A stretch of DNA of 64,000 bases, from NCBI RefSeq assembly GCF_012927185.1, contig NZ_JABBGB010000001.1, positions 558,001-622,000 on the forward strand, written 5' to 3'. The notes beneath the pieces are model-generated. The model was not told the DNA's origin. It did not search any database and was given only the letters and a program-made list of their open reading frames with translations. Both the position numbers and the translations under genes were made by a program. Within the stretch, counting starts at the first letter, position 1. Each line of letters opens with the position of its first letter. The DNA is from Pseudoflavitalea sp. G-6-1-2 (lineage in GTDB: Bacteria; Bacteroidota; Bacteroidia; Chitinophagales; Chitinophagaceae). Shown piece by piece: positions 1 through 64,000 of this stretch.

Positions 1-1358
1 AGGAAGCTCACATCCTTCCTCAGGCGGAATAAATATTTATTGTTATCGTTCACTACAAACACAGCAGATTTAAAATTGCTGCGCATGACAAAGAACAGCC
101 CTACGAGACACCCGATCATGATTCCCACCAACAGGTCTGTGAGAAGAATTGCTATCACCGTCACCACAAACGGCAGAAACTGTCCCCATCCTTTTTTAAA
201 GAAGCCTACGTACAAACTTGGCTTGGTAAGCTTCCAGCCTGTATAGATGAGGATGGCCGCCAGTGATGCAAAGGGGATCAGGTTCAGTACGCCAGGTATC
301 AATGCCACGCACAGCAACAGTAACAGGCCGTGCATGATAGCCGACATTTTAGTTTTCGCACCTGCGTTAACGTTAGCAGATGTGCGTACAATAACTGATG
401 TAAGCGGCAGACCTCCGATCATACCGGATACGATATTGCCCACACCCTGCGCTTTCAATTCACGGTTCGTTGGTGTTACGCGCTGGTAAGGATCCAGATC
501 ATCCGCGGCTTCGATATTGAGCAGCGTTTCGAGACTGGCAACAATGGCCAGCGTAAGCGCTGTTGTCCATACCGATACATTGGTTAAATGACTGAAATCA
601 GGAAAGGTGAAGAAAGAGAAGAACTCTGCTGGATTGCTTGCGATAGGGATATTCACCAGATGCGATTTTCCCAACGCATATTCAGGCATGCTTATTTTCA
701 GCCATTCATTAACGCCTACTCCGAACAACACAATAAACAGTGGAGAAGGAACCAGTTTGAACAGCTTTATCTTTTTAGCAAGCACTTTATCCCAAAGAAT
801 CTGCACACCGATGGATATTACACCGATACCCAGCGCTACAGGAAGCATATTGTTGAATGCCATCCACAGTTCGGAGAAAGTGTTCTTTCCATCTTTCTGT
901 TTGAATGCTTCATCGCCGATGAAGTCTTCTTCATATCCTACCAGGTGCGGCAATTGTTTCAGAATAAGAATGAGACCGATAGCGGCCAGCATTCCCTTGA
1001 TTACACCCGAAGGAATATAATCTCCCAGTATTCCGAGTTTGAGATAACCGAGTATCAGTTGAATTACACCACCGAGTACCACTGCCAGCAGGAATGCTTC
1101 GAACACACCGAGCTTGCCGATGGCAACTGCTACGATTGCAGTGAGGCCTGCAGCCGGACCGCTCACGCTCAGCTGCGATCCGCTGAGTGCGCCGATTACG
1201 ATACCGCCCACAATACCGCCGATGATACCTGAGAAAGACGGAGCATTAGAGCCCAGTGCAATACCCAGACAGAGCGGTAATGCAATCAGAAATACAACAA
1301 CCGAAGCCGGGAAATCGGAGCCCAATGAGCCCAGTAACCCTTTTTCTTTTTTGACCAT
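1..1358 (-). CDS. SulP family inorganic anion transporter, partial (C-terminus beyond window)
   Basis: The reverse strand from the ATG at 1358 stays open to the left edge, giving the first 452 residues. The N-terminus (MVKKEKGLLGSLGSDFPAS) leads into a dense series of membrane segments with the SulP hallmarks: an early proline/alanine-rich core segment followed by SGPAAGLTAIV near residue 65, and the later run GNIVSGMIGGLPLTSVIVR around residues 307-325. SulP proteins move sulfate, bicarbonate or related anions across the inner membrane; substrate cannot be read from sequence. A C-terminal STAS domain is usual in the family, but the cut comes at or just after the membrane domain, so its presence is unknown. 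It is transcribed away from the small gene at 1580-1951 with about 220 bases between them. Confidence 0.88.
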   Translation of the reverse strand, partial: MVKKEKGLLGSLGSDFPASVVVFLIALPLCLGIALGSNAPSFSGIIGGIVGGIVIGALSGSQLSVSGPAAGLTAIVAVAIGKLGVFEAFLLAVVLGGVIQLILGYLKLGILGDYIPSGVIKGMLAAIGLILILKQLPHLVGYEEDFIGDEAFKQKDGKNTFSELWMAFNNMLPVALGIGVISIGVQILWDKVLAKKIKLFKLVPSPLFIVLFGVGVNEWLKISMPEYALGKSHLVNIPIASNPAEFFSFFTFPDFSHLTNVSVWTTALTLAIVASLETLLNIEAADDLDPYQRVTPTNRELKAQGVGNIVSGMIGGLPLTSVIVRTSANVNAGAKTKMSAIMHGLLLLLCVALIPGVLNLIPFASLAAILIYTGWKLTKPSLYVGFFKKGWGQFLPFVVTVIAILLTDLLVGIMIGCLVGLFFVMRSNFKSAVFVVNDNNKYLFRLRKDVSF

Positions 1359-1579
1359 AAAAAATGTTTAATACATCCGTTTATTACGAACCTGTGAATT
1401 GATTAGTGATACCATTTGCTATCCGTCCGTTCCACGGATAACCAATGTGTTAATTTCTCTGTACAAGCGTGCGTTGATAATACACGTGTTTCAGAACAGG
1501 CATACAATGCCATGCTGATGCGCCTTAACAGTAAAATAAACTGACAATAAATAATTGTGAGAATAAGCCTGAGCCAGGA

Positions 1580-1951
1580 TTATGCTTCGGGAGGGGGCGA
1601 TAAAATTTCGAAGTGCACAAGCTTTAATTGTTCCGCAGCGTGGATCTTGTGACGGAACAAAGCATTGATCCAGTAAGGGTCTACAGAATCTTCCCCTTCG
1701 TGGATATATTCTTCTGTAATGGAGACGGGATTGCCGGGAGATTTTTCATCCGGACCAGCAGGGTTCGGATTCGATTGAGCTTCTTCTTCAGCTGAAGTTA
1801 CACAACTGTACTGAACCTGCTCTTTTGCATCACCGGAATAGATAAAGAAGTTGATAGTGGTAAGCAATACCAGCAGACACATCAAACCCACAGCGAGAGC
1901 GGCTCTCACAGCAGGTTGCGTTCTTACATATTGTATTGCACTTCTTTTCAT
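1580..1951 (-). CDS. Small single-pass membrane protein, function unknown
   Basis: This 123-residue protein has a basic N-terminus, one membrane segment at about residues 15-38 and an acidic, proline- and glutamate-rich remainder (residues 45-90), ending in a short hydrophobic/helical tail. The topology suggests an inner-membrane anchor with the acidic part outside the cytoplasm or in the periplasm. No enzyme motif is visible and I do not recognise a family. It lies alone, upstream of the SulP transporter on the same strand, too far for tight coupling. Coding status rests on the intact ATG start, the clear hydrophobic segment and the absence of a better competing frame. Confidence 0.6.
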   Translation of the reverse strand: MKRSAIQYVRTQPAVRAALAVGLMCLLVLLTTINFFIYSGDAKEQVQYSCVTSAEEEAQSNPNPAGPDEKSPGNPVSITEEYIHEGEDSVDPYWINALFRHKIHAAEQLKLVHFEILSPPPEA

Positions 1952-2104
1952 ACGTATTTGTCGGAGAACAAAAATAATACATCACAGGCTGTAAATCCAA
2001 ATCAAGATCATTATTTAACAGAAAAGTGACCGTGAATTTTTCATTTGTTAATTACCAGCCTGTTATAGTTGCGTAACAGCAGCAAAGCCTGATTGTTCGG
2101 GCGA

Positions 2105-2347
2105 TCACTGTATTTCATCAGAATTTTCCGGAAGATGATCGTACTCCCCTTTCATGGCGTAATAACCGAATATCATCAGCCCAATGGAAATAGGTACAAA
2201 TACAACTATGAAAATGCCCCACTGGATCTTTGTATCCACCACTGGTTTGGCCGCAATCTCATGCGCCGCTGTTTTGATCAGGTACCAGATACTGAATGGT
2301 CCTAACAAAAACCAAACTATGCCCAGTGCTCTTTTGATAGAATTCAT
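2105..2347 (-). CDS. Small two-segment membrane protein accompanying the MFS transporter
   Basis: An 80-residue protein with two hydrophobic stretches (about residues 6-24 and 43-65) and an acidic C-terminal tail. Its ATG lies 9 bases after the stop of the MFS transporter gene at 2357-3895, so the two are almost certainly co-transcribed and translationally close. Small proteins of this kind often follow such transporters in Bacteroidota; a role as transporter accessory subunit is inference. No catalytic motif is visible. Confidence 0.68.
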   Translation of the reverse strand: MNSIKRALGIVWFLLGPFSIWYLIKTAAHEIAAKPVVDTKIQWGIFIVVFVPISIGLMIFGYYAMKGEYDHLPENSDEIQ

Positions 2348-2356
2348 ACTATGAGT

Positions 2357-3895
2357 TTAATCGTTTACGTTCGGATCGATCTTATTGCTTACATACACTG
2401 CTCCAATAATAAAACACGCACCAGCAATAACAATCGAATACCAGAGACCCGATAATTTATCATTCACATAAATGGTAGTGAGCAATGTGGCTACAAACGG
2501 TGTAAGTCCTCCGAATACACCGTTGCCGATATGATAGGGCAACGACATGGATGTATATCTGATTCTTGTTGGGAACAGTTCAACAAGAAATGCAGCAATG
2601 GGACCATAGACCATCGTTACATATCCAACCAGTACAAAGAGCCACCAAACGGCCGTCCAGTAATCGCCGCTGCCGAGTCGTTTGTCTTTGTAAATGGTTT
2701 TGGTGGTTTTCGACTGATCTTCTTTCACTGTATCAGTTACTACTTCTTTGAACACAGCTCCATCTGTGTAATGCACTTCGCTGATGGCGATATGTGCAAA
2801 CTCTCCTGGACGATCCGGCACCGGCATAACTTCCCTGCTCAGCATTTTCCGTTGCTCAACTATTTCTGTTTTGCCTTTTACATCGCTGATGTTCATCAGT
2901 TGTTTGAAGATGAAATGATAAGAGGAAATGGCCAGCAACATGCCGGAGAGCATGATCCATTTTCTGCCGATCCTATCACTCCATCCTCCGAATACGATGA
3001 AGAGCGGAGTGGCCGCAACAATAGCCCAGATCAGTATTGTACGCGATTGCTCGAAATCTATTTTGCAGACATTCTCTATAAAACTCTGTGCGTAAAATTG
3101 TCCGGTGTACCAAACAACACCCTGCCCCATGGTTGCGCCGAACAATGCAAGCAGCACCATTTTCAGATTGGCTTTGTTACCGAAACTTTCTTTCAACGGG
3201 TTTTTGGAGGTCTTACATTCTAATTTCAGTTTGGTAAAAAGCGGGCTCTCCTGCATTTTCAATCTGATGTAGATGGATACGCCTACGAGCACAATGCTCA
3301 CCCAGAATGGAATGCGCCATCCCCAGTCGTTGAATTTGGCGATGGACTTTTGCAGATCGGCATCGAGTGAATGACGTGTAAGCAGTATCACTCCAAGCGA
3401 CAGAAGCAGTCCGAGTGTAGCGGTAGTTTGTATCCAGCTGGTGAAGTATCCGCGTCTGTTAACGGGTGAATGTTCTGCAACATATGTAGCTGCACCTCCA
3501 TATTCTCCTCCCAATGCAAGGCCCTGCAATAACCGAAGCAGCAACACAATCAATGGTGCAGCAAATCCGATGGTTTGATATCCGGGTACCAGGCCGATCG
3601 CAAATGTTGAACCGCCCATAAGAACGAGCGTTAGTAAGAAAGTATATTTTCTTCCGATGAGATCGCCCAGTCTGCCGAAGACCAGTGCACCGAATGGTCT
3701 CACAATAAATCCGGCAGCGAAGGTGGCCAGGGTTGCAAGCAAAGCCGCTGTGGGATTGCCTTTGGGGAAGAACTGATCAGCAATTACAGTAGCAAGGCTT
3801 CCGAAAATGTAGAAGTCGTACCACTCAATCAGAGTACCTACGGATGAGGCAGCAATCACTTTCCAGATCCCCTGTTGTTGTACAGGAGTATTCAT
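2357..3895 (-). CDS. MHS-family MFS transporter (metabolite:H+ symporter) with large extracytoplasmic insertion
   Basis: A 512-residue, 12-segment transporter of the MHS branch of the major facilitator superfamily (ShiA/ProP/KgtP-like), shown by TLIEWYDFYIFG (residues 21-32), GRLGDLIGRK (74-83), the RLLQGLALGGEYGGA stretch (121-135) and the second-half repeat GGWSDRIGRK (303-312). These proteins take up organic acids or osmolytes with protons. I chose the ATG at 3895 (MNTPVQQQG) over the upstream ATG at 3925, because the first ten residues of the longer form look non-conserved. Unusual is a hydrophilic stretch at about residues 332-411 between segments 9 and 10, which by MFS topology faces outside; it makes the protein about 70 residues longer than typical family members. 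It is divergent from acs, which suggests a short organic acid such as acetate as substrate (inference). Confidence 0.87.
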   Translation of the reverse strand: MNTPVQQQGIWKVIAASSVGTLIEWYDFYIFGSLATVIADQFFPKGNPTAALLATLATFAAGFIVRPFGALVFGRLGDLIGRKYTFLLTLVLMGGSTFAIGLVPGYQTIGFAAPLIVLLLRLLQGLALGGEYGGAATYVAEHSPVNRRGYFTSWIQTTATLGLLLSLGVILLTRHSLDADLQKSIAKFNDWGWRIPFWVSIVLVGVSIYIRLKMQESPLFTKLKLECKTSKNPLKESFGNKANLKMVLLALFGATMGQGVVWYTGQFYAQSFIENVCKIDFEQSRTILIWAIVAATPLFIVFGGWSDRIGRKWIMLSGMLLAISSYHFIFKQLMNISDVKGKTEIVEQRKMLSREVMPVPDRPGEFAHIAISEVHYTDGAVFKEVVTDTVKEDQSKTTKTIYKDKRLGSGDYWTAVWWLFVLVGYVTMVYGPIAAFLVELFPTRIRYTSMSLPYHIGNGVFGGLTPFVATLLTTIYVNDKLSGLWYSIVIAGACFIIGAVYVSNKIDPNVND

Positions 3896-4016
3896 GCTAG
3901 TAAGATAATTCAAAAACCTAAACATTGAATGCGCACGAGTGATTCTGAAAAGATTTTAAAAATTTTCAAACGAAGTTCATTACAAATTGAATTAATTTTA
4001 GCACTCACTATTCAAA

Positions 4017-5942
4017 ATGCGAGAGCCTATGTCATTTCCTTATCAGCTAAAGTCCGCAGCTGAATACCAAGCAGCGTATGAGAAAAGCATTAAAGACCCG
4101 GAAGGTTTCTGGAGCGAAATCGCTTCCACTTTTACGTGGAGAAAAAAATGGGACACCGTACTGAACTGGGATTTCAAGAAGCCCACTATCGAATGGTTCA
4201 AAGGCGGAAAACTCAACATCACTGAAAATTGCATCGACAGACACCTGGAGAAGCTGGGCAACAAACCAGCCATCATCTGGGAACCCAATGATCCTGAAGA
4301 ACATCATCGCGTAATCACTTACCGCGATCTCTACAATAAAGTAGTGCAGTTTGCAAACGTGCTGAAAAATAATGGCGTTAAGAAAGGAGACCGTGTATGC
4401 ATCTACATGGGCATGGTACCCGAACTGGCCATTGCAGTACTTGCCACTGCACGCATCGGCGCCATCCATTCCGTGATCTTCGGAGGTTTCAGCGCACAAA
4501 GCATTGCAGACCGCCTGCAGGATGCCAAAGCAGAATTTGTAATCACCTGCGACGGCGCTTATCGCGGCAACAAAGCCATTCCGCTCAAAGGCGTAATTGA
4601 CGATGCATTGGTGCAATGCCCATTCGTTAACAGAGTGATCGTACTCACACGCACGCGCATGCCGGTATCGATGATCAAAGGCCGCGATGTTTGGTGGGAA
4701 GATGAGATCCGCAGAGTGGAAACACAAGGCAGTCCCGATTGCCCGGCCGAAGAAATGGATGCAGAAGATATGCTCTTCATCCTCTACACATCAGGTTCTA
4801 CCGGTAAGCCGAAAGGCGTGGTGCATACTGTTGGCGGATATATGGTGTACACCAACTATTCATTCGTAAACGTATTCCAGTATCAACCCGGTGAAGTGCA
4901 TTTCTGTACAGCAGATATCGGCTGGATCACCGGTCACAGCTATATCGTGTATGGTCCGCTCAGCGCAGGCGGCACTTCGTTATTGTTCGAGGGGGTACCC
5001 ACCTGGCCCGATGCCGGAAGATTCTGGGACATTGTAGACAAATACAAAGTAAACATTCTCTATACCGCTCCCACTGCCATCAGAAGCCTCATGGGTTTTG
5101 GACTGGAGCCAGTTCAGAAACACGACCTCAGCAGTCTTCGTGTACTCGGCACCGTTGGAGAGCCTATCAACGAAGAAGCATGGCAATGGTACAATGAGCA
5201 TATCGGAAAAGGCAACTGCCCTATCGTAGACACCTGGTGGCAAACTGAAACCGGAGGTATCCTCATTTCCAATATGGCGGGTGTTACTCCCGGCATTCCA
5301 ACCTACGCAACACTTCCGCTTCCCGGTGTTCAACCAATACTCGTTGACGAAAACGGAAAAGAAGTAGAAGGCAATGGCGTAAGCGGAAACCTCTGCATCA
5401 AGTTCCCATGGCCCGGCATGCTGCGTACCACTTACGGAGATCATGAGCGCGCCAGACAGAATTATTTCGCTACTTACGACAACCTCTACTTCACCGGCGA
5501 CGGATGTCTCCGCGATGAGAACGGCAACTACCGCATCACCGGCCGTGTAGATGATGTACTCAATGTGAGCGGCCACCGTATAGGCACAGCCGAAGTGGAG
5601 AACGCTATCAACATGCATACAGGTGTAGTGGAAAGTGCCGTAGTGGGTTATCCTCATGATATAAAAGGACAAGGCATCTACGCCTACGTGATCTTCAACG
5701 GTCATCAGGAAGATAGCGAACTCACACGAAAAGACATTGCATCAACCGTAAGCCGCATCATCGGCCCGATTGCAAAACCAGATAAGATCCAGTTTGTAAG
5801 CGGACTGCCGAAAACAAGAAGTGGAAAGATCATGCGCCGCATTCTCCGCAAGATCGCAGAAGGTGAAACCAGCAATCTGGGCGACACTTCCACGCTGCTC
5901 GATCCGGGTGTGGTAGATGAGATCAAAAACGGAAAATTGTAA
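4017..5942 (+). CDS. acs: Acetyl-CoA synthetase (AMP-forming)
   Basis: A 641-residue enzyme making acetyl-CoA from acetate, ATP and CoA (EC 6.2.1.1) through an acetyl-adenylate. The N-terminal ACAS domain precedes the AMP-binding domain with the P-loop-like motif YTSGSTGKPKG at residues 257-267, the WWQTETGG motif in the middle and the hinge/C-terminal domain with SGHRIGTAEVE. The catalytic Lys sits in SGKIMRR (K604), the residue acetylated to switch off Acs in other bacteria. Length fits the family. A second in-frame ATG at 4029 is an alternative start. It is divergent from the MHS transporter, and a strong hairpin at 6004-6033 follows, so it is probably a single-gene transcript. Confidence 0.97.
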   Translation: MREPMSFPYQLKSAAEYQAAYEKSIKDPEGFWSEIASTFTWRKKWDTVLNWDFKKPTIEWFKGGKLNITENCIDRHLEKLGNKPAIIWEPNDPEEHHRVITYRDLYNKVVQFANVLKNNGVKKGDRVCIYMGMVPELAIAVLATARIGAIHSVIFGGFSAQSIADRLQDAKAEFVITCDGAYRGNKAIPLKGVIDDALVQCPFVNRVIVLTRTRMPVSMIKGRDVWWEDEIRRVETQGSPDCPAEEMDAEDMLFILYTSGSTGKPKGVVHTVGGYMVYTNYSFVNVFQYQPGEVHFCTADIGWITGHSYIVYGPLSAGGTSLLFEGVPTWPDAGRFWDIVDKYKVNILYTAPTAIRSLMGFGLEPVQKHDLSSLRVLGTVGEPINEEAWQWYNEHIGKGNCPIVDTWWQTETGGILISNMAGVTPGIPTYATLPLPGVQPILVDENGKEVEGNGVSGNLCIKFPWPGMLRTTYGDHERARQNYFATYDNLYFTGDGCLRDENGNYRITGRVDDVLNVSGHRIGTAEVENAINMHTGVVESAVVGYPHDIKGQGIYAYVIFNGHQEDSELTRKDIASTVSRIIGPIAKPDKIQFVSGLPKTRSGKIMRRILRKIAEGETSNLGDTSTLLDPGVVDEIKNGKL

Positions 5943-6003
5943 GAAGAAAAACTTTGAATATGCAATGGCTGCTCTTTCGGGAGTGGCCATTTTTTTGCAA
6001 AGA

Positions 6004-6033
6004 AAAACCCCACGGCTGGAGGTGTGGGGTTTT
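6004..6033. terminator. Rho-independent terminator, probably bidirectional, after acs
   Basis: A perfect 10-bp stem AAAACCCCAC / GTGGGGTTTT encloses a 10-base loop, with A-tract on one side and T-tract on the other, 60 bases after the acs stop. Confidence 0.85.
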
Positions 6034-6349
6034 CATAGAGTCGGAAACATTGACCGTTTTCTTAGCCAATGTAGTATGGCTAGTGATGTTTCCCGTTTGG
6101 ATCATGGTTTTTCAGGATTCGGATTTTTCCTTCACTTGGGTTACGGCGGAACCCGTAACAAAATGAATGCATTTTGTTCAAAATGACAAGCATTCTGGAT
6201 AAATCGTTGCGGGTTGCGTATAAATCCTAGCGCCGGAAAAGTGAAAGTACTAGCCGATCCGCAGAACTGATTGAGAATTGAAAAGGATGATTAATTGGCT
6301 CCACCGTTGATGTTCAAACTTTTTCCGCAGAGGATGCATTACCTGCAAA

Positions 6350-6380
6350 ACAAAAGCGCTGAACGTATTTGTTCAGCGCC
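6350..6380 (-). terminator. Terminator of the L,D-transpeptidase gene
   Basis: The inverted repeat GCGCTGAAC (6356-6364) and GTTCAGCGC (6371-6379) is preceded on the plus strand by AAAACAAAA, which reads as a T-rich tract after the hairpin for minus-strand transcription. It lies about 55 bases past the stop at 6434. Confidence 0.75.
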
Positions 6381-6433
6381 CGTATGATTGAATAGTTTGA
6401 AAAAATCCTGAATCGGATAGTGCCATCAGTTGC

Positions 6434-6988
6434 TTATCGCTGAATGGTTACTCTGGTTCCGATGGGAAGATAAGAATCCAGCTCATCGAGATCTTCGTTC
6501 TTCAGACTTACACAACCGTTGGTCCAGTTGGTGAAATCATCTACAGAGAGATCGTCGTGCGGCCATGTGCCGTGAATAGCAATACCTCCACCGATCTTAG
6601 CTCCCTTGGGGATCTTTCCCGCCGCTTTACGCTCATTGAATTTGGCGTAGCTCTCCTGCGTAGGATAATCGAGCATCAGCATTTTATGCCATTTCTGGTG
6701 TGGTCTTTTGGAGATCACTTTGAAATTGCCTTCGGGAGTTTTGCGGTCGCCTTCCATCAGCTTGTCGCCGAGATCTTTGCTTCCGAACACTACAGGATAG
6801 GTAGCATACCATCCTTCCTCATCATACACTTTCAGCTCATAGTCAGACTTATCTACCACAATGTATACCACCCCTTCGGGGCCTTCCTTGAAATTCTTTC
6901 TGTGAGTGGCAGTTTTTTCAGCTCCATCAAATGCTGTGTTCATGACAACCATTAACAACAGCAGGAAAACAACGGGTAAGCGTTTCAT
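6434..6988 (-). CDS. L,D-transpeptidase family protein (YkuD domain)
   Basis: A 184-residue secreted enzyme of the YkuD family, which makes 3-3 peptidoglycan cross-links or attaches proteins to peptidoglycan in the periplasm. The ATG at 6988 gives a clean signal peptide (MKRLPVVFLLLLMVV); the longer in-frame form has an implausible N-terminus. The catalytic signature is visible as IHGT (His139) followed by TNWTNGCVSL with nucleophile Cys159, matching the HG...S/T-x-GC pattern. It sits about 120 bases behind the beta-barrel gene of the sigma/anti-sigma cluster on the same strand, so it may be part of an envelope-stress regulon (inference). Confidence 0.9.
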   Translation of the reverse strand: MKRLPVVFLLLLMVVMNTAFDGAEKTATHRKNFKEGPEGVVYIVVDKSDYELKVYDEEGWYATYPVVFGSKDLGDKLMEGDRKTPEGNFKVISKRPHQKWHKMLMLDYPTQESYAKFNERKAAGKIPKGAKIGGGIAIHGTWPHDDLSVDDFTNWTNGCVSLKNEDLDELDSYLPIGTRVTIQR

Positions 6989-7111
6989 GATAAGCAGGTT
7001 TTTGCGTAGAGACCAGTCGATGCTATCGGATTTGGTGAACAATAGTTACTACGCAAGATAACGTGGCTACATCGAAATTATTTTTAATGTGGAAAAAATA
7101 TTCCCTGTTGA

Positions 7112-7948
7112 TTACCAGCCGAAACGCAGTCCCACCGCGTATGGCGTTTGATCTGGCCCTTTCTCGAACATGCTCTGTGAAGCAAGGCTTCCGTATACAC
7201 CTACCCATCCGAAAGAGATCTCAGCCAAATAGTTGAGCTTCCAGGGACGGAGGTTGAAATCGTCTCTTTTCTTACGCTTGCCATCGGCATCCGTAACCGT
7301 TTTCTGACGGCTCGAATACAGGTATCCTGCACTTACCCCTGCACTTACACCCAGCTTTCTTTTGAGTTTGGGAGCGAAGTCGAAGTTCAGCATCAGCGGC
7401 ACAGTTACGTAATCTGCGGCCAGCTTGTTCTTGCTGTAGTGCGTGGAATTATCCATGTATGCCTGGGTAGGGTTCACCTTGTATTTGATGGGTGATTCGT
7501 AGCGATAGTTGTTCAGTTCCACTCCCAAACCATATTTCAGGTTCACATAATTTTTGTAGAGGCTGAGCTTCTGCATGAAAAGCCAAACGTTTACGTTGAT
7601 GGATTTCCCGGTGCGGAGCTTGAACCATTCTTCGTTTGATCCGGGAGCAAAACCGGTTGCAGGATCCTGAATGGCAGGACTGGCATAATTGGTGCGATCG
7701 GTGTAGTTGTTGAAACCGATATCGAATACCAGCCAGTTGGTGGAGATCTTTCTGGGTTTTACATATTTGCTGCGGTCGTAGCGAACATGCGTGCCGTTAT
7801 TGTTTTCATCATCTTTCCCTTTTTTCTTTACGATGATCATGGCGCCGATACGAACGGTATCATATTTCTCAACTTTGGCTGAATCGGTTTGGGCGAGGGC
7901 CGTTAATCCAATAGAAAGCCCTGTAAGGAGTGTAATTATCCTTTTCAT
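7112..7948 (-). CDS. Outer-membrane beta-barrel protein (PorT-like)
   Basis: A 278-residue protein with signal peptide MKRIITLLTGLSIGLTALAQ and an alternating polar/aromatic pattern through the rest, ending in an aromatic residue (GLRFGW), typical for outer-membrane barrels. The YNLKYGLGVELNNYRY-like strands and the KLKRKLGVSAGVSAGYLYSS stretch resemble the Bacteroidota outer-membrane beta-barrel family. It is the third gene after an ECF sigma factor and its anti-sigma-like partner, 28 bases downstream of the latter, suggesting one operon in which the barrel is either a target or a sensor of the system. No function beyond envelope location can be assigned. Confidence 0.75.
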   Translation of the reverse strand: MKRIITLLTGLSIGLTALAQTDSAKVEKYDTVRIGAMIIVKKKGKDDENNNGTHVRYDRSKYVKPRKISTNWLVFDIGFNNYTDRTNYASPAIQDPATGFAPGSNEEWFKLRTGKSINVNVWLFMQKLSLYKNYVNLKYGLGVELNNYRYESPIKYKVNPTQAYMDNSTHYSKNKLAADYVTVPLMLNFDFAPKLKRKLGVSAGVSAGYLYSSRQKTVTDADGKRKKRDDFNLRPWKLNYLAEISFGWVGVYGSLASQSMFEKGPDQTPYAVGLRFGW

Positions 7949-7976
7949 ACATGGTCTGTTTGCGATGTAAATGGAA

Positions 7977-9179
7977 TTATTTCAGATCGATTTCGAAGTT
8001 GGCAATGCGGATATTTCCTTTACGGTTATCGTCGGTATCTGCATTGGTAGCTTTCTCAAAAACCCTGCTGACCTTTCTGAACAGTCCGCGCATCTTCCCT
8101 TTGCGGGGTTGCGCCGGTATCAGTTCTTCATCTGTGTTGCTGTTCAGATCCCAGGCAGTGTTTGATACAGCAGCCATATCGCCCGGATCGATCGCTGTGT
8201 TATTTACCGCGGCAGCGATCTTGCCTGTAACTGGCTGGTCTGCGGCTTTCAAAGAAGCGGCTTCTTTTGGTATTACGGATGAAGCGACTGTTGTGTTACT
8301 TTCGTCTCCCGATTTTTTTTCAGGAAGATTTGCTGCATAGTCTTTATTGTTTTGTACAGACGGATTGATACGGTAACGCTTATCATCAGCTGGTGTAATT
8401 GGCGAAGGAATTACCGGTAAAGCAAGCTGACCCGGTGGTTGATTTCTTTTGTTTCCGTATTTGTCTTTGGGTATTGCTGCAGGCGCAGGTTTGGGCGCAT
8501 TGCCTTCGGCATTTTGCTGATCATTAGCAGGGACTTCCGATTCCTGAGATGGCTGTATCGCAGGTGTATCCTGCGTTTGGTCCGTTACAGAATCATTGGA
8601 AGCAATGCCTGATGATTGTTCCGTTGCTTTAGTGTTATCCTTACCGGCTAAAGTGCCTTTATCGTCGGATTGTACCAGCAATTTGTAACTCACTCCGCCA
8701 ATCAGCAGAATCAATACTGCTGCGGCGGCGATCTTCCACCAGCTCATCGTTACTACGCGACGCTCTTTCTCGCTTCGGTACAGTAATTTTTTATCGGGGA
8801 AAACGATACTGCGATCCGGCGTCAGTTTCGCCTGCTGTATCAATTCGAATGATGCCTGGTGCTGCGGGTTTCTGTAAACAAATTCTTCTACTGCTGCTTT
8901 CTGTTCATTGCTCAGTTCGTTATCGGCATAGAGTACAAAGAATTGTTCGCAGCTGGCATCTGTAATGCCGGAGCTTTCATTTTTATAGAGCGCAGATTTA
9001 TGTTCGAATACAATGGCATCCTCAGGCTGAAATGTGCTTTGCTGCAACATGGTCAGCTCCTGCTGCAGATCGGGATTGGCAGCAAGGAAATCATCCACAA
9101 TAATGCGCTCGGCGAGGCTGAGCTCATTATCTACGTAGAGTAGCAACCATTCTTCGTAATTCTGTCTGTTAATGTTCAT
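7977..9179 (-). CDS. Anti-sigma factor-like single-pass membrane protein with tandem N-terminal repeats
   Basis: A 400-residue protein starting at the ATG 9179, which follows the sigma factor stop by one base. The N-terminal cytoplasmic part contains two clear copies of a 55-60-residue unit beginning LLYVDNELS and VLYADNELS and ending with FEHKSALYK and FPDKKLLYR. One membrane segment follows (WWKIAAAAVLILLIGGVSYKLL, about residues 185-205), then a long Ser/Asn/Pro/Gln-rich periplasmic region. The order ECF sigma then membrane protein is the classical sigma/anti-sigma arrangement; DNELS-type N-termini occur in Bacteroidota anti-sigma proteins. There is no Cys-rich zinc-binding motif. Role as inhibitor of the adjacent sigma factor is strong inference. 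Confidence 0.72.
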   Translation of the reverse strand: MNINRQNYEEWLLLYVDNELSLAERIIVDDFLAANPDLQQELTMLQQSTFQPEDAIVFEHKSALYKNESSGITDASCEQFFVLYADNELSNEQKAAVEEFVYRNPQHQASFELIQQAKLTPDRSIVFPDKKLLYRSEKERRVVTMSWWKIAAAAVLILLIGGVSYKLLVQSDDKGTLAGKDNTKATEQSSGIASNDSVTDQTQDTPAIQPSQESEVPANDQQNAEGNAPKPAPAAIPKDKYGNKRNQPPGQLALPVIPSPITPADDKRYRINPSVQNNKDYAANLPEKKSGDESNTTVASSVIPKEAASLKAADQPVTGKIAAAVNNTAIDPGDMAAVSNTAWDLNSNTDEELIPAQPRKGKMRGLFRKVSRVFEKATNADTDDNRKGNIRIANFEIDLK

Positions 9180-9180
9180 A

Positions 9181-9666
9181 TCACAAAACATTTTCAGGAC
9201 TAACCAGATAATTCTTCAGCTGGATCCTTGCCCTGTGAAGATACACTTTTACCTGACTCTCGTTCAGGTTCATGATGGTACCGATCTCTTCGTATGAGTA
9301 CCCTTCGTAATCTTTCAGCAATACCAGCGAACGCTGCACTTCGTTGAGACGGCCCAATGCCTGTTCCAGCACTTTTCGGGTATTGCTCACCTGTCCATCC
9401 GTTACACGCGCTTCTTCTTTGAACTCTTCTCTCAGGCTGATTCTTTTATTCTTTCTCAGATGATCGATCATCTGATTGTACGCCACGGTGAAGAGGTAAC
9501 TCTTGCATCGGGCGGCATCTACATCCTGCCGGTTGATCCACATTTTCTCGAACGCCGTTTGCACCACATCCTGCGCATCTTCCGCATGGCGGAGATTCTT
9601 CAGGATGAAGCGGTACACGTTATCGGCGTACTGGCTTACACAATCATTATACTCTTTCTCGGTCAT
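9181..9666 (-). CDS. RNA polymerase ECF sigma factor (sigma-70 family)
   Basis: A 161-residue extracytoplasmic-function sigma factor. Region 2 is visible as the N-terminal half, with HAEDAQDVVQTAFEKMW and a YLFTVAYNQMIDHLRK segment (region 2.3-2.4 type), and region 4 as YEGYSYEEIGTIMNLNESQVKVYLHRAR, the helix-turn-helix that binds the -35 element. Length fits the family. The downstream membrane protein begins immediately after, so the two are co-regulated, and release of the sigma factor from that protein is the likely control. Confidence 0.94.
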   Translation of the reverse strand: MTEKEYNDCVSQYADNVYRFILKNLRHAEDAQDVVQTAFEKMWINRQDVDAARCKSYLFTVAYNQMIDHLRKNKRISLREEFKEEARVTDGQVSNTRKVLEQALGRLNEVQRSLVLLKDYEGYSYEEIGTIMNLNESQVKVYLHRARIQLKNYLVSPENVL

Positions 9667-9812
9667 AAGCAGGGACCAGGCTAGTGTTTATTCCTCAATT
9701 ATAATATTACTGATACGATCGATGCAAGGCCGATGTTACAGCCACTGCAAATATTTTCTGTTTTTGCCGGTTCGGTACCCATTTACCTCAGCTGCCACCT
9801 ACTGAAAACAAA

Positions 9813-9835
9813 ACCGCCTCCCTGCGGGAGACGGT
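9813..9835 (-). terminator. Terminator downstream of the 76-residue membrane protein gene
   Basis: ACCG-CTCCC (9813-9822) pairs with GGGAG-CGGT (9826-9835) around a 3-base loop, one mismatch inside the stem. On the minus strand a TTTTGTTTTC tract follows. Confidence 0.7.
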
Positions 9836-9869
9836 CTTTCATATAAATATTTTTACCAATATTAATGGG

Positions 9870-10100
9870 TTAGAACGGAGCGATGCTCATCAACGTGCGG
9901 TTGAGAGACTCCCAGATCCGGAATTCCCCCTGCTGTTCTTTGGTTTGCTGGCCGCATTCTTCTTCAACAGCTTCCTTTACAGCCTTGCAATCGCCAGCGT
10001 ATCCGTGGGTCTTCGGTGCCCAGGCAGCCAGCACAAACAGCGTACCCGCCACCAGCAGCAGCCCCATCAGCGTAACGCGGACAAAGGTTTTCTTGAACAT
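9870..10100 (-). CDS. Small secreted or membrane-anchored protein of unknown function
   Basis: A 76-residue protein with a basic start (MFKKTFVRV), one hydrophobic stretch (about residues 10-28) ending LAAWAPKTHG and a short charged remainder with two Cys (CKAVKEAVEEECGQQ), which could form a disulfide if exported. It is divergent from kbl (86 bases between start codons) and followed by its own terminator. I do not recognise a family. Confidence 0.6.
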   Translation of the reverse strand: MFKKTFVRVTLMGLLLVAGTLFVLAAWAPKTHGYAGDCKAVKEAVEEECGQQTKEQQGEFRIWESLNRTLMSIAPF

Positions 10101-10152
10101 AGCACGTTCTGTTTTTGAATGATAGGACGAAGGTACATCGAAAATGTTACAC

Positions 10153-10160
10153 TATTTTTG
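10153..10160 (+). promoter_or_regulatory. Candidate -7 box for kbl (TATTTTTG)
   Basis: TATTTTTG fits the Bacteroidota sigma-A -7 consensus TAnnTTTG exactly and lies 27 bases before the kbl ATG. No good -33 TTTG at the usual 17-23 base spacing is seen. Confidence 0.5.
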
Positions 10161-10186
10161 CTGCCTACCTAAAAATACCTGGCTAT

Positions 10187-11374
10187 ATGGATAACAATTT
10201 AGTGAAAAGACTGGCAGTTGAGCTGGACGAGATCAAAACCGCCGGCCTCTATAAAACAGAGCGGATTATTGAATCTCCCCAGGGAGCGGAGATCACCGTT
10301 AACGGAAAAACAGTACTGAACTTCTGCGCCAACAATTACCTCGGCCTTTCTTCGCACCCAAAAGTGATTGAAGCCGCCAAGAAATATGTTGACTACCGCG
10401 GCTATGGCATGAGCAGTGTTCGCTTCATCTGCGGTACTCAGGATATTCACAAAGAACTGGAAGCGAAAATTTCCAAATTCCTCGGCACAGAAGACACCAT
10501 TCTCTACGCCGCAGCATTCGATGCAAATGGTGGCGTATTTGAACCACTCTACAATGAGCAGGATGCCATCATCTCCGACGAACTGAACCACGCCAGCATC
10601 ATCGACGGTGTTCGTCTTTGCAAAGCACAACGTTTCCGCTACAAACACAACGATATGGCCGATCTCGAAGCGAAACTGAAAGAGTCCGCTTCTGCACGCA
10701 ACCGCATCATCGTAACCGATGGTTCGTTCAGCATGGATGGCACTATCGCTCAGCTCGATAAAATTGTTGAACTCGCAGAGAAATACGATGCTGCCATCAT
10801 GATCGACGAATGCCACTCCAGCGGATTCCTCGGCAAAACCGGAAGAGGTACACATGAGTACCGTGGCGTTGTTGGCAAGATCGATATCATCACCGGTACG
10901 CTCGGCAAAGCATTGGGTGGTGCATCCGGCGGATTCACCAGCGGCAGAAAAGAAGTGATTGAAATTCTGCGTCAGCGTTCCAGACCATACCTGTTCTCCA
11001 ACACACTTGCACCAAGCATCGTAGGAGCAAGCATCGCAGTACTCGATCTGTTGTCCGAAACAACCGAGCTCCGCGACAAACTCGAAAACAATACCAAGTT
11101 CTTCCGCACACAGATGACAGCTGCAGGTTTCGATATCAAACCCGGCGATCACCCGATTGTTCCCATCATGCTCTACGACGCAGTGGTGGCACAGCAATTC
11201 GCAGCAAAGCTGCTCGAAGAAGGCATCTATGTAATCGGCTTCTTCTTCCCGGTTGTTGCAAAAGGTCAGGCGCGCATCCGCGTTCAGATCAGCGCAGCGC
11301 ACGACCAGCATCATCTCGAAAAAGCCATCGCTGCTTTTACGAAGATTGGAAAAGAACTGGGCGTAGTGAAGTAA
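10187..11374 (+). CDS. kbl: Glycine C-acetyltransferase (2-amino-3-ketobutyrate CoA ligase)
   Basis: A 395-residue PLP enzyme of the alpha-oxoamine synthase family. The best fit is Kbl, which cleaves 2-amino-3-ketobutyrate with CoA to glycine and acetyl-CoA in threonine breakdown. I start at the ATG 10187 (MDNNLVKRLAVELDEIK), which gives exactly the usual length; the longer frame from 10115 adds an unlikely stretch. Visible motifs are NFCANNYLGLSSHP near the N-terminus, the DECHSSGFLGKTGRG segment with the PLP-nitrogen Asp and active-site His, and TGTLGKALGGASGG with the PLP-binding Lys241. Relatives (serine palmitoyltransferase, BioF) share these motifs, but the ICGTQDIHKELE segment and length favour Kbl. 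A threonine dehydrogenase gene is not in the window. Confidence 0.9.
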   Translation: MDNNLVKRLAVELDEIKTAGLYKTERIIESPQGAEITVNGKTVLNFCANNYLGLSSHPKVIEAAKKYVDYRGYGMSSVRFICGTQDIHKELEAKISKFLGTEDTILYAAAFDANGGVFEPLYNEQDAIISDELNHASIIDGVRLCKAQRFRYKHNDMADLEAKLKESASARNRIIVTDGSFSMDGTIAQLDKIVELAEKYDAAIMIDECHSSGFLGKTGRGTHEYRGVVGKIDIITGTLGKALGGASGGFTSGRKEVIEILRQRSRPYLFSNTLAPSIVGASIAVLDLLSETTELRDKLENNTKFFRTQMTAAGFDIKPGDHPIVPIMLYDAVVAQQFAAKLLEEGIYVIGFFFPVVAKGQARIRVQISAAHDQHHLEKAIAAFTKIGKELGVVK

Positions 11375-11398
11375 TTAATCTTATTCAGATATGTATTG

Positions 11399-11434
11399 AA
11401 ACGGGAGCTGTTATGGCTCCCGTTTTCTTTTTTC
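11399..11434 (+). terminator. Rho-independent terminator after kbl
   Basis: ACGGGAGC and GCTCCCGT form a hairpin with a short loop, followed by TTTTCTTTTTTC, 25 bases after the kbl stop. Confidence 0.88.
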
Positions 11435-11535
11435 CATACCCTTGATTTGTTGGAGTTTAAGCGAAGGTTCGCTCCGGATAATTTTCCGGTCAAAATAAAG
11501 CGGCCTGTTCAGCGTTTTATCATTGACCTACCTCT

Positions 11536-12579
11536 ATGAAAAACTCATTATACCTTGTAACGGACGATCACCCGCATCTTGCATCCTGCGAGCAGTGCGG
11601 TTCTTCTCTCATCCTGCACGGTCATGCTACCCCTCTCTGCAACGATTGCAGGCAACAGTTTCTGAAATATCCCATTCCGGTCTGGATAAAATGTTTCGGT
11701 ATCGGCGTTCTCACACTGATGCTGTATTGCTGCATCAGCTTTCCTTCCAATCTCAATCTGGGATTGAGCATCGAAAGAGGCAAGCGGGCAGAGAAAGAAA
11801 AACGCTACGTAACAGCACAACGCGAATTCAGCAAGGCTGCCGATTTGCTGCCGGATGATATCGACATACAATGCCATCTGGCACTCGCTGCTTATCACAA
11901 TATGGATCTGAATGCATTTTCACTCATCGCAGAAAAACTCGAAGGCAAGTCTGTTGCCAACGATCAGTTATACAAACAGGTTGATCAGGTGATGACGAAG
12001 TTCACCAATTACATGCCTAAAGATTCTATGATAGAGTTGATGAAAGTGTACAACAATGCTATACCCGATCAGCCATTCAGAAAATACCTGCGCAAACATC
12101 CCGAAGATATGTACGGGCATTTTTCTTACGCCTCGATTCTTTTCGATCACAATCGTTTCAAATTGAGTGATAGTCTGCTGCAACTGATTCTGAGAAAAGA
12201 TCCGGATTATTTTCCTGCATTGCGGCTGATGGCATCACTCAAGAGAGAAACCAATGAGTTTGCAGAATCTGACAGCTATAACGACAAATTGCTTTCCATT
12301 AATCGAGAAGCAGGATACGCGCTTGCGTCGAAAGCCAGAACCAGACTGAAACAGAAGCAGGATGCGGAAGGCCTCCGCATGGCGCTGCAAAGTGTGAAGC
12401 TCGATAAAGATGATCCTTACAACACCGCCACACTCATACTCGCCTATCATTTCAACGGGCAGTTTCAGAAGCGTGATGAGCTGATCACAACCTGCAGGCA
12501 GAACAGCGAAACCAATGCAGAATTTGTTCAGTATGTCTCCGATGTGATCAATGGAAAAGTTCCTTTCAGAATTCAATAA
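11536..12579 (+). CDS. Zinc-ribbon, single-pass membrane protein with TPR-like helical repeats
   Basis: A 347-residue protein with an N-terminal zinc-ribbon-like pair of CxxC motifs (Cys18/Cys21 and Cys35/Cys38), a membrane segment at about residues 49-68, then a helical region with TPR character: repeated alanine/leucine patterns such as KRYVTAQREFSKAADLLPDD and RKDPDYFPALRLMASLKRET. The arrangement suggests a cytoplasmic zinc finger and an extracytoplasmic protein-interaction scaffold, or the reverse. Its end is immediately before or overlaps the start of the HELAH metalloprotease gene, so the two proteins probably act together; partner and substrate are unknown. Confidence 0.7.
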   Translation: MKNSLYLVTDDHPHLASCEQCGSSLILHGHATPLCNDCRQQFLKYPIPVWIKCFGIGVLTLMLYCCISFPSNLNLGLSIERGKRAEKEKRYVTAQREFSKAADLLPDDIDIQCHLALAAYHNMDLNAFSLIAEKLEGKSVANDQLYKQVDQVMTKFTNYMPKDSMIELMKVYNNAIPDQPFRKYLRKHPEDMYGHFSYASILFDHNRFKLSDSLLQLILRKDPDYFPALRLMASLKRETNEFAESDSYNDKLLSINREAGYALASKARTRLKQKQDAEGLRMALQSVKLDKDDPYNTATLILAYHFNGQFQKRDELITTCRQNSETNAEFVQYVSDVINGKVPFRIQ

Positions 12580-12589
12580 TATTTCGTCT

Positions 12590-13120
12590 ATGCTGATTCC
12601 AGGTATCGCTGTTTCCATTGCAACATTTCCGGGCGTGATAGTACACGAGCTGGCCCATCAGCTTTTTTGCAGATGGTTTAAAGTGCCGGTATTTCAGGTG
12701 GTATATTTTCAGGTAGGAAATCCTTCGGGATTTGTGTTGCACGAAACGCCTCCGAGGAAATGGCAGAGTATCATCATCAGTGCCGGGCCATTTCTGATCA
12801 ACACTATTCTGGGTGCATTGATCGCATTGCCTGCCGCGCTGCCGGTATTCACATTGGACAATGCAAACTGGGTGCACTATCTGCTGATGTATCTCGGTGT
12901 GTCCATTGCCATGCATGCATTTCCGAGCACCGGCGATGCGAAGAATATTCTGAAGTCGCTCCGCGAAAAGGAAACAAGCCCACTAACGAAACTGATTGGG
13001 TTCCCGGTAGTGGGATTGATCTGGCTCGGAGCCATCGGCAGTATGTTTTGGCTCGATCTGTTGTATGGCGTTGCCATAGCGGTGGGTATTCCGCAACTGA
13101 TCATTTACTGGATGGCCTGA
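12590..13120 (+). CDS. M50-like integral membrane zinc metallopeptidase
   Basis: A polytopic 176-residue protein with the zinc-protease motif HELAH (His19-Glu20-His23 counting from the ATG at 12590) inside the first membrane segment, followed by SAGPFLINTILG, like the AGP...N motif of site-2-protease relatives, and a later Asp in FPSTGDAKNI, a candidate third ligand. Site-2 proteases cut within or near the membrane. The alternative ATG at 12551 would overlap the previous gene by 29 bases and add 13 polar residues; I prefer 12590 because it starts directly at the first hydrophobic helix. Short length and lack of a PDZ domain set it apart from RseP. Substrate unknown; coupling to the TPR protein is inferred from spacing. 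Confidence 0.72.
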   Translation: MLIPGIAVSIATFPGVIVHELAHQLFCRWFKVPVFQVVYFQVGNPSGFVLHETPPRKWQSIIISAGPFLINTILGALIALPAALPVFTLDNANWVHYLLMYLGVSIAMHAFPSTGDAKNILKSLREKETSPLTKLIGFPVVGLIWLGAIGSMFWLDLLYGVAIAVGIPQLIIYWMA

Positions 13121-13131
13121 TAAACAACAGA

Positions 13132-13512
13132 CTACTTCACAGCGATCATGCTGATCTCAACATTCACACCTTTGGGTAATCCTTTCACTGCAACGGTTTC
13201 GCGCGCAGGATAATCGCCGCTGAACGATTTTGCGTACTCTTCATTCACTACAGGGAACAGCGACATATCGCTGAGGAAGATGGTTGTTTTCACCACATGG
13301 CCGAAATCCATCTGAGCAGCAGTGAGCAAAGCCTTCAGATTTTTCATTACCTGCACTGTTTCGCCAACAGTATCTGTGGCTTCCACATTACCAGTTGCAG
13401 GATTGATGGCAACCTGACCTGAAATGTACAAAGTGCCGTTTGCCAGAACAGCCTGGCTGTAGGGCCCGATGGGGGCCGGAGCATCCGGGGTATTGATAAT
13501 TCTTTTTTCCAT
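13132..13512 (-). CDS. ridA: RidA family protein (enamine/imine deaminase)
   Basis: A 126-residue protein of the YjgF/YER057c/UK114 family, which hydrolyses reactive 2-aminoacrylate-type enamines/imines made by PLP enzymes. The whole fold is present at normal length: IGPYSQAVLANGTLYISGQ near the start, AQMDFGHVVKTTIFLSDM in the middle and YPARETVAVKGLPKGVNVEI at the end, with the catalytic Arg in PARE. It is convergent with the M50-like protease gene (11 bases between stops). Confidence 0.93.
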   Translation of the reverse strand: MEKRIINTPDAPAPIGPYSQAVLANGTLYISGQVAINPATGNVEATDTVGETVQVMKNLKALLTAAQMDFGHVVKTTIFLSDMSLFPVVNEEYAKSFSGDYPARETVAVKGLPKGVNVEISMIAVK

Positions 13513-13595
13513 ACTCCAAAAATATTAAAACCCCGCGGATCTTACTCACCTGATAATTCCCCGTAATGCGTTTTCTTTGCGGAAAGTTTTTAGTT

Positions 13596-14240
13596 ATGAC
13601 GATCGCAATACTGGCCGATGATACGCTGAAACAGGAATGGTTGCAACATCAATTTCCCGAAGGCATCGAAACCATCTGGGTCGATTCTGTGAGCTCGCTT
13701 CGCATGATCGATGCAGATCTGTATGTGGACCTGCTTTTCCGCAATGATGCCGAACGCAATGAACAGCTCGCCAGACTGCTGCCGAAGCCTGTGATAGTGA
13801 ATGCGGTGGAGCATACCATTGCAGACATCCGCCAACCATTTATCCGCATCAACGGATGGCCTACCCTGCTGAAAAGGGAGATTGCCGAGATCGTATTACC
13901 CTCATCTGTAACCGAAGATTCAGTAAAATCAATTTTCGCCTCACTCAACTGGAAGTACCAGCTGGCGCCGGATGTGCCCGGTATGATCACAGCAAGAGTG
14001 CTGGCCATGATCATCAACGAAGCATACTTTACGCTGGGTGCAGAAGTGAGCAGCCGCGAAGAGATCGACATCGCCATGAAACTCGGAACCAATTACCCGA
14101 TGGGTCCGTTCGAGTGGAGCGAACAGATTGGTCTGCATCGCGTATTTGCATTGCTGCAGCAACTGCAAACCACCGATGTACGCTACGCGCCCGCGCCTGC
14201 ACTGGAAACCGCTGTCGATACAAAACCCGCTACACTCTGA
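13596..14240 (+). CDS. 3-hydroxyacyl-CoA dehydrogenase-related protein lacking the NAD-binding fold
   Basis: A 214-residue protein starting at ATG 13596 (MTIAILADDTLKQEW). The second half (from about residue 125) matches the C-terminal 3-hydroxyacyl-CoA dehydrogenase domain: PGMITARVLAMIINEAYFTL and AMKLGTNYPMGPFEWSEQIG are typical of that domain. The first half is short and lacks a GxGxxG dinucleotide loop, unlike the complete enzyme at 34067-34912. It may be a catalytically dead, regulatory or scaffolding relative. Its stop abuts the tsaB start (1 base between), so the two are co-transcribed. Confidence 0.72.
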   Translation: MTIAILADDTLKQEWLQHQFPEGIETIWVDSVSSLRMIDADLYVDLLFRNDAERNEQLARLLPKPVIVNAVEHTIADIRQPFIRINGWPTLLKREIAEIVLPSSVTEDSVKSIFASLNWKYQLAPDVPGMITARVLAMIINEAYFTLGAEVSSREEIDIAMKLGTNYPMGPFEWSEQIGLHRVFALLQQLQTTDVRYAPAPALETAVDTKPATL

Positions 14241-14241
14241 T

Positions 14242-14952
14242 ATGGCTATTCTCCTCAACATAGATACAGCAACTGAAAGCGCCAGCATTTGTCTGGCTAA
14301 AGATGGAGTGCCTGTGCACACACTCATCAATAACCAGCAACGCGATCATGCAGCCTGGATACAGCCTGCCATTCAGCAATTGCTCGAAGCCACCGGCTAC
14401 ACGATGAAAGATATTCAGGGGGTAGGCGTTACAGCAGGCCCTGGTTCGTACACTGGTTTACGTGTAGGCATGGCAACAGCCAAGGGACTGTGTTATGCAC
14501 TTGGCATTCCGCTCATCACTGAAAATACATTGAAAGTGATGGCGCATGCGGCGTTGCAACAATGTTTCCCAAATGGGGATGAGTACAGCATTAAAGCCGG
14601 ATTAAAAAACGGAACACTAATTTGTCCGATGATCGACGCCAGACGAATGGAAGTGTTTACTGCTCTGTACGATCTGCATTTAAACATAGTGAAAACCCCT
14701 ACTGCACTGATTTTGGAGGATGGGTCTTTTAACAAAGAATTAGAAAATAATAGTATACTTTTTCTCGGAAATGGCAGTGCTAAGTGGAAACCTGTATGCG
14801 ATCACCCACATGCTTTTTTTGCAGATGTGATTCAAACGGCCGAACATTTGGCTCCGCTGGCGGATGTGTTATTTATGCAGGAGAAATTTGCCAGTCTTGC
14901 CTACGAAGAACCCGTTTATCTCAAAGAATTTTACACTTATGTAAAAAAGTAA
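14242..14952 (+). CDS. tsaB: tRNA threonylcarbamoyladenosine biosynthesis protein TsaB
   Basis: A 236-residue ASKHA-fold protein of the TsaB family, the partner of TsaD and TsaE in making t6A37 in ANN-decoding tRNAs. The N-terminus MAILLNIDTATESASICLA and the GVGVTAGPGSYTGLRVGMATAKGL block (about residues 58-80) are diagnostic. I start at the ATG 14242 directly after the previous stop; the longer frame from 14128 lies inside the upstream gene. TsaD and TsaE genes are not in the window. Confidence 0.93.
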   Translation: MAILLNIDTATESASICLAKDGVPVHTLINNQQRDHAAWIQPAIQQLLEATGYTMKDIQGVGVTAGPGSYTGLRVGMATAKGLCYALGIPLITENTLKVMAHAALQQCFPNGDEYSIKAGLKNGTLICPMIDARRMEVFTALYDLHLNIVKTPTALILEDGSFNKELENNSILFLGNGSAKWKPVCDHPHAFFADVIQTAEHLAPLADVLFMQEKFASLAYEEPVYLKEFYTYVKK

Positions 14953-15004
14953 CCAACAGAAACTTTTATACATATAAACGTCCAATAAGGTACTTTTTTT
15001 CTTG

Positions 15005-15012
15005 TAAATTTG
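15005..15012 (+). promoter_or_regulatory. Candidate -7 box for the ArsR-type regulator (TAAATTTG)
   Basis: Exact match to TAnnTTTG, 45 bases before the ATG at 15058, in an AT-rich stretch. Confidence 0.5.
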
Positions 15013-15057
15013 ACAGCTCGCTTATCCTATCTAATACTAAAAAGCTCTGATGTGCAC

Positions 15058-15405
15058 ATGAACGTAACAAGTAATTACTCCATGGTGCTGGCCGCGGATG
15101 GCGTTCCTGGTGACTCCGTAAAAGTAGACTTCCTAAACCTGAAAAAGGCTGCTATGATCTTACGGGCACTGAACCATAAGCTGCGCCAGCAGATCCTCAA
15201 GCTCATTGACGAGCACCGACGCCTGACCGTAACGGAAATTTATGTTCGCCTGCGACTGGAACAATCTGTCGCTTCCCAACACCTCGCCATCCTCAGAAGA
15301 GCAGGAATTGTGAAAACCGAGAGAGACGGCAAGTTCATTTATTACTCCGTAAACGGATCCCGCGTAGCTCATATCATGCAATGCGTTGAGGATCTCAATA
15401 CCTGA
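15058..15405 (+). CDS. ArsR/SmtB family winged-helix repressor
   Basis: A 115-residue DNA-binding protein; start at ATG 15058 (MNVTSNYSMVL). The winged-helix region is clear: LRALNHKLRQQILKLIDEH, LTVTEIYVRLRLEQSVASQHLAILRRAGIV and the wing TERDGKFIYYSV. It contains a single Cys near the C-terminus (HIMQCVEDLN), so neither the ELCVCDL metal site nor a two-Cys persulfide switch inside one subunit is present. It lies just upstream of a persulfide dioxygenase-rhodanese gene, separated by a terminator and a new promoter, and may repress it (inference). Confidence 0.9.
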   Translation: MNVTSNYSMVLAADGVPGDSVKVDFLNLKKAAMILRALNHKLRQQILKLIDEHRRLTVTEIYVRLRLEQSVASQHLAILRRAGIVKTERDGKFIYYSVNGSRVAHIMQCVEDLNT

Positions 15406-15441
15406 CCCACCGTATCAGCGTATTTTAATCAACCTGGCACT

Positions 15442-15481
15442 AAGCAGAAGGGGTTTACCCTCCTTCTGCTTTTGCTTTTTT
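15442..15481 (+). terminator. Terminator after the ArsR gene
   Basis: Perfect 10-bp stem AAGCAGAAGG (15442-15451) with CCTTCTGCTT (15462-15471), followed by TTTGCTTTTTT. Confidence 0.88.
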
Positions 15482-15486
15482 AGGGT

Positions 15487-15494
15487 TAACTTTG
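15487..15494 (+). promoter_or_regulatory. Candidate -7 box for the persulfide dioxygenase gene (TAACTTTG)
   Basis: Exact TAnnTTTG match immediately after the upstream terminator and 21 bases before the ATG at 15515. Confidence 0.55.
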
Positions 15495-15514
15495 CACCTA
15501 AATTATACGAACTA

Positions 15515-16921
15515 ATGTTTATTAAGCAGTTATATACCGGATGCCTGAGTGAGGCCGCTTACTATGTTGAAAGCGAAGGCCAGGCTGCCATTATCGACCC
15601 CCTGCGCGATATTGACTCCTACCTCCAGCTGGCCGCAGAACGCAATGCCAGCATCAAATACATCTTCGAAACTCACTTCCATGCCGATTTCGTGAGCGGC
15701 CACCTCGACCTCCAGCAGGCCACCGGCGCTCCCATCGTGTACGGACCAAATACAGAGACCAGCTTTCCCATTCACCTCGCCAAAGACGGTGAAACTTTCC
15801 AGCTCGGTGCCCTCACCATTCAGGTGATGCACACTCCCGGCCACACCCTGGAGTCTACCTGCTACCTGCTGAAAGATGCCAGCGGAAAAGCTCATGCAGT
15901 GTTCACCGGCGACACCCTCTTCGTTGGAGATGTTGGCCGCCCCGATCTCAGCAGCGGTAACATGACCAAAGAAGAACTCGCTTCCCTGCTCTTCGATTCG
16001 CTGCAAAACAAAATTGCAACACTCGCCGATGATGTGATTGTCTATCCCGCACACGGTGCAGGAAGCAGCTGCGGAAAAAATCTGGGCCCCGAAACACATA
16101 GCACTATCGGAGAACAGAAACTGAGCAACTACGCACTGCAACCACAGACCCGCGAAGCATTCATCAAAGCAGTAACTGATGGACTTGCATTGCCTCCGCA
16201 ATACTTCCCCATCAATGCACGCATCAATAAAGAAGGATACGACAGCCTCGACTCCATCCTCGAAAAAGGATTGACCGCTCTGTCTGTTCCCGCATTCAAA
16301 GAATTCCAGAGCAATCCCGAAGTGATTGTACTCGATACCCGCAAAGCATCTGTATTCACTGCAGCATTTGTTCCCGGTTCTATCAGCATCGGCCTCGAAG
16401 GCAGATTTGCTGAATGGGCAGGCTCACTGCTTCCTTTCGACAAACCCATTGTACTGGTAACCGAACCAGGACAGGAAAAAGAAACTGCAGTTCGTCTCGC
16501 ACGTGTAGGCTTCTCCGAATTGCGCGGCTATCTCGATGGCGGTCTCGCAGCATGGCAGAATGCCGGCGAACAAATCGATATGATCATCGACGTAGAAGCA
16601 GATGAATTAGCAATGGATCTCCCACACGATAAGAATCTCGTAGTGGTGGATGTAAGAAGAGAAACAGAATTTGCCGACGGACACATTCAGGGCGCAGTAA
16701 ATATTCCGCTCGCTGAAATGACCGATCCCGGCAATCTCGCCAATCTCGAAGAAAATCAAAATCTCTATGTTCATTGCGCAGGTGGCTACCGCAGCGTTAT
16801 TGCAGCATCGATGATCAAACGTCAGGGCATCCACAATCTCCGCAATGTACTCGGCGGATGGGGCACCATCAGCCAGCAGAAAGGAATTGAAATCGTAAAA
16901 GAGAACAGTGTACTGAACTGA
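15515..16921 (+). CDS. CstB-like persulfide dioxygenase with pseudo-rhodanese and rhodanese domains
   Basis: A 468-residue multidomain enzyme. Residues 1-230 are a metallo-beta-lactamase-fold dioxygenase with ETHFHADFVSGH (His54, His56), HTPGHT (His110) and GDTLF (Asp133). His54, His110 and Asp133 are the expected mononuclear Fe(II) ligands, and Phe59 in place of the usual His of HxHxDH fits this family. Residues 265-355 are a rhodanese fold without active-site Cys (LVTEPGQ at that place). Residues 370-468 are a second rhodanese with YVHCAGGYRS (Cys421). The order matches staphylococcal CstB, which oxidises persulfide and transfers sulfane sulfur. It acts in the cytoplasm in sulfide/persulfide detoxification. 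It has its own promoter and terminator. The start was chosen at ATG 15515 (MFIKQLYTGCLSE). Confidence 0.9.
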   Translation: MFIKQLYTGCLSEAAYYVESEGQAAIIDPLRDIDSYLQLAAERNASIKYIFETHFHADFVSGHLDLQQATGAPIVYGPNTETSFPIHLAKDGETFQLGALTIQVMHTPGHTLESTCYLLKDASGKAHAVFTGDTLFVGDVGRPDLSSGNMTKEELASLLFDSLQNKIATLADDVIVYPAHGAGSSCGKNLGPETHSTIGEQKLSNYALQPQTREAFIKAVTDGLALPPQYFPINARINKEGYDSLDSILEKGLTALSVPAFKEFQSNPEVIVLDTRKASVFTAAFVPGSISIGLEGRFAEWAGSLLPFDKPIVLVTEPGQEKETAVRLARVGFSELRGYLDGGLAAWQNAGEQIDMIIDVEADELAMDLPHDKNLVVVDVRRETEFADGHIQGAVNIPLAEMTDPGNLANLEENQNLYVHCAGGYRSVIAASMIKRQGIHNLRNVLGGWGTISQQKGIEIVKENSVLN

Positions 16922-16945
16922 TCCTAACGACATATCATTTGACAG

Positions 16946-16981
16946 AAATCAGCCGGCAACTATCACCGGCTGATTTTTTTT
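16946..16981 (+). terminator. Terminator after the persulfide dioxygenase gene
   Basis: Perfect 11-bp stem AAATCAGCCGG / CCGGCTGATTT (16946-16956 with 16966-16976), then a T tract. Confidence 0.9.
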
Positions 16982-17025
16982 GACCTATACCGTGTTTTTC
17001 ACGTACCTCACCGGGAGATACACCC

Positions 17026-17055
17026 TTGCATGCTGCAAAAAGACTTTATAGTTTG
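17026..17055 (+). promoter_or_regulatory. Candidate promoter of the acidic 150-residue protein
   Basis: TTG at 17026-17028 and ATAGTTTG at 17048-17055 are spaced 19 bases apart, near the Bacteroidota TTTG-N19-TAnnTTTG pattern; the second box is an imperfect match. The ATG follows 35 bases later. Confidence 0.35.
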
Positions 17056-17090
17056 GTGCCATTAATTCATTCCTTTAAAAACAAGGTATT

Positions 17091-17543
17091 ATGGCTAACA
17101 CAATTAACCCCAACGCTGATCAGGACCCTGTAAAACTTCCTCCCGGATTATTGGTGCATCTTAATCCGATCAATCTCGAAGACAATATCGGCAAGTTCAG
17201 ACCCGAAGACCTCGTGCCCGGTACTCTCAGTATCAAAGTAAAAAAAATCAAAGCTGTAAAAGGACGCGTGAAGTTCACCATCACTTTCGAAACAGACAAT
17301 GTACAGATCCACACAACCGACTACGAAGTTCCCAAAGAAGAAATGAATCTGCGTGGCGCTATCGATATTCTTCCGGGCGTAGGTGGTCTGCCGCTGCCTG
17401 AAGACGACGAAGCAGAATACACTGTTTCCGATCCCGATTCGCTCGAAGTAATTCTCGACAACCCGGATCCCAATAACAATACACTTGGCTGGCAGTTTGA
17501 TTTTGAGTCAGGAGGTGGTAAGGTTCGTGGTGCAGGTATCTAA
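17091..17543 (+). CDS. Small acidic protein of unknown function
   Basis: A 150-residue soluble protein with no signal peptide and no membrane segment. It is proline- and acid-rich at both ends (MANTINPNADQDPVKLPPG; LPEDDEAEYTVSDPDSLE) with a central beta-rich, basic segment (LSIKVKKIKAVKGRVKFTITF), and ends GGGKVRGAGI. I do not recognise a family. It has its own candidate promoter, and its stop codon directly abuts the stop of the convergent clostripain-like peptidase gene. The C-terminal KVR tract would be a plausible cut site for an Arg-specific peptidase (inference only). Confidence 0.6.
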   Translation: MANTINPNADQDPVKLPPGLLVHLNPINLEDNIGKFRPEDLVPGTLSIKVKKIKAVKGRVKFTITFETDNVQIHTTDYEVPKEEMNLRGAIDILPGVGGLPLPEDDEAEYTVSDPDSLEVILDNPDPNNNTLGWQFDFESGGGKVRGAGI

Positions 17544-18767
17544 TCAGGTTCTCAGAAAAAATTGAAAGATAAATTGCCCCCACCTGCATGCATCATTAAA
17601 TGATTGCAATGGTCCATCATGCTGAGTATACATTTCTCTGATGGCCAGTTGCTCATCAGTTATAGCAAATGCAGGAAAAAAGATCGAAAGGTATAATGGA
17701 CTTTTAATATTGCTTCTTCCACGTTTTGTTGACGGAGCATAGAGATCCGGCGGGCCCGGCGGCATGTGAAGCGCAGCCATGCATTTTGAACGAACCCGAA
17801 AAAACTGATGCATGAGTTGTTGCAGAGCAGCATCCGGGCCCGCCTCTTTTTCCAATTGCTGCATAAAAAAGTGCAGATCGATAAATCCAAATGCACCTGA
17901 TGGCGTAAGCTCTCCGCAATGTTCACGCGCGCGACGAATGGCAAAGAACAATTCTTCTCTTCCCGGCTCAAAGCAGGGCATCATCCAATCTGTGAGTGCA
18001 TTCACGCAATTAACAATTTCATCATACGCATGTGTATAGTTGGCGGAAAGACTTACCAGATTGGGATCCTGCTCATCTGCGTATCTATTCTTCCATTCGC
18101 TTAGAAATGGTTCTTCATGATATCTTGGGAGAAAGTTTTGCGTAATATTTTCCCCGATTGCCTGCAGCGAAGAATCAGGATCTGCCTCCAGCATCGCAAA
18201 TAATTTCGCATAGTGTATACCGTAAAAAGTAATGGTAGTCTGCGGAGCAACGATCATGTCTGCAACAGCTCTGAGCATAAAACCGGTTTCCAGCAGCTGC
18301 ACGTAGCAGCACAAAGGAACCAGTACATCTACCTTTCCGATACTTTGCCGGATGATGTCTGCCAGCTGTTTTGCCGTCATCATTTCAATTCCGCCATCTG
18401 CATTTCGCTGTGCAAAGAATCCCATTCCGGCTCCATGTCCTTTCATTATCAGCAGGTGCTTATGTGATGGATCAGCAGTCCCTACGGGTTTTACTATTTC
18501 GTTAAAAAATTTCAGCAACGAATGCGAATCAAAGATGTCTGCAGGATAACTATCGATTGTTTTTAAGATGGGTAAGTTGTTGTGAAATGTCAATTCCTTC
18601 ACTTCAGCTTGTTTCTTCTGCAGATGAAAGTAAAAAAATACATACCTTAATCTGCCGGTCAGACGCTGCTGCAAGATGGATTGTTCCACTTCATCATACA
18701 CATGATCGTGTATTCCATCGTGAAAAATCACAATAGAAACGGTCCAGGTGCTTATACTACGAGCCAT
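17544..18767 (-). CDS. Clostripain-like cysteine peptidase (family C11, caspase fold), cytoplasmic
   Basis: A 407-residue protein starting at ATG 18767 (MARSISTWTVSIVIFHDG). Caspase-fold features are visible: an initial hydrophobic strand TVSIVIFHDG, a strand plus LLIMKGHGAGMG with candidate catalytic His111, and KVDVLVPLCCYVQLLE with candidate nucleophile Cys153 or Cys154, followed by ADMIVAPQTTI, all as in C11 peptidases, where the motif is usually DxC. No signal peptide is seen, so it probably acts inside the cell. The frame runs on to 19034, but that extension overlaps the divergent kinase gene and is unlikely. It converges with the acidic protein gene and is divergent from a large sensor kinase. 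Substrate unknown; C11 enzymes usually cut after Arg or Lys. Confidence 0.75.
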   Translation of the reverse strand: MARSISTWTVSIVIFHDGIHDHVYDEVEQSILQQRLTGRLRYVFFYFHLQKKQAEVKELTFHNNLPILKTIDSYPADIFDSHSLLKFFNEIVKPVGTADPSHKHLLIMKGHGAGMGFFAQRNADGGIEMMTAKQLADIIRQSIGKVDVLVPLCCYVQLLETGFMLRAVADMIVAPQTTITFYGIHYAKLFAMLEADPDSSLQAIGENITQNFLPRYHEEPFLSEWKNRYADEQDPNLVSLSANYTHAYDEIVNCVNALTDWMMPCFEPGREELFFAIRRAREHCGELTPSGAFGFIDLHFFMQQLEKEAGPDAALQQLMHQFFRVRSKCMAALHMPPGPPDLYAPSTKRGRSNIKSPLYLSIFFPAFAITDEQLAIREMYTQHDGPLQSFNDACRWGQFIFQFFLRT

Positions 18768-18789
18768 ACATGATTTGATTGCTGTTGTT

Positions 18790-21700
18790 TTGGGAGAGAA
18801 AAGAGGAATAGCAATCATCGCCCTTATCCTTTGTTGCCGGTTAACGGCACAGGAAACTGCTTTTGTTCCCATCACCGGATTGAGTGTTGCCAATGGTCTC
18901 TCCAGTTCCAATATAAGAAAAATAGTGCAGGACAAATATGGCTTCCTCTGGATTGCCACACAGGATGGATTGAACCGATTCGACGGACGACAAGTTGAAG
19001 TGCTCAATGCAGGCAACAAAATTTTTTCGCGCAACCTGCCTGGTCAGGATATCTTCGACATCATCCCCGACTCCACCGGAAATTATCTCTACGCCTTATT
19101 TTCATATGAAGGCTTATCAAAAATCGATCTTCGAACGGTGAGCGTTGTAAACAACTACACACACCTTAACGGAAAGGGACAACCGGACTACTGGAACAAA
19201 TGCCTTGCGCGAAAAGGCAACCTGCTCTACATCGGCACCAACGAAGGAACAGTAATCGGTTTCGATACAAAAAAAGAATCGGAGTTCTTTCGTTTCAGAA
19301 CAACTGAGCTCTTCGATAAATCATATGCTGTAGACAAAATAAAAGTTACCGAAGAAGGACTGCTCTATCTCTTTCTTTCAGGAAAAGGCATTGTGCTCTA
19401 CGATCCGGTGCAGAAAAAAATGATCCGGTTCATCAGCACAGCAGAACTCTACCTGAACGAAGATGGGTTTCAGTTTACCGACGTAGCTGAACATGCAGGT
19501 CTCTTTTGGATCACCACCAGCATGGGATTGCGATGCCTGGCGCTGCGCACCAATCAGATCCAGTATCCGCGCAAACTGCAGACCACGCCTGCCCTCTGGT
19601 TTCTCAATAAATACCTCAGCAGTGTTTCTGTATACAATGGCAAAGTGTTGTACAGCGGAAAAGACGGCTTATTCCAAACCGACTCCACGCTCGACAATCC
19701 GGTTCACATCAGGCCTACACGCAGCCATGAGAACCAGGATTTCTTCGAGCTTGCCAACTGCATTTACCAGCAGGGACCGGTGATATGGGTAGGATCGCAA
19801 TACGGCATCGCGTGGGTGAAAAATCGTTTCTCACCTTTCATGGGACTGAGCAATTCGCTCAATGGAAATGGCAACCGCATCAAACACTCCATGGGACTGT
19901 TGCCAATTTCAGATTCAGTGCTCGCAGTGTGTTCAGATGATGCATTGTTCTTTGCCAACCATCGAACCGGTTCATTGGAAAAATTTTCGGTGCCTGATTT
20001 TTATATGTCGGTTTTCAAAGTGCCCGGCAATCTTTTTATTGCTTCCGGAGATCAGGGTTTCCAGTTGTTCGATGTTGAAGGAAATTCGCTGTCACTCGAA
20101 AAATACTTTCCGGAACTGAAATCCATCAGTCGTGATCTGCTGATCGGCGCTACCAGTTTTGCCGATTCACTGATCTTCATGGCAAGCCAGAATCAGAAAG
20201 GATTGCATTGCTGGAATGTTCTACGGGGAACCGTCAGCACCATCAACACGCAAAGCGCAGGTGTGAGATTGCAAAGCAATGTGATCAACCGTCTCTTTGT
20301 TGATTCTCGCAAAAGACTGTGGATACTCTGCGATAATGTTATTTCGGTGTACGATGTGCGCAGTAACTCAATGCAGCATATCACGCTTCACGATCCGGTG
20401 CAACAGAAACCGCTGAGTGTGATCATGGATATCTGCGAAGCCGCTAATGCATTCTGGCTCGCAGTCTACGGCGTTGGCATCGTTTCATTGAAAGAAGATC
20501 TCTCCATCAAAACAATCTACGCACACCGTAACGGCATCAACAATGTTGGTTTGTACAAGCTGATGAAACTTTCAGACAGTACGTTGATGGCCAGCAGCAA
20601 TAATGGATTGAGTGTACTGAACATCCGTTCGGGAAAGGCCATGAACTATTTTGAAGAAGATGGATTGCATTCCAGCAGCTTCGAAGAAACCAGCGGTGCT
20701 GTCTCCGGTAATTTTCTTTTTTTCGGCGGCTTCAACGGATTCACCAGAATTGATCCGAAGAAGATCAGCAGCAGTCCGCCTGCACCGGTCCTGTATTTTT
20801 CCACTGCCAGTGTTAGCACAGAGGCCAGTTCTGCAGACACGCTCGATATTTTTATGAAGCACCTGATTATTCCCGAAGATGCTTCACAGGTTACCATTCA
20901 TTTCTCTGCAGTGAACTTTACAAGCCCGGAGAAAGTACGCTATCAGTACATGCTGAATCCCATCAGCAAACAATGGGAAGATGGCGGGCATGAACCTTTT
21001 CTTAACCTGGTGGGCATTGGTCCGGGTACATACACTTTACAGGTAAGAGCCAGCAACGAAGCAGGTGTATGGAGTGAACCTGTTCAACTGGTATTGCAAT
21101 TTGAGCCGAAGTGGTTTCAGACATGGTGGTTCACAGCCCTGCTGATACTGGTGGGTATTCTTATTGCCTTTGTGTTGTATCGCATGCGCATGCATCAGCT
21201 CGCGCGCGAAGAAGGCATCAGAAAAAAACTCTCCAACGATCTGCACGACGATCTCGGCAGTACGCTCAACAGCGTGAAAGTACACGCCAATCTCGCACTG
21301 CTCGATCCTCAGAACAACCTGCATCTGCAACGCATCAAAGAAAGCGTACAGCAAGCCATCGTGAGCACCCGCGATCTCATTTGGGTACTCGACGACAAGA
21401 AAGATACCGTAGATCATCTGGTAAGCAGACTGATGCAGTTCGCAGAACCGCTCTGCGATTCGCAGGGCATATCACTGAAGAAAGACATCAGCACCGATGC
21501 CTGGAATGTAAAGCTGGGAAAAGAAGAGAGAAGAAATCTCTACATGATCATGAAAGAGTCGATCAACAACAGTATCAAATATGCATCCTGCAGTTCCATC
21601 ATTCTTCAGATGCACTATATCAATAAGCGATTGCACATTACAGTTAGTGATAATGGGAAAGGCTTTGATCCCGCCACAGTAACGCCAGGCAACGGCACTA

Positions 21701-21795
21701 TCAATATCCGGTCGAGAGCCGAAGCGGCAGGCTATCTGTCGAATATTTATTCTGCTCCGGGAAAAGGAACTTCCGTTCAGTTATCCAAACAATGA
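18790..21795 (+). CDS. Beta-propeller sensor histidine kinase (Reg_prop, Y_Y_Y, HisKA_3, HATPase)
   Basis: A roughly 1001-residue membrane sensor. No ATG is available at the N-terminus. The TTG at 18790 gives a good signal peptide (GEKRGIAIIALILCCRLTA), and GTG 18748 or TTG 18775 are alternatives. Propeller repeats such as GLSSSNIRKIVQDKYGFLWIATQDGLNRFDG (shown in part: YGFLWIATQDGLNRFDG) open the periplasmic region, a Y_Y_Y domain precedes the membrane segment (about 780-800), and the HisKA_3 box LSNDLHDDLGSTLNSVK carries phospho-acceptor His819. The C-terminal ATPase has NNSIKYASCSS and DNGKGFDP. It converges with a NarL-type regulator gene (stops adjacent), its likely partner. This type is often tied to sensing of polymers or surface signals. 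Confidence 0.9.
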   Translation: MGEKRGIAIIALILCCRLTAQETAFVPITGLSVANGLSSSNIRKIVQDKYGFLWIATQDGLNRFDGRQVEVLNAGNKIFSRNLPGQDIFDIIPDSTGNYLYALFSYEGLSKIDLRTVSVVNNYTHLNGKGQPDYWNKCLARKGNLLYIGTNEGTVIGFDTKKESEFFRFRTTELFDKSYAVDKIKVTEEGLLYLFLSGKGIVLYDPVQKKMIRFISTAELYLNEDGFQFTDVAEHAGLFWITTSMGLRCLALRTNQIQYPRKLQTTPALWFLNKYLSSVSVYNGKVLYSGKDGLFQTDSTLDNPVHIRPTRSHENQDFFELANCIYQQGPVIWVGSQYGIAWVKNRFSPFMGLSNSLNGNGNRIKHSMGLLPISDSVLAVCSDDALFFANHRTGSLEKFSVPDFYMSVFKVPGNLFIASGDQGFQLFDVEGNSLSLEKYFPELKSISRDLLIGATSFADSLIFMASQNQKGLHCWNVLRGTVSTINTQSAGVRLQSNVINRLFVDSRKRLWILCDNVISVYDVRSNSMQHITLHDPVQQKPLSVIMDICEAANAFWLAVYGVGIVSLKEDLSIKTIYAHRNGINNVGLYKLMKLSDSTLMASSNNGLSVLNIRSGKAMNYFEEDGLHSSSFEETSGAVSGNFLFFGGFNGFTRIDPKKISSSPPAPVLYFSTASVSTEASSADTLDIFMKHLIIPEDASQVTIHFSAVNFTSPEKVRYQYMLNPISKQWEDGGHEPFLNLVGIGPGTYTLQVRASNEAGVWSEPVQLVLQFEPKWFQTWWFTALLILVGILIAFVLYRMRMHQLAREEGIRKKLSNDLHDDLGSTLNSVKVHANLALLDPQNNLHLQRIKESVQQAIVSTRDLIWVLDDKKDTVDHLVSRLMQFAEPLCDSQGISLKKDISTDAWNVKLGKEERRNLYMIMKESINNSIKYASCSSIILQMHYINKRLHITVSDNGKGFDPATVTPGNGTINIRSRAEAAGYLSNIYSAPGKGTSVQLSKQ

Positions 21796-22449
21796 TTACA
21801 CATGCACAATGCCGTGCTTGATGGCATAAATGGCTAATCCTACACGTGTTTTTATTTTGAGTTTCTCGAAGAGGCTGTCTCTGTATCCGTCGATGGTACG
21901 CGGACTAAGATGCATTTTATCTGCAATTTCTTTGTAGGTCATTTCGGAGCAGCTCAGTTTGAGGAACTCCAGTTCGCGGTCGTTGAGGTTAAGCACTTTG
22001 CGTGTTGCGCCTTCGTCGTCTGACTGATTGATGGTATGCAGCAGTTTGCCCGTGATCATTTCGGTATAGTAGAAACCTTTGCTGAGAACCGCTTCTATGG
22101 CTGATTTCAGCTCAGGAGTATCGGAATCTTTAAGAATATATCCACGTGCTCCGTTTTTCAGCATGCGGATGATAGCGGCTTCATCGTCGTACATGCTGAG
22201 TGCAAGCACTTTTACATCCGGACGATTTTGTTTGAGCCATCCGGCAGTTTCGTATCCGTCCATCTGCGGCATGTTGATGTCCATAAGCACTACCTGCGGT
22301 TCAATTCCATTCTCCAGTTTCTGGATGAAGTCTTTGCCGTCGCTCGCTTCTATCACTACCTGATGGCCGATATTGCGCACGAGAGCAGCCAGTCCGTTTC
22401 GAAGCAGCACATGATCATCTACCAGGCCAACTGTTATATTTTCCGTCAT
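21796..22449 (-). CDS. NarL/FixJ-type response regulator
   Basis: A 217-residue two-domain regulator: receiver domain with DDH (residues 11-13), phospho-acceptor Asp57 in VLMDINMPQMDGYE and the switch/Lys region ARGYILKDSD, then a LuxR-type helix-turn-helix with LNDRELEFLKLSCSEMTYKEI and LSPRTIDGYRDSLFEKLKIK. It is preceded 9 bases upstream on the same strand by the kinase-like gene at 22459-23139 and converges with the propeller kinase, so it can receive input from one or both. Confidence 0.95.
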   Translation of the reverse strand: MTENITVGLVDDHVLLRNGLAALVRNIGHQVVIEASDGKDFIQKLENGIEPQVVLMDINMPQMDGYETAGWLKQNRPDVKVLALSMYDDEAAIIRMLKNGARGYILKDSDTPELKSAIEAVLSKGFYYTEMITGKLLHTINQSDDEGATRKVLNLNDRELEFLKLSCSEMTYKEIADKMHLSPRTIDGYRDSLFEKLKIKTRVGLAIYAIKHGIVHV

Positions 22450-22458
22450 ACATTGTTT

Positions 22459-23139
22459 TTAATGGGTCAAAGGCAGGGTCAGGAAGATGGCCAGCTCACC
22501 GTCTGCAGATCCGGAGATTTGCAGATTTGCATTGATCAGTTCGGCCCTGATCTGCATCTGGCGGGCATCATCGGGAAGTACCTCCTGTGCAATGCCCGGC
22601 TTAACGGTATGAAGCAACGGATTATTGCTTACTAAAAACCGAACGTCCGATTCGCGCAATTCGGCGCTTGCCAGAATGGGTCTCTTGCCACTCACTTCCA
22701 CAAAGATAGCCAGCAGTTCCTGTAAAAGTCTGAAGGCAATCAGTTCACTGGCCTGATCGAATCTATCGATTTTTTCGTTTACGGTGAATTCGATTTTACG
22801 GTTGTAGATACGGCCGAGGGTTTCCATTTCATGAGCCAGGGCAAAGAGCAATCCTTTGTCTCTGATCTCGGTGATGGTAACGGGCCTTGCCACCTGGCGG
22901 AGGTCCTGAATGGCCTTTCCTACCAGCTTCCTCGAAGAAGCAATCGATTTATAGAGGTTATCTTTTTCCAGTGGTGCATGCGAACTCAGCTGCAACTTGG
23001 CCAGGCTCAATACCTGACCTACATTGTCAAATATTTCTGCGCTGATCATTTCAAGCTCACGTTCCTGTATTTCGAGTTGCACACGAAGCAGTTCTTCTCC
23101 CAACCGGTCACTCTGCTGTTCAATTCCGGATGTCATCAT
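22459..23139 (-). CDS. Degenerate histidine kinase-like protein (phospho-acceptor His replaced by Phe)
   Basis: A 226-residue soluble protein with a coiled N-terminus and the dimerisation helix of HisKA_3 kinases, EISAEIFDNVGQVLSLAKLQL in outline (AEIFDNVGQVLSLAKLQL). Where functional kinases have HD, this protein has Phe37-Asp38. The following region lacks the N box and the DxGxG of a working ATPase domain; it ends in LQISGSADGELAIFLTLPL, which keeps the fold. It is most likely a non-catalytic dimerisation/adaptor protein for the regulator encoded 9 bases downstream. Start at ATG 23139; a TTG two codons upstream is also in frame. Confidence 0.8.
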   Translation of the reverse strand: MMTSGIEQQSDRLGEELLRVQLEIQERELEMISAEIFDNVGQVLSLAKLQLSSHAPLEKDNLYKSIASSRKLVGKAIQDLRQVARPVTITEIRDKGLLFALAHEMETLGRIYNRKIEFTVNEKIDRFDQASELIAFRLLQELLAIFVEVSGKRPILASAELRESDVRFLVSNNPLLHTVKPGIAQEVLPDDARQMQIRAELINANLQISGSADGELAIFLTLPLTH

Positions 23140-23242
23140 TATCAATGTTTACTAGGGTAGAAACCAGTGAATGGTCTCCATAGCAACGTTAATACCTGAT
23201 GGGCAGAATTCAACCGGGAAAAACACGGTAATTGATGAAGGG

Positions 23243-24145
23243 TTAATTCACCGGAGGAGGGTCGTTATCGATCCAGTACTGGCTATATTCATTTTTCCAG
23301 TCATGTTTCCAGCGGCGATGGCTCCAGAGCCACATTTCGGGATGTTCGCGAATGGCATTTTCGAGAAAGCGGATATACCTTCGGGTAAGTTCTCCAACGG
23401 GAAGCTCTGAAGGATTTTCTGCTCCCACCTCCAGATAAACCCGGTAATAGCCGCGGCGGGTTTTATAGATCTGAGCAAATACAACGGGTATATTGGCAAT
23501 GCGCGCGCCGTTCTCAGGCCCGCGTACAAAAGGAGTAGGTTTTCCAAAGAAATTGAGCCAGTAGGCATTGGCAGGGCTGCCCGGCGCCTGATCTGCCACC
23601 AGCGCAAGTACATAGTTGGTATGCCTGAACGGAACGATAGCTGTTCGCATATTGGTGGCCGGTAACATGGTAGATCCGGTTCTGGTACGAAGATGCATGA
23701 ACAATCGTTCCATCGCCTTATTCTTGATGGGCATATACACTACCAGAAACTTATGCTTTGTAAAGAAGGGCATCGACACATTCGCCATTTCCCAGTTGAA
23801 ATTATGACCGAGATGCAACTGGCATTTCCGGCCCTGATCGAGAAAGGTCTCAAATGCTGCGCTATCCAGCTGAAATCTTTTCAGGATCCATTCTTTACTG
23901 GCCGACAGCAACTTGATGGTCTCGATGAAATTATCCACGAAGTTTCTGTAGAACTGCTTCGCAATCTTCTTTCTTTCTTTCAGGCTTTTTTCAGGGAAGG
24001 CAATAGTGATGTTGTCGAGCACCACTTTTCTTCTGTAACCAATAACATGATATACCAGTGCGGCGAGTATGTCTGCAAAGCCATACAGAAACCACATCGG
24101 TAAGAGAGACATGAGATACAGTAATCCGTAAATCAGATAGTACAT
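23243..24145 (-). CDS. Lipid A/lysophospholipid acyltransferase family protein (LpxL/HtrB-like)
   Basis: A 300-residue membrane-associated acyltransferase. The N-terminal hydrophobic anchor (LIYGLLYLMSLLPMWFLYG) and the HxxxxE motif in LGHNFNWEMAN (with the surrounding CQLHLGHNFNW) are typical of late lipid A acyltransferases, which add secondary acyl chains to lipid A at the inner membrane. ALVADQAPGSPANAYWLNFFGKPTPFVRG also matches the family (shown in part: ALVADQAPGSPANAYWLNFF). It follows the AmgK-RapZ gene with 20 bases between, on the same strand. Donor chain and acceptor cannot be read from sequence. Confidence 0.88.
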   Translation of the reverse strand: MYYLIYGLLYLMSLLPMWFLYGFADILAALVYHVIGYRRKVVLDNITIAFPEKSLKERKKIAKQFYRNFVDNFIETIKLLSASKEWILKRFQLDSAAFETFLDQGRKCQLHLGHNFNWEMANVSMPFFTKHKFLVVYMPIKNKAMERLFMHLRTRTGSTMLPATNMRTAIVPFRHTNYVLALVADQAPGSPANAYWLNFFGKPTPFVRGPENGARIANIPVVFAQIYKTRRGYYRVYLEVGAENPSELPVGELTRRYIRFLENAIREHPEMWLWSHRRWKHDWKNEYSQYWIDNDPPPVN

Positions 24146-24165
24146 AATTCAACTAAATTCTTCTG

Positions 24166-25614
24166 TCAGGTATTTATCCAATTCTTTGCTTCCTGTTCTA
24201 TATGATGAAGCGTTACCGGAATTTTATACTTGTTTTTGAGATGGCGCGTGAGTGCTTCCGCTGCATATACACTGCGATGCTGGCCTCCTGTACAACCGAA
24301 GTTGACGATAAGGTTTTCAAACCCGCGACGCATATAATCTTCTACCGTAATATCCACCACATCGAATACGCTGTTGAGGAAATCGGGCATGCGTGTTTGC
24401 TGTTCGAGAAAATCTTTCACTTCTTTGTCCCTTCCCGTCATCACTTTGAATTCCTGCAATCTGCCGGGGTTGAGAATACCTCTGCAATCGAATACAAATC
24501 CGCCACCATTACCGCTTTCATCAGTAGGTATTCCTTTTTTGAAGGAGAAGCTGTGAACGCGCACTTTCAATGGCATTTCGGGTGTAGCGGTAAGCGGAGT
24601 GAATCGTTCCATCACTTCATCTCCCACACATATGTCGAGCACTTTTCTGAATTCAGGAACTGATATGCCGAGGCTCTGATTTTCGATGAACCAGCGAAGA
24701 TTGCTCAATGCCTGCGGAATGCTGGTGAGAAACTGCGCTTTTCTTTCGAAGAGGCCGCGGAAACCATATGCACCCAACACCTGCAGCAATCTGATGAGCA
24801 CATATCCGTTGTACTGGCTTTTGAAAATGCCGCGATCTACCGGTTGTCCGATGATGGTTTCAAATGAATCGATATAATCGTTGAGCAGGTTTTCTTTCCA
24901 GGTATCAGGCAGATTTGCCCTGGCCTGCCAGATCATGCTCGCAGCATCGTACTGTGGCGCACCGCGCATGCCACCCTGATAGTCGATGAAATAAACTTTT
25001 TCATCGGGCTTCACCAGAATATTGCGGCTCTGGAAATCGCGGAACATGAAATATTTATACTCCGTGTGCGTGAGGTAAGTGCTCAGCGCTTCGAAGTCGT
25101 CGATCAGTTTTTGTTTGTCGTATGGTTTGCGAAGCGCATCGAGAAAGTAATATTTGAAATACAGCAGATCGGCCATGATGGCTTGTTTGCCGAATTCCTG
25201 ATTGGTGAGGCAACGGCTGTAATCCAGCTCCTGATGGCCTTTCACCTGAAGCTCTGCCAGTGAGTGCAGGCTTTTTTTGAACAGCGCATACACATTATCG
25301 GTAAGTCCTTCTTCTTCGAGTTTATTGAGCAGACTTGTATCGCCGAGATCTTCCTGCAGGTAAATGGTACGGTCTTCACTCCAGGCAATGATGGCCGGAA
25401 CCGGCAATCCTTTTTCCCTGAAATGTTCTGAGAAGTACATGAAGGTATCGTTCTCCGGAACATTATTGCCATGTGTGGCAATGCAGGTTCCGCCTTTCAG
25501 GTGCAATCTGAAATAGCGGCGGTCTGAACCGGATTGTGGTAATACCTCGATATCCAACGGGGCTTCCCCCATGGAAATGCAGAGTTCTTTTATTGCGTCT
25601 ATTACGGCGATCAT
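24166..25614 (-). CDS. AmgK-like sugar kinase fused to a RapZ C-terminal domain
   Basis: A 482-residue fusion. Residues 1-340 are an aminoglycoside-phosphotransferase-fold kinase: GSDRRYFRL near residue 29, FRDFQSRNILV (catalytic Asp193, Asn198) and FIDYQGG (metal-binding Asp211). This fold in AmgK phosphorylates MurNAc/GlcNAc at the anomeric carbon. Residues 350-482 form a RapZ C-terminal domain with GGFVFDCRGILNPGR and FGCTGGQHRSVYAAE (residues 439-453), the module that in E. coli binds glucosamine-6-phosphate and steers GlmS control. The P-loop kinase half of true RapZ is absent. The upstream neighbour is MurU-like, supporting the amino-sugar role. The specificity of the kinase is inferred. 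A candidate -7 box lies at 25635-25642. Confidence 0.82.
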   Translation of the reverse strand: MIAVIDAIKELCISMGEAPLDIEVLPQSGSDRRYFRLHLKGGTCIATHGNNVPENDTFMYFSEHFREKGLPVPAIIAWSEDRTIYLQEDLGDTSLLNKLEEEGLTDNVYALFKKSLHSLAELQVKGHQELDYSRCLTNQEFGKQAIMADLLYFKYYFLDALRKPYDKQKLIDDFEALSTYLTHTEYKYFMFRDFQSRNILVKPDEKVYFIDYQGGMRGAPQYDAASMIWQARANLPDTWKENLLNDYIDSFETIIGQPVDRGIFKSQYNGYVLIRLLQVLGAYGFRGLFERKAQFLTSIPQALSNLRWFIENQSLGISVPEFRKVLDICVGDEVMERFTPLTATPEMPLKVRVHSFSFKKGIPTDESGNGGGFVFDCRGILNPGRLQEFKVMTGRDKEVKDFLEQQTRMPDFLNSVFDVVDITVEDYMRRGFENLIVNFGCTGGQHRSVYAAEALTRHLKNKYKIPVTLHHIEQEAKNWINT

Positions 25615-25634
25615 TGGCTTACTGGTATAGCGGC

Positions 25635-25642
25635 CAAAAATA
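25635..25642 (-). promoter_or_regulatory. Candidate -7 box for the AmgK-RapZ gene
   Basis: Read on the minus strand, TATTTTTG matches TAnnTTTG exactly, 20 bases before the ATG at 25614. It would give the fusion gene a promoter of its own inside the nadB-murU cluster. Confidence 0.4.
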
Positions 25643-25678
25643 GTGAAAAAAGGCCCCGGAAGTGCATTTTGGCTGCAA

Positions 25679-26407
25679 TCAGGAGAACAGTTGCTCCGCT
25701 TTTCCGACGGAATCCGGCTTGCCTACATCGATGAAACGGCTTCCGCTATGGTCGAATGACCGGATTATATGCTCCGAAGCCAGATTGAGGTAAACATCAA
25801 CAATGGAGAATTTTCCTTCCTGAACAATCAACGGGAATATGGCCGGACTGATCACATGGATGCCGCTGAATGCTTTCTGATTCACCACAGAAGACACTCT
25901 CCGGATCTTCTCTTCGCCGGAAGTAACATTTCTCCATCCGGTAAGTGTATCGTTTTCATCGAACAGAAAATACCGGCTGGTAGAGCGGTTGGTAACAGCC
26001 AGTGTGGCAAGAGGAGTATTCTTCCGATGCGATTGCAACATCGCTCCCAGATCGAGATCGGTGAGAATGTCTACATTGATGATCACAATCGGATCGGTTG
26101 TATCGCGAAAAAGTGGCGCTGCTTTTTTGAGGCCGCCACCGGTTTCGAGCACAGCATCGCGTTCGTCGCTGATGGTGATATTGCTGCCCCAGCCATTGTT
26201 TTGATCGATGGCATGGATGATCTGTTCGGAGAAATGATGCACGTTCACCACCACATCCTTGATGCCGTGCTGCTGCAAATATTCAACATTACGTTGCAGC
26301 AACGATTTGCCGTTGATGATCGCCAGCGCCTTGGGATGCTTGTCTGTCCATGGTTTGAAGCGGGTTCCCAGGCCGGCGGCAAAGATCATAGCTGAAGGTG
26401 GTCGCAT
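25679..26407 (-). CDS. MurU-like sugar-1-phosphate nucleotidyltransferase
   Basis: A 242-residue nucleotidyltransferase of the hexose-1-phosphate type. The signature MIFAAGLGTRFKPWTDKHPK (residues 7-26) binds the nucleotide; IVIINVDILTDLDLG carries the metal-binding Asp, and ISDERDAVLETGGGLKKA follows the MurU pattern. MurU makes UDP-MurNAc from MurNAc-1-P and UTP, using the product of AmgK, whose relative is encoded 64 bases downstream. Glucose-1-phosphate thymidylyl- or mannose-1-phosphate guanylyltransferase activity cannot be excluded from sequence alone. It lies 38 bases after nadB on the same strand. Confidence 0.82.
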   Translation of the reverse strand: MRPPSAMIFAAGLGTRFKPWTDKHPKALAIINGKSLLQRNVEYLQQHGIKDVVVNVHHFSEQIIHAIDQNNGWGSNITISDERDAVLETGGGLKKAAPLFRDTTDPIVIINVDILTDLDLGAMLQSHRKNTPLATLAVTNRSTSRYFLFDENDTLTGWRNVTSGEEKIRRVSSVVNQKAFSGIHVISPAIFPLIVQEGKFSIVDVYLNLASEHIIRSFDHSGSRFIDVGKPDSVGKAEQLFS

Positions 26408-26445
26408 GCAGTTGCAGATTTAATTGCGCAAGATATAGGAAAAAA

Positions 26446-28044
26446 TTACAGTACGATATTCTGCACCAGTCTGCTCTTCGCCGGATAATCGGTATTGTAA
26501 TGCAGTCCCCTGCTCTCTTTCCTGAACTGTGCACATTTCACAATGAGATAGCTCACGGTGATCATATTGCGCAGTTCGCAGAGTTGCGGAGAAAGCGTGG
26601 TTGCCTGATAAAGCAGTTCTGTTTCTTCCCAGAGCAGATCGAGTCTTCGCAGTGCACGTTCGAGACGAACATTGGTTCTTACGATACCCACGTAATCACT
26701 CATCACCTGCTGCACTTCTTTGAGGCTCTGCGTAATGAGGATCATCTCTTTGGGATCGGTAGTTCCCTGTGCATTCCAGTCGGGGATCGGAGGAATGGGC
26801 TTGCCGTTCGTCTGTTGTGCTGTGCTGTCGAGAAATGCACGATGCGCAAACACCATCGCTTCGAGCAACGAGTTGCTGGCAAGTCGGTTGGCGCCGTGTA
26901 ATCCTGTACTGGCGCACTCTCCCGCTGCATAGAGATTCCGGATGCTGGTTCTTCCCCAGTCATTTGTTTTGATACCGCCACAACTGTAGTGCGCTGCCGG
27001 TACTACAGGGATCATATCTTTTGTAACATCGGTGCCGATAGAGCGGCATTTCTCGTAGATATTCGGGAAGTGCTCAATGAATTTACTGAGAGGGATATGT
27101 CTAACGTCTAAGTATACGTGCTCTGTACCGGTGATCTTCATTTCGCTGTCGATGGCGCGGGCTACGATGTCGCGCGGAGCAAGGTCTTTGCGTTCATCAT
27201 ATCTTTCCATGAAGGCTTCGCCTTTATTGTTGCGCAATATGCCGCCATCGCCACGCACCGCTTCGGTGATGAGGAACGATTGCCCGCGTACACCCGGCTC
27301 ATACAGCGCAGTTGGATGGAACTGAATGAACTCCATGTTCTCGATCCTGCCTTTTGCACGATACACCATCGCTACTCCGTCGCCCGTTGCGATATTGGGA
27401 TTGGTGGTAGATCTGTACACCTGTCCGTTTCCGCCGGTTGCCAGCAATGTAGTGCCTGCAATGATCTTCTCGATCTGATTGGTGCGCAGGTTCAGCACAT
27501 ACACGCCATAACATTCGATATCGGGAGTTGCTTTGGTAACGAGGTAGCCGAGATGGTGCTGTGTGATGAGATCCACCACAAAGCAATGTTTTACAATTTC
27601 TATATTGGAATGTTCGGCCACTGCTGCGAGCAGGGCGCGCTCAATTTCTTTTCCTGTAACATCTTTGTGATGCAGAATGCGGAACTCCGAGTGGCCGCCT
27701 TCCTTGCCCAGCTTGAAATCGCCATCGGCTTCTTTATCGAACTGCGTTCCCCATTCGATCATTTCATGAATGCGGTTCACTCCTTCTTTCACTACCACCT
27801 CCACTACATTCTTATTGCAGAGGCCATCGCCTGAGATGAGCGTATCTTCTATATGTTTCTCAAAACTGTCGCGCTCAAAATCCGTTACACCGGCAATGCC
27901 TCCCTGTGCGTACTTGGTATTGGTTTCGTCGGCACTGGTTTTGGTGATCACTGTAACTTTCCTATCGGGGTATTTGCGGGCGGCCTTCAAAGCGAAGGTG
28001 AGCCCGGCAATGCCTGAGCCTATCACTAAATAATCGGTCTGCAT
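26446..28044 (-). CDS. nadB: L-aspartate oxidase
   Basis: A 532-residue FAD enzyme that oxidises L-aspartate to iminoaspartate, the first step of de novo NAD synthesis. FAD-binding VIGSGIAGLTFALKAARK lies at the N-terminus, and TKYAQGGIAGV, GKEGGHSEFRILHHKD and PAAHYSCGGIKTNDWGRT, with the AAGECASTGLHGANRLASNS segment, are the NadB/succinate dehydrogenase flavoprotein features. I start at ATG 28044; the TTG at 28056 is also in frame. nadA and nadC are not in the window. It heads a minus-strand run with murU, amgK-rapZ and the acyltransferase. Confidence 0.95.
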   Translation of the reverse strand: MQTDYLVIGSGIAGLTFALKAARKYPDRKVTVITKTSADETNTKYAQGGIAGVTDFERDSFEKHIEDTLISGDGLCNKNVVEVVVKEGVNRIHEMIEWGTQFDKEADGDFKLGKEGGHSEFRILHHKDVTGKEIERALLAAVAEHSNIEIVKHCFVVDLITQHHLGYLVTKATPDIECYGVYVLNLRTNQIEKIIAGTTLLATGGNGQVYRSTTNPNIATGDGVAMVYRAKGRIENMEFIQFHPTALYEPGVRGQSFLITEAVRGDGGILRNNKGEAFMERYDERKDLAPRDIVARAIDSEMKITGTEHVYLDVRHIPLSKFIEHFPNIYEKCRSIGTDVTKDMIPVVPAAHYSCGGIKTNDWGRTSIRNLYAAGECASTGLHGANRLASNSLLEAMVFAHRAFLDSTAQQTNGKPIPPIPDWNAQGTTDPKEMILITQSLKEVQQVMSDYVGIVRTNVRLERALRRLDLLWEETELLYQATTLSPQLCELRNMITVSYLIVKCAQFRKESRGLHYNTDYPAKSRLVQNIVL

Positions 28045-28070
28045 ACTAATTTTCAATTCGGGCGGTAAAA

Positions 28071-28793
28071 TTATGGGTTATTGCGCGATTGCAGATATTT
28101 CCTGCTTCCTGTAACCAGTAACAGCTGAGCCAGGCAATAGGTTGACATTATAAACATGCCAGCGGCAGAAAATGAATGATAGAACTTATCGAAGCCCAGC
28201 ACAGAGTCTGAAATCACAAAGAGCAGCGCTCCTGTAACGCAGAGTGCGCCTGATAATTGTCTCGGAAAATGAAAGGCGTTGACAGCGGCCAGCAGCATGG
28301 TTCCGATCACGGCAGCATACAGCAATACCGGAATTTCCAATGGTCCGGCCCCTTCGCGAAGCAGGTAGAAAAATAGGCCGATATACACCATCACCAGAAA
28401 TACCAGTACCGGATTCCACGGCCTTCCGGGCTTGTTTTGCTTTTTCACTTTCAGAAAAAAGAGGATATAAAAAATATGTGCAATGAGAAAACTGATCAGT
28501 CCTCCGATGAAGTACAACTCGCTTTTTGATGCAAACAGCAGCAGCGTATCTCCTCCGCAGGAGAAGAGCAATGCCAGCTGAATCAATCGCCTTCCTTTCT
28601 TGTCTTCTAATGGATACCCGTTGAACCAGAGCAGCAAAAGCAGCATCAGCAAGGGTTTGGTAACATACCGCATTTGCTCGCAGCCCAGTTGGATGGCTGT
28701 GAGGTCGGCGATGGCATCCAGCAGAAAAAGCAGGAGCCATAGTCTGTTGAATCTACTTTTAACAGGCTGATCAATATTCAATGCTGTAGGCAA
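28071..28793 (-). CDS. YhhN family membrane protein (lysoplasmalogenase-like)
   Basis: A 240-residue protein with about eight hydrophobic segments and the YhhN pattern: VTKPLLMLLLLLWF, SCGGDTLLL (acidic residue in the third segment), FIGGLISFLIAHIFYILFF and FVISDSVLGFDKF. Family members include the animal TMEM86 lysoplasmalogenases; the bacterial activity is not settled. The only initiation codons near the N-terminus are TTG (28793 and 28781), both inside the end of the upstream lipoprotein gene, giving a 23-base overlap and suggesting translational coupling. Confidence 0.85.
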   Translation of the reverse strand: MPTALNIDQPVKSRFNRLWLLLFLLDAIADLTAIQLGCEQMRYVTKPLLMLLLLLWFNGYPLEDKKGRRLIQLALLFSCGGDTLLLFASKSELYFIGGLISFLIAHIFYILFFLKVKKQNKPGRPWNPVLVFLVMVYIGLFFYLLREGAGPLEIPVLLYAAVIGTMLLAAVNAFHFPRQLSGALCVTGALLFVISDSVLGFDKFYHSFSAAGMFIMSTYCLAQLLLVTGSRKYLQSRNNP

Positions 28794-29541
28794 ATTTTGC
28801 GGGATCGTTTACAATTTCCAGCAGATTGTATTTCAGCGTCACGGTTCTTTTATCGTCCGATACTTTCAGCAGTGGATTGGTTACGTTTTTTACGATACGG
28901 GGGAGTTTGAAGTTGGTGGTGTAGGTGATCTCGATGCCCTGTTCGATCATTTTCTTCAGGTCGGATACCATTGGCTTCAGCATGAACTCTTTGAATTTTA
29001 CGGTATCCACTTTTCTGCTGATGAGGCCGTTGGCAATTTTTACATCGTAAACGCCAACGAGATCACTCATGCCGGCATCATCGGGGTTCGAATTGTTAGC
29101 TGGCTTCTGATCAGATTTCCAGAGGCCCGTCATGGTATTGTTCATGATGGTTCCCTGCGACTCCATCAGTTGTTCGAGCTGTCCGGCATTTTGGTATGGG
29201 ATGCGTACATCGATCTTCAGCAGCTTCTCTTTCATATTGAGTTTCAGCGCTACTTTGCCATCTTTCATCCAGGCGATCTTTGCGCGTTGAGCTTCATCTG
29301 CGGAATCGATGATCGACTGCATGGAGATTACCGTATCCATTGGTCTGTCGAGGCCGCTGCTGGTAACTTCTTCATCGCCGATAAAAGCCTGGGCCAGATC
29401 GAGCAATTTGCCCATATCCATCCTCGATTCGAAAACTCCTCCGCCATTTTCATTGACTACCACATCTTCATTCACTTCATAACAGGCAGCCAGTACAAAT
29501 GCAAAGATGAGCACAGAGAGGTATCTCAGGGATTTCAACAT
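28771..29541 (-). CDS. Lipoprotein of unknown function
   Basis: A 256-residue exported lipoprotein. The ATG at 29541 (MLKSLRYLSVLIFAFVLAAC) gives a lipobox with acceptor Cys20; ATG 29553 is an alternative. The mature part is a mixed alpha/beta protein (EDVVVNENGGGVFESRMDMG; ISRKVDTVKFKEFMLKPM) without catalytic motifs. The YEVNEDVVVNENGGG start resembles small Bacteroidota lipoproteins of unknown role. It overlaps the YhhN gene by 23 bases on the same strand. Confidence 0.78.
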   Translation of the reverse strand: MLKSLRYLSVLIFAFVLAACYEVNEDVVVNENGGGVFESRMDMGKLLDLAQAFIGDEEVTSSGLDRPMDTVISMQSIIDSADEAQRAKIAWMKDGKVALKLNMKEKLLKIDVRIPYQNAGQLEQLMESQGTIMNNTMTGLWKSDQKPANNSNPDDAGMSDLVGVYDVKIANGLISRKVDTVKFKEFMLKPMVSDLKKMIEQGIEITYTTNFKLPRIVKNVTNPLLKVSDDKRTVTLKYNLLEIVNDPAKFAYSIEY

Positions 29542-29572
29542 TGGGCGAATCATTTTGCACAAGGTAACAGAT

Positions 29573-30526
29573 TTACCCAATACTTGCCTGATACCAGCAG
29601 CTAAATGTGAGGGTTTGGCGTGGGCTCATGCGTATCAGTCCCATACCGTTATTGAAGCTGTTTGGCGCCGCACTGAGGTTTTCGATGGCGATGCTTTCGC
29701 GGTCGTCGGGTGTGTAGATCTGGAGGTAGGGATACCTGGCATTCACGTAAAAGGCTATCCGGAGCTGGTTTTCAGGATTGTACAGAATGCAGCATGGTGT
29801 ACCTTCTTCGTTGTCGAGCAGAAAGCAGTTATCGAGATGGCGGCTGCCGAGTTCGGCTCCGTACAGAAAGCTATCGTCAAAAACAGTATTTCCGGTAGGG
29901 ATCAGTTTTTCATCGAATTCGAGCAAGGTATCCGAACGGAACTGCAGCTGGTACTGATCCACTTTTCCGCCGAGCCTGAAGTAAGGATGCCACCCATCGC
30001 TCATGGGAATGAAACCATCCGTAAGATTGGTTACTGTTGTCTCCACCTGCAACGCATTATCCGGATGCAGTGAATACTTCACTTCACACATATAATTGAA
30101 GGGAAATCCGGCATCGTCTTTTTTGTATTGATAGCGAAGGCGAACGGCCGCCATATTATCGTCGGCCAGCTGATCTACGAGGTTGAAAGGCTTATTGGCG
30201 AGCAGGCCGTGAATAGCAGAGCCATCCTGAAACCTGTTAGCAAATTCATAAGTTATTTCATCAAAACTGTAGGTACCGCCGGGTATCCTGCAGGCAAAGG
30301 GAGACAGCTTTGCACTCTTGTATGAAAGATGCAGAAATCGTTCGAGATCAGCCTTTCCTGCGTAATTGTCTATAATATTGATCCGGCGGCCATTAAGAGG
30401 TATTTCAAATCCATGAAGAAGGGCGCCGTGGTCTGGTAGTATACTGATTGTTGTGCCAGTTATCTTATCTTGCAATCTGAGAATGTTCAGCTGATCCTCC
30501 GTAATCCGGTCGATTCCAAAGCTCAT
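29573..30526 (-). CDS. Aldose 1-epimerase family protein
   Basis: A 317-residue galactose-mutarotase-fold protein. ATG 30526 (MSFGIDRITEDQLN) is the likely start; the frame runs on upstream to 30871, but that part lies antisense to galK. Beta-sandwich features include PDHGALLHGFEIPLNG, IHGLLANKPFN, VTNLTDGFIPMSDGWHPYF and IAIENLSAAPNSFNNGMG, where the His and Glu residues resemble the catalytic pair. It is divergent from galK with 51 bases between starts, a classical galactose arrangement, so interconversion of galactose anomers before phosphorylation is the likely role. The weaker resemblance to GalM proper leaves a YeaD-like sugar epimerase possible. Confidence 0.82.
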   Translation of the reverse strand: MSFGIDRITEDQLNILRLQDKITGTTISILPDHGALLHGFEIPLNGRRINIIDNYAGKADLERFLHLSYKSAKLSPFACRIPGGTYSFDEITYEFANRFQDGSAIHGLLANKPFNLVDQLADDNMAAVRLRYQYKKDDAGFPFNYMCEVKYSLHPDNALQVETTVTNLTDGFIPMSDGWHPYFRLGGKVDQYQLQFRSDTLLEFDEKLIPTGNTVFDDSFLYGAELGSRHLDNCFLLDNEEGTPCCILYNPENQLRIAFYVNARYPYLQIYTPDDRESIAIENLSAAPNSFNNGMGLIRMSPRQTLTFSCWYQASIG

Positions 30527-30577
30527 AGTATCTTTATTAAATCGTAGAATTTTTAAATTTAAATCATTTTCACTGAT

Positions 30578-31750
30578 ATGCCGATAGTAGAACGTTTGCG
30601 TAAAAAATTCCGGGAATTGTATGGACAGGAACCGATCGTAGTAGCAGCACCCGGACGAGTGAACCTGATCGGAGAGCATACAGACTACAACGAAGGTTTT
30701 GTATTGCCCGGTGCCGTTGACAAACGCATGTACATTGCCATTGCTTCCGTAGCAGAACCGGCCATCACCATCTACGCCAATCAATTCAAAGAAAGTTACA
30801 CTTTCAATCCCACAGAAGAACTTCAACCTGTAACCGGCTGGATGAACTATCTGCTCGGTGTAACTCATCATATCAAAGCTGCGGGCAAAACTATCGGTGG
30901 CGCACAGGTGCTTATCGATGGCGATATCCCTGTTGGTGCAGGCATGAGCTCATCCGCTGCACTCTGCTCTGCATACGGCTTTGCGCTGAACGAATTGTTC
31001 AGTCTCGGACTCACCAGAATGGAACTGGCATTTATCGGACAGAAAACAGAACATACTTTTGTTGGCGTAAAATGCGGCATCATGGATCAGTTCGCCAGTC
31101 TTCATGGCAAACGTGGTCATGTGATGAAGCTCGACTGCCGCAATCTCGAATACGAATACATCCCCTTCGAATTTCCCGATCACAAAATTGTACTGGTGAA
31201 CAGTATGGTGAGCCACTCACTGGCAGGCTCCGAATACAATGTGCGCAGACAACAATGCGAAGAAGGCGTGGGCATTCTCAAGAAATCTTACCCGGCCATC
31301 AACTCGCTGCGCGATGTGAGTCTGGAAATGCTGCAGGAACATCATCACGAATTAACACCGGTGGTGTACGACAGATGCTGGTATGTAGTAACGGAAAAAG
31401 ATCGGCTGCTCAATGGCTGCGAAGCATTGAAACGCGGCGACCTGCAGGCATTCGGCAAACTGATGATCGCCACGCATAACGGCCTCAGCAAACAATACGC
31501 TGTAAGCTGCACCCAGCTCGATTTTCTGGCCGAACGTGCCGGATATATCGAAGGTGTGATGGGATCGAGAATGATGGGCGGAGGCTTCGGCGGATGCACC
31601 ATCAACATCGTTCAGACAGAAGCGGTGGAAGCTTTCACCCATCAGATCCAACGCTCATTCGAAACGCTGTTTCAGGTAACACCCGAAGTGTACGTTACGC
31701 AGATCGAAGACGGCACTCATGTAGTGGTGGGAGATGAAGTATATCACTAA
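30578..31750 (+). CDS. galK: Galactokinase
   Basis: A 390-residue GHMP kinase that makes galactose-1-phosphate from galactose and ATP in the Leloir pathway. The signature GRVNLIGEHTDYNEGFVLP (about residues 26-44) is specific to galactokinase, PVGAGMSSSAAL is the ATP-binding GHMP motif (around residues 115-126), and GSRMMGGGFGGCTINIV near the end is the third motif. It is divergent from the aldose epimerase gene and followed by a strong terminator. galT and galE are not in the window. Confidence 0.96.
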   Translation: MPIVERLRKKFRELYGQEPIVVAAPGRVNLIGEHTDYNEGFVLPGAVDKRMYIAIASVAEPAITIYANQFKESYTFNPTEELQPVTGWMNYLLGVTHHIKAAGKTIGGAQVLIDGDIPVGAGMSSSAALCSAYGFALNELFSLGLTRMELAFIGQKTEHTFVGVKCGIMDQFASLHGKRGHVMKLDCRNLEYEYIPFEFPDHKIVLVNSMVSHSLAGSEYNVRRQQCEEGVGILKKSYPAINSLRDVSLEMLQEHHHELTPVVYDRCWYVVTEKDRLLNGCEALKRGDLQAFGKLMIATHNGLSKQYAVSCTQLDFLAERAGYIEGVMGSRMMGGGFGGCTINIVQTEAVEAFTHQIQRSFETLFQVTPEVYVTQIEDGTHVVVGDEVYH

Positions 31751-31768
31751 CAGATTTCATCAAAATAC

Positions 31769-31807
31769 AAATCGGGCGTATCTGAAAAGATGCGCCCGAT
31801 TTTTTTA
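31769..31807. terminator. Terminator between galK and the DJ-1 gene
   Basis: AATCGGGCG and CGCCCGATT form a long hairpin extended by ATC/GAT pairs, followed by a T tract on the plus strand. Because the DJ-1 gene converges, it may also stop transcripts from that side. Confidence 0.85.
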
Positions 31808-31822
31808 CTAACCCTGTTTGTT

Positions 31823-32425
31823 CTATTCTGCTGCTGCGAGCAGTCTGTTATTCATGCCTGCACTTTTGAAGAGTTCATATACTGCTTCGGTTGTTTCTTC
31901 TTCCAGCACATCGAATTTTTTGAAGATGGCCATCATCATTTCCAGCGCTGCTGCGCCATTGGCTGTGATGATATGCTCGTCACTAACACAAGGCTCGTTT
32001 CTGTAATGCGCGGCGCCATTGTAATCAGGAGCCAGCTCTTTCAGATATTCGGCGCCATTGCTGGTATGCGGAATATGATCGAGAAAGCCATGATTGGCCA
32101 GCATTACCGTAGCTCCGCAAATTGCTGCCACTGTTTTGCCCGCATGCACAAACGATTCTACCAGCATGGTCAGCTCCTGAAAATCGCCATTCTCCCATGC
32201 TTCGCCTCCGGGCAGAAAAAGCAGATCGATCTTCTTCGGATCCACATCGGCCAGTGAATGATCCGGTTCTATTCTAATGTCTCCCATGGATGTTACCGGA
32301 TGTCCATCCAGTGAAAATGTACGGATCATGAAATCTGAATATTTGTTGAGATGCGCTACTGTGTATGCTGCCTCCCAATCTGCATAGCCGTTAAATACGA
32401 ACAGATAACATATTCTCTTTTTCAT
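31823..32425 (-). CDS. DJ-1/PfpI family protein
   Basis: A 200-residue glutamine-amidotransferase-like fold protein. The nucleophile-elbow Cys103 lies in TVAAICGATVMLANHGFLD, with the family Glu equivalent early (WEAAYTV) and IDLLFLPGGEAWENGDF. Relatives act as chaperones, glyoxalases or stress proteins; which one applies is not readable. It is the last gene of a minus-strand set with a GyrI-like protein and a WYL regulator, and may be their regulated effector. Confidence 0.9.
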   Translation of the reverse strand: MKKRICYLFVFNGYADWEAAYTVAHLNKYSDFMIRTFSLDGHPVTSMGDIRIEPDHSLADVDPKKIDLLFLPGGEAWENGDFQELTMLVESFVHAGKTVAAICGATVMLANHGFLDHIPHTSNGAEYLKELAPDYNGAAHYRNEPCVSDEHIITANGAAALEMMMAIFKKFDVLEEETTEAVYELFKSAGMNNRLLAAAE

Positions 32426-32463
32426 GATTATTGTATTTGAGGTGGTTTCAAAATGTGTTCAGC

Positions 32464-32913
32464 CTATACCAGTCCCATTTGTACGGACGTGATATTGTTC
32501 TCAGGATTTTCAAAGTCGATATTCACATAGATCTCGCGGCATTCATCGTTGATGGGAATCCGTCGGTCGTCGATGTACTTGAACAGTTGTCCGTATACAC
32601 CAGCAAGGCCATCCCATGTGCCGAGATGCTCATGCACCAACGCTTTGAATGCAGGCAGTTCTTTTACTTTGAACTTGTCCGAGACAACTTTTCCCTGAAT
32701 CGGCAGGGCAATTTCAAGCGTGAATTCAGTATCGGGTTTGCCATCTGCTCCGCGATAGATCCAGTAAACAGGACCGCTCACCAGCACCTGTTGATTAACA
32801 GCCTCGATCTGCAGGTCTTTGATGGTAGTACCAATGTACTGGTGCAGGGTGTTCAGGGTTGTACGGAACGATCCGTAAAGAACGGTTACCGTGGGGTGAG
32901 TCTTAATTTCCAT
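32464..32913 (-). CDS. GyrI-like small-molecule-binding domain protein
   Basis: A 149-residue stand-alone domain with the SHS2/GyrI-like pattern: alternating strands VTVLYGSFRTT, FTLEIALPIQ, ELPAFKALVHEHLGTWDG and a final REIYVNIDFENPENN. The fold is the effector domain of AraC-type regulators and of E. coli SbmC/GyrI. Usually such free domains bind or degrade small ligands. It lies 38 bases upstream of the DJ-1 gene and 89 bases downstream of the WYL regulator gene, so the three probably form one unit. Confidence 0.82.
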   Translation of the reverse strand: MEIKTHPTVTVLYGSFRTTLNTLHQYIGTTIKDLQIEAVNQQVLVSGPVYWIYRGADGKPDTEFTLEIALPIQGKVVSDKFKVKELPAFKALVHEHLGTWDGLAGVYGQLFKYIDDRRIPINDECREIYVNIDFENPENNITSVQMGLV

Positions 32914-33002
32914 GCTTTTTGCGTTTGTTTACACAAATAAACAATGGGGTAGTGACAGCCCTATGTCAGCAGGAAGTCACAGAATCGATAAAATCTTCGC
33001 TG

Positions 33003-33956
33003 TTAGCCCAGATAATGCTGGTGAAGCTCCTGTGTGAGGGAGGCCATTTTGTCTTTCAGCTCCTGCGGAGATTCAACTTTTACGCTGTTGGTGTAAGTGA
33101 GCAGCCAGCGGCCGAAGTATTCGAGGTGTTCGGTCATGAAGATCATGCGGGAGCAATCGTCATTCACCGGTTCTTCTTTTACGAAGCCGTAGTAGTAGCG
33201 GCTGTTCTTGATGTATTTGGCGGTGTCGTTATTCATGGTGATCACCACTTCAAGCATTTCCCTGCTTTCTGTTCGCAGCTTTTCGATGTAACTGTGGAGC
33301 GTGGGATGTTTGTCGGCTTCGAAGCTTTCGTCTTTTACCTGAAGGCGCTGAATGCGGCTCACCCTGAAATCGCGGTAACCCTTGCGCAGCCTGCACCAGC
33401 CGATGAGGTGCCAGTACATGCTGTAGTACCAGAGACCGATCGGTTCTACAATTCTTTCAGACAGTTCTTCTTTACCTCCGGAATGATACCTGATGAAGAT
33501 GGCTTTCTTTTCAACGATAGCCTGCTGCAATGCAGAGAGATGCGATTCGGCTTCTTCATCGGGCACCCGCATTCTCAGCACTTCGATATTGTTGGTGAGA
33601 TGATCCAGATTCTCTTTATCGGTGGTTCTCAGAACGGCCTTGATCTTGAACAATGCCTCGGCAAAATGTTTGCGAACAGAGCCGTCTGTGAGTTTCTCAG
33701 CGAGCTTGCCGCCAAGGAGCAGCGCATTGGCTTCCTGCTGGCTGAACATCACCGGAGGAAGGCGATATCCTTCCATGATGGTATAGCCGGTACCAGCCTC
33801 TCCAATAACGGGAACACCACTTTCGTCCAATGCTTTCACATCGCGGTAAACCGTGCGCAGACTGATGTTGAAGCGATCCGCAATTTCCTGTGCGGTTACC
33901 CTTCGTTTGCTTTGAAGGTGAGTGAGAATGGCGTGGAGTCGGTCTATCCTGTTCAC
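33003..33956 (-). CDS. HTH/WYL domain transcriptional regulator (YafY-like)
   Basis: A 317-residue regulator beginning with a GTG start (GTG at 33956, MNRIDRLHAILTHL). The N-terminal winged helix shows RVTAQEIADRFNISLRTVYRDVKAL, followed by a WYL domain with WYYSMYWHLIGWCRLRKGYRDFRVSRI (in part: IGWCRLRKGYRDFRVSRI), and a C-terminal WCX domain. WYL proteins bind ligands or nucleic acids and control nearby genes. The GyrI-like and DJ-1 genes follow on the same strand and are likely targets. Confidence 0.93.
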   Translation of the reverse strand: MNRIDRLHAILTHLQSKRRVTAQEIADRFNISLRTVYRDVKALDESGVPVIGEAGTGYTIMEGYRLPPVMFSQQEANALLLGGKLAEKLTDGSVRKHFAEALFKIKAVLRTTDKENLDHLTNNIEVLRMRVPDEEAESHLSALQQAIVEKKAIFIRYHSGGKEELSERIVEPIGLWYYSMYWHLIGWCRLRKGYRDFRVSRIQRLQVKDESFEADKHPTLHSYIEKLRTESREMLEVVITMNNDTAKYIKNSRYYYGFVKEEPVNDDCSRMIFMTEHLEYFGRWLLTYTNSVKVESPQELKDKMASLTQELHQHYLG

Positions 33957-34066
33957 AACAATAGTTTATGCAGGCACTAAATTACTACTATGAAATTGTT
34001 TACCCGCTCTTTTTACTACTTTTATCCCTCCAAATCCTGAACAGGATTATACATTCAACATAGTTT

Positions 34067-34912
34067 ATGATACAATCGGTTTGTGTTTGCGGTGCAGGTA
34101 CCATGGGAAGAGGCATTGCCCAGGTAGCGGCCCGGTATGGATTTCATACCATTTTATTCGACGTGAACAAAGACACGCTGAGCCAGGCCAATGAAGCATT
34201 GCAGAAAGATCTGCAGATGCTGGTAGATAAAAACAAACTCACGGCAGCACAACAGAAAAGCATACTGGATCATATCCGGTTCACCAATGAGATCAACGAC
34301 TGCATAGCAGACATCGTTATCGAAGCCATCGTTGAAAAGTTGCCGGTGAAAGTGGCGCTGTTCAATCAGCTGGCAGAAGTGAATCACAGTGAAACCATTT
34401 TCGCCACCAATACTTCTTCGCTTTCAGTAACGGAGATCGCTGCACAGGTGATTCATCCCGAAAGAGTAGCAGGCATGCACTTCTTCAATCCGGCGCCATT
34501 GATGAAACTGGTTGAAGTAGTGGCCACCCCTCAAACCAATGCACAAACCATCGATGCAGTGGTGCAACTCACAAAGCAACTGGAAAAAACACCAGTGCTC
34601 TGCAATGATGCCCCCGGCTTTATTGTAAATCACGTAGCCCGACCTTATTACCTCGAAGCGCTCTATCTGGCCGAACAGCAACTCAGCAGCATCGAAACCA
34701 TCGATACATTGCTGGAAGCTACCGGCTTCAAAATGGGCCCCTTTAAACTGATGGACCTTATCGGAAACGACATCAATTATGCAGTAAGCTGCTCTGTATA
34801 TGATCAGTTGGGACAGCCATTGCGCCTCCGCCCTTCTCCCCTTCAGCAGGAGAAAGTGAATACCGGAGCCCTGGGAAGGAAAACTAAAAAAGGTTACTAT
34901 CAATACAGCTGA
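34067..34912 (+). CDS. 3-hydroxybutyryl-CoA dehydrogenase
   Basis: A 281-residue NAD-dependent 3-hydroxyacyl-CoA dehydrogenase. The Rossmann loop is CGAGTMGRGIAQVAARYG (residues 8-25). FATNTSSLSVTEIA and HFFNPAPLMKLVEVV carry the Ser and His of the active site, and NDAPGFIVNHVARPYYLEAL starts the C-terminal dimer domain. The normal size is that of Hbd/PaaH-like single-function enzymes, acting in beta-oxidation or butyrate/crotonyl metabolism. The C-terminal domain resembles the truncated relative at 13596. It is the first gene of a plus-strand set with an epimerase 32 bases later. Confidence 0.93.
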   Translation: MIQSVCVCGAGTMGRGIAQVAARYGFHTILFDVNKDTLSQANEALQKDLQMLVDKNKLTAAQQKSILDHIRFTNEINDCIADIVIEAIVEKLPVKVALFNQLAEVNHSETIFATNTSSLSVTEIAAQVIHPERVAGMHFFNPAPLMKLVEVVATPQTNAQTIDAVVQLTKQLEKTPVLCNDAPGFIVNHVARPYYLEALYLAEQQLSSIETIDTLLEATGFKMGPFKLMDLIGNDINYAVSCSVYDQLGQPLRLRPSPLQQEKVNTGALGRKTKKGYYQYS

Positions 34913-34944
34913 CAGGCATTGTTCAGTTTATAAACAATATCCAT

Positions 34945-35940
34945 TTGTCTACAATTTTCGTCACCGGCGGAACAGGTTTTCTGGGCGCCTACATCATTAA
35001 AGAACTGGTACAGCAAGGCTACAAGGTTCGCGCGCTCAGAAGAGGACCGAAAGCCCCTGCCTTCATCCCCGCTTCCATACTCGAAAAAGTGGAATGGGTA
35101 GAAGGAGATGTTCTCGATGTGATATCGCTCAGCGAAGCCATGGAAGGAGCAGATATGGTGATCCATTCAGCCGCCGTAGTGTCGTTCGATCCTGCCGGAC
35201 AAATGAATATGTACCTGGTTAATATCGAGGGCACTTCAAACATGGTTAATATTGCCCTGGAGAAAAATATCAGCCGTTTTGTGTACATTAGTTCTGTTGC
35301 CGCTCTTGGAAGAACCACCAAAGAATCGCATGTAACGGAAGAAAAAAAGTGGACGAGAAACAAAGCCAATACTGCCTATGCCATCAGCAAGCATTTTGCA
35401 GAAATGGAAGTATGGAGAGGAATGGGAGAAGGATTGGATGTAGTGGTGCTGAACCCCAGCACCATACTCGGTTATGGCGACTGGAACCAGAGCAGCTGCG
35501 CTATTTTCAAAACGGTTTATGAAGAGTTTCCCTGGTATCCCGGAGGTATCAACGGATTTGTGGATGTGGAAGATGTAGCGCGTGCCGCCGTTCAGCTGAT
35601 GGAAAGTGAAGTATCCAATCAGCGGTTCATTGTTTCGGGAGAGAACTGGCCACTTCGACAGCTGATGAACACCATCGCCGACGGCTTTCAAAAAAAGAGA
35701 CCGGCCAAACATGCCACGCCTTTTTTACTGAATATCGCCTGGAGGCTGGAAGCACTCAAAGCGAAGTTCTCCGGGAAAAAGCCACTGCTCACCAAACAAA
35801 GTGCGCGTGTAGCAAAAAGCAAAACCTATTTCGATAATACAAAGCTGCTGAACACATTGCCCGGCTTCAGCTTTACACCACTTGAACAGAGCATCGGAAA
35901 TGCATGCCGGCAATACCTGAAGCAGCACCCAGGATCCTGA
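34945..35940 (+). CDS. NAD-dependent epimerase/dehydratase family protein (extended SDR)
   Basis: A 331-residue extended short-chain dehydrogenase with TTG start (34945, MSTIFVTGGTGFLG); no ATG is available at the N-terminus. FVTGGTGFLGAYI binds NAD(P), VSFDPAGQ and FVYISSVAALG precede the catalytic YAISK (Tyr and Lys). The C-terminal part (NPSTILGYGDWNQSS, FVDVEDVARA) resembles dihydroflavonol-4-reductase/sterol-type dehydrogenases. Substrate unknown. It is 32 bases after the hydroxybutyryl-CoA dehydrogenase gene. Confidence 0.9.
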   Translation: MSTIFVTGGTGFLGAYIIKELVQQGYKVRALRRGPKAPAFIPASILEKVEWVEGDVLDVISLSEAMEGADMVIHSAAVVSFDPAGQMNMYLVNIEGTSNMVNIALEKNISRFVYISSVAALGRTTKESHVTEEKKWTRNKANTAYAISKHFAEMEVWRGMGEGLDVVVLNPSTILGYGDWNQSSCAIFKTVYEEFPWYPGGINGFVDVEDVARAAVQLMESEVSNQRFIVSGENWPLRQLMNTIADGFQKKRPAKHATPFLLNIAWRLEALKAKFSGKKPLLTKQSARVAKSKTYFDNTKLLNTLPGFSFTPLEQSIGNACRQYLKQHPGS

Positions 35941-35951
35941 AACCAGCTACT

Positions 35952-37034
35952 ATGAAAAAGTTGATACCCTTCCTCGCAGCAGTACTGATGCAGTACAGCA
36001 GTCTTGCTCAGGAAAAAACCTTTACCCTGCTTGGGAAAGTAACAGACTCCGCCACACAACAGGTTATGGCAGGCGCATCGGCCTATTGCCAGAATACCAC
36101 ACAGGGCACCGTTACCAACAGCAACGGCCTTTTCTTTCTCCGCCTTCCCAATGGCGGCTACGATCTCGTGATCTCCTACATGGGCTATGAGAAAAAAGTG
36201 ATCCGCATCAGCAACAGCAACATTACTTCAGACACACTGCATATTTCACTGGTGAAGCAGGAGCAGTCCCTTACCGAAGTAGCCGTTGTTGCCAGCAGTG
36301 AACTGAAAGATGGATGGGACCGGTATGGAAAATTCTTTGTCGAGCATTTCATTGGCACATCTCCCAATGCAGCACAATGCATCATCCGCAATCCCGAAGC
36401 GCTCCGTTTCTTCTACACCAAAAAAAGAAACAGGCTGAGAGTAACTGCAAAGGAAGATATTCAGATCACCAATGCGGCACTGGGTTACAATATCCGTTAT
36501 CAGCTGGATTCTTTCAGTTACGATTTCAATACCAATATCAGTCAGTATACAGGTTATCCGCTCTTTCAGGAGATCGATACAACCGCAGCAGTGAAAGCAG
36601 AATACCAGAAGAACCGGGCGCGCACGTATCTCGGCAGCCGTCTGCATTTCATGCGTACCCTGTTCGACAGCGCTGTTACAGATGAAGGGTTTGTAGTGGA
36701 GAAGATGGAGGATGATCCTAAAAGCGCCAAAGGCACTGTGATCAAAGACCTGTACAACGAAGAACTCTACGAGTCCGACAGCAGTGATGTACTCATCAAC
36801 TGGAAAGGCCGTTACCGGATCACCTACAAACTGGTGCATCCCGAAAAAAGATATCTGCAGGATTACAAACTTCCGGAAACTATAAAAATGCAGGCATCCC
36901 TGCTGGATGTTGCCGACGGATTCATCATCGAAGAGAATGGCTATTTCTACGATCAGCAATCAGTGATCAGCACCGGATACTGGGCATGGAAACTTCTTGC
37001 AGAATTGCTTCCATACGATTACGAATACCAATGA
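35952..37034 (+). CDS. CarboxypepD_reg-like domain protein, exported
   Basis: A 360-residue exported protein. ATG 35952 gives signal peptide MKKLIPFLAAVLMQYSSLAQ, followed by a carboxypeptidase-regulatory-like beta-sandwich (FTLLGKVTDSATQQVMAGAS through YDLVISYMGYEKKVIRIS, about residues 24-90), common in TonB-dependent receptors. The remaining 270 residues are rich in Tyr, Arg and Asp and do not form a full 22-strand barrel at this length; they resemble Bacteroidota surface proteins of unknown function. It ends 31 bases before the LytTR regulator gene. Confidence 0.75.
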   Translation: MKKLIPFLAAVLMQYSSLAQEKTFTLLGKVTDSATQQVMAGASAYCQNTTQGTVTNSNGLFFLRLPNGGYDLVISYMGYEKKVIRISNSNITSDTLHISLVKQEQSLTEVAVVASSELKDGWDRYGKFFVEHFIGTSPNAAQCIIRNPEALRFFYTKKRNRLRVTAKEDIQITNAALGYNIRYQLDSFSYDFNTNISQYTGYPLFQEIDTTAAVKAEYQKNRARTYLGSRLHFMRTLFDSAVTDEGFVVEKMEDDPKSAKGTVIKDLYNEELYESDSSDVLINWKGRYRITYKLVHPEKRYLQDYKLPETIKMQASLLDVADGFIIEENGYFYDQQSVISTGYWAWKLLAELLPYDYEYQ

Positions 37035-37065
37035 GCAGCAGCCCTGCCCATTAATCATTAACCTT

Positions 37066-37809
37066 ATGATCAGGAGTATCATTATTGACGACGAACCAAA
37101 CAGCGTGGAAGCCCTCCACGAAATGCTTAACAGGTACTGCACCAATGTACAGGTGATGGGCACTACAGACAATATCCGTACTGCCCGCGACCTCATCAAT
37201 CTGCACAAACCCGATCTGGTTTTTCTCGACATCGAAATGCCTTTCGGCAACGCATTTGAATTGCTGAACAATTTCCCGGCCGTAACATTCGAAGTGGTGT
37301 TTGTTACAGCCTTCGATAACTATGCGCTGAATGCCATCAAGTTTTCTGCACTCGACTATCTGCTGAAACCGGTTAACATCAAAGAACTGCAGCAGGCGAT
37401 TAAAAAAGCAGAAGAAAAAATTCAGGCCAAGAATATCACCAGCCGCATAGACAACCTGTTGTTCAATCTGAAGCAACCGGTTAACAGCAGCAAAAGGCTG
37501 GCGCTGCCTACATTTGAAGGATTGATCTTTCTCGACACAGACGATTTTGTAAGGCTCGAAGCCAGCAACAACTACACGTTCATTTTTCTGAAAGACAAAA
37601 CAAAAACAGTTGTATCGCGCCCGCTCAAAGAATTTGAATCGCTGCTCGACATGACCAATTTCTCGCGCGTGCATCACTCACATATCATCAATCACAACTT
37701 CATCAAAAAATATCATCGCGGCCGCGGAGGATATGTGGAGATGGAAGATGGAAGCTCCATCGAAGTAAGCACCCGGAAGAAAGAAGAATTCCTCGCGAAA
37801 TTTATCTGA
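37066..37809 (+). CDS. LytTR-family response regulator (first pair)
   Basis: A 247-residue regulator with receiver domain (IIIDDEP, Asp55 in LVFLDIEMP, SALDYLLKP) and a LytTR DNA-binding domain in the C-terminal 100 residues (FLDTDDFVRLEASNNYTFIF; NFSRVHHSHIINHNFIKKY). ATG 37066 is used. The propeller kinase gene begins 11 bases after its stop, so the two form a two-component pair. Confidence 0.95.
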   Translation: MIRSIIIDDEPNSVEALHEMLNRYCTNVQVMGTTDNIRTARDLINLHKPDLVFLDIEMPFGNAFELLNNFPAVTFEVVFVTAFDNYALNAIKFSALDYLLKPVNIKELQQAIKKAEEKIQAKNITSRIDNLLFNLKQPVNSSKRLALPTFEGLIFLDTDDFVRLEASNNYTFIFLKDKTKTVVSRPLKEFESLLDMTNFSRVHHSHIINHNFIKKYHRGRGGYVEMEDGSSIEVSTRKKEEFLAKFI

Positions 37810-37820
37810 TCAAACAACCC

Positions 37821-40796
37821 ATGCACATGCTGCGTCTGCTCATCGCATTTTTGTTTTTGCTTGCCTGCAACCTGCTTCAGGCGCAGGAATACAACTACAA
37901 GCAATTCACTGTACGCGATGGCCTTCCCAGCAACACCATTTATGATATCAAACAGGATTATGAAGGGTATATTTGGTTCGCAACAGACGCAGGGTTAAGC
38001 CGGTTCGATGGAAGAAAGTTTGTAAACTACAGCTCACAGGACGGGTTGCCTACGGCAGAAATCCTGCAACTGCTGCCGGATATCAAAGGAAGGCTCTGGA
38101 TAATATCTCTCCGCAACTTCCTCTCTTATTATTACAAAGGGAAATTCTATACCCCGGAAAATGACAGCCTGTTGAAAAAGCTCGTATTCAAGGGCACCAT
38201 AGGGTCGATATCGGAAAACAGTCTGGGCGAAATTGTGATGACAAGCACTCGCGGCGACCATAAGTATTTTATCGGCGCAGATAACACTGTAACTGATATT
38301 TCGGAGCTTATCGAAAAAAAAATAGGTCCTGGTATAGCTTTGTCCACTTCAAGAGCTTTTAGGCCCAAATCCCATTTCTTCTTCAATTATGACGACTCCA
38401 TCCATAACAATGAGAAAGTATTTTCCAGCTCCCAACTCCTTTTGGAAGATGGCAAGCTAACCTTGTGGCTCAAAACCAAATTCTATCCCAAAAAGAAATA
38501 TCTGGTACGGTTCGAAGAAGTTAACGGGAAAATCAGGAAGATCGATTCGGTACAAAAACCAGAGTTCAAGAAGGATTTCCAGACTGTGGTAACCAGACCA
38601 GACAAAGAAATGATCTTTCTCCCTCCAACTGATTTAGTGCTCACTACGCAATCGGGATGTAAGACCTGTTTCACCCCCATCCTGTTAGGCAGCAACGGAG
38701 GAACGCTGCTGGTCGACACGCTTAATTATATTTATTCAGACTTGCTGCTTCCCGGAAAAAACTGCAGCAGATCTCTGCAGGATGATGAAAAGAACATATG
38801 GTTGGGAACACTTGGGGAAGGTGTTTTTTTGCTTCCTTCCCGCGAATACAAAACACGGAAACTTTACAAAGAAGATGCTGAAATTAATTCAATCAATTCC
38901 GATGGAAATACCATTTATGCAGGCGGAAATTACGGGAGACTGCACTTTCTGGAAAATAACAACACCAGCACTGTAAGTTTTCATCACCTGATAAAATTAT
39001 CCAACAACAAAACGGGCGTTAACCGTTTACTGCAGATTACCAAAATGGGGGCAGATCTGCTGCTCAGCTTCGACGGATTCATGCTCAAGTATAACCCCAC
39101 CACAAAAAAAACGGTGTTTGGCAGACTCGATGTGCTCAAATCTATTCAGCCTTTGAACAAAGACACATTGCTGGTGGCAACCGGCAGAGGCGGCTTTCTG
39201 GTGAACAGTAATACGCTTAAAGTGATCGACACCATTTTCAGGTTCAGAACGTATGCAGCCATCGAGGCCAATAATGCGTGGTATATCGGAGCATCCAGCG
39301 GCTTACATAAAATTAACAGAAACAGGAGCACCTGGTATATGGGAACTGCTATCCCACCACTGAACAATATCATCTCCCAAATTGTGCAATCCTCCGATGG
39401 CAGCCTTTGGATAAGTACACTCGGCGGAGGAGTGGTTCAATTGAAGAATGATACGCTCGCCAATCATTTCACACTCGCGAATGGATTAACCAGCAACAAC
39501 TGCAAAGCCCTGTATGCAGATGGAAGGTTTGTATGGGTTGGAACAGAAAAGGGCCTGAACCGCATCGATCAGCTGCACCCTGAAAAACCCATTCTCCACT
39601 ACACTTCCGCAGACGGCTTAGCCAATAATGATATTCACGCTGTGTACACAAAAGATAAGATAGTGTATGTGGGCTCTATTGAAGGCCTTACCAGCTTCGA
39701 TTCCACTAAAGTAACTTCAGCTTCTGTCTGTTATCTCAATATGCAGCAGGTGCAGGTAGGCAAGCAAATAAAAAGTATCGACAGCCTTTCGGAGATCAGT
39801 TACAAAGAAAACGATTTCCGATTCGATTATACCGGCATCTCATTCAGATCGCTGGATGAGATCACCTACTTCTATCGTCTTATCGGATTGAAAGATACCT
39901 GGGACAGTACCCGGAATACTTCGCTCTCCTTTCTGGCACTGCCACCCGGCAGATATCAGCTGCAATTGTTTGCTGTAAACAAGTTCGGCGTCAACAGCAA
40001 AACCATCAGCATTCCATTTTACATCAAACCGCCTTTCTGGGCAACCTGGTGGTTCAGAATATTGATAGCCTGCTCGATCGTTGGATTGGTTTGGTGGCTG
40101 ATCGTTCGCCGCATCAAACAGGAGCAGGCAAAAGCCGCCACGCAAAACAGGATCAACGAACTGGAGCAGCAGGCGCTTCGCTCTCAGATGAATCCGCATT
40201 TCATTTTCAACTGCCTCAACTCCATTCAGAATTTTCTGCTGCACAACGATTTTGAGAAAACCAACGAATACCTCACTTCATTTGCGCACCTGATCCGGCA
40301 GACGCTCGATAACTCCAGCAGGGAGAGCATCAGTCTTGCGAGCGAGATACGATACCTCAACAGTTATCTCGATCTGGAGAGTATGCGGTTTGCACATTCA
40401 TTTCAACATGCCATCAGTATCGATCCGTCGATCGATGCAGACAATATGCATATCCCTCCCATGATTCTGCAGCCGTATGTGGAGAACAGCATTCGTCACG
40501 GACTTCGCTACAGGCAGGAAGGGATCGGATCTGTGAAGGTAAAGTTCGAGCGCAGAGGCAATACGCTGCTCTGCATAGTGGAAGACAATGGAGTTGGAAG
40601 AAAGAAAGCAGGTGAACTGAAATCTTTCATGCATGTGGAGTATCAGTCGAAGGGAATGCGGTTGACCGCCGAACGCATCGAAGCAATGAACCGTCGTCAG
40701 GAAACTCCTATCACGGTAGATGTGATAGATCTCTCGGAGGCCGGAAATTCAACCGGCACCCAGGTGATCGTTCGCTTTCCAAACGTATTCCTGTAG
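37821..40796 (+). CDS. Beta-propeller sensor histidine kinase, LytS-type kinase domain
   Basis: A 991-residue sensor with signal peptide MHMLRLLIAFLFLLACNLLQAQ, propeller repeats (IWFATDAGLSRFDGRKFVNY near residue 50 and many later, e.g. LWISTLGGGVVQLKND), a Y_Y_Y-type domain, one membrane segment at about residues 744-764, and a His_kinase domain with SQMNPHFIFNCLNSIQNFL (phospho-acceptor His793) plus an ATPase domain with PPMILQPYVENSIRHGL and CIVEDNGVGRK. The LytS-type kinase and the LytTR regulator just upstream match. The ligand is unknown; propeller kinases often respond to polysaccharides. Confidence 0.93.
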   Translation: MHMLRLLIAFLFLLACNLLQAQEYNYKQFTVRDGLPSNTIYDIKQDYEGYIWFATDAGLSRFDGRKFVNYSSQDGLPTAEILQLLPDIKGRLWIISLRNFLSYYYKGKFYTPENDSLLKKLVFKGTIGSISENSLGEIVMTSTRGDHKYFIGADNTVTDISELIEKKIGPGIALSTSRAFRPKSHFFFNYDDSIHNNEKVFSSSQLLLEDGKLTLWLKTKFYPKKKYLVRFEEVNGKIRKIDSVQKPEFKKDFQTVVTRPDKEMIFLPPTDLVLTTQSGCKTCFTPILLGSNGGTLLVDTLNYIYSDLLLPGKNCSRSLQDDEKNIWLGTLGEGVFLLPSREYKTRKLYKEDAEINSINSDGNTIYAGGNYGRLHFLENNNTSTVSFHHLIKLSNNKTGVNRLLQITKMGADLLLSFDGFMLKYNPTTKKTVFGRLDVLKSIQPLNKDTLLVATGRGGFLVNSNTLKVIDTIFRFRTYAAIEANNAWYIGASSGLHKINRNRSTWYMGTAIPPLNNIISQIVQSSDGSLWISTLGGGVVQLKNDTLANHFTLANGLTSNNCKALYADGRFVWVGTEKGLNRIDQLHPEKPILHYTSADGLANNDIHAVYTKDKIVYVGSIEGLTSFDSTKVTSASVCYLNMQQVQVGKQIKSIDSLSEISYKENDFRFDYTGISFRSLDEITYFYRLIGLKDTWDSTRNTSLSFLALPPGRYQLQLFAVNKFGVNSKTISIPFYIKPPFWATWWFRILIACSIVGLVWWLIVRRIKQEQAKAATQNRINELEQQALRSQMNPHFIFNCLNSIQNFLLHNDFEKTNEYLTSFAHLIRQTLDNSSRESISLASEIRYLNSYLDLESMRFAHSFQHAISIDPSIDADNMHIPPMILQPYVENSIRHGLRYRQEGIGSVKVKFERRGNTLLCIVEDNGVGRKKAGELKSFMHVEYQSKGMRLTAERIEAMNRRQETPITVDVIDLSEAGNSTGTQVIVRFPNVFL

Positions 40797-40821
40797 TGCC
40801 GGTATAGCTGTGATGAATCAG

Positions 40822-41766
40822 TTATTTCGATTTCAGTTTCTCCCAGATCTCAGGAATGCGTTTTATCCAGATCAGTTCTTTCTTCTTCAGCATGGCATCG
40901 TCCGTTGGTGTACCCAGATAAATCTTGCCTCCTTCGAGATTGCCCGGTACTCCGCTTTGTGCAAGCACAACGGCATTGTCTCCGATGGTGAGCGTTTTTG
41001 ATACGCCTACCTGTCCCCAGAGAATTACACCCGATCCGATCTCAACAGCGCCTGCTACTCCAACCTGCGCAGCAAAGAGACAGTTAGGCCCGATAATGGA
41101 ATCGTGACCGATATGCACCTGATTATCCATCTTGGTGCCGCGGCCGATGCGCGTATCGTGACTCACACCTCTGTCGATGGTGCAACCTGCACCCAGCTCA
41201 ACATCATCCTCGATCACTACTCTGCCACCGCTTTCCATTTTCTTATACCATACATCGCGGTCTTTTTTGGTGTTGTAGTAAAACGCATCCGATCCGATGA
41301 TGGTGCCGGATTGAATGATCACGTTATTGCCGATCACACAATGATCCATGATGGTAACATTCGGATGAATGCGGCAATTGGTTCCGATGGTAACATGATT
41401 GCCGATGAAAGTACCCGGCGCAATCCACGATCCTTCGCCGATTACAGCAGACTCACTTATCATGTTGGTGGATGGAACGAAGGGGCGGAAATGTTTTACG
41501 ATGGTCTGATACGCTTCAAAAGGCTGATCGGTTATCAGCAGCGCTTTCTCAGGAGGGAAGCTGGTTTCTTTATTGATGATGATGAACGATGCAGCTGAGT
41601 TGATGCACTTCTCGTAGTATTTCGGATGATCTACAAATACCAGATCGCCTGGCTCTACTCTGTGTATCTCGTTGATACCAGTTGCGGATGCAGCAGTATT
41701 GCCTGTCAGTTTTGCGCCGATCAGATCAGCTATCCATTGCAATGATACCGGTGATGGGAATTTCAT
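40822..41766 (-). CDS. lpxD: UDP-3-O-acylglucosamine N-acyltransferase
   Basis: A 314-residue left-handed beta-helix acyltransferase of lipid A synthesis. The N-terminal uridine-binding domain ([23 protein letters not shown]) is followed by hexapeptide repeats (e.g. [20 protein letters not shown]) and the catalytic [11 protein letters not shown] segment (the His in VHIGHDS). Length is near the family's usual 330-350. It stands apart from other lpx genes. A candidate promoter lies at 41781-41814. Confidence 0.93.
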
Positions 41767-41780
41767 ATCGGGAATTTGCG

Positions 41781-41814
41781 CAAAAGTACAACTCGTTTTG
41801 AATGATGCAGCAAA
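41781..41814 (-). promoter_or_regulatory. Candidate lpxD promoter
   Basis: On the minus strand TTTG (41811-41814) is followed after 22 bases by TACTTTTG (41781-41788), an exact TAnnTTTG box, 14 bases before the ATG at 41766. Confidence 0.5.
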
Positions 41815-42040
41815 AGAAGTGCAGAGTAAAACATAGCTGCGCGTTGTATTTCATCGAATGCAATTTCAAACGGCCTCTCTTCGTTAATAGTTTGTTGCTG
41901 CAATTTCATCGTAACATTTTGCAAATCCGATAGAGCATTTCGTTGCTTACTTCCGTTTTCTCCGCCAGATTTTCCACAGTATTAGAAAAAATGTGAATAA
42001 AATTTATTCGAAAATTTTTTTAGATAGAAAAAATTATTTT

Positions 42041-42127
42041 TAATATTGTGGAGGGAAATTTATTTCCCGGTACTTACTAACCCATCTACATAATAAATCT
42101 CCCGAATCATCGGGAGATTTTTTTTTG
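42041..42127 (+). ncRNA. Candidate short leader RNA or small RNA ending in a terminator, upstream of the pseudouridine synthase
   Basis: TAATATTG at 42041-42048 (one mismatch to TAnnTTTG) sits after an AT-rich block. The predicted transcript would start near 42054 and holds a GGGAAA/TTTCCC hairpin (42053-42058 with 42063-42068) and an 11-bp perfect terminator with T tract ending 42126, about 70 bases in all. No gene lies upstream on this strand, and the next start codon is four bases after the T tract. Confidence 0.45.
42095..42126 (+). terminator. Rho-independent terminator immediately before the RluE-type gene
   Basis: Perfect stem AAATCTCCCGA (42095-42105) and TCGGGAGATTT (42110-42120), 4-base loop, then an unbroken T tract through 42126. 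The ATG at 42131 follows directly. Confidence 0.85.
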
Positions 42128-42130
42128 ACT

Positions 42131-42721
42131 ATGCTTCGATATTTCGTCATCTATAAACCATTTCAGGTACTCTCACAATTCACTTCAGAAGAAGGGAAAC
42201 AATGTTTGTCTGATTATTTCAAAGTACCATCAGATGTATATCCTGTAGGAAGATTGGATTACGACAGTGAAGGATTGCTCCTGCTCACCAACGACAAATC
42301 TGTGAATCATCGTTTGCTTCATCCATCATTCGCACACGAAAGAGAATACTGGGTTCAGGTAGAAGGAAGCATCACCAATGAAGCCATTCAACTGCTCAGC
42401 TCAGGCATCACCATTTCTATCGACGGGAAAAATCATCGTACCAAACCAGCCCGCGCCATCCGCTTTGAAGAGGAGCCTAACGTGCCACCCCGCAATCCAC
42501 CCATCCGGTTCAGGCAAAATATTCCTACCAGCTGGATTTCCCTTTCGCTAACGGAAGGCAAGAACCGACAGGTGCGGAGAATGACGGCCAAAACCGGTTT
42601 TCCAACCTTGCGGCTTATACGATACCGGATCGGTCACCTCACCATCGACCGTCTCGCCCCCGGCGAAATGCAGGAGCTGAGCCGGAATATTTTTTGCAAA
42701 GGCGTGGGTATCCTCCCATGA
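42131..42721 (+). CDS. Pseudouridine synthase, RluE/RsuA family
   Basis: A 196-residue enzyme with the catalytic core of the RsuA group: VGRLDYDSEGLLLLTND (catalytic Asp in GRLDYDSEG) and ISLSLTEGKNRQVRRMTAKTG near the end. The N-terminal S4 domain is absent, as in RluE, which modifies U2457 of 23S rRNA in E. coli; the equivalent position here is inference. The ATG at 42131 is preceded by a strong terminator hairpin only four bases upstream, so read-through or attenuation must precede expression unless an unseen promoter exists. The upstream TTG at 42125 lies in the T tract. Confidence 0.9.
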   Translation: MLRYFVIYKPFQVLSQFTSEEGKQCLSDYFKVPSDVYPVGRLDYDSEGLLLLTNDKSVNHRLLHPSFAHEREYWVQVEGSITNEAIQLLSSGITISIDGKNHRTKPARAIRFEEEPNVPPRNPPIRFRQNIPTSWISLSLTEGKNRQVRRMTAKTGFPTLRLIRYRIGHLTIDRLAPGEMQELSRNIFCKGVGILP

Positions 42722-42772
42722 ACATCAAGCCTATCGCATATTTCCTTACCTTGCTGTAAAATCGAGTAACAT

Positions 42773-43648
42773 ATGCTGAAATCAATGACCGGATTTGGAA
42801 GAACTGAACAATCCATTGGTGATAAGACTTTCCTGGTTGATATCAAATCTCTCAATGGAAAGCAGTTTGAACTTTTCCTCAAAATGCCGGCCTTCCTCAA
42901 ACCCTTCGAGTTCGACATAAGAACACTCTTATCTGAGAAACTTGGTCGTGGTAGTGTGGACTGCACCATCAGCCTCAAAGAGAGCGGAAGTGCAAAGCCT
43001 GTCAGCATAAACACTGCACTTGCAAAAACTTACTATAGCTCCATCGCGGAATTATCCAAAGACCTCAACCTCGATCCTTCGAGCATTCTGAGCAGCCTGC
43101 TCAAACTGCCGGAAGTGATCACTCCAACCAGCGATACACTCACAGATGCAGAATGGGAAGCTTTCAAAAAGCTCATCCTCACTGCTGTGAATGCGCTCAA
43201 CAATCACCGTCAGGAAGAAGGTAAAATGCTGGAGAACGATCTCCGTCTCCGCATCAGCAATATCGAAAAACTGCAACTCGAAGTACAGAACCTCGAACCT
43301 ATCCGTAAACAGAAGATCAGGGAAGGTCTGGTGAAAGTGCTCGAAGAGAATGTAGGTAAAGACAGCTACGATCCCAATCGTCTTGAGCAGGAACTGATCT
43401 ATTACATCGAAAAGATCGACCTCAGCGAAGAACAAACCCGTCTCATCAACCATTGCAATTATTTCAAAGAAGTGATCAGCGAAGGGGAAGACACTAAAGG
43501 AAAGAAATTGTCCTTCATTCTTCAGGAGATCGGAAGAGAGATCAATACCACCGGTGCCAAGGCTTATGACTCTACCATCCAGAAGGCAGTAGTGCAGATG
43601 AAAGACGAACTGGAAAAAGCAAAAGAGCAGGTACTGAACGTTTTGTAA
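42773..43648 (+). CDS. yicC: YicC family endoribonuclease
   Basis: A 291-residue YicC-family protein, recently tied to endoribonuclease activity on small RNAs in E. coli. The N-terminus MLKSMTGFGRTEQ, VDIKSLNGKQFELFLKMP and the C-terminal GEDTKGKKLSFILQEIGREI, GAKAYDSTIQKAVVQMKDEL are diagnostic and the length is normal. It is followed 25 bases later by gldH. Confidence 0.93.
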   Translation: MLKSMTGFGRTEQSIGDKTFLVDIKSLNGKQFELFLKMPAFLKPFEFDIRTLLSEKLGRGSVDCTISLKESGSAKPVSINTALAKTYYSSIAELSKDLNLDPSSILSSLLKLPEVITPTSDTLTDAEWEAFKKLILTAVNALNNHRQEEGKMLENDLRLRISNIEKLQLEVQNLEPIRKQKIREGLVKVLEENVGKDSYDPNRLEQELIYYIEKIDLSEEQTRLINHCNYFKEVISEGEDTKGKKLSFILQEIGREINTTGAKAYDSTIQKAVVQMKDELEKAKEQVLNVL

Positions 43649-43673
43649 TTTTATACTTGTAAAATTTCCCCCC

Positions 43674-44150
43674 TTGAATAAACAAGGCATTACCGGCATC
43701 CTCACAATGGCATTCGCAGCGCTTCTGCTGAATGCCTGCTCTGTGAGAACCGATCTGTTCGAGAAGAACATTCCCATCCCCGACCATAACTGGAGCAAGA
43801 GCTTCAAACCTGAGATCTCAGTAAACATCGAAGACACGGCCAGCAGGTACATTATCTATGCAGTGGTGCGCCATCAGGATGCATACCGCTACAAGAACCT
43901 GTACCTCAATATTGCCATCCAGTCGCCCACCGGAGAAACCGCCACACATATGGTTGATCTGAAACTGGCCACCGACGAAAAAGGATGGCTGGGCTCAGGC
44001 ATGGATGATATTTTTGAACACCGCATTCAGATAACGCCAGCAGGTACACTGCATGCCGGCGCCTACAAATTCACGCTTCAGCAGATGATGCGCGAAGATC
44101 CGCTGGAGCATGTGATGAATGCCGGCATCCGCATCGCAAAAGTGCCTTAA
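43674..44150 (+). CDS. gldH: Gliding motility lipoprotein GldH
   Basis: A 158-residue lipoprotein. A TTG start (43674) gives MNKQGITGILTMAFAALLLNAC with lipid-acceptor Cys22; no better ATG keeps the signal peptide. The mature part (NIEDTASRYIIYAVVRHQDAYRYKNLYL and FTLQQMMREDPLEHVMNAGIRI; shown in part: VVRHQDAYRYKNLYL) matches GldH, an outer-membrane component needed for Bacteroidota gliding and stability of the type 9 secretion/motility machinery. Other gld/spr genes are not in the window. It is tightly followed (3 bases) by a sensor kinase. Confidence 0.85.
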   Translation: MNKQGITGILTMAFAALLLNACSVRTDLFEKNIPIPDHNWSKSFKPEISVNIEDTASRYIIYAVVRHQDAYRYKNLYLNIAIQSPTGETATHMVDLKLATDEKGWLGSGMDDIFEHRIQITPAGTLHAGAYKFTLQQMMREDPLEHVMNAGIRIAKVP

Positions 44151-44153
44151 TGC

Positions 44154-45128
44154 ATGAAAGCTTCCGGTAAAAGCAAGTTCTTCCTCGTAAGCGTGGCCTA
44201 TTGGTTTCTGCTGGTGTACATCATTGCAGAACTCGTTTTCTGGTTCATCTCCCTCAATCATCAGAACAATCAGATGGCCAGCTACAAGCACAGCGAGCTT
44301 TTACTGGACGATCCTGCCTATGCACAGAAATACGAAAAGATACAGGACGAGAAGAAACGCAAAACTGCTCAGTACATCGGAGAGGGCGTTACCTTTTTAG
44401 TGCTGAGCATGGTGGGCGCACTCTTTGTATATCGCGCGCTGCGCAAGCAGATAAAACTGCAGCAGCAGCAGCAACACTTCATGATGGCAGTAACGCATGA
44501 ACTGAAAACGCCTATCGCTGCCGCCCGCCTCAATCTCGAAACACTGCTGAAGCATAACCTCGACGATGCCAAACGGCAGAAGCTGCTCAGCATGACGCTC
44601 GAAGAAACCAACCGGCTGAATACCCTCACCAGCAATATCCTCGTTTCGTCGCAGCTCGAAGGAGGCCGTTATCTCTTCGCAAAAGAAGAGATCAATTTCA
44701 GCGAACTGGTGCAGAACAGTCTGCAGGATTTTGTCAACCGCTTTCCCAACCGGCCATTTTCATCATCCATTACACCCAATATCGATTTCACCGGCGACCC
44801 TCTGCTGTTGCAGATACTCGTGAACAATCTGCTGGAAAATGCCGTTAAATATTCGCCCAAAACCGGAACCATCGGATGCAGCCTGGAAGTTACCAGAAAA
44901 GCAATCACGCTTCAGGTAACGGACGAAGGGCCTGGCATTCCGGATAACGAAAAGAAGAGAGTGTTCGAGAAATTCTATCGCATCGGCAATGAGAATACCC
45001 GTACAGCCAAGGGCACGGGACTCGGACTCTATCTCTGCAAGAAGATCGCTGAAGATCACCGGGCCGGTATCCGCATTACAGACAATGCACCATCTGGTTG
45101 TATCTTTACTGTAAGCTTCACGTTGTAA
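44154..45128 (+). CDS. Sensor histidine kinase (HisKA/HATPase)
   Basis: A 324-residue membrane kinase with two membrane segments (about 9-34 and 78-95), a short extracytoplasmic loop of 40-45 residues, and the phospho-acceptor His115 in MAVTHELKTPIAAARLNLE. The ATPase domain shows VNNLLENAVKYSP, VTDEGPGIPDN, FEKFYRIGN and GTGLGLYLCKKI. It starts 3 bases after gldH and is followed 11 bases later by an OmpR-type regulator, its evident partner. The short sensor loop suggests detection of membrane or envelope state. Confidence 0.95.
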   Translation: MKASGKSKFFLVSVAYWFLLVYIIAELVFWFISLNHQNNQMASYKHSELLLDDPAYAQKYEKIQDEKKRKTAQYIGEGVTFLVLSMVGALFVYRALRKQIKLQQQQQHFMMAVTHELKTPIAAARLNLETLLKHNLDDAKRQKLLSMTLEETNRLNTLTSNILVSSQLEGGRYLFAKEEINFSELVQNSLQDFVNRFPNRPFSSSITPNIDFTGDPLLLQILVNNLLENAVKYSPKTGTIGCSLEVTRKAITLQVTDEGPGIPDNEKKRVFEKFYRIGNENTRTAKGTGLGLYLCKKIAEDHRAGIRITDNAPSGCIFTVSFTL

Positions 45129-45139
45129 CCGACATAAAC

Positions 45140-45841
45140 ATGAGCGCAAAAACATCCATACTGCTGGTTGAAGACGAAGAGAATCTCCATGAAGCACTCA
45201 AGCTGAATCTGGAGCTGGAAGGATATGAAGTGACATCGAGCTTCACCGGCAGCGACGCCCTGCTGAAAGTGCAGGGTGAGTATTTCGATCTCATCATTCT
45301 CGATGTGATGCTGCCGGAACTGGATGGCATCACCGTTACAGAAACCATCCGGGTACAGAACAACGAAGTGCCCATTCTCATACTCAGCGCAAAGAACGCC
45401 AGCTCAGATCGCGTGCTCGGCCTCAAAAAAGGCGCGGATGATTATCTCACCAAACCGTTCAATCTGGAAGAGCTGCTGCTCCGCGTACATAAGCTCGTAA
45501 GCAAGAACAAGAAAATGCAGGAGAAAGATACGGTCGGCGACAGTTATACTTTTGGCAACAATACACTCGACTTCAAAGCGCAGGAGGCCATCACTCACAA
45601 GAACGAACGCATACAGCTCAGCAAGAAAGAAGCGATGCTGCTGAAGCTGCTGATAGAAAATAAGAACGAAGTGGTACCCCGCGAGAAGATCCTGCAGGCA
45701 GTGTGGGGATACAACGTGTATCCCACTACCCGTACCATCGACAATTTCATTTTAAGCTTCCGGAAATATTTTGAGCAGGACAGCCGCAATCCTCAATACT
45801 TTCACTCCGTAAGAGGCGTAGGCTACAAATACACAGAATAA
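45140..45841 (+). CDS. OmpR/PhoB family response regulator
   Basis: A 233-residue regulator: receiver domain (LVEDEEN, Asp55 in LIILDVMLPELDG, GADDYLTKPFN) and winged-helix DNA-binding domain (KEAMLLKLLIENKNEVVPRE; RTIDNFILSFRKYFE; SVRGVGYKY). ATG 45140 is the start. It converges with batD with no space between stops. Confidence 0.96.
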   Translation: MSAKTSILLVEDEENLHEALKLNLELEGYEVTSSFTGSDALLKVQGEYFDLIILDVMLPELDGITVTETIRVQNNEVPILILSAKNASSDRVLGLKKGADDYLTKPFNLEELLLRVHKLVSKNKKMQEKDTVGDSYTFGNNTLDFKAQEAITHKNERIQLSKKEAMLLKLLIENKNEVVPREKILQAVWGYNVYPTTRTIDNFILSFRKYFEQDSRNPQYFHSVRGVGYKYTE

Positions 45842-47287
45842 TTATTGTAAGGGGCGTAAGCCATCGAGAACAGTTCGCGTGTCGTCTAACAACATGCGCG
45901 GATCGCTTTGCTCGTGATCAGGAACGTAGAGCGCCCATTCGCAGGTATTGAGCAGGCTCAGCAATTGCTGTACCAGTGCGGGTTGTACGCCCTGCTCAGT
46001 TAATCTTGCAGACACATTTTGCTTGTTGAGTTGCGTGGGAGGCATCTCGCAGCGAAGCGCAGCCATATTCCAGAGAGATTGCTGTATCTCGTGATAGAAC
46101 AGTTTCATGTTTCCGGTTCGCATCGCTTCTCTTGCTTTGGTGAGCTGATCTTCTGATGATGGAATTTCCACCACAGGCTTCACTGGTTCTTTCACTGCTA
46201 TCGGTTCCTGCTTTTTCTTTCCTCCTCTGGTGAACTGAAACACCAGCCATCCGAGAATGATCAGCACCACTCCACCAAACCAGAAGTAGTGGATGGGAAT
46301 GCTTCCATTGCCTACTCTTTGCATTGCTGCAGAGCGGAGATTGCGGGTCTCTTCCGATTCGCCGGCTTTCACCTGCAGCACCAATGGTTGACTTTCAGCT
46401 TCTTTATACAATTGCTTTTGCGGATCGAAATAAGAGAGAATTGCTTTTGGGATTGTAATGAAACCAGTATCCGGCGCAGCAAATGAATACTCGAAAACTT
46501 TAGCGCCGGCGAGCGGGAAATTGTATTTGTCCACCAGCTCCTTCACAGCCGGGTCTGCTGTATCAACTCCTTCGGGCCATTTCACTTCCGGAGGAGTGAG
46601 CAGCGAGATATTTCCGGTTCCTTCCACTACAACCTTCACTTTCACCAGCTCACCCTGATGAATAGCCGTATCAGGGCCTTTCAGCGACACTTTGTAATTA
46701 CCTACGGCTCCTGTATAATGCACAGGTTGTCCTTTTGCCGGCAATGGTTTTACGTGAACCGTCACCGGTTCGGACCGCAGCGTAGTCTTCTGATCGAAAA
46801 CAGATGGCGGAGCGCCGATATTCACCCGAAGAAAATGCACGATGCTTTCCACCTCTGCGGGATCGAGCACAAAATCTCCCTCCTGCAAGGGAAACAGTTG
46901 CACTTTACGAATAAGATTCACGTAGTAAGGTGCGCCGTTGATCTTTTCTATTTCGGGTTTGCTGTCGTAATTATCTACCATCTCCATAACGCTGAAACCC
47001 GTGAACGACGGACGTTTCATCACTTGCGAAGAGGTATTGAGACGTGAGCAGAGTTTGTATACAACTTTGAGTGGTTCACCAACAAAGCAGCTGGTTTTAC
47101 TCACTTCCACACGAAGCAACAGGTTCTGTTTGATCTTCAGCTCGGCTATTTCTCCGGGCTTTATGGTGGAGAGTGTTTCTACATCAGGACCATCTTCTTC
47201 GCCCATGCGCTGGGCAATTACAGTCTGTGCCCGCAGTTGAACGGTACAGCAGATAAGGATCAATGAATATAATAGTCTGATGTTCAT
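45842..47287 (-). CDS. batD: BatD-like protein
   Basis: A 481-residue exported membrane protein with signal peptide (MNIRLLYSLILICCTVQLRAQ), several immunoglobulin-like beta regions (VVYKLCSRLN; GAVGNYKVSLKGPDTAIHQG), a membrane segment at about 328-348 (HYFWFGGVVLIILGWLVFQF), and a helical C-terminal part. It matches BatD of the Bat (Bacteroides aerotolerance) complex; its function is unsettled. The other bat genes are absent here, so this is an isolated copy. Confidence 0.85.
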   Translation of the reverse strand: MNIRLLYSLILICCTVQLRAQTVIAQRMGEEDGPDVETLSTIKPGEIAELKIKQNLLLRVEVSKTSCFVGEPLKVVYKLCSRLNTSSQVMKRPSFTGFSVMEMVDNYDSKPEIEKINGAPYYVNLIRKVQLFPLQEGDFVLDPAEVESIVHFLRVNIGAPPSVFDQKTTLRSEPVTVHVKPLPAKGQPVHYTGAVGNYKVSLKGPDTAIHQGELVKVKVVVEGTGNISLLTPPEVKWPEGVDTADPAVKELVDKYNFPLAGAKVFEYSFAAPDTGFITIPKAILSYFDPQKQLYKEAESQPLVLQVKAGESEETRNLRSAAMQRVGNGSIPIHYFWFGGVVLIILGWLVFQFTRGGKKKQEPIAVKEPVKPVVEIPSSEDQLTKAREAMRTGNMKLFYHEIQQSLWNMAALRCEMPPTQLNKQNVSARLTEQGVQPALVQQLLSLLNTCEWALYVPDHEQSDPRMLLDDTRTVLDGLRPLQ

Positions 47288-47492
47288 TTCGATGATAACA
47301 AATTTAACTGTTGCGTTGGTGAATCGCCAGTTTAATTCCAGTTAAATATGGGTTAAAAGGATGAGTGGCAGAAGAACCAGTAAATAAGCAGGAACAACCG
47401 TTGGATAACTGCAAAAGCATATCAAACATCAATCATCGTAACTCTGTATCGGCAACGCGCTTTACATCTTTAACCAATTAAAACCTCCTATC

Positions 47493-48125
47493 ATGGCAAA
47501 AGTAAAAATTGCGCTCACCAAGATGCGCTGTCTCGATGAGACATCAGAACCCAGTTCTTCCGACGAACCATATGTACTGGTATTTGCAGCGAAACTCCAG
47601 ACTGTTGGCGGAGTGGTAGTGATCCCTTCTGCACAAACCGTAATGTATGGTCCATGGAGCGATGTGGATGCGGGCGAGCTCGTAACTACCAACCGCATCG
47701 ACTTCGGTCCGCCGCTGAAAATTCTTCCTCCCAAGAACTTCTGGGGAATCAGCGGCAATGCTGAAGAGCTGAGCAAACTCGACGATGCAATTTTCATTGC
47801 AGCAGTAATGGAAAACGACGATGCAGAAGCAGGCGGCATCCGCGCAGGTACCCATGCGCAGATGTTTGCAGCCATCACTTCCTATGCCAATGCCGGCATG
47901 AGCCGCGCCACCATGGTATCCAAACTCAAGCAGGATATGCGCGATATCCTTACCGGAGTAACCGTTACCGGCATTCCAAGCAGTGATGATCTGGTAAACA
48001 TCACCGAAGTACGCTTTGCATCGGATGCATTGCAGAAAGTAAGTTCGGCAGTTCAGGTGAAAACCATCGAACTGTCCGGCGATGGCGGCAAATACCGCCT
48101 CCGCTTTGAGATGAGCAAAGGATAA
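47493..48125 (+). CDS. Protein of unknown function
   Basis: A 210-residue soluble protein with no signal peptide or membrane segment (MAKVKIALTKMRCLDETSEP). It is beta-rich at both ends (EPYVLVFAAKLQTVGG; VKTIELSGDGGKYRLRFEMS) with a helical middle part (AEELSKLDDAIFIAAVMEND and MVSKLKQDMRDILTG). I do not recognise the family. It is monocistronic by appearance: batD diverges 205 bases upstream and a terminator follows at 48163. Confidence 0.62.
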   Translation: MAKVKIALTKMRCLDETSEPSSSDEPYVLVFAAKLQTVGGVVVIPSAQTVMYGPWSDVDAGELVTTNRIDFGPPLKILPPKNFWGISGNAEELSKLDDAIFIAAVMENDDAEAGGIRAGTHAQMFAAITSYANAGMSRATMVSKLKQDMRDILTGVTVTGIPSSDDLVNITEVRFASDALQKVSSAVQVKTIELSGDGGKYRLRFEMSKG

Positions 48126-48162
48126 TCGCACCGATCATCAGAAATAAGAACTGGCCTAAACT

Positions 48163-48197
48163 GAGGCCGTCCTGTAAAAGGGATGGCCTCTCTTTTT
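48163..48197 (+). terminator. Terminator after the unknown protein gene
   Basis: GAGGCC (48163-48168) pairs with GGCCTC (48185-48190) with extra inner pairs, then TCTTTTT. Confidence 0.75.
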
Positions 48198-48208
48198 AAA
48201 TTAGTACA

Positions 48209-49552
48209 TTGAGGGAACAAAATGCTCAACTGCTGTCCACTCCGGTGATCATATCGATCGTATTGCTGATGCTGGCATTATGCTGGCTGGTATTTCTGTA
48301 CAGAGAAAAAATGTTCAGAGCCAGAGAAGCACAGAAGACTGCGATACAGCAATTGCGTGCTGCGAATTTTCAGCATCAGCTGGAGATAGAGCAGATCATC
48401 AATTACTTCGCTACATCCATGGGTGAACAAACACAGATAGATGAACTGTTATGGGATGTTTGCCGCAACTGCATCGCCCGGCTTGGGTTCGAAGATTGTG
48501 TGATCTATCTGGTGAATGAGTCAGCTCAGATGCTGCAACAGAAGGCCGCCTGCGGCCCCAAAACCACAGCATTCAATATCATAGTAGATCCCATAGAAAT
48601 ACCGATGGGCAAAGGAATCGTAGGCTCCGTGGCCGTTTCGGGCATGTCTGAAATAATTGCAGACACTTCTGCAGACAGCCGGTATATCATCGACGATGCA
48701 CATCGTTTTTCTGAATTGACCGTTCCCATCATCAGCAACCGGAAAGTAATTGGAGTGATCGACAGCGAACATTCTAAAAAAAGTTTCTACACTGCACAGC
48801 ATCTTCAGATACTCACCACCATTGCCAGCATGCTGGCACATCGCATCGAAAGGATGTATGCAGAGAACAGCTCGCGTGAAAAAGAATTCCAGCTGATAAG
48901 ACTGCACCGCGATCTGGCCATGCAGCAACTGACGGCGCTTCGCGCGCAGATGAATCCGCATTTCATTTTCAACGCACTCAACAGCATCCAGCAATTTATT
49001 CTGCAGGGCAATGCAGATGAAGCCAACCGATACCTGAGCCGCTTCTCCAGACTGCAACGCGAAATACTCCATCATTGCGATCAACATCTGATTACACTCG
49101 ATAAAGAAATTGAAATGCTCACGTTGTATCTTCAGCTGGAGCAGCTTCGATTTCAGGGTAATTTTCATTTCACTATCGAACTCGACGAAGACCTTGATGC
49201 CGATGAGATCCGCATTCCTCCCATGATTCTGCAACCATTTGTAGAGAACGCCATCTGGCATGGACTAATGCCAAAAGAAGCCAACCGGCAATTGCAGCTT
49301 CGTTTCTTCCCCAAAGAAGAAAACCAACTTTGCTGCATCATCAAAGACAATGGCATTGGCCGGAAAGCCGCAGCCAGCCTGCGAAAAGAGCAATCGCACG
49401 AATCGAAAGGATTGCAACTCGTAAACGATCGCCTTCAACTGTTGCGGCAGCAGTATCAGCAATCATTCGAAGCAGGCATCGAAGACAACACTTATGAAGA
49501 TGGATCTCCCGCAGGCACCACCGTAACCTTGTTACTCCACATCGGACAATAG
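48209..49552 (+). CDS. GAF-domain sensor histidine kinase of LytS type
   Basis: A 447-residue kinase starting with TTG at 48209 (MREQNAQLLSTPVIISIVLL). One membrane segment (about 12-31), a GAF domain at about 60-215 (CRNCIARLGFEDCVIYLVNE; PIEIPMGKGIVGSVAVSG), then the His_kinase domain with RAQMNPHFIFNALNSIQQFI (His251) and the ATPase with PPMILQPFVENAIWHGL and IIKDNGIGRKAA. The GAF domain lies in the cytoplasm and may bind a small molecule. The LytTR regulator follows 35 bases later. Confidence 0.93.
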   Translation: MREQNAQLLSTPVIISIVLLMLALCWLVFLYREKMFRAREAQKTAIQQLRAANFQHQLEIEQIINYFATSMGEQTQIDELLWDVCRNCIARLGFEDCVIYLVNESAQMLQQKAACGPKTTAFNIIVDPIEIPMGKGIVGSVAVSGMSEIIADTSADSRYIIDDAHRFSELTVPIISNRKVIGVIDSEHSKKSFYTAQHLQILTTIASMLAHRIERMYAENSSREKEFQLIRLHRDLAMQQLTALRAQMNPHFIFNALNSIQQFILQGNADEANRYLSRFSRLQREILHHCDQHLITLDKEIEMLTLYLQLEQLRFQGNFHFTIELDEDLDADEIRIPPMILQPFVENAIWHGLMPKEANRQLQLRFFPKEENQLCCIIKDNGIGRKAAASLRKEQSHESKGLQLVNDRLQLLRQQYQQSFEAGIEDNTYEDGSPAGTTVTLLLHIGQ

Positions 49553-49587
49553 CGCCGCAAGAAGCACAAATTCAGTAACTTCGGAGA

Positions 49588-50334
49588 GTGATAAAAGCTG
49601 TGATCATAGACGATGAGCCTGCTGCCGTTAACACTTTGCAGTTAATGCTCGACAGGTATATTCCGGAAATCAAACAGGTGAAAACCAGTAATGATCCGGA
49701 AAAAGCCATTCAGCTGATCAAAACTTTCAAGCCGCAACTGGTGTTCCTCGATATTCAGATGCCTACGATGACAGGCTTCGATCTGCTGAAGAAACTGCCC
49801 GAAATAAACTTCACCATCATCTTCACTACAGCGCATCACAAGTATGCAATCGAAGCGCTCCGGTTCAGTGCACTGGATTATCTGATGAAACCTATCGATG
49901 CGGACGAGCTACGGCAGGCAGTAGATAAATTCATGGCAAGAACAGTGGTTGCGCTGGGCCAGCAAACGCTTTACCAGAACCTGTTGCACAATATCACAGC
50001 TAAGGACAGAAAAGATTTCAAACTGGCGCTTCCTACGAGCGAAGGAACTTATTTCTTCAAGCCCGAAGAGATCATCCGGCTCGAAGGAGAGATCAACTAC
50101 ACCTGGTTTCACTTCATCAATCGCAAGCCTTTGCTGATTTCAAGAACATTGAAGGAGTATGAAGATATTCTGAATGATCATGGTTTTCTGCGCATCCACA
50201 AATCGCATCTCATCAACAAAACCCATGTAGTGAATTACACGCAGCATGGAACGCTCACACTCAGCGATCTTTCGCAGGTTGATATTTCGAGAAGAAGAAA
50301 GGAAATAATTCTGGAGGCATTGCGCTCACGCTGA
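49588..50334 (+). CDS. LytTR-family response regulator (second pair)
   Basis: A 248-residue receiver/LytTR regulator starting with GTG at 49588. Receiver: VIIDDEP, Asp55 in LVFLDIQMP, SALDYLMKPIDADE; LytTR: FKPEEIIRLEGEINYTWF and GFLRIHKSHLINKTHVV. It shares domain plan and many residues with the regulator at 37066, suggesting paralogous pairs. It converges with the SDR gene (one base between). Confidence 0.95.
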   Translation: MIKAVIIDDEPAAVNTLQLMLDRYIPEIKQVKTSNDPEKAIQLIKTFKPQLVFLDIQMPTMTGFDLLKKLPEINFTIIFTTAHHKYAIEALRFSALDYLMKPIDADELRQAVDKFMARTVVALGQQTLYQNLLHNITAKDRKDFKLALPTSEGTYFFKPEEIIRLEGEINYTWFHFINRKPLLISRTLKEYEDILNDHGFLRIHKSHLINKTHVVNYTQHGTLTLSDLSQVDISRRRKEIILEALRSR

Positions 50335-50335
50335 T

Positions 50336-51037
50336 CTACAGATCACCCAGCTGAGGACGCAGCACGATATCCTCCACACAAGCCTGTGGCGACAACTGCG
50401 ATGCAGCATGGATCATCGTTGCAATATCCTGTGCCGTCATGATGCGTTGGGGATCTATTCCGCTTCCCGCCCATGAGTTGGTGAAAGCCGCACCCGGATA
50501 TACCCCCGTTACCTTGATGCCATAAGGTTTCATTTCTTCGCGGAGATTGCGCGAGAATCCTGCCAGTGCAAATTTGCTGACGCTGTATGCTCCTCCATTG
50601 GAATAGGCATGCAGTGATGCAATAGAGCACATATTGAAGATATGACCCTGCTTGCGTTCGATCATTGCAGGTACAATGGTGCGGGTAAGATGATAGGCGC
50701 TGTAGAGATTAACGGCCATCATTTTTTCGAGCAATCCTTCCGGTTCGTTATAAACACTGCCGGGCTCGAATGATCCCGCATTGTTCACCAGTACATCGAT
50801 GGGTTTTCCGGAGCCGAGCACCCATTCTCCGAATTCCACTGCCTGCGATTTTTCGGAGAGATCGGCTGGCATGGCTTTGATGGATCTTTCGGGATAGCGT
50901 TGCATCAACTGTTCGAGGGTTTTGTAGAGATCAGTTGCACTGCGGCTGCAGAGGAACAGATCGTGGCCCTGAACAGCGAATGTTTCTGCAATGGCTCTGC
51001 CGAATCCTTTTGATGCGCCGGTGATCACAATGTTCAT
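50336..51037 (-). CDS. Short-chain dehydrogenase/reductase
   Basis: A 233-residue classical SDR starting at ATG 51037. TGASKGFGRAIAETFA is the NAD(P)-binding loop, NNAGSFEPG the NNAG motif, and IASLHAYSNGGAYSVSKFAL holds the catalytic Ser, Tyr and Lys (YSVSK). Basic residues after the first strand (CSRS) suggest NADP. Substrate unknown. The frame extends further upstream to 51274 but into the divergent HAD gene, so that extension is not accepted. Confidence 0.92.
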   Translation of the reverse strand: MNIVITGASKGFGRAIAETFAVQGHDLFLCSRSATDLYKTLEQLMQRYPERSIKAMPADLSEKSQAVEFGEWVLGSGKPIDVLVNNAGSFEPGSVYNEPEGLLEKMMAVNLYSAYHLTRTIVPAMIERKQGHIFNMCSIASLHAYSNGGAYSVSKFALAGFSRNLREEMKPYGIKVTGVYPGAAFTNSWAGSGIDPQRIMTAQDIATMIHAASQLSPQACVEDIVLRPQLGDL

Positions 51038-51106
51038 AGTACAGGAATTTTGCTTAGCGAAGTAAGTACATTCCTGCTGAATTAAGGTCACTAAATTTTG
51101 CTGTCG

Positions 51107-51114
51107 TATTTTTG
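51107..51114 (+). promoter_or_regulatory. Candidate -7 box of the YjjG-like gene, very close to the start codon
   Basis: TATTTTTG matches TAnnTTTG exactly and ends 5 bases before the ATG at 51119; transcription would start at or next to the A of the start codon. Confidence 0.4.
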
Positions 51115-51118
51115 CAGC

Positions 51119-51814
51119 ATGAAGTACAAGCATCTGTTTTTTGACCTGGATCATACCTTGTGGGACTTCGATTCGAATTGCCGGTTTACGCTGGAGCATC
51201 TGTATCAAAGCATGGAACTGAAAGAACGTGGTGTAGATGATTTCGAGCGCTTCTACAAACACTATATCATTCATAACGACAGACTATGGGAGAAGTACCG
51301 CGCCGGTACCATCAGGTCTGAAGACCTTCGCTGGAAACGCATGCATCTTACACTGGTAGATTTCAAGATCGGTGACGAGAAACTTGCCACCGAGATGAGC
51401 ACTCAATTTCTGGAAATGCTGCCTTCGCGAACCATCCTGTTTCCATACACTATCGAGATACTCACTTATCTGAAAGAGAAAGGATATCAGCTGCACCTCA
51501 TCACCAATGGGTTTGAGAAAACGCAGCATAGCAAGATCACGTATTCGGGGCTCAGTCCGTATTTCATGGAAGTGATCACCTCCGAAGGAAGCAACAGCCT
51601 GAAGCCGCACAAAGAGATTTTCGATTACGCGTTTCTGAAAACGAAGGCATTGCCTGAGCACAGCATCATGATTGGAGACAGCATCGAAGCAGACATCATG
51701 GGAGGCATCAATGCAGGCATCGATCAGGTATTTGTGAATCACCTGAACATCGAGCCATCGGTGAAAGCAACTTACACGGTTTATTCGTTGAAGGAGCTGG
51801 AAAACATCTTCTGA
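51119..51814 (+). CDS. YjjG-like HAD hydrolase (pyrimidine nucleotidase)
   Basis: A 231-residue HAD phosphatase of the YjjG type, which dephosphorylates noncanonical pyrimidine nucleotides and thus guards against mutagenic bases. FFDLDHTLWDFDSN holds the nucleophile Asp and acid Asp, LITNGFEKTQ the second motif, and SLKPHKEIFDYAF and MIGDSIEADIMGG the Lys and acidic motifs. Length fits YjjG. It is divergent from the SDR gene with 81 bases between starts. Confidence 0.88.
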   Translation: MKYKHLFFDLDHTLWDFDSNCRFTLEHLYQSMELKERGVDDFERFYKHYIIHNDRLWEKYRAGTIRSEDLRWKRMHLTLVDFKIGDEKLATEMSTQFLEMLPSRTILFPYTIEILTYLKEKGYQLHLITNGFEKTQHSKITYSGLSPYFMEVITSEGSNSLKPHKEIFDYAFLKTKALPEHSIMIGDSIEADIMGGINAGIDQVFVNHLNIEPSVKATYTVYSLKELENIF

Positions 51815-51849
51815 TAATTCAGGGAACAAAAGTTATTTCCCCGAAACAA

Positions 51850-51880
51850 AAAACCTTCTGCCAGAGACAGAAGGTTTTCT
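51850..51880. terminator. Bidirectional terminator between the HAD gene and psd
   Basis: AAAACCTTCTG (51850-51860) and CAGAAGGTTTT (51868-51878) make a perfect 11-bp stem with A and T tracts on both sides, between convergent genes. Confidence 0.88.
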
Positions 51881-51903
51881 TATGCGAATCAGTTAAGTGA
51901 AAA

Positions 51904-52560
51904 TTAAACAGTAGCAATAACATCTACTCCGCCTTTCACGGCCTGTCCCAGCTGAACATTTATTTTTGTTCCAACAGGAAGCAGCAGATCTACACGGCTA
52001 CCGAATTTGATGAAGCCGAGCTCAGCGTTCTGTTCTACTTTCTGGCCTACCTGCAGATAGTTGATGATACGTTTGGCCAGTGCACCGGCAATCTGCTTAA
52101 CCAGCACTTCTCCTTTCGGATATTTGATCACCACGGAGTGGCGTTCGTTTTCAGTGGATGACTTAGGATTCCAGGCCACGAGATACTTCCCTTTGTGATA
52201 CTGATTGTACACCACTTCGCCGCTGATAGGGTTGCGGTTTACGTGTACGTTCGCAGGACTCATGAAAATAGACACCTGCAGACGTTTGCCTTTGAAATAT
52301 TCTTCATCGATCACTTCTTCAATTACAACAACTTTTCCGTCGCATGGGCTGATCATCTGATTCTCATTTCTGGTCATCTGCCTTGCAGGGATACGGAAAA
52401 AGCTCACGATAAAAAGTGTCAGCCCAAGTGTGAGAATAAATATCAGCCAGCTCAGCCATGGAGTGGAATAACTGATGAAATAAAAGCTCAACAGGTTGAT
52501 CACAGCGAAGATGATGGCAGTAATAAGTATGCTCTTATAGCCTTCTTTGTGTATGGTCAT
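51904..52560 (-). CDS. psd: Phosphatidylserine decarboxylase family protein
   Basis: A 218-residue membrane-anchored enzyme with two hydrophobic segments at the N-terminus (about 12-30 and 36-54). FGSRVDLLLP (Gly187-Ser188) is the self-cleavage site that creates the pyruvoyl group, matching the short archaeal-type/Bacteroidota Psd form; SPCDGKVVVI and FMSPANVHVNRNPISGEV are also family-typical. It converts phosphatidylserine to phosphatidylethanolamine, the main phospholipid. It lies 34 bases after cdsA on the same strand. ATG 52560 is chosen over an upstream TTG. Confidence 0.93.
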   Translation of the reverse strand: MTIHKEGYKSILITAIIFAVINLLSFYFISYSTPWLSWLIFILTLGLTLFIVSFFRIPARQMTRNENQMISPCDGKVVVIEEVIDEEYFKGKRLQVSIFMSPANVHVNRNPISGEVVYNQYHKGKYLVAWNPKSSTENERHSVVIKYPKGEVLVKQIAGALAKRIINYLQVGQKVEQNAELGFIKFGSRVDLLLPVGTKINVQLGQAVKGGVDVIATV

Positions 52561-52594
52561 CGAATTCAATTAAGGGTCTAAAATTAAGAAGATA

Positions 52595-53488
52595 TTATTT
52601 TATGAACAGAACAACATAGAGCCAGACGAATGGAGTGGCCAGCAGCAGGGAGTCGAAACGATCGAGAAACCCGCCATGGCCGGGCATCAGAGAGCCGCTG
52701 TCTTTCACATTGGCCATGCGTTTCAGCTTACTTTCGAGGAGGTCGCCGAGGGTACCCATTACCGCCGCGATGCTGGCGATGATCACCCAGTGGTGAACAG
52801 GATATTTTACCCAAATGTGCACCCATTTACCTAACAGGCCCATCACAATTACGGCTAAGATTGCGCCGCCAATGGTTCCTTCCCAGGTTTTCTTTGGAGA
52901 AATGGGTGAGAAAGGCGTTTTGCCGATCAGAGAACCTACAACATATGCCATGGTATCGTTGATCCAGATGGAAACGATCAGTATCAGGGGAATGATAGGA
53001 ATTTCAGGGAAGACAAAATCCGGGTTAGGATAATAGTCCAGCCCCCTGATTCCGCTGAGATCGATCATCAATCCCCAGCTCAGTGAGATGTACAGCAATC
53101 CCAGCAGCGAATACCCTATATTCTTTGCGCTGATATTTTTTGCGAAAAGCAGTTCCACAACAGGAAGAATAAACACACAGATCAGTCCCAGCCACCAGCC
53201 GATAGAGTGAAGCGAGAACTCACCGAAATTATAAGCATCGTTGGTAAAGAAAAGCATGATGCTCCATCCCGCAATCTGAACAGCATATTTATGAACCGGG
53301 GTGATGGTGGCATAATCGGGATCTATCTTTCCTACCAGTTTTTGATATTCATTCCAGCAACCAAAATGTATGATGCTGAACAGTACAAAAAAACTCCAGT
53401 GATTCCACAACAGTCCAACCATCATCACCACCACAAAAATGGCGGCAGTGAGAGAGCGGGTCTTTAATGTGGCAAGGTTCAAAGCCAT
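52595..53488 (-). CDS. cdsA: Phosphatidate cytidylyltransferase
   Basis: A 297-residue polytopic enzyme making CDP-diacylglycerol from phosphatidate and CTP. About eight membrane segments; the signature near the C-terminus is KDSGSLMPGHGGFLDRFDSL, with the preceding KRMANV, and PISPKKTWEGTIGGA earlier. It supplies the substrate for phosphatidylserine synthesis, with psd downstream. Confidence 0.95.
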   Translation of the reverse strand: MALNLATLKTRSLTAAIFVVVMMVGLLWNHWSFFVLFSIIHFGCWNEYQKLVGKIDPDYATITPVHKYAVQIAGWSIMLFFTNDAYNFGEFSLHSIGWWLGLICVFILPVVELLFAKNISAKNIGYSLLGLLYISLSWGLMIDLSGIRGLDYYPNPDFVFPEIPIIPLILIVSIWINDTMAYVVGSLIGKTPFSPISPKKTWEGTIGGAILAVIVMGLLGKWVHIWVKYPVHHWVIIASIAAVMGTLGDLLESKLKRMANVKDSGSLMPGHGGFLDRFDSLLLATPFVWLYVVLFIK

Positions 53489-53503
53489 GAGGTTGATATT
53501 GGA

Positions 53504-54391
53504 TTAAGCGATAAATTGATTGGTGGCATTCAGGTCGTTCACTCCGTACACTCTCGACCAGCTCACATTTGAGTTTCTTTTGAAATACCAGATGATGGCC
53601 ACCACGGCAGTTAAGCTGATAACGGCAAACAGCATGGGCGTATGCGGATTTTCGTTCACATATTTTGGCATGTATGCAACAGCCACCACCTGCACTGCAT
53701 TGATCACAAAGTGTGCGATCACGGCAGTCCACAAACTTCCGCTGTACCAGCAGAGGGCTCCGAGCACAATGCCCAGGTAGGTGCGTGGAATAAATCCGAG
53801 GAACTGAAAATGCAGGGCGCTGAATACCATCGCGGAGATGATGATGCCAACCCAGGGACTTCTGGTTACATTGATCAGCACCCGTTGCAGCGCGCCTCTG
53901 AAGTAGATCTCTTCACAGATGGCAGGCACTACTGCTATGATAAAAAGATTTACGAAAATATCGAATGAGCTCTTCACCTGCTGCAATGCACCCATGGTTT
54001 TGCCGGCTTCCATTTCCATTTGCCTGAGCGATTCCGGGATCGGCAGCATCTGATTCAGTTGACCAAAATAGAAAACGGCAGGCATCGCCACCAGGGCAAT
54101 AATGCCCGATAAGATGTACATATTTGGCTTTTCCGGCTTTTTGAAACCGAGAAAATAGAATTGACGTGTACGGAAGGTAAAAGCTGCAAAAAGGAATGCC
54201 GGAAGAAAGAAAAATGAGATGGAACCCAATACCTGCGCCCATTTTAACCTTTCTGCAACACCCGGTTTTGTGAGGTCGATCTTCGCCTCCGTGCCTGAAT
54301 TGAACAGGGTTGCAGCCAGTAATGGCGTAGAAACCAATATTAACAGAGCCAGTTGCCTCCAGGGAGAACTTATCTTTAAATGACCGATCAT
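53504..54391 (-). CDS. CPBP family intramembrane metalloprotease
   Basis: A 295-residue polytopic membrane protein of the CAAX/Abi family. The motif CEEIYFRGALQR (Glu160, Glu161, Arg165) and the His of SALHFQFLGF (His194) form the expected glutamate/His site, plus a later conserved His in VIAHFVINAV. Such proteases process prenylated or membrane proteins; the target is unknown. ATG 54391 is used. It precedes cdsA by 15 bases on the same strand. Confidence 0.9.
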   Translation of the reverse strand: MIGHLKISSPWRQLALLILVSTPLLAATLFNSGTEAKIDLTKPGVAERLKWAQVLGSISFFFLPAFLFAAFTFRTRQFYFLGFKKPEKPNMYILSGIIALVAMPAVFYFGQLNQMLPIPESLRQMEMEAGKTMGALQQVKSSFDIFVNLFIIAVVPAICEEIYFRGALQRVLINVTRSPWVGIIISAMVFSALHFQFLGFIPRTYLGIVLGALCWYSGSLWTAVIAHFVINAVQVVAVAYMPKYVNENPHTPMLFAVISLTAVVAIIWYFKRNSNVSWSRVYGVNDLNATNQFIA

Positions 54392-54416
54392 AGACTGGTA
54401 AACAAATATTAGTATG

Positions 54417-54424
54417 TAAATTTG
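54417..54424 (+). promoter_or_regulatory. Candidate -7 box of dusB (TAAATTTG)
   Basis: Exact TAnnTTTG match 29 bases before the dusB ATG, in the space between divergent genes. Confidence 0.5.
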
Positions 54425-54453
54425 CAGCCGGCTCAAAGATACAGTTTCCAACG

Positions 54454-55497
54454 ATGGTTCAAATCGGTAATATATCACTTCCGGATTTTCCGCTACTACT
54501 CGCTCCCATGGAGGATGTGAGCGATCCGCCTTTCCGTTATGTATGCAAACAGAACGGAGCAGATCTTATGTACAGCGAATTCATCTCAAGCGAGGGATTG
54601 ATCCGTGATGCCATCAAGAGCCGTCAGAAACTCGATTTCTCCGAATTTGAAAGGCCGTTCGGCATTCAGATCTTCGGAGGTGATGAAGAGGCAATGGCCA
54701 TGAGCGCCAAAATTGTGGATACCGTTCAACCCGATCTGGTAGATATCAATTTCGGTTGTCCGGTAAAGAAAGTGGTGTGCAAAGGCGCAGGCGCTGCCGT
54801 ACTGAAAGACATCGACACCATGGTGAGATTAACAGAAGCCGTGGTTAGATCTACCAGCCTGCCCGTTACCGTAAAAACAAGATTGGGCTGGGACGATAAC
54901 AGCAAGAATATCGAGGAAGTAGCTGAAAGGCTCCAGGATGTTGGCATCAAAGCACTGACCATCCACGGCCGTACCCGCGCACAATTGTACAAGGGCGAAG
55001 CCGACTGGACGCTGATCGCTGCAGTGAAAAATAATCCGCGCATCCATATCCCCATTTTCGGTAATGGAGATATCGACTCTCCGCAAAAAGCGCTGGAATA
55101 CAAGAACAGATATGGCGTCGATGGCATCATGATCGGAAGAGCAGCCATCGGATATCCCTGGATCTTCAGAGAGATCAAACAGTTTCTGAAAGACGGAACC
55201 CTGCTTCCATTGCCCACCCTCGACGAAAGGATCGAGGTTTGCAGAACCCATGTTCGCAAATCAGTGGAATGGAAGGGTGAAATACTGGGCATTCTCGAAA
55301 TGCGCCGTCACTACACCAACTATCTGAAGGGGCTTCCGCATATCAAAGAGTTCCGTACCCGACTGGTAACGGTGAAAACTTTGCAGGAAGTTGAATCCAT
55401 TCTGGAAGAAGTAGCAGTTCATTTTGCAGGGCAGACACCTGCGCATGAACCAGTAGTGATACCGGCCGATCAACTGGATTCCTGCGCTTACAACTGA
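54454..55497 (+). CDS. dusB: tRNA-dihydrouridine synthase
   Basis: A 347-residue FMN enzyme that reduces uridines in the tRNA D-loop. LLAPMEDVSDPPFRYV opens the barrel, DINFGCPVKKVVCKGAGAA carries catalytic Cys109, LTIHGRTRAQLYKGEADW and GNGDIDSPQKA follow, and GVDGIMIGRAAIGYPWIF binds FMN. The DusB type is the usual one in Bacteroidota. It is followed 26 bases later by the M28 peptidase gene. Confidence 0.95.
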   Translation: MVQIGNISLPDFPLLLAPMEDVSDPPFRYVCKQNGADLMYSEFISSEGLIRDAIKSRQKLDFSEFERPFGIQIFGGDEEAMAMSAKIVDTVQPDLVDINFGCPVKKVVCKGAGAAVLKDIDTMVRLTEAVVRSTSLPVTVKTRLGWDDNSKNIEEVAERLQDVGIKALTIHGRTRAQLYKGEADWTLIAAVKNNPRIHIPIFGNGDIDSPQKALEYKNRYGVDGIMIGRAAIGYPWIFREIKQFLKDGTLLPLPTLDERIEVCRTHVRKSVEWKGEILGILEMRRHYTNYLKGLPHIKEFRTRLVTVKTLQEVESILEEVAVHFAGQTPAHEPVVIPADQLDSCAYN

Positions 55498-55523
55498 TCA
55501 TTCAGCATTTAAATATCACTACC

Positions 55524-56477
55524 ATGGTCCGCATCATTGCCTGCACGCTGTGCAGCCTTATCCTGCTGTCTTCCTGTAACGGGAATGCCAACCAGCAGCA
55601 ACAACCGAAAAATGAAACTGCAGCAGTTCAGACATTTGCCGCACTGCTCGACAGCACACAACTGATCGATGATCTTGCATTTCTCTCCTCTCCTGCACTA
55701 GAAGGAAGACTTGTTGGCACCGAAGGAAATAAAAAAGCCCGTAACTACATCGCCGCCCGCTTCGATTCACTGAAGCTCCAAAAGCCCGACACCAGCTGGT
55801 TTCAGCCATTTCCTGCAAGGCAGGGCAAAACAGGCGTGAATGTGATTGGGATGATAAAAGGCACCACTTACCCCGATCAGTATTATGTGGTGAGTGCGCA
55901 CTACGATCACCTTGGCAAAAAGGGAACTGATATTTATGCAGGTGCAGATGACAACGCTTCGGGGTCTGCTGCGCTGCTGGCAATGGCTGCTTATTTTACG
56001 CAGCATCCTCCGCAACACTCCATCATCTTCGCAGCATTCGATGCAGAGGAAGGTGGATTGGTTGGTTCAAAATATTTTGCAGACCATCCCGCAGTAGACA
56101 TCAAAAAGATCCTGCTCAATATCAATATGGATATGGTAAGCCGCAACGACAAGAATGAGATCTATGCCAGCGGCACTTTTCATTATCCATTCCTACAAAA
56201 GTATATCGACAGCATTCAGACCAAAACAAGTGTAACAGTTTCAACCGGCCATGATGATGCATCCAAAGGCGCATCGGACGACTGGACTTCACAATCTGAT
56301 CATTATGCGTTTCATCTGAAGAACATACCTTACATCTATTTCGGAGTGGAAGATCATCCGGATTATCATCACCCCAGCGATACATTTGAAAAGGTGAACA
56401 AGGGATTCTACTACAAGGTGTGCAATATGATTGCAGAGACTGTATTGCTGACAGACAGGCAAGTGAAGTTGCAATAG
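55524..56477 (+). CDS. M28 family zinc peptidase, lipoprotein
   Basis: A 317-residue exported aminopeptidase-like enzyme. Lipobox LILLSSC (Cys18) anchors it to a membrane. Zinc ligands are visible in order: SAHYDHLG (His), YAGADDNASGSA (Asp), AFDAEEGGLVGSKYF (Glu-Glu), the Asp in NINMDMVSR and the last His in YIYFGVEDHPDYHHPSD (His pair HH). M28 enzymes take N-terminal residues off peptides. It probably acts in the periplasm or on the outer membrane. Confidence 0.92.
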   Translation: MVRIIACTLCSLILLSSCNGNANQQQQPKNETAAVQTFAALLDSTQLIDDLAFLSSPALEGRLVGTEGNKKARNYIAARFDSLKLQKPDTSWFQPFPARQGKTGVNVIGMIKGTTYPDQYYVVSAHYDHLGKKGTDIYAGADDNASGSAALLAMAAYFTQHPPQHSIIFAAFDAEEGGLVGSKYFADHPAVDIKKILLNINMDMVSRNDKNEIYASGTFHYPFLQKYIDSIQTKTSVTVSTGHDDASKGASDDWTSQSDHYAFHLKNIPYIYFGVEDHPDYHHPSDTFEKVNKGFYYKVCNMIAETVLLTDRQVKLQ

Positions 56478-56603
56478 CAGGCAAGAAATTCAGATCAGAA
56501 AATAATCTCCGGCAGCTGCAGAGCACGGAAGAATGTTCCACAGGAATATCTTCACCTCTTCAGCTGCTTTTTTTGAAGACATCAAAACACTGCACAACAT
56601 ATA

Positions 56604-57134
56604 CTACCTGCGCGTTTGAGCAGGCGCAGTAAGCCATTCAGCCAATTTCTGTGTGTACACTTTGGCGCGTTGCGCAGCAATGGTTTCCATACCAAACAGC
56701 AGTACTCCCTGAATGAGTAATGTAAGACCAAGCCCCACCCAGAAAGATTTTTCAGGTTGTGCCTTGTATAGAAAAATCAGCACAATACCGATAATGGCAA
56801 ATCCAAGTTCGGCCACTTTGTAGATCACGAAATGCTTTTCCACTTTCTGCATACGGGGAAGCTCTTCATTTCTTAACTGATCGGGATTCATATCATAAGC
56901 ATATACGTTCCTGATCCGATCACCATCACTTTTTCTGTAGATGGAAAACCCGATGGCACATTCCATTAACCCAAGCAACAGAAGCGGAACAGCAGCGCCT
57001 TTGAAGAGATTGGTGCGCAGTGCGAAAAAAAATACCAGTGCCAGAACAATAGCCACCAGTCCAATAATCAGCACAATCAGACCGGCCTGCTTTTCTGCCA
57101 TGAAATATTTTTCGATATCAGCTTTGGTTAGCAT
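56604..57134 (-). CDS. Four-segment membrane protein of unknown function
   Basis: A 176-residue protein (ATG 57134, MLTKADIEKYFMAEKQAG) with four hydrophobic segments, at about residues 17-40, 47-65, 104-122 and 127-145, and short charged loops. The YFMAEKQ N-terminus recurs in Bacteroidota membrane proteins of unknown role. No enzyme motif. It is 94 bases after the GPx gene on the same strand, so co-transcription is possible but not evident. Confidence 0.7.
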   Translation of the reverse strand: MLTKADIEKYFMAEKQAGLIVLIIGLVAIVLALVFFFALRTNLFKGAAVPLLLLGLMECAIGFSIYRKSDGDRIRNVYAYDMNPDQLRNEELPRMQKVEKHFVIYKVAELGFAIIGIVLIFLYKAQPEKSFWVGLGLTLLIQGVLLFGMETIAAQRAKVYTQKLAEWLTAPAQTRR

Positions 57135-57228
57135 GTATTTGGAGTTTACTGGAACAATCACAGTTTAGCTGCAAATGGCAATCTGCATTATTCCGCAAGA
57201 TTGTGATTTGCAGGTTTCAGAAGAAACG

Positions 57229-57828
57229 CTATTCAGTTGTTTTGCTTTCTACGGCGCTCACAACTTCGCTGCTCAGCGGGGATACAGACGGGTCGAAGTA
57301 ATTGATGAGATTACCTTGCTCATCGAGCAGGTACTTCGAGAAATTCCAGGTAGGAGCCTGTTCATTCCATCCGTTTTCCTGTTTGCTTGTAAGCCAGTGG
57401 TAAACAGGATGCTGGTTGTCGGAAGGCACTACCACCGATTTCTTAACCAATGGGAAGGTAACACCAAAATTCACTTTGCAGAACTGCGCAATCTCTTCGT
57501 CGTTCCCTTTTTCCTGTTCGTGGAAATCGTTCGCAGGGAATCCGATGATTTCGAGCTTGCCGGAGTATTTACCGTAGAGCTCCTGCAAAGCTTCGTACTG
57601 ATTGGTGTATCCACAGTTGGAAGCAGTATTCACCAGCAGGAGTTTCTTTCCACGGAATTGCTCCAGAGAAATGGTTTTGCCATTGTTGAGCTGAACAGAG
57701 AGATCGTATATGGAACTCATGGGTTGATCATTTTTGTTTTGCAATATGAGGGAATTCTTTCCTGCAGCTCTGGTGAGTTTCATCAATACAGGATACAGGA
57801 ATTTCATGATGCGCTGGCGAATGGTCAT
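57229..57828 (-). CDS. Glutathione peroxidase family protein (Cys type)
   Basis: A 199-residue thiol peroxidase. The active-site motif is LLVNTASNCGYTNQYEAL with peroxidatic Cys72 in place of selenocysteine, followed by IIGFPANDFHEQEKG and the Trp-Asn motif APTWNFSKYLLDEQG. An N-terminal extension of about 38 residues (MTIRQRIMKFLYPVLMKLTR) with hydrophobic character could be an anchor or export signal. Reduction by thioredoxin is likely. It is the last gene of a four-gene minus-strand run. Confidence 0.9.
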   Translation of the reverse strand: MTIRQRIMKFLYPVLMKLTRAAGKNSLILQNKNDQPMSSIYDLSVQLNNGKTISLEQFRGKKLLLVNTASNCGYTNQYEALQELYGKYSGKLEIIGFPANDFHEQEKGNDEEIAQFCKVNFGVTFPLVKKSVVVPSDNQHPVYHWLTSKQENGWNEQAPTWNFSKYLLDEQGNLINYFDPSVSPLSSEVVSAVESKTTE

Positions 57829-57857
57829 ACGTGTAGATTATGTAACAAAGGTCCGCA

Positions 57858-59240
57858 TTAACGGATGATCTTCTTAAATAAATTCAGTTTCCCTTTGTAT
57901 GGCGGGAATTTCATGGCAGGGTTGAACCACAGTGGGGTTTTCATTACAGACTTCCGGTGACTGAAAGTATCGAACCCGGCTTTACCGTGATAAGCCCCTG
58001 TACCGCTGGAGCCTCTGCCTCCGAATGGCAGATTCGGATTGAGAAAATGCCAGCTGGTATTATTCACGCATCCTCCACCGAAAGGAATCTGCTGCAGGTA
58101 CCAATGTTCTTTTTTTCTGTTGCTGGAGAACAGATACAAAGCAAGCGGATTGGGATGTTGAGCTACCTGCTGCAACACTTCCTCTTCTCTGTCAAAGCTT
58201 ATCACAGGAAGAATTGGTCCGAATATTTCTTCATTCATTATGGCTGCGCCGGCAGGGATCTCATCTATGATCGTTGGCTCAATATAGAGTGTCGCTGCAT
58301 TAGTTTTTCCTCCGTGCAAAATCCGTCCCCGTTGCAGGTAAGCAACGAGGCGATTGAACTGTCGTTGATTGATGATCTTTCCGAAATTGTAATCATGCGC
58401 AGGATCATCCGAATAAAAACTCCGGATGGTATCTTTCAGTGCGTTGATCAATGCATCTTTCTTCGATGAATGTACCAGCACATAATCAGGCGCAATGCAC
58501 ATTTGGCCTGCATTGGAGAACTTGGTAGCTGCTATTCTTTTTGCAGCCACTTTGATATCAGCATCTGCTTCTACAATTGCCGGACTTTTCCCACCCAGTT
58601 CGAGCGTTACCGGCACCAGTTGTTCTGCAGCCATTTTGTAAATGAGTTTGCCTACAGCTGCTCCGCCAGTGTAGAACACATGATCGAAGCGGAAATTATT
58701 CATCATGAGCGGCACCACTTCTGCACCATCACCTTCAACGTAAAGTACATACTGATCAGGGAAAGCGTCGCGGATAATCAGTTTCATTACCGCCGCAGTT
58801 GCCGGAGCATTCTCACTGGGTTTCAGTACTGCGCAGTTTCCGGCAGCAATGGCGCTGATCAGCGGAGCCATCAGCAATTGAAAAGGATAATTCCATGCAC
58901 CGATTATCAGCACAACACCAAGGGGCTCATACATTACGAAACTCGATGAAGGAAAGTTCAGCAGATTGGTCTCTGCAGATTGAGGTTTCATCCATTGCTT
59001 CAGATTTTTGAGTGTATGACGGATCTCACTCAACACAAATCCTGTTTCGGTTACCCAGCTTTCTTCTGCATTCTTTTTGAGATCAGTTTGCAGCGCATCA
59101 TGAATAGCATTCTCATGTTTCTTTACAGCTTCGGCTAAAGCTTTCAGCTGCTGACGCCGGAAATCATAACTTCTGGTTGCGCCGCTGTTGAAGTATGCGC
59201 GCAGTTGTTGTATCTCCTCAGAAATGGTAAGTGGCGGCAT
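57858..59240 (-). CDS. Aldehyde dehydrogenase (class 3-like)
   Basis: A 460-residue NAD(P)-dependent aldehyde dehydrogenase. The catalytic Cys248 lies in FSNAGQMCIAPDYVLV and the general base Glu214 in VTLELGGKSPAIV; WNYPFQLLMAPLISAIAAGN and FYTGGAAVGKLI bind cofactor. The short length and MYEPLGVVLIIGAWNYP segment place it with class 3 (fatty/aromatic) ALDHs. It lies 20 bases after the glycerate kinase gene and 29 before the GPx gene. Substrate not readable; glyceraldehyde or similar is suggested only by neighbours. Confidence 0.93.
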   Translation of the reverse strand: MPPLTISEEIQQLRAYFNSGATRSYDFRRQQLKALAEAVKKHENAIHDALQTDLKKNAEESWVTETGFVLSEIRHTLKNLKQWMKPQSAETNLLNFPSSSFVMYEPLGVVLIIGAWNYPFQLLMAPLISAIAAGNCAVLKPSENAPATAAVMKLIIRDAFPDQYVLYVEGDGAEVVPLMMNNFRFDHVFYTGGAAVGKLIYKMAAEQLVPVTLELGGKSPAIVEADADIKVAAKRIAATKFSNAGQMCIAPDYVLVHSSKKDALINALKDTIRSFYSDDPAHDYNFGKIINQRQFNRLVAYLQRGRILHGGKTNAATLYIEPTIIDEIPAGAAIMNEEIFGPILPVISFDREEEVLQQVAQHPNPLALYLFSSNRKKEHWYLQQIPFGGGCVNNTSWHFLNPNLPFGGRGSSGTGAYHGKAGFDTFSHRKSVMKTPLWFNPAMKFPPYKGKLNLFKKIIR

Positions 59241-59260
59241 GAATTGGGTTTGCCTGTAAG

Positions 59261-60397
59261 TTACAGGTTTTTGCCGATCGCCAGAAGCGCACCGATATTC
59301 CTGCCGGTTCTTATGAGATTGGCTTTGGTATCGATCATGGCCTGCTCCAGACCGGTGGGTTCATTCCCAATGGATAACAACACATTGAACAAGTTTTGCA
59401 ATTCCGGATTTTGAAGGGGAACTTTTCCAGCAATACCAATCACGGGAATATTCAATTGTTGCGAACGAAGCGCCACACCGAAAGGCGCTTTTCCCTGAAG
59501 GGTTTGTTCATCGAGACTGCCTTCTCCGGTGATTACGAGATCAGCGAGACGAAGCTGATCATCAAATGCAGTGATAGACAGAAACTCGTCTGTTCCATTG
59601 AGAAGACTGGCATTCAGCCAGGCGGCTAGTCCGGCTGCAGTGCCACCCGCAGCGCCACCGTGACGATACGCCCGCATATCTTTTCCGGATTGCTGCAAAG
59701 TAATATTGCTGAAATGTTCCAAAGCGTTTTCGAGTTTGAGAACGGCAGATGCATCGGCACCTTTTTGCGGGCCAAATACTTTTGCTGCTCCTTCATTGCC
59801 AAGCAGGTAATTATTTACATCGCATAGGATTTTGATCTCGCAATTGTGCAGTTGAACATTCGTATTTGAAGTATCAATTTTGTGTAGTGCTTCTAATCGT
59901 TGTGGCATGGCAGTGATTGCCTGATCGTCTTTGTTCAGAAACCGGAAACCAAGCGCCTGCAGAATTCCGGAGCCCCCATCTACAGTTGCACTTCCGCCGA
60001 TGCAAAGCAGGATGGTTTTTGCCTGTTGATTCAGCGCATGCAATATAAGTTCACCGGTACCGAACGAAGAAGCATGCAGCGGATCGCGTGCTGAATCGGC
60101 AATGAGCCGGAGCCCTGATGCAGCGGCCATTTCAATGATGGCTGTTTTAGATGGTTCGATCCATCCGTATTCTGCTGTTACCTGCTCTCCCAATGGCCCT
60201 TGTACAGTAATAGAAATCGGTTGTGCATTAAGATATTTCATTAGCAGAGGTGCAGTACCATCACCACCATCCGCTACCGGAAATTTTGTAATGTTTGCTT
60301 TCGGAAAACTCTGCAGTAATCCTTCGATAAGTGCTTCGGCTACTGCTGTTGCATCGAGGCTATTCTTAAATGAATTCGGAGCCACCAGAATATTCAT
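59261..60397 (-). CDS. Glycerate 2-kinase (GarK/GlxK type)
   Basis: A 378-residue kinase of glycerate kinase family 1, making 2-phosphoglycerate from D-glycerate and ATP. Diagnostic stretches are MNILVAPNSFKNSLDA, KFPVADGGDGTAPLL (GDGG-type motif), CIGGSATVDGGSGILQALGF and ITGEGSLDEQTLQGKAPFGVA. It starts 3 bases after the GntP gene, so import and phosphorylation of glycerate appear coupled. Confidence 0.95.
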   Translation of the reverse strand: MNILVAPNSFKNSLDATAVAEALIEGLLQSFPKANITKFPVADGGDGTAPLLMKYLNAQPISITVQGPLGEQVTAEYGWIEPSKTAIIEMAAASGLRLIADSARDPLHASSFGTGELILHALNQQAKTILLCIGGSATVDGGSGILQALGFRFLNKDDQAITAMPQRLEALHKIDTSNTNVQLHNCEIKILCDVNNYLLGNEGAAKVFGPQKGADASAVLKLENALEHFSNITLQQSGKDMRAYRHGGAAGGTAAGLAAWLNASLLNGTDEFLSITAFDDQLRLADLVITGEGSLDEQTLQGKAPFGVALRSQQLNIPVIGIAGKVPLQNPELQNLFNVLLSIGNEPTGLEQAMIDTKANLIRTGRNIGALLAIGKNL

Positions 60398-60400
60398 ACA

Positions 60401-61744
60401 TCAGTAAGATATGCAGCGTGATAAAATATAAACAGTTAATAAAGTTACCAGTCCCATCCAAATAGAAGCAAGGGTGTACACACGCAACATCGTACGCATG
60501 TTTAATCCTGAGAACTTTGCGATCACCCAGAAATAGGCGTCATTGGCATGAGAGATCATCATCGATCCGGCTCCCATCGCAAGCACGGTGATCAGTCTGC
60601 CGTTTTCTGAATCCAACCCCATAGCAGGCAACAGTGGTTGCACAATAGATGCGGCGGTGATTATTGCAACAGTTGAAGAGCCCTGGGCTGTTTTCAACAC
60701 AGCAGTCAGCAGAAAAGGAAAGAAGATGCCCATGTTTTCCAGTGCTGTTGAATTGCCCAGGTGTTTGCCCAATCCTGTTGCAGCCAGCACAGCACCAAAA
60801 GCGCCACCAGCGCCGATGATCACGAGAATGCCTCCTGCTTTTTCGGCACTTTCTGTGAGCAGGTGTGAGACAGTATCCCGCTTCCATTGTCTGCCGGCTG
60901 CAAATGCCAGCAGGATGCCGATTGATAAAGCTATCACCGGCTCGCCGGCAATCAGAATGATGTTTTGCCATCCGGCTCCATTTTCTTTCTCCATAACAAA
61001 GAAGGAATGCAAGGCGATCAGCAGTATAGGTACAATAACAGGCAGAAAAGCAGCCAGCGTTTTCGGGCCTTTTATTGTCTCCTGCTCTTTCTCTTCCGTT
61101 GCCGGATGTCTGCTTCCGGTTTCTGGCCATTTCTTGCCTGCATATATCGCCCATGCATATCCGATAATCATGGAAGGGATAGCTACCAGCACTCCAACGC
61201 CAATGAGTTTTCCGTAATCCACACCAATAGTGCCTGCAGCAGCGGCCGCACCGGGATGCGGTGGTAAAAGACAGTGAACAGCGTATAGGCCTGTAGCCAG
61301 AGATACCGCCATTACTGCCATAGAGATACCCGTTCGTTTGGCTATGGAATGATTCAGACCACTCAGCACAATAAAACCAGAATCACAGAAAATCGGCAGA
61401 CCTACCACAAACCCGGTAATGCTCATTGCTAACGGGGCACGTTTCTCCCCTGTTCTCCGAAGAATGTAATCGGCCATTACACGCGTGCACCCGGTATGTT
61501 CCAGCAATACGCCGAGAGTAGTGCCCAGCACTATGATCAAGCCCAGTGAACGCATGATATTGCCAAAACCTTCTTTAGAAGCTTTCAGTATTTCAGGCAC
61601 GGGCATCTGAACACCAATACCCACTACAAAACAGGCCAGCAACAGTGCAAAAAATGCGTGCACTCTGTATTTCGCTGTAAGTAAGATAATCAGCACAATG
61701 CCTGCGGCCAGACAGATCAATACCTGTAAAAAAGAAGCATTCAT
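60401..61744 (-). CDS. GntP family permease
   Basis: A 447-residue polytopic permease of the gluconate:H+ symporter family. About 12-14 hydrophobic segments; GLVIVLGTTLGV-like stretch (SLGLIIVLGTTLGVLLEHTG), LLPPHPGAAAAAGTIGVD with the charged pair typical of the family, and AAGRQWKRDTV. Given the glycerate kinase gene 3 bases later, D-glycerate or gluconate is the likely substrate (inference). Confidence 0.93.
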   Translation of the reverse strand: MNASFLQVLICLAAGIVLIILLTAKYRVHAFFALLLACFVVGIGVQMPVPEILKASKEGFGNIMRSLGLIIVLGTTLGVLLEHTGCTRVMADYILRRTGEKRAPLAMSITGFVVGLPIFCDSGFIVLSGLNHSIAKRTGISMAVMAVSLATGLYAVHCLLPPHPGAAAAAGTIGVDYGKLIGVGVLVAIPSMIIGYAWAIYAGKKWPETGSRHPATEEKEQETIKGPKTLAAFLPVIVPILLIALHSFFVMEKENGAGWQNIILIAGEPVIALSIGILLAFAAGRQWKRDTVSHLLTESAEKAGGILVIIGAGGAFGAVLAATGLGKHLGNSTALENMGIFFPFLLTAVLKTAQGSSTVAIITAASIVQPLLPAMGLDSENGRLITVLAMGAGSMMISHANDAYFWVIAKFSGLNMRTMLRVYTLASIWMGLVTLLTVYILSRCISY

Positions 61745-61896
61745 GCACCGTTTTTCCGAAAAAGATACTTAAATTAACAGTAGCTTCCCTACTCAATACT
61801 GTAGATCAATCTCCCCAAATGCAGCAACCTCTGCCCTGATCATTTTATCATTAATACTGGAACGGTTTCTGATCTTCTCACATAAAATAGTTTCGT

Positions 61897-62220
61897 ATGA
61901 AATGCAGATCCGCTTTTTTCATGCTTCTGTTACTGGTAACAACAACGGTTACGGAAGCCACACCGCTCAATGATCCTGGAAAGAAAGAAATAGCAACGAT
62001 GACCACTGCTGAAAAAGATGCGCGTGTTGCCGCTATTGTAAAACGGGTTGAAGAGATCAGGGCCATGGACAGATCATCACTTAGCAGAACAGAAAGAAAA
62101 GAGCTCCGGAAAGAGCTTCGCTCCCTGAATAAAGAAGCGAAGGTTTTCGGCAGAGGAGGCGTTTACCTCTCTCTCGGAGCTATTCTCATCATTATTCTGT
62201 TATTGATTCTGATTCTGTAA
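61897..62220 (+). CDS. Small exported protein with C-terminal membrane tail
   Basis: A 107-residue protein with a signal-like N-terminus (MKCRSAFFMLLLLVTTTVTEA), a charged coiled region (AAIVKRVEEIRAMDRSSLSR, then KELRKELRSLNKEAKVFG) and a hydrophobic C-terminal segment GGVYLSLGAILIIILLLILIL. This pattern recurs in Bacteroidota small proteins of unknown role. It converges with the HEPN gene (8 bases between). Confidence 0.68.
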   Translation: MKCRSAFFMLLLLVTTTVTEATPLNDPGKKEIATMTTAEKDARVAAIVKRVEEIRAMDRSSLSRTERKELRKELRSLNKEAKVFGRGGVYLSLGAILIIILLLILIL

Positions 62221-62227
62221 ATCAGTT

Positions 62228-63163
62228 TCAGCTAAGTATAGGCACAGGTTTGCGGGAAGGCAGTTTGTGAAAGCTGCTGTAAACCCGTTGCGCCCATTGC
62301 TCTATATTAAACAAATAAGAGCTGTAAGGCACCTGTTCTTCAGAGACAATGCCAGCTTTCTTTTCGGGAGCAAGACAATCGAACATTTCGCTGATTCGCT
62401 GTAACAGTATTGCAGCCTGTTCGGGTGCAAGCATATAATCTGATTTATACCGGCTATGCACATATGCTTTTTGGAGTAGCCGGAACAATTCTCTGTCTTG
62501 CCGGGTTTGCCTGGGAAAATGGTCTGATACCTGATTGCTGATCAGCGTAGTATATCGCAACAGTTTATCGAGATTGTGCGTACTTGTTTTCAGACCAGTG
62601 AACTGCAATATGAAAGTAATACAGGCATGCTCTGTTGCCTGATGCATCAGAAATGCCGCCAGGCTGTATTCTTTTTTGGCTTCAAAAATCTTAGCCCCCG
62701 TGAGAAACATTTTGCTTCGGTGGTAACCCTGCTCGACCAGCTGAGCGCTCCGATGCCGCCAGTCTGAATCGGAGAAGTACACCGGTGGCCTTACTGGCAT
62801 CGATGAAAGATTGAAAAGCAGCGGCGCCTGTTCAGCAACTCTGACAGCGAAGGATTGCCCTTCTCCAAGCCATTGCTGAAAGAGGCGGGATGGATATACC
62901 AACGTATGAATCCGCTCTGTAAAGCGGGTCTGTTCTAGAATATCCTGAACAGTATCACCGCATCGTTTTTCTGAAGGCTGCGTGAGTACCAATAGAAAAT
63001 ATCCGTTGGACTGTGCCTCCTCATGATCATAAGGATGAAAGATAGAATTCACTGGCAGATCAGCCGCAGTTACTCCGAGCAGGAATATCTTATCCACGGC
63101 AATTTTCTTTCTCAGTTGTGCAACAAGGCCGTTCAGCTGACCGGATGATTGATATTTCAGCAT
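62228..63163 (-). CDS. HEPN domain protein with degenerate nucleotidyltransferase-like N-terminus
   Basis: A 311-residue protein. Residues 1-130 resemble a nucleotidyltransferase fold (KKIAVDKIFLLGVTAADLPV) but lack the GSxxxG and acidic catalytic motifs. Residues 145-250 are an HEPN four-helix domain: EYSLAAFLMHQATEHACITF, KTSTHNLDKLLRY and LQKAYVHSRYKSDY (residues 230-243). HEPN proteins are often RNases in toxin-antitoxin or immunity loci. The RX4-6H catalytic motif is not seen; here the run is RYKSDY, ending in Tyr. It follows the 106-residue gene by 9 bases. Confidence 0.8.
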   Translation of the reverse strand: MLKYQSSGQLNGLVAQLRKKIAVDKIFLLGVTAADLPVNSIFHPYDHEEAQSNGYFLLVLTQPSEKRCGDTVQDILEQTRFTERIHTLVYPSRLFQQWLGEGQSFAVRVAEQAPLLFNLSSMPVRPPVYFSDSDWRHRSAQLVEQGYHRSKMFLTGAKIFEAKKEYSLAAFLMHQATEHACITFILQFTGLKTSTHNLDKLLRYTTLISNQVSDHFPRQTRQDRELFRLLQKAYVHSRYKSDYMLAPEQAAILLQRISEMFDCLAPEKKAGIVSEEQVPYSSYLFNIEQWAQRVYSSFHKLPSRKPVPILS

Positions 63164-63172
63164 AGGATTGCT

Positions 63173-63493
63173 TTAATTGGATGATGCTGTTTTTTTCTTC
63201 GCCTGCTTTTTAAAAGTTGCAGGCAGTTCTTCTCTTACCATCATATATGCTGCTTCTGCAAGCAACTCAACATTCCGGTAAAAGAACAGCAAATTGCTTC
63301 TGTCCCTTGCAGATTCAAATTGTGCTGCATCGGTTGCAATGCCAGCTTCGAGCCATTGCCAGAGCATGCTTCGGAGATCATCCAAATGATACCAGGTGAA
63401 AAATTCTTTCAGTACAGCAGCCGGGTCTTTTCTTTGCTTTTTACTTAACCGGACGGGCTTGTTGAAAAACTTCGTTTTCTTGTATGGATTCAT
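63173..63493 (-). CDS. Small partner protein of the HEPN gene
   Basis: A 106-residue, basic, helical protein (MNPYKKTKFFNKPVRLSKKQ, WYHLDDLRSMLWQWLEAGIA, RSNLLFFYRNVELLAEAAYM) without signal peptide. Its stop lies 9 bases before the HEPN gene start, so the two form a unit. It could be an antidote or co-factor of the HEPN protein. I do not recognise the family. Confidence 0.7.
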   Translation of the reverse strand: MNPYKKTKFFNKPVRLSKKQRKDPAAVLKEFFTWYHLDDLRSMLWQWLEAGIATDAAQFESARDRSNLLFFYRNVELLAEAAYMMVREELPATFKKQAKKKTASSN

Positions 63494-63699
63494 AATAATG
63501 CATTTTTAGTGAAAGAAAAGTATCCACATAAAAAATGGCATTACCGACTACTGTACATAACAGTTCAGGTGAGGAGGTAGAACAAGTACTAACGTTATTT
63601 ACTATGCGAATCTACAACACCTCCACCGAATTGCCAAATATTTTAGCAATTCTCTTTTCCACTTCGCTCCTTTTTTATCCTTTGTATCTTAGCGCCATT

Positions 63700-64000
63700 A
63701 TGAACACCAGTGACGAGCAATACATGCAACAGGCGCTCCGCGAAGCCCATCGCGCCTACGAAAACGGCGAAATACCCGTTGGCGCAATAATTGTGATGAA
63801 CAACCGCATCATTGCAAAAGGTCATAATCAGGTAGAGCTGTTGAAAGATCCCACAGCGCATGCAGAGATCATTGCATTAACTGCCGCCTTCAATTTTCTG
63901 GGCGCCAAATACCTGCCCGATGCTACGCTGTATGTAACGGTTGAGCCCTGCCTTATGTGTGCCGGCGCCCTTTACTGGAGCAAGATCAGCCGCATTGTTT
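63700..64000 (+). CDS. tadA: tRNA-specific adenosine deaminase, partial (C-terminus beyond window)
   Basis: The first 100 residues of a zinc-dependent deaminase. Zinc-binding HAE (His54, catalytic Glu56) in DPTAHAEIIAL and the second site TVEPCLMCAGAL (Cys84, Cys87) are complete, and the MQQALREAHRAYENGEIPVGAIIV start matches TadA (shown in part: YENGEIPVGAIIV). TadA converts A34 to inosine in tRNA-Arg(ACG). ATG 63700 is used. Confidence 0.94.
   Translation, partial: MNTSDEQYMQQALREAHRAYENGEIPVGAIIVMNNRIIAKGHNQVELLKDPTAHAEIIALTAAFNFLGAKYLPDATLYVTVEPCLMCAGALYWSKISRIV

Follow-up and report, generated by a model that had tools for sequence, protein, structure and literature searches.

What does the C-terminal domain of RapZ (RapZ_C) do when it stands without the N-terminal half of RapZ and is linked instead to an enzyme of metabolism whose pathway type is known? 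RapZ has been studied mainly as an enterobacterial RNA adaptor. The question is raised by a gene of the window, the 64,000-nucleotide stretch of Pseudoflavitalea sp. G-6-1-2 DNA analyzed here, which encodes an AmgK-like kinase and RapZ_C in a single open frame next to a MurU-like gene (Table 1).

The fusion gene and its neighbors

The RapZ C-terminal family (PF22740) matches the window protein with E = 2.9e-33 and 115 bits (cut-off 27), and the NCBIfam RapZ model matches with its C-terminal part alone (positions 155-275 of 278, E = 5.8e-30). These HMM matches bear out an earlier note on this DNA, which had recognized RapZ_C from the motifs GGFVFDCRG and FGCTGGQHRSV, both present in the same frame as the kinase motifs FRDFQSRNILV and FIDYQGG that it had also listed. 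The P-loop kinase half of RapZ, which that note had described as absent, is missing by both measures, the NCBIfam match being confined to the C-terminal part and PF03668 having no match in the window protein (Pfam, E 0.001). The RapZ_C match of the fusion gene is the sole one in the host genome, and the AlphaFold2 model of the whole protein has a mean pLDDT of 94.7 and a pTM of 0.86.

Table 1. Positions of the fusion gene, its parts and its neighbors in the window.
Feature	Position	Strand	Remarks
Fusion gene, AmgK-like kinase and RapZ C-terminal domain	24166..25614	(-)	482 aa, no internal stop
Kinase part, APH match, residues 23-248	24871..25548	(-)	Pfam; best fold match 3csv
Presumed kinase catalytic-loop motif RDFQSRN, residues 192-198	25021..25041	(-)	Alignment
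Presumed kinase metal-binding motif IDYQGG, residues 210-215	24970..24987	(-)	Alignment
RapZ C-terminal domain, residues 349-473	24196..24570	(-)	Pfam and predicted structure
GNGGG insertion, residues 368-372	24499..24513	(-)	Precedes the YVFD-like strand; mark of fusion-type RapZ_C
Pocket loop CTGGQHRS, residues 441-448, C-X5-R-S	24271..24294	(-)	Counterpart of E. coli C247-S254
MurU-like nucleotidyltransferase gene	25679..26407	(-)	242 aa; upstream of the fusion gene, 64 bp away
Lipid A-type acyltransferase gene	23243..24145	(-)	20 bp downstream of the fusion gene

The kinase region, for which the alignment extends to about residue 335, matches APH (PF01636, E = 4.9e-11, 43 bits, cut-off 23). 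Its closest solved structure is 3csv, a putative aminoglycoside phosphotransferase of Silicibacter, which it resembles in sequence (E = 3e-10) and fold (TM 0.79 to target); however, 3csv is a 333-residue chain with no RapZ_C match in the alignment. The 50 matches listed from Foldseek with the full-length model were APH-fold proteins and similar phosphotransferases, RapZ not being among them, and RapZ_C was therefore modeled alone. R192, D193, Q195, and N198, as well as D211, Q213, and G214, are invariant in a 63-sequence alignment of fusion-type loci, and the two motifs that contain them are presumably the catalytic loop (RDFQSRN) and the metal-binding site (IDYQGG), as in APH kinases. Among the NCBIfam models, those of AmgK fit the kinase part best (residues 30-307 and 56-314); their 46 and 43 bits, however, lie far under the equivalog cut-offs of 550 and 500. 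Like AmgK of Pseudomonas, an anomeric MurNAc/GlcNAc kinase, it is paired with a MurU-like gene; unlike AmgK, it carries RapZ_C.

For that upstream gene, MurU (MurNAc-alpha-1-phosphate uridylyltransferase) is the best of 28 matching NCBIfam families, in keeping with the MurU signature noted earlier, and the function stays putative, with 121 and 111 bits against curated cut-offs of 250 and 370. An HddC-type guanylyltransferase also matches (65 bits, NCBIfam), and the best PDB matches are 4y7t and 8hhd. Because both proteins score far under their equivalog cut-offs, the substrates of the kinase and of the MurU-like protein are putative. The acyltransferase gene on the other side lies outside the conserved module described below and perhaps shares a transcript with the fusion gene; such a gene adjoins the fusion in two of 48 other loci (L052 and L061).

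Genetic coupling between RapZ_C and the AmgK/MurU step

RapZ_C is present in 49 of 395 sampled Bacteroidota genomes. All 49 encode the strong kinase class (at least 257 bits), and RapZ_C is found in 49 of the 50 genomes with this class, counts that shared descent inflates and in which the top class leans towards RapZ_C-linked kinases, since the profile was built solely from kinases of RapZ_C-bearing genomes. The 48 loci other than that of the window include 36 fused genes, eight split but adjacent pairs (in the order kinase–RapZ_C–MurU) and four in which RapZ_C lies apart, with the kinase elsewhere in the same genome. MurU adjoins 29 of the 36 fused and all eight split loci, and is found elsewhere in the genome for the remaining seven fused loci; in one MAG, kinase, RapZ_C, and MurU form a single ORF. 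An artefact or a chance frame was ruled out by the intact frame of the window gene and by this wide conservation, the fused architecture recurring in 36 of the 48 loci.

All 80 named loci share the fused architecture, which is not a frequency because they are the best matches to the window query; they include Bacteroides, Parabacteroides, and Phocaeicola. The fusion is also present in a Tannerella sp. MAG (L143), and a genus search around it found RapZ_C in 7 of 21 genomes, in open frames of 481-512 aa. AmgK–RapZ_C–MurU is thus a conserved module in a subset of Bacteroidota, and a link between RapZ_C and the AmgK/MurU step, which the earlier note had proposed from the window gene, is strongly supported by the fusion, the adjacency, the triple fusion, and the near-perfect co-occurrence. 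No description of the AmgK–RapZ_C module was found in the non-subscription literature searched.

Kinase–MurU pairs without RapZ_C also occur in the phylum, in three f18 genomes examined (of 84) and in G009, so RapZ_C is not needed for the kinase/MurU chemistry. The three f18 kinases have RDFHSRN or RDFHCRN and IDFQDA where the window kinase has RDFQSRN and IDYQGG, the latter two motifs being found in the RapZ_C-free kinase of G009 as well. In Acidobacteriota, the strong kinase was found in 3 of 99 genomes, with 398-408 bits against 195 for the next best; among the three is G395, the center of the sample, which was chosen for its fusion. The same three genomes are those with an additional RapZ_C, located in the open frame of the kinase, and the kinase–RapZ_C link thus recurs in a second phylum alongside ordinary RapZ.

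Pocket and RNA surface of the RapZ_C domain

The model of residues 342-482 superimposes on the E. coli RapZ C-terminal domain (5o5s) with TM 0.92 to target, 1.6 A and 34% identity. The CTGGxHRS pocket loop and the FVFD/YVFD strand are common to the window domain and to RapZ of E. coli and B. subtilis (YvcJ), whereas the P-loop N-terminal half of RapZ is replaced in the window protein by the AmgK-like kinase. The isolated E. coli domain is reported to bind glucosamine-6-phosphate (GlcN6P) with a KD of 10 nM (PMC7073468), its pocket is described as holding sulphate or malonate, and its YVFD strand, FVFD in the window protein, as mediating self-interaction (PMC5737377).

In the AlphaFold2 model, the pocket loop lies between a strand (434-441) and a helix (447-463). 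Its residues C, T, G, G, H, R, and S are invariant in all 49 phylum sequences, which were found by HMM, and in all 80 named loci, for which GCTGGQHR had been one of the search patterns. This set covers the E. coli pocket residues T248, G249, H252, and R253 and their neighbor C247. The fifth pocket residue, His190, corresponds to G384 and is glycine in 49/49 and 80/80 sequences, so the ligand may differ from GlcN6P and binding is not simply transferable; in E. coli, His190 is reported to be needed for GlmZ control (PMC9841335). The adjacent Trp191 is replaced by arginine. The window domain also has the insertion GNGGG, of which G370-G372 are invariant in the 49 phylum sequences and throughout the 63-sequence alignment, whose loci were found by two patterns, one of them NGGG[FY]VFD. 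This insertion is absent from E. coli RapZ and from three canonical RapZ of Acidobacteriota, and in the domain tree fusion-type RapZ_C stands apart from four canonical sequences (support 100/99).

Most of the RNA contacts listed for E. coli RapZ (PMC9841335) are gone, with H190, K194, R211, R238, and K251 replaced by G, E, Q, F, and Q; K170 and R184 are kept and R196 is kept conservatively. The basic tail is also lost, the last 25 residues having four Lys/Arg in the window protein vs. eight in E. coli. The N-terminal half of RapZ was over the cut-off in none of 198 sampled genomes, without a match in the host genome, and Rfam found nothing at the gathering threshold within window positions 20000-32000. 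One sub-threshold 32-residue fragment of the N-terminal half was seen among the 198 genomes. All three results fit the earlier suggestion that the domain acts without GlmZ, and an ordinary RapZ or RNA adaptor was rejected in view of the absent N-terminal half and the replaced contacts.

Possible roles of RapZ_C in MurNAc salvage

Here it is proposed, as a reading with an even chance of being correct, that RapZ_C serves a MurNAc salvage kinase as a module for control and dimerisation, one that binds a sugar phosphate. The window protein would be the first enzyme of an AmgK/MurU-type salvage of MurNAc, and possibly GlcNAc, in which the kinase part would make the sugar-1-phosphate and the MurU-like neighbor the UDP-sugar. 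Evidence that Bacteroidota AmgK and MurU can work comes from the T. forsythia pair, reported to have served as a positive control in E. coli (PMC13041923). RapZ_C would be an accessory module dedicated to the strong kinase subfamily, most likely dimerising the kinase through the FVFD strand, while the CTGGxHRS pocket would bind an amino-sugar phosphate, either GlcN6P or a close relative. By analogy with E. coli RapZ, the domain may sense GlcN6P and control the kinase, as the earlier note had suggested. Salvage flux might then be set by cell-wall precursor supply, through direct allostery and with no sRNA.

The leading alternative, though unlikely, is that RapZ_C is not a sensor alone, and that it is a cysteine-dependent enzyme processing an amino-sugar phosphate. 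Protein tyrosine phosphatases (PTP) are recognized by the motif C-X5-R-(S/T), and the invariant pocket loop of RapZ_C, C441-TGGQH-R447-S448, has this form and in the model connects a strand, of which Cys441 is the last residue, to a helix that starts at Arg447. However, of the 224 Foldseek matches of the domain with E up to 10, the 50 listed include no phosphatase and no PTP or low-molecular-weight PTP fold, the best E-value after RapZ itself being 0.18. In E. coli, C247A and C247S are reported to abolish RapZ activity, a catalytic SH was suggested by the authors, and the density in a crystal of the domain with GlcN6P was interpreted as that of a product formed from the ligand by a chemical change (PMC9841335). 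Phosphatase activity has been reported for B. subtilis YvcJ (PMC7525490), although it may belong to the P-loop half of that protein, and a paper on Xanthomonas HpaP has both ATPase and phosphatase activity in its title (cited in PMC7073468, which refers to the HpaP and YvcJ papers when treating mutant phenotypes in distant species).

The substrate could be MurNAc-6-phosphate, which RapZ_C would turn into MurNAc for the attached AmgK in genomes that have AnmK and lack MurQ. Such genomes, with AnmK and no full-length MurQ (260 bits or more), make up 15 of the 49 with RapZ_C vs. none of 20 without it (of 346), the 20 being no random draw but those listed by name, among which close relatives of the window predominate. 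Against this, AnmK is absent in 17 of the 49, and in 13 of these 17 MurQ is absent too, which leaves no obvious MurNAc-6-phosphate; a MurNAc-6-phosphate phosphatase as the universal role of RapZ_C is thereby weakened. Read off by eye, the 49 genomes fall in all four AnmK/MurQ classes (+/+ 17, +/- 15, -/+ 4, -/- 13), so neither enzyme is a clean predictor; MurQ of G091 and G292, just under the 302-bit cut-off, was counted as full-length, and AnmK of G216, a fragment at a contig end, as present. The MurQ model is TIGR00274. HAD phosphatases could supply the MurNAc-6-phosphate step instead, as does MupP of Pseudomonas, a HAD family enzyme unrelated to RapZ_C (PMC5371407). More doubtful again is a broader version, in which RapZ_C would be at root a cysteine-dependent amino-sugar-phosphate enzyme of wall-sugar salvage, keeping its older role in the Bacteroidota AmgK–RapZ_C–MurU module by feeding MurNAc to the fused kinase, and in E. 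coli RapZ the pocket would have been put to new use later, in binding sRNA and sensing GlcN6P.

It is improbable that RapZ_C is a dimerisation or solubility scaffold only, its pocket being a structural relic or a holder of a structural anion. The dimer strand is kept as FVFD and both domains are confidently predicted as one unit; however, a scaffold alone would not require the pocket loop to be invariant in 49/49 sequences, or RapZ_C to persist unfused, with a gene of its own, as it does in 12 of the 48 loci, four of them apart from the kinase. Still less probable is a kinase acting on another sugar, such as heptose or another anomeric sugar, with the MurU-like gene making another nucleotide sugar. 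The low AmgK and MurU scores and the HddC-type match would agree with this, but among NCBIfam models AmgK and MurU fit the two proteins best, AmgK/MurU are assigned to MurNAc salvage in T. forsythia (PMC7670621; PMC13046382), and the fusion occurs in the Tannerella sp. MAG. A RapZ_C that moonlights on the kinase as an RNA adaptor of the E. coli type would account for the kept K170, R184, and R196 and is very improbable given the five replaced contacts, the poorer tail, and the empty Rfam search.

For RapZ itself, the possible catalytic cysteine and the transformed ligand are left unexplained in the E. coli structural paper (PMC9841335), and the fusion offers a direct biochemical test of the ligand or activity of the pocket. 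For these Bacteroidota, the control module proposed here would add a level of regulation to MurNAc salvage, a process that in Pseudomonas is tied to recycling of the wall and to intrinsic resistance to fosfomycin (PMC5371407). The near-constant co-occurrence of kinase and domain hints that the wider job of RapZ_C may be in sugar-phosphate metabolism and not in RNA control.

The fusion gene and its domains

The fusion gene encodes an AmgK-like kinase followed by the RapZ C-terminal domain (RapZ_C, PF22740). That the C-terminal part is RapZ-like and the P-loop half is absent, as an earlier note had claimed, was borne out by the HMM search, since the NCBIfam RapZ model is matched only at positions 155-275 of 278. 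RapZ_C modelled separately matched the E. coli RapZ-CTD 5o5s (TM 0.92) in a fold search, and the AlphaFold2 model of the whole protein (63 sequences; mean pLDDT 94.7, pTM 0.86) had the APH-fold kinase 3csv as its best solved structural neighbour. The proposed AmgK/MurU assignment holds in part: in NCBIfam, two AmgK models scored highest on the kinase part (46 and 43 bits; equivalog cut-offs 550 and 500) and MurU models on the upstream gene, but all scores are below the equivalog cut-offs, so that the two names denote nearest relatives and not family membership. The sensor-kinase-like and response-regulator-like genes of the window meet tail to tail, with adjoining ends.

Features of the window and of the fusion protein
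Feature	Position	Strand	Remarks
Sensor-kinase-like large protein	18748-21795	+	By eye
Response-regulator-like protein	21796-22449	-	By eye
Fusion gene	24166-25614	-	Intact frame, 482 codons
APH kinase family match	Residues 23-248 of fusion protein		Pfam
RapZ C-terminal domain	Residues 349-473 of fusion protein		115 bits, cut-off 27
MurU-like gene, upstream of fusion gene	25679-26407	-	MurU models, 121 and 111 bits, cut-offs 250 and 370
269-aa protein	28771-29580	-	Lipoprotein-like by eye; no Pfam match at E 0.001

According to PMC13046382 and PMC7670621, the AmgK/MurU route has been reported in few species, including T. forsythia of the Bacteroidia, and PMC13041923 describes T. forsythia AmgK and MurU in E. 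coli as the positive control for MurNAc labelling. The literature search found no description of RapZ_C on an AmgK-type kinase; the parts are of known kinds, and within the scope of that search the architecture, the close coupling and the features of the subfamily are new.

Gene arrangement across genomes

RapZ_C is present in 49 of the 395 sampled genomes of the window's phylum, the host counted. All 48 other loci were opened, and the domain is fused to the kinase in 36, forms three adjoining genes in the order kinase, RapZ_C, MurU in eight, and is apart from the kinase in four. The claim of a MurU-like gene beside the fusion stood, both in the window and in the survey (29/36 fused and 8/8 split loci), and the genomes of the remaining seven fused loci have the gene elsewhere; neighbourhoods beyond these three genes vary from lineage to lineage. 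In all 29 fused loci with MurU next door, the gene is downstream of the fusion and on its strand, whereas the window has it upstream, and thus the pairing of the kinase-RapZ_C fusion with MurU has survived a rearrangement. Three loci (L066, L067, L070) have a lone RapZ_C gene with neither kinase nor MurU nearby, and elsewhere in their genomes lie a kinase scoring 257-335 bits and a MurU-like gene scoring 122-129 bits.

Among the best 80 of at least 585 relatives from named genomes, taken by similarity to the window query, all 80 are fused and 56 have MurU within the stretch available, which is short in some. The 80 include Parabacteroides, Bacteroides, Phocaeicola, Muribaculum and a Tannerella sp. 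MAG, as well as Ignavibacteria, a Calditrichia MAG, a Delongbacteria MAG and Acidobacteriaceae. In 54 of the 56, MurU is again downstream of the fusion and on its strand, the exceptions being one on the opposite strand (L147) and one in the same frame (L149, a Bacteroidaceae MAG), where AmgK-like kinase, RapZ_C and MurU share a 760-aa frame at 4965-7247 (+), possibly through an assembly error.

The kinase subfamily

When a 19-row profile built from just the kinase part was run on the same 395 genomes, it separated 50 of them, scoring at least 257 bits, from 84 genomes of one family (f18) at 153 bits or less, a sharp split that is partly built in because all rows came from RapZ_C-bearing genomes and favour their kinases. 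The strong class holds all 49 RapZ_C genomes, including the four with kinase and RapZ_C apart, and a single genome without the domain (G009, 1/50), counts that are inflated by shared descent. A MurU-like gene overlaps or abuts a RapZ_C-free kinase in the three f18 genomes opened (of 84) and in G009; RapZ_C is therefore dispensable for the chemistry and tied to one kinase subfamily. In three RapZ_C-free pairs (L162, L163, L168) the MurU-like proteins have 310-319 aa, about 70 residues more than in the window.

A second-phylum sample comprised 99 Acidobacteriota genomes around, and including, G395, an Acidobacteriaceae MAG chosen for its fusion. Three have a strong kinase (398-408 bits; next score 195), and exactly these carry an extra RapZ_C in the kinase's open frame plus an ordinary RapZ elsewhere; in G395-G397 the P-loop and NPHF occur in the ordinary RapZ, and NPGR together with GNGGG or GHGGG in the fusion. 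The three arrangements and the second phylum argue against mere inheritance of the kinase-RapZ_C link. Seven Acidobacteriota genomes (G436, G441, G477, G484, G493, G514, G520) have RapZ_C matches of 148-154 bits in frames of 499-635 aa, exceeding ordinary RapZ length, which are either long upstream open frames or additional RapZ fusions.

The RapZ_C pocket and its role

A domain tree with 75 members (49 from the survey of the phylum, 22 from among the 80 named loci and four canonical RapZ) sets fusion-type RapZ_C apart from canonical RapZ with support 100/99. Split and lone domains nest among the fused ones, which suggests that they arose by fission of a fused ancestor, although the tree has weakly supported deep forks, an unsettled bootstrap and a small outgroup. 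RapZ_N (PF03668) scored above cut-off in none of 198 sampled genomes, with one sub-threshold fragment.

The anion pocket of E. coli RapZ consists of H190, T248, G249, H252 and R253, as stated in PMC5737377, and its isolated CTD binds GlcN6P with a KD of 10 nM according to PMC7073468. C247, T248, G249, G250, H252, R253 and S254 are conserved in all 49 fusion-type domains found by HMM; the same residues in 80/80 named loci add little, because GCTGGQHR was one of the two search patterns and the set overlaps the first (two identical domain pairs in the tree). Unlike in E. coli, position 190, covered by neither pattern, is glycine in 49/49 and 80/80. In the window protein, E, Q, F and Q stand in place of the RNA contacts K194, R211, R238 and K251; the basic tail is lost as well, and K170 and R184 are retained. 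Judged by these residues, selection preserves the small-anion pocket more strongly than it does the RNA surface.

An enzymatic RapZ_C is placed second and is rather improbable. The invariant C-X5-R-S, where in the AlphaFold2 model the strand ends at Cys441 and the helix begins at Arg447, resembles the phosphate loop of tyrosine phosphatases; however, no phosphatase was among the 50 fold matches listed for RapZ_C. In PMC9841335, C247A and C247S abolish E. coli RapZ activity, a catalytic thiol is proposed and a crystal with GlcN6P is mentioned with a likely transformed product, and PMC7525490 says that YvcJ possesses phosphatase activity. A RapZ_C converting MurNAc-6P to MurNAc would be expected to track AnmK, but does so in part only: AnmK is in 32 of the 49 RapZ_C genomes (one a fragment) and full-length MurQ in 21, with AnmK without MurQ in 15 and neither gene in 13. 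Both genes are in all 20 RapZ_C-less genomes tested, mostly close relatives of the host, which itself has AnmK and two MurQ-type genes. With this partial tracking among the reasons, first place goes to RapZ_C as a sugar-phosphate-binding control and dimerisation module of the kinase, a role given about an even chance.
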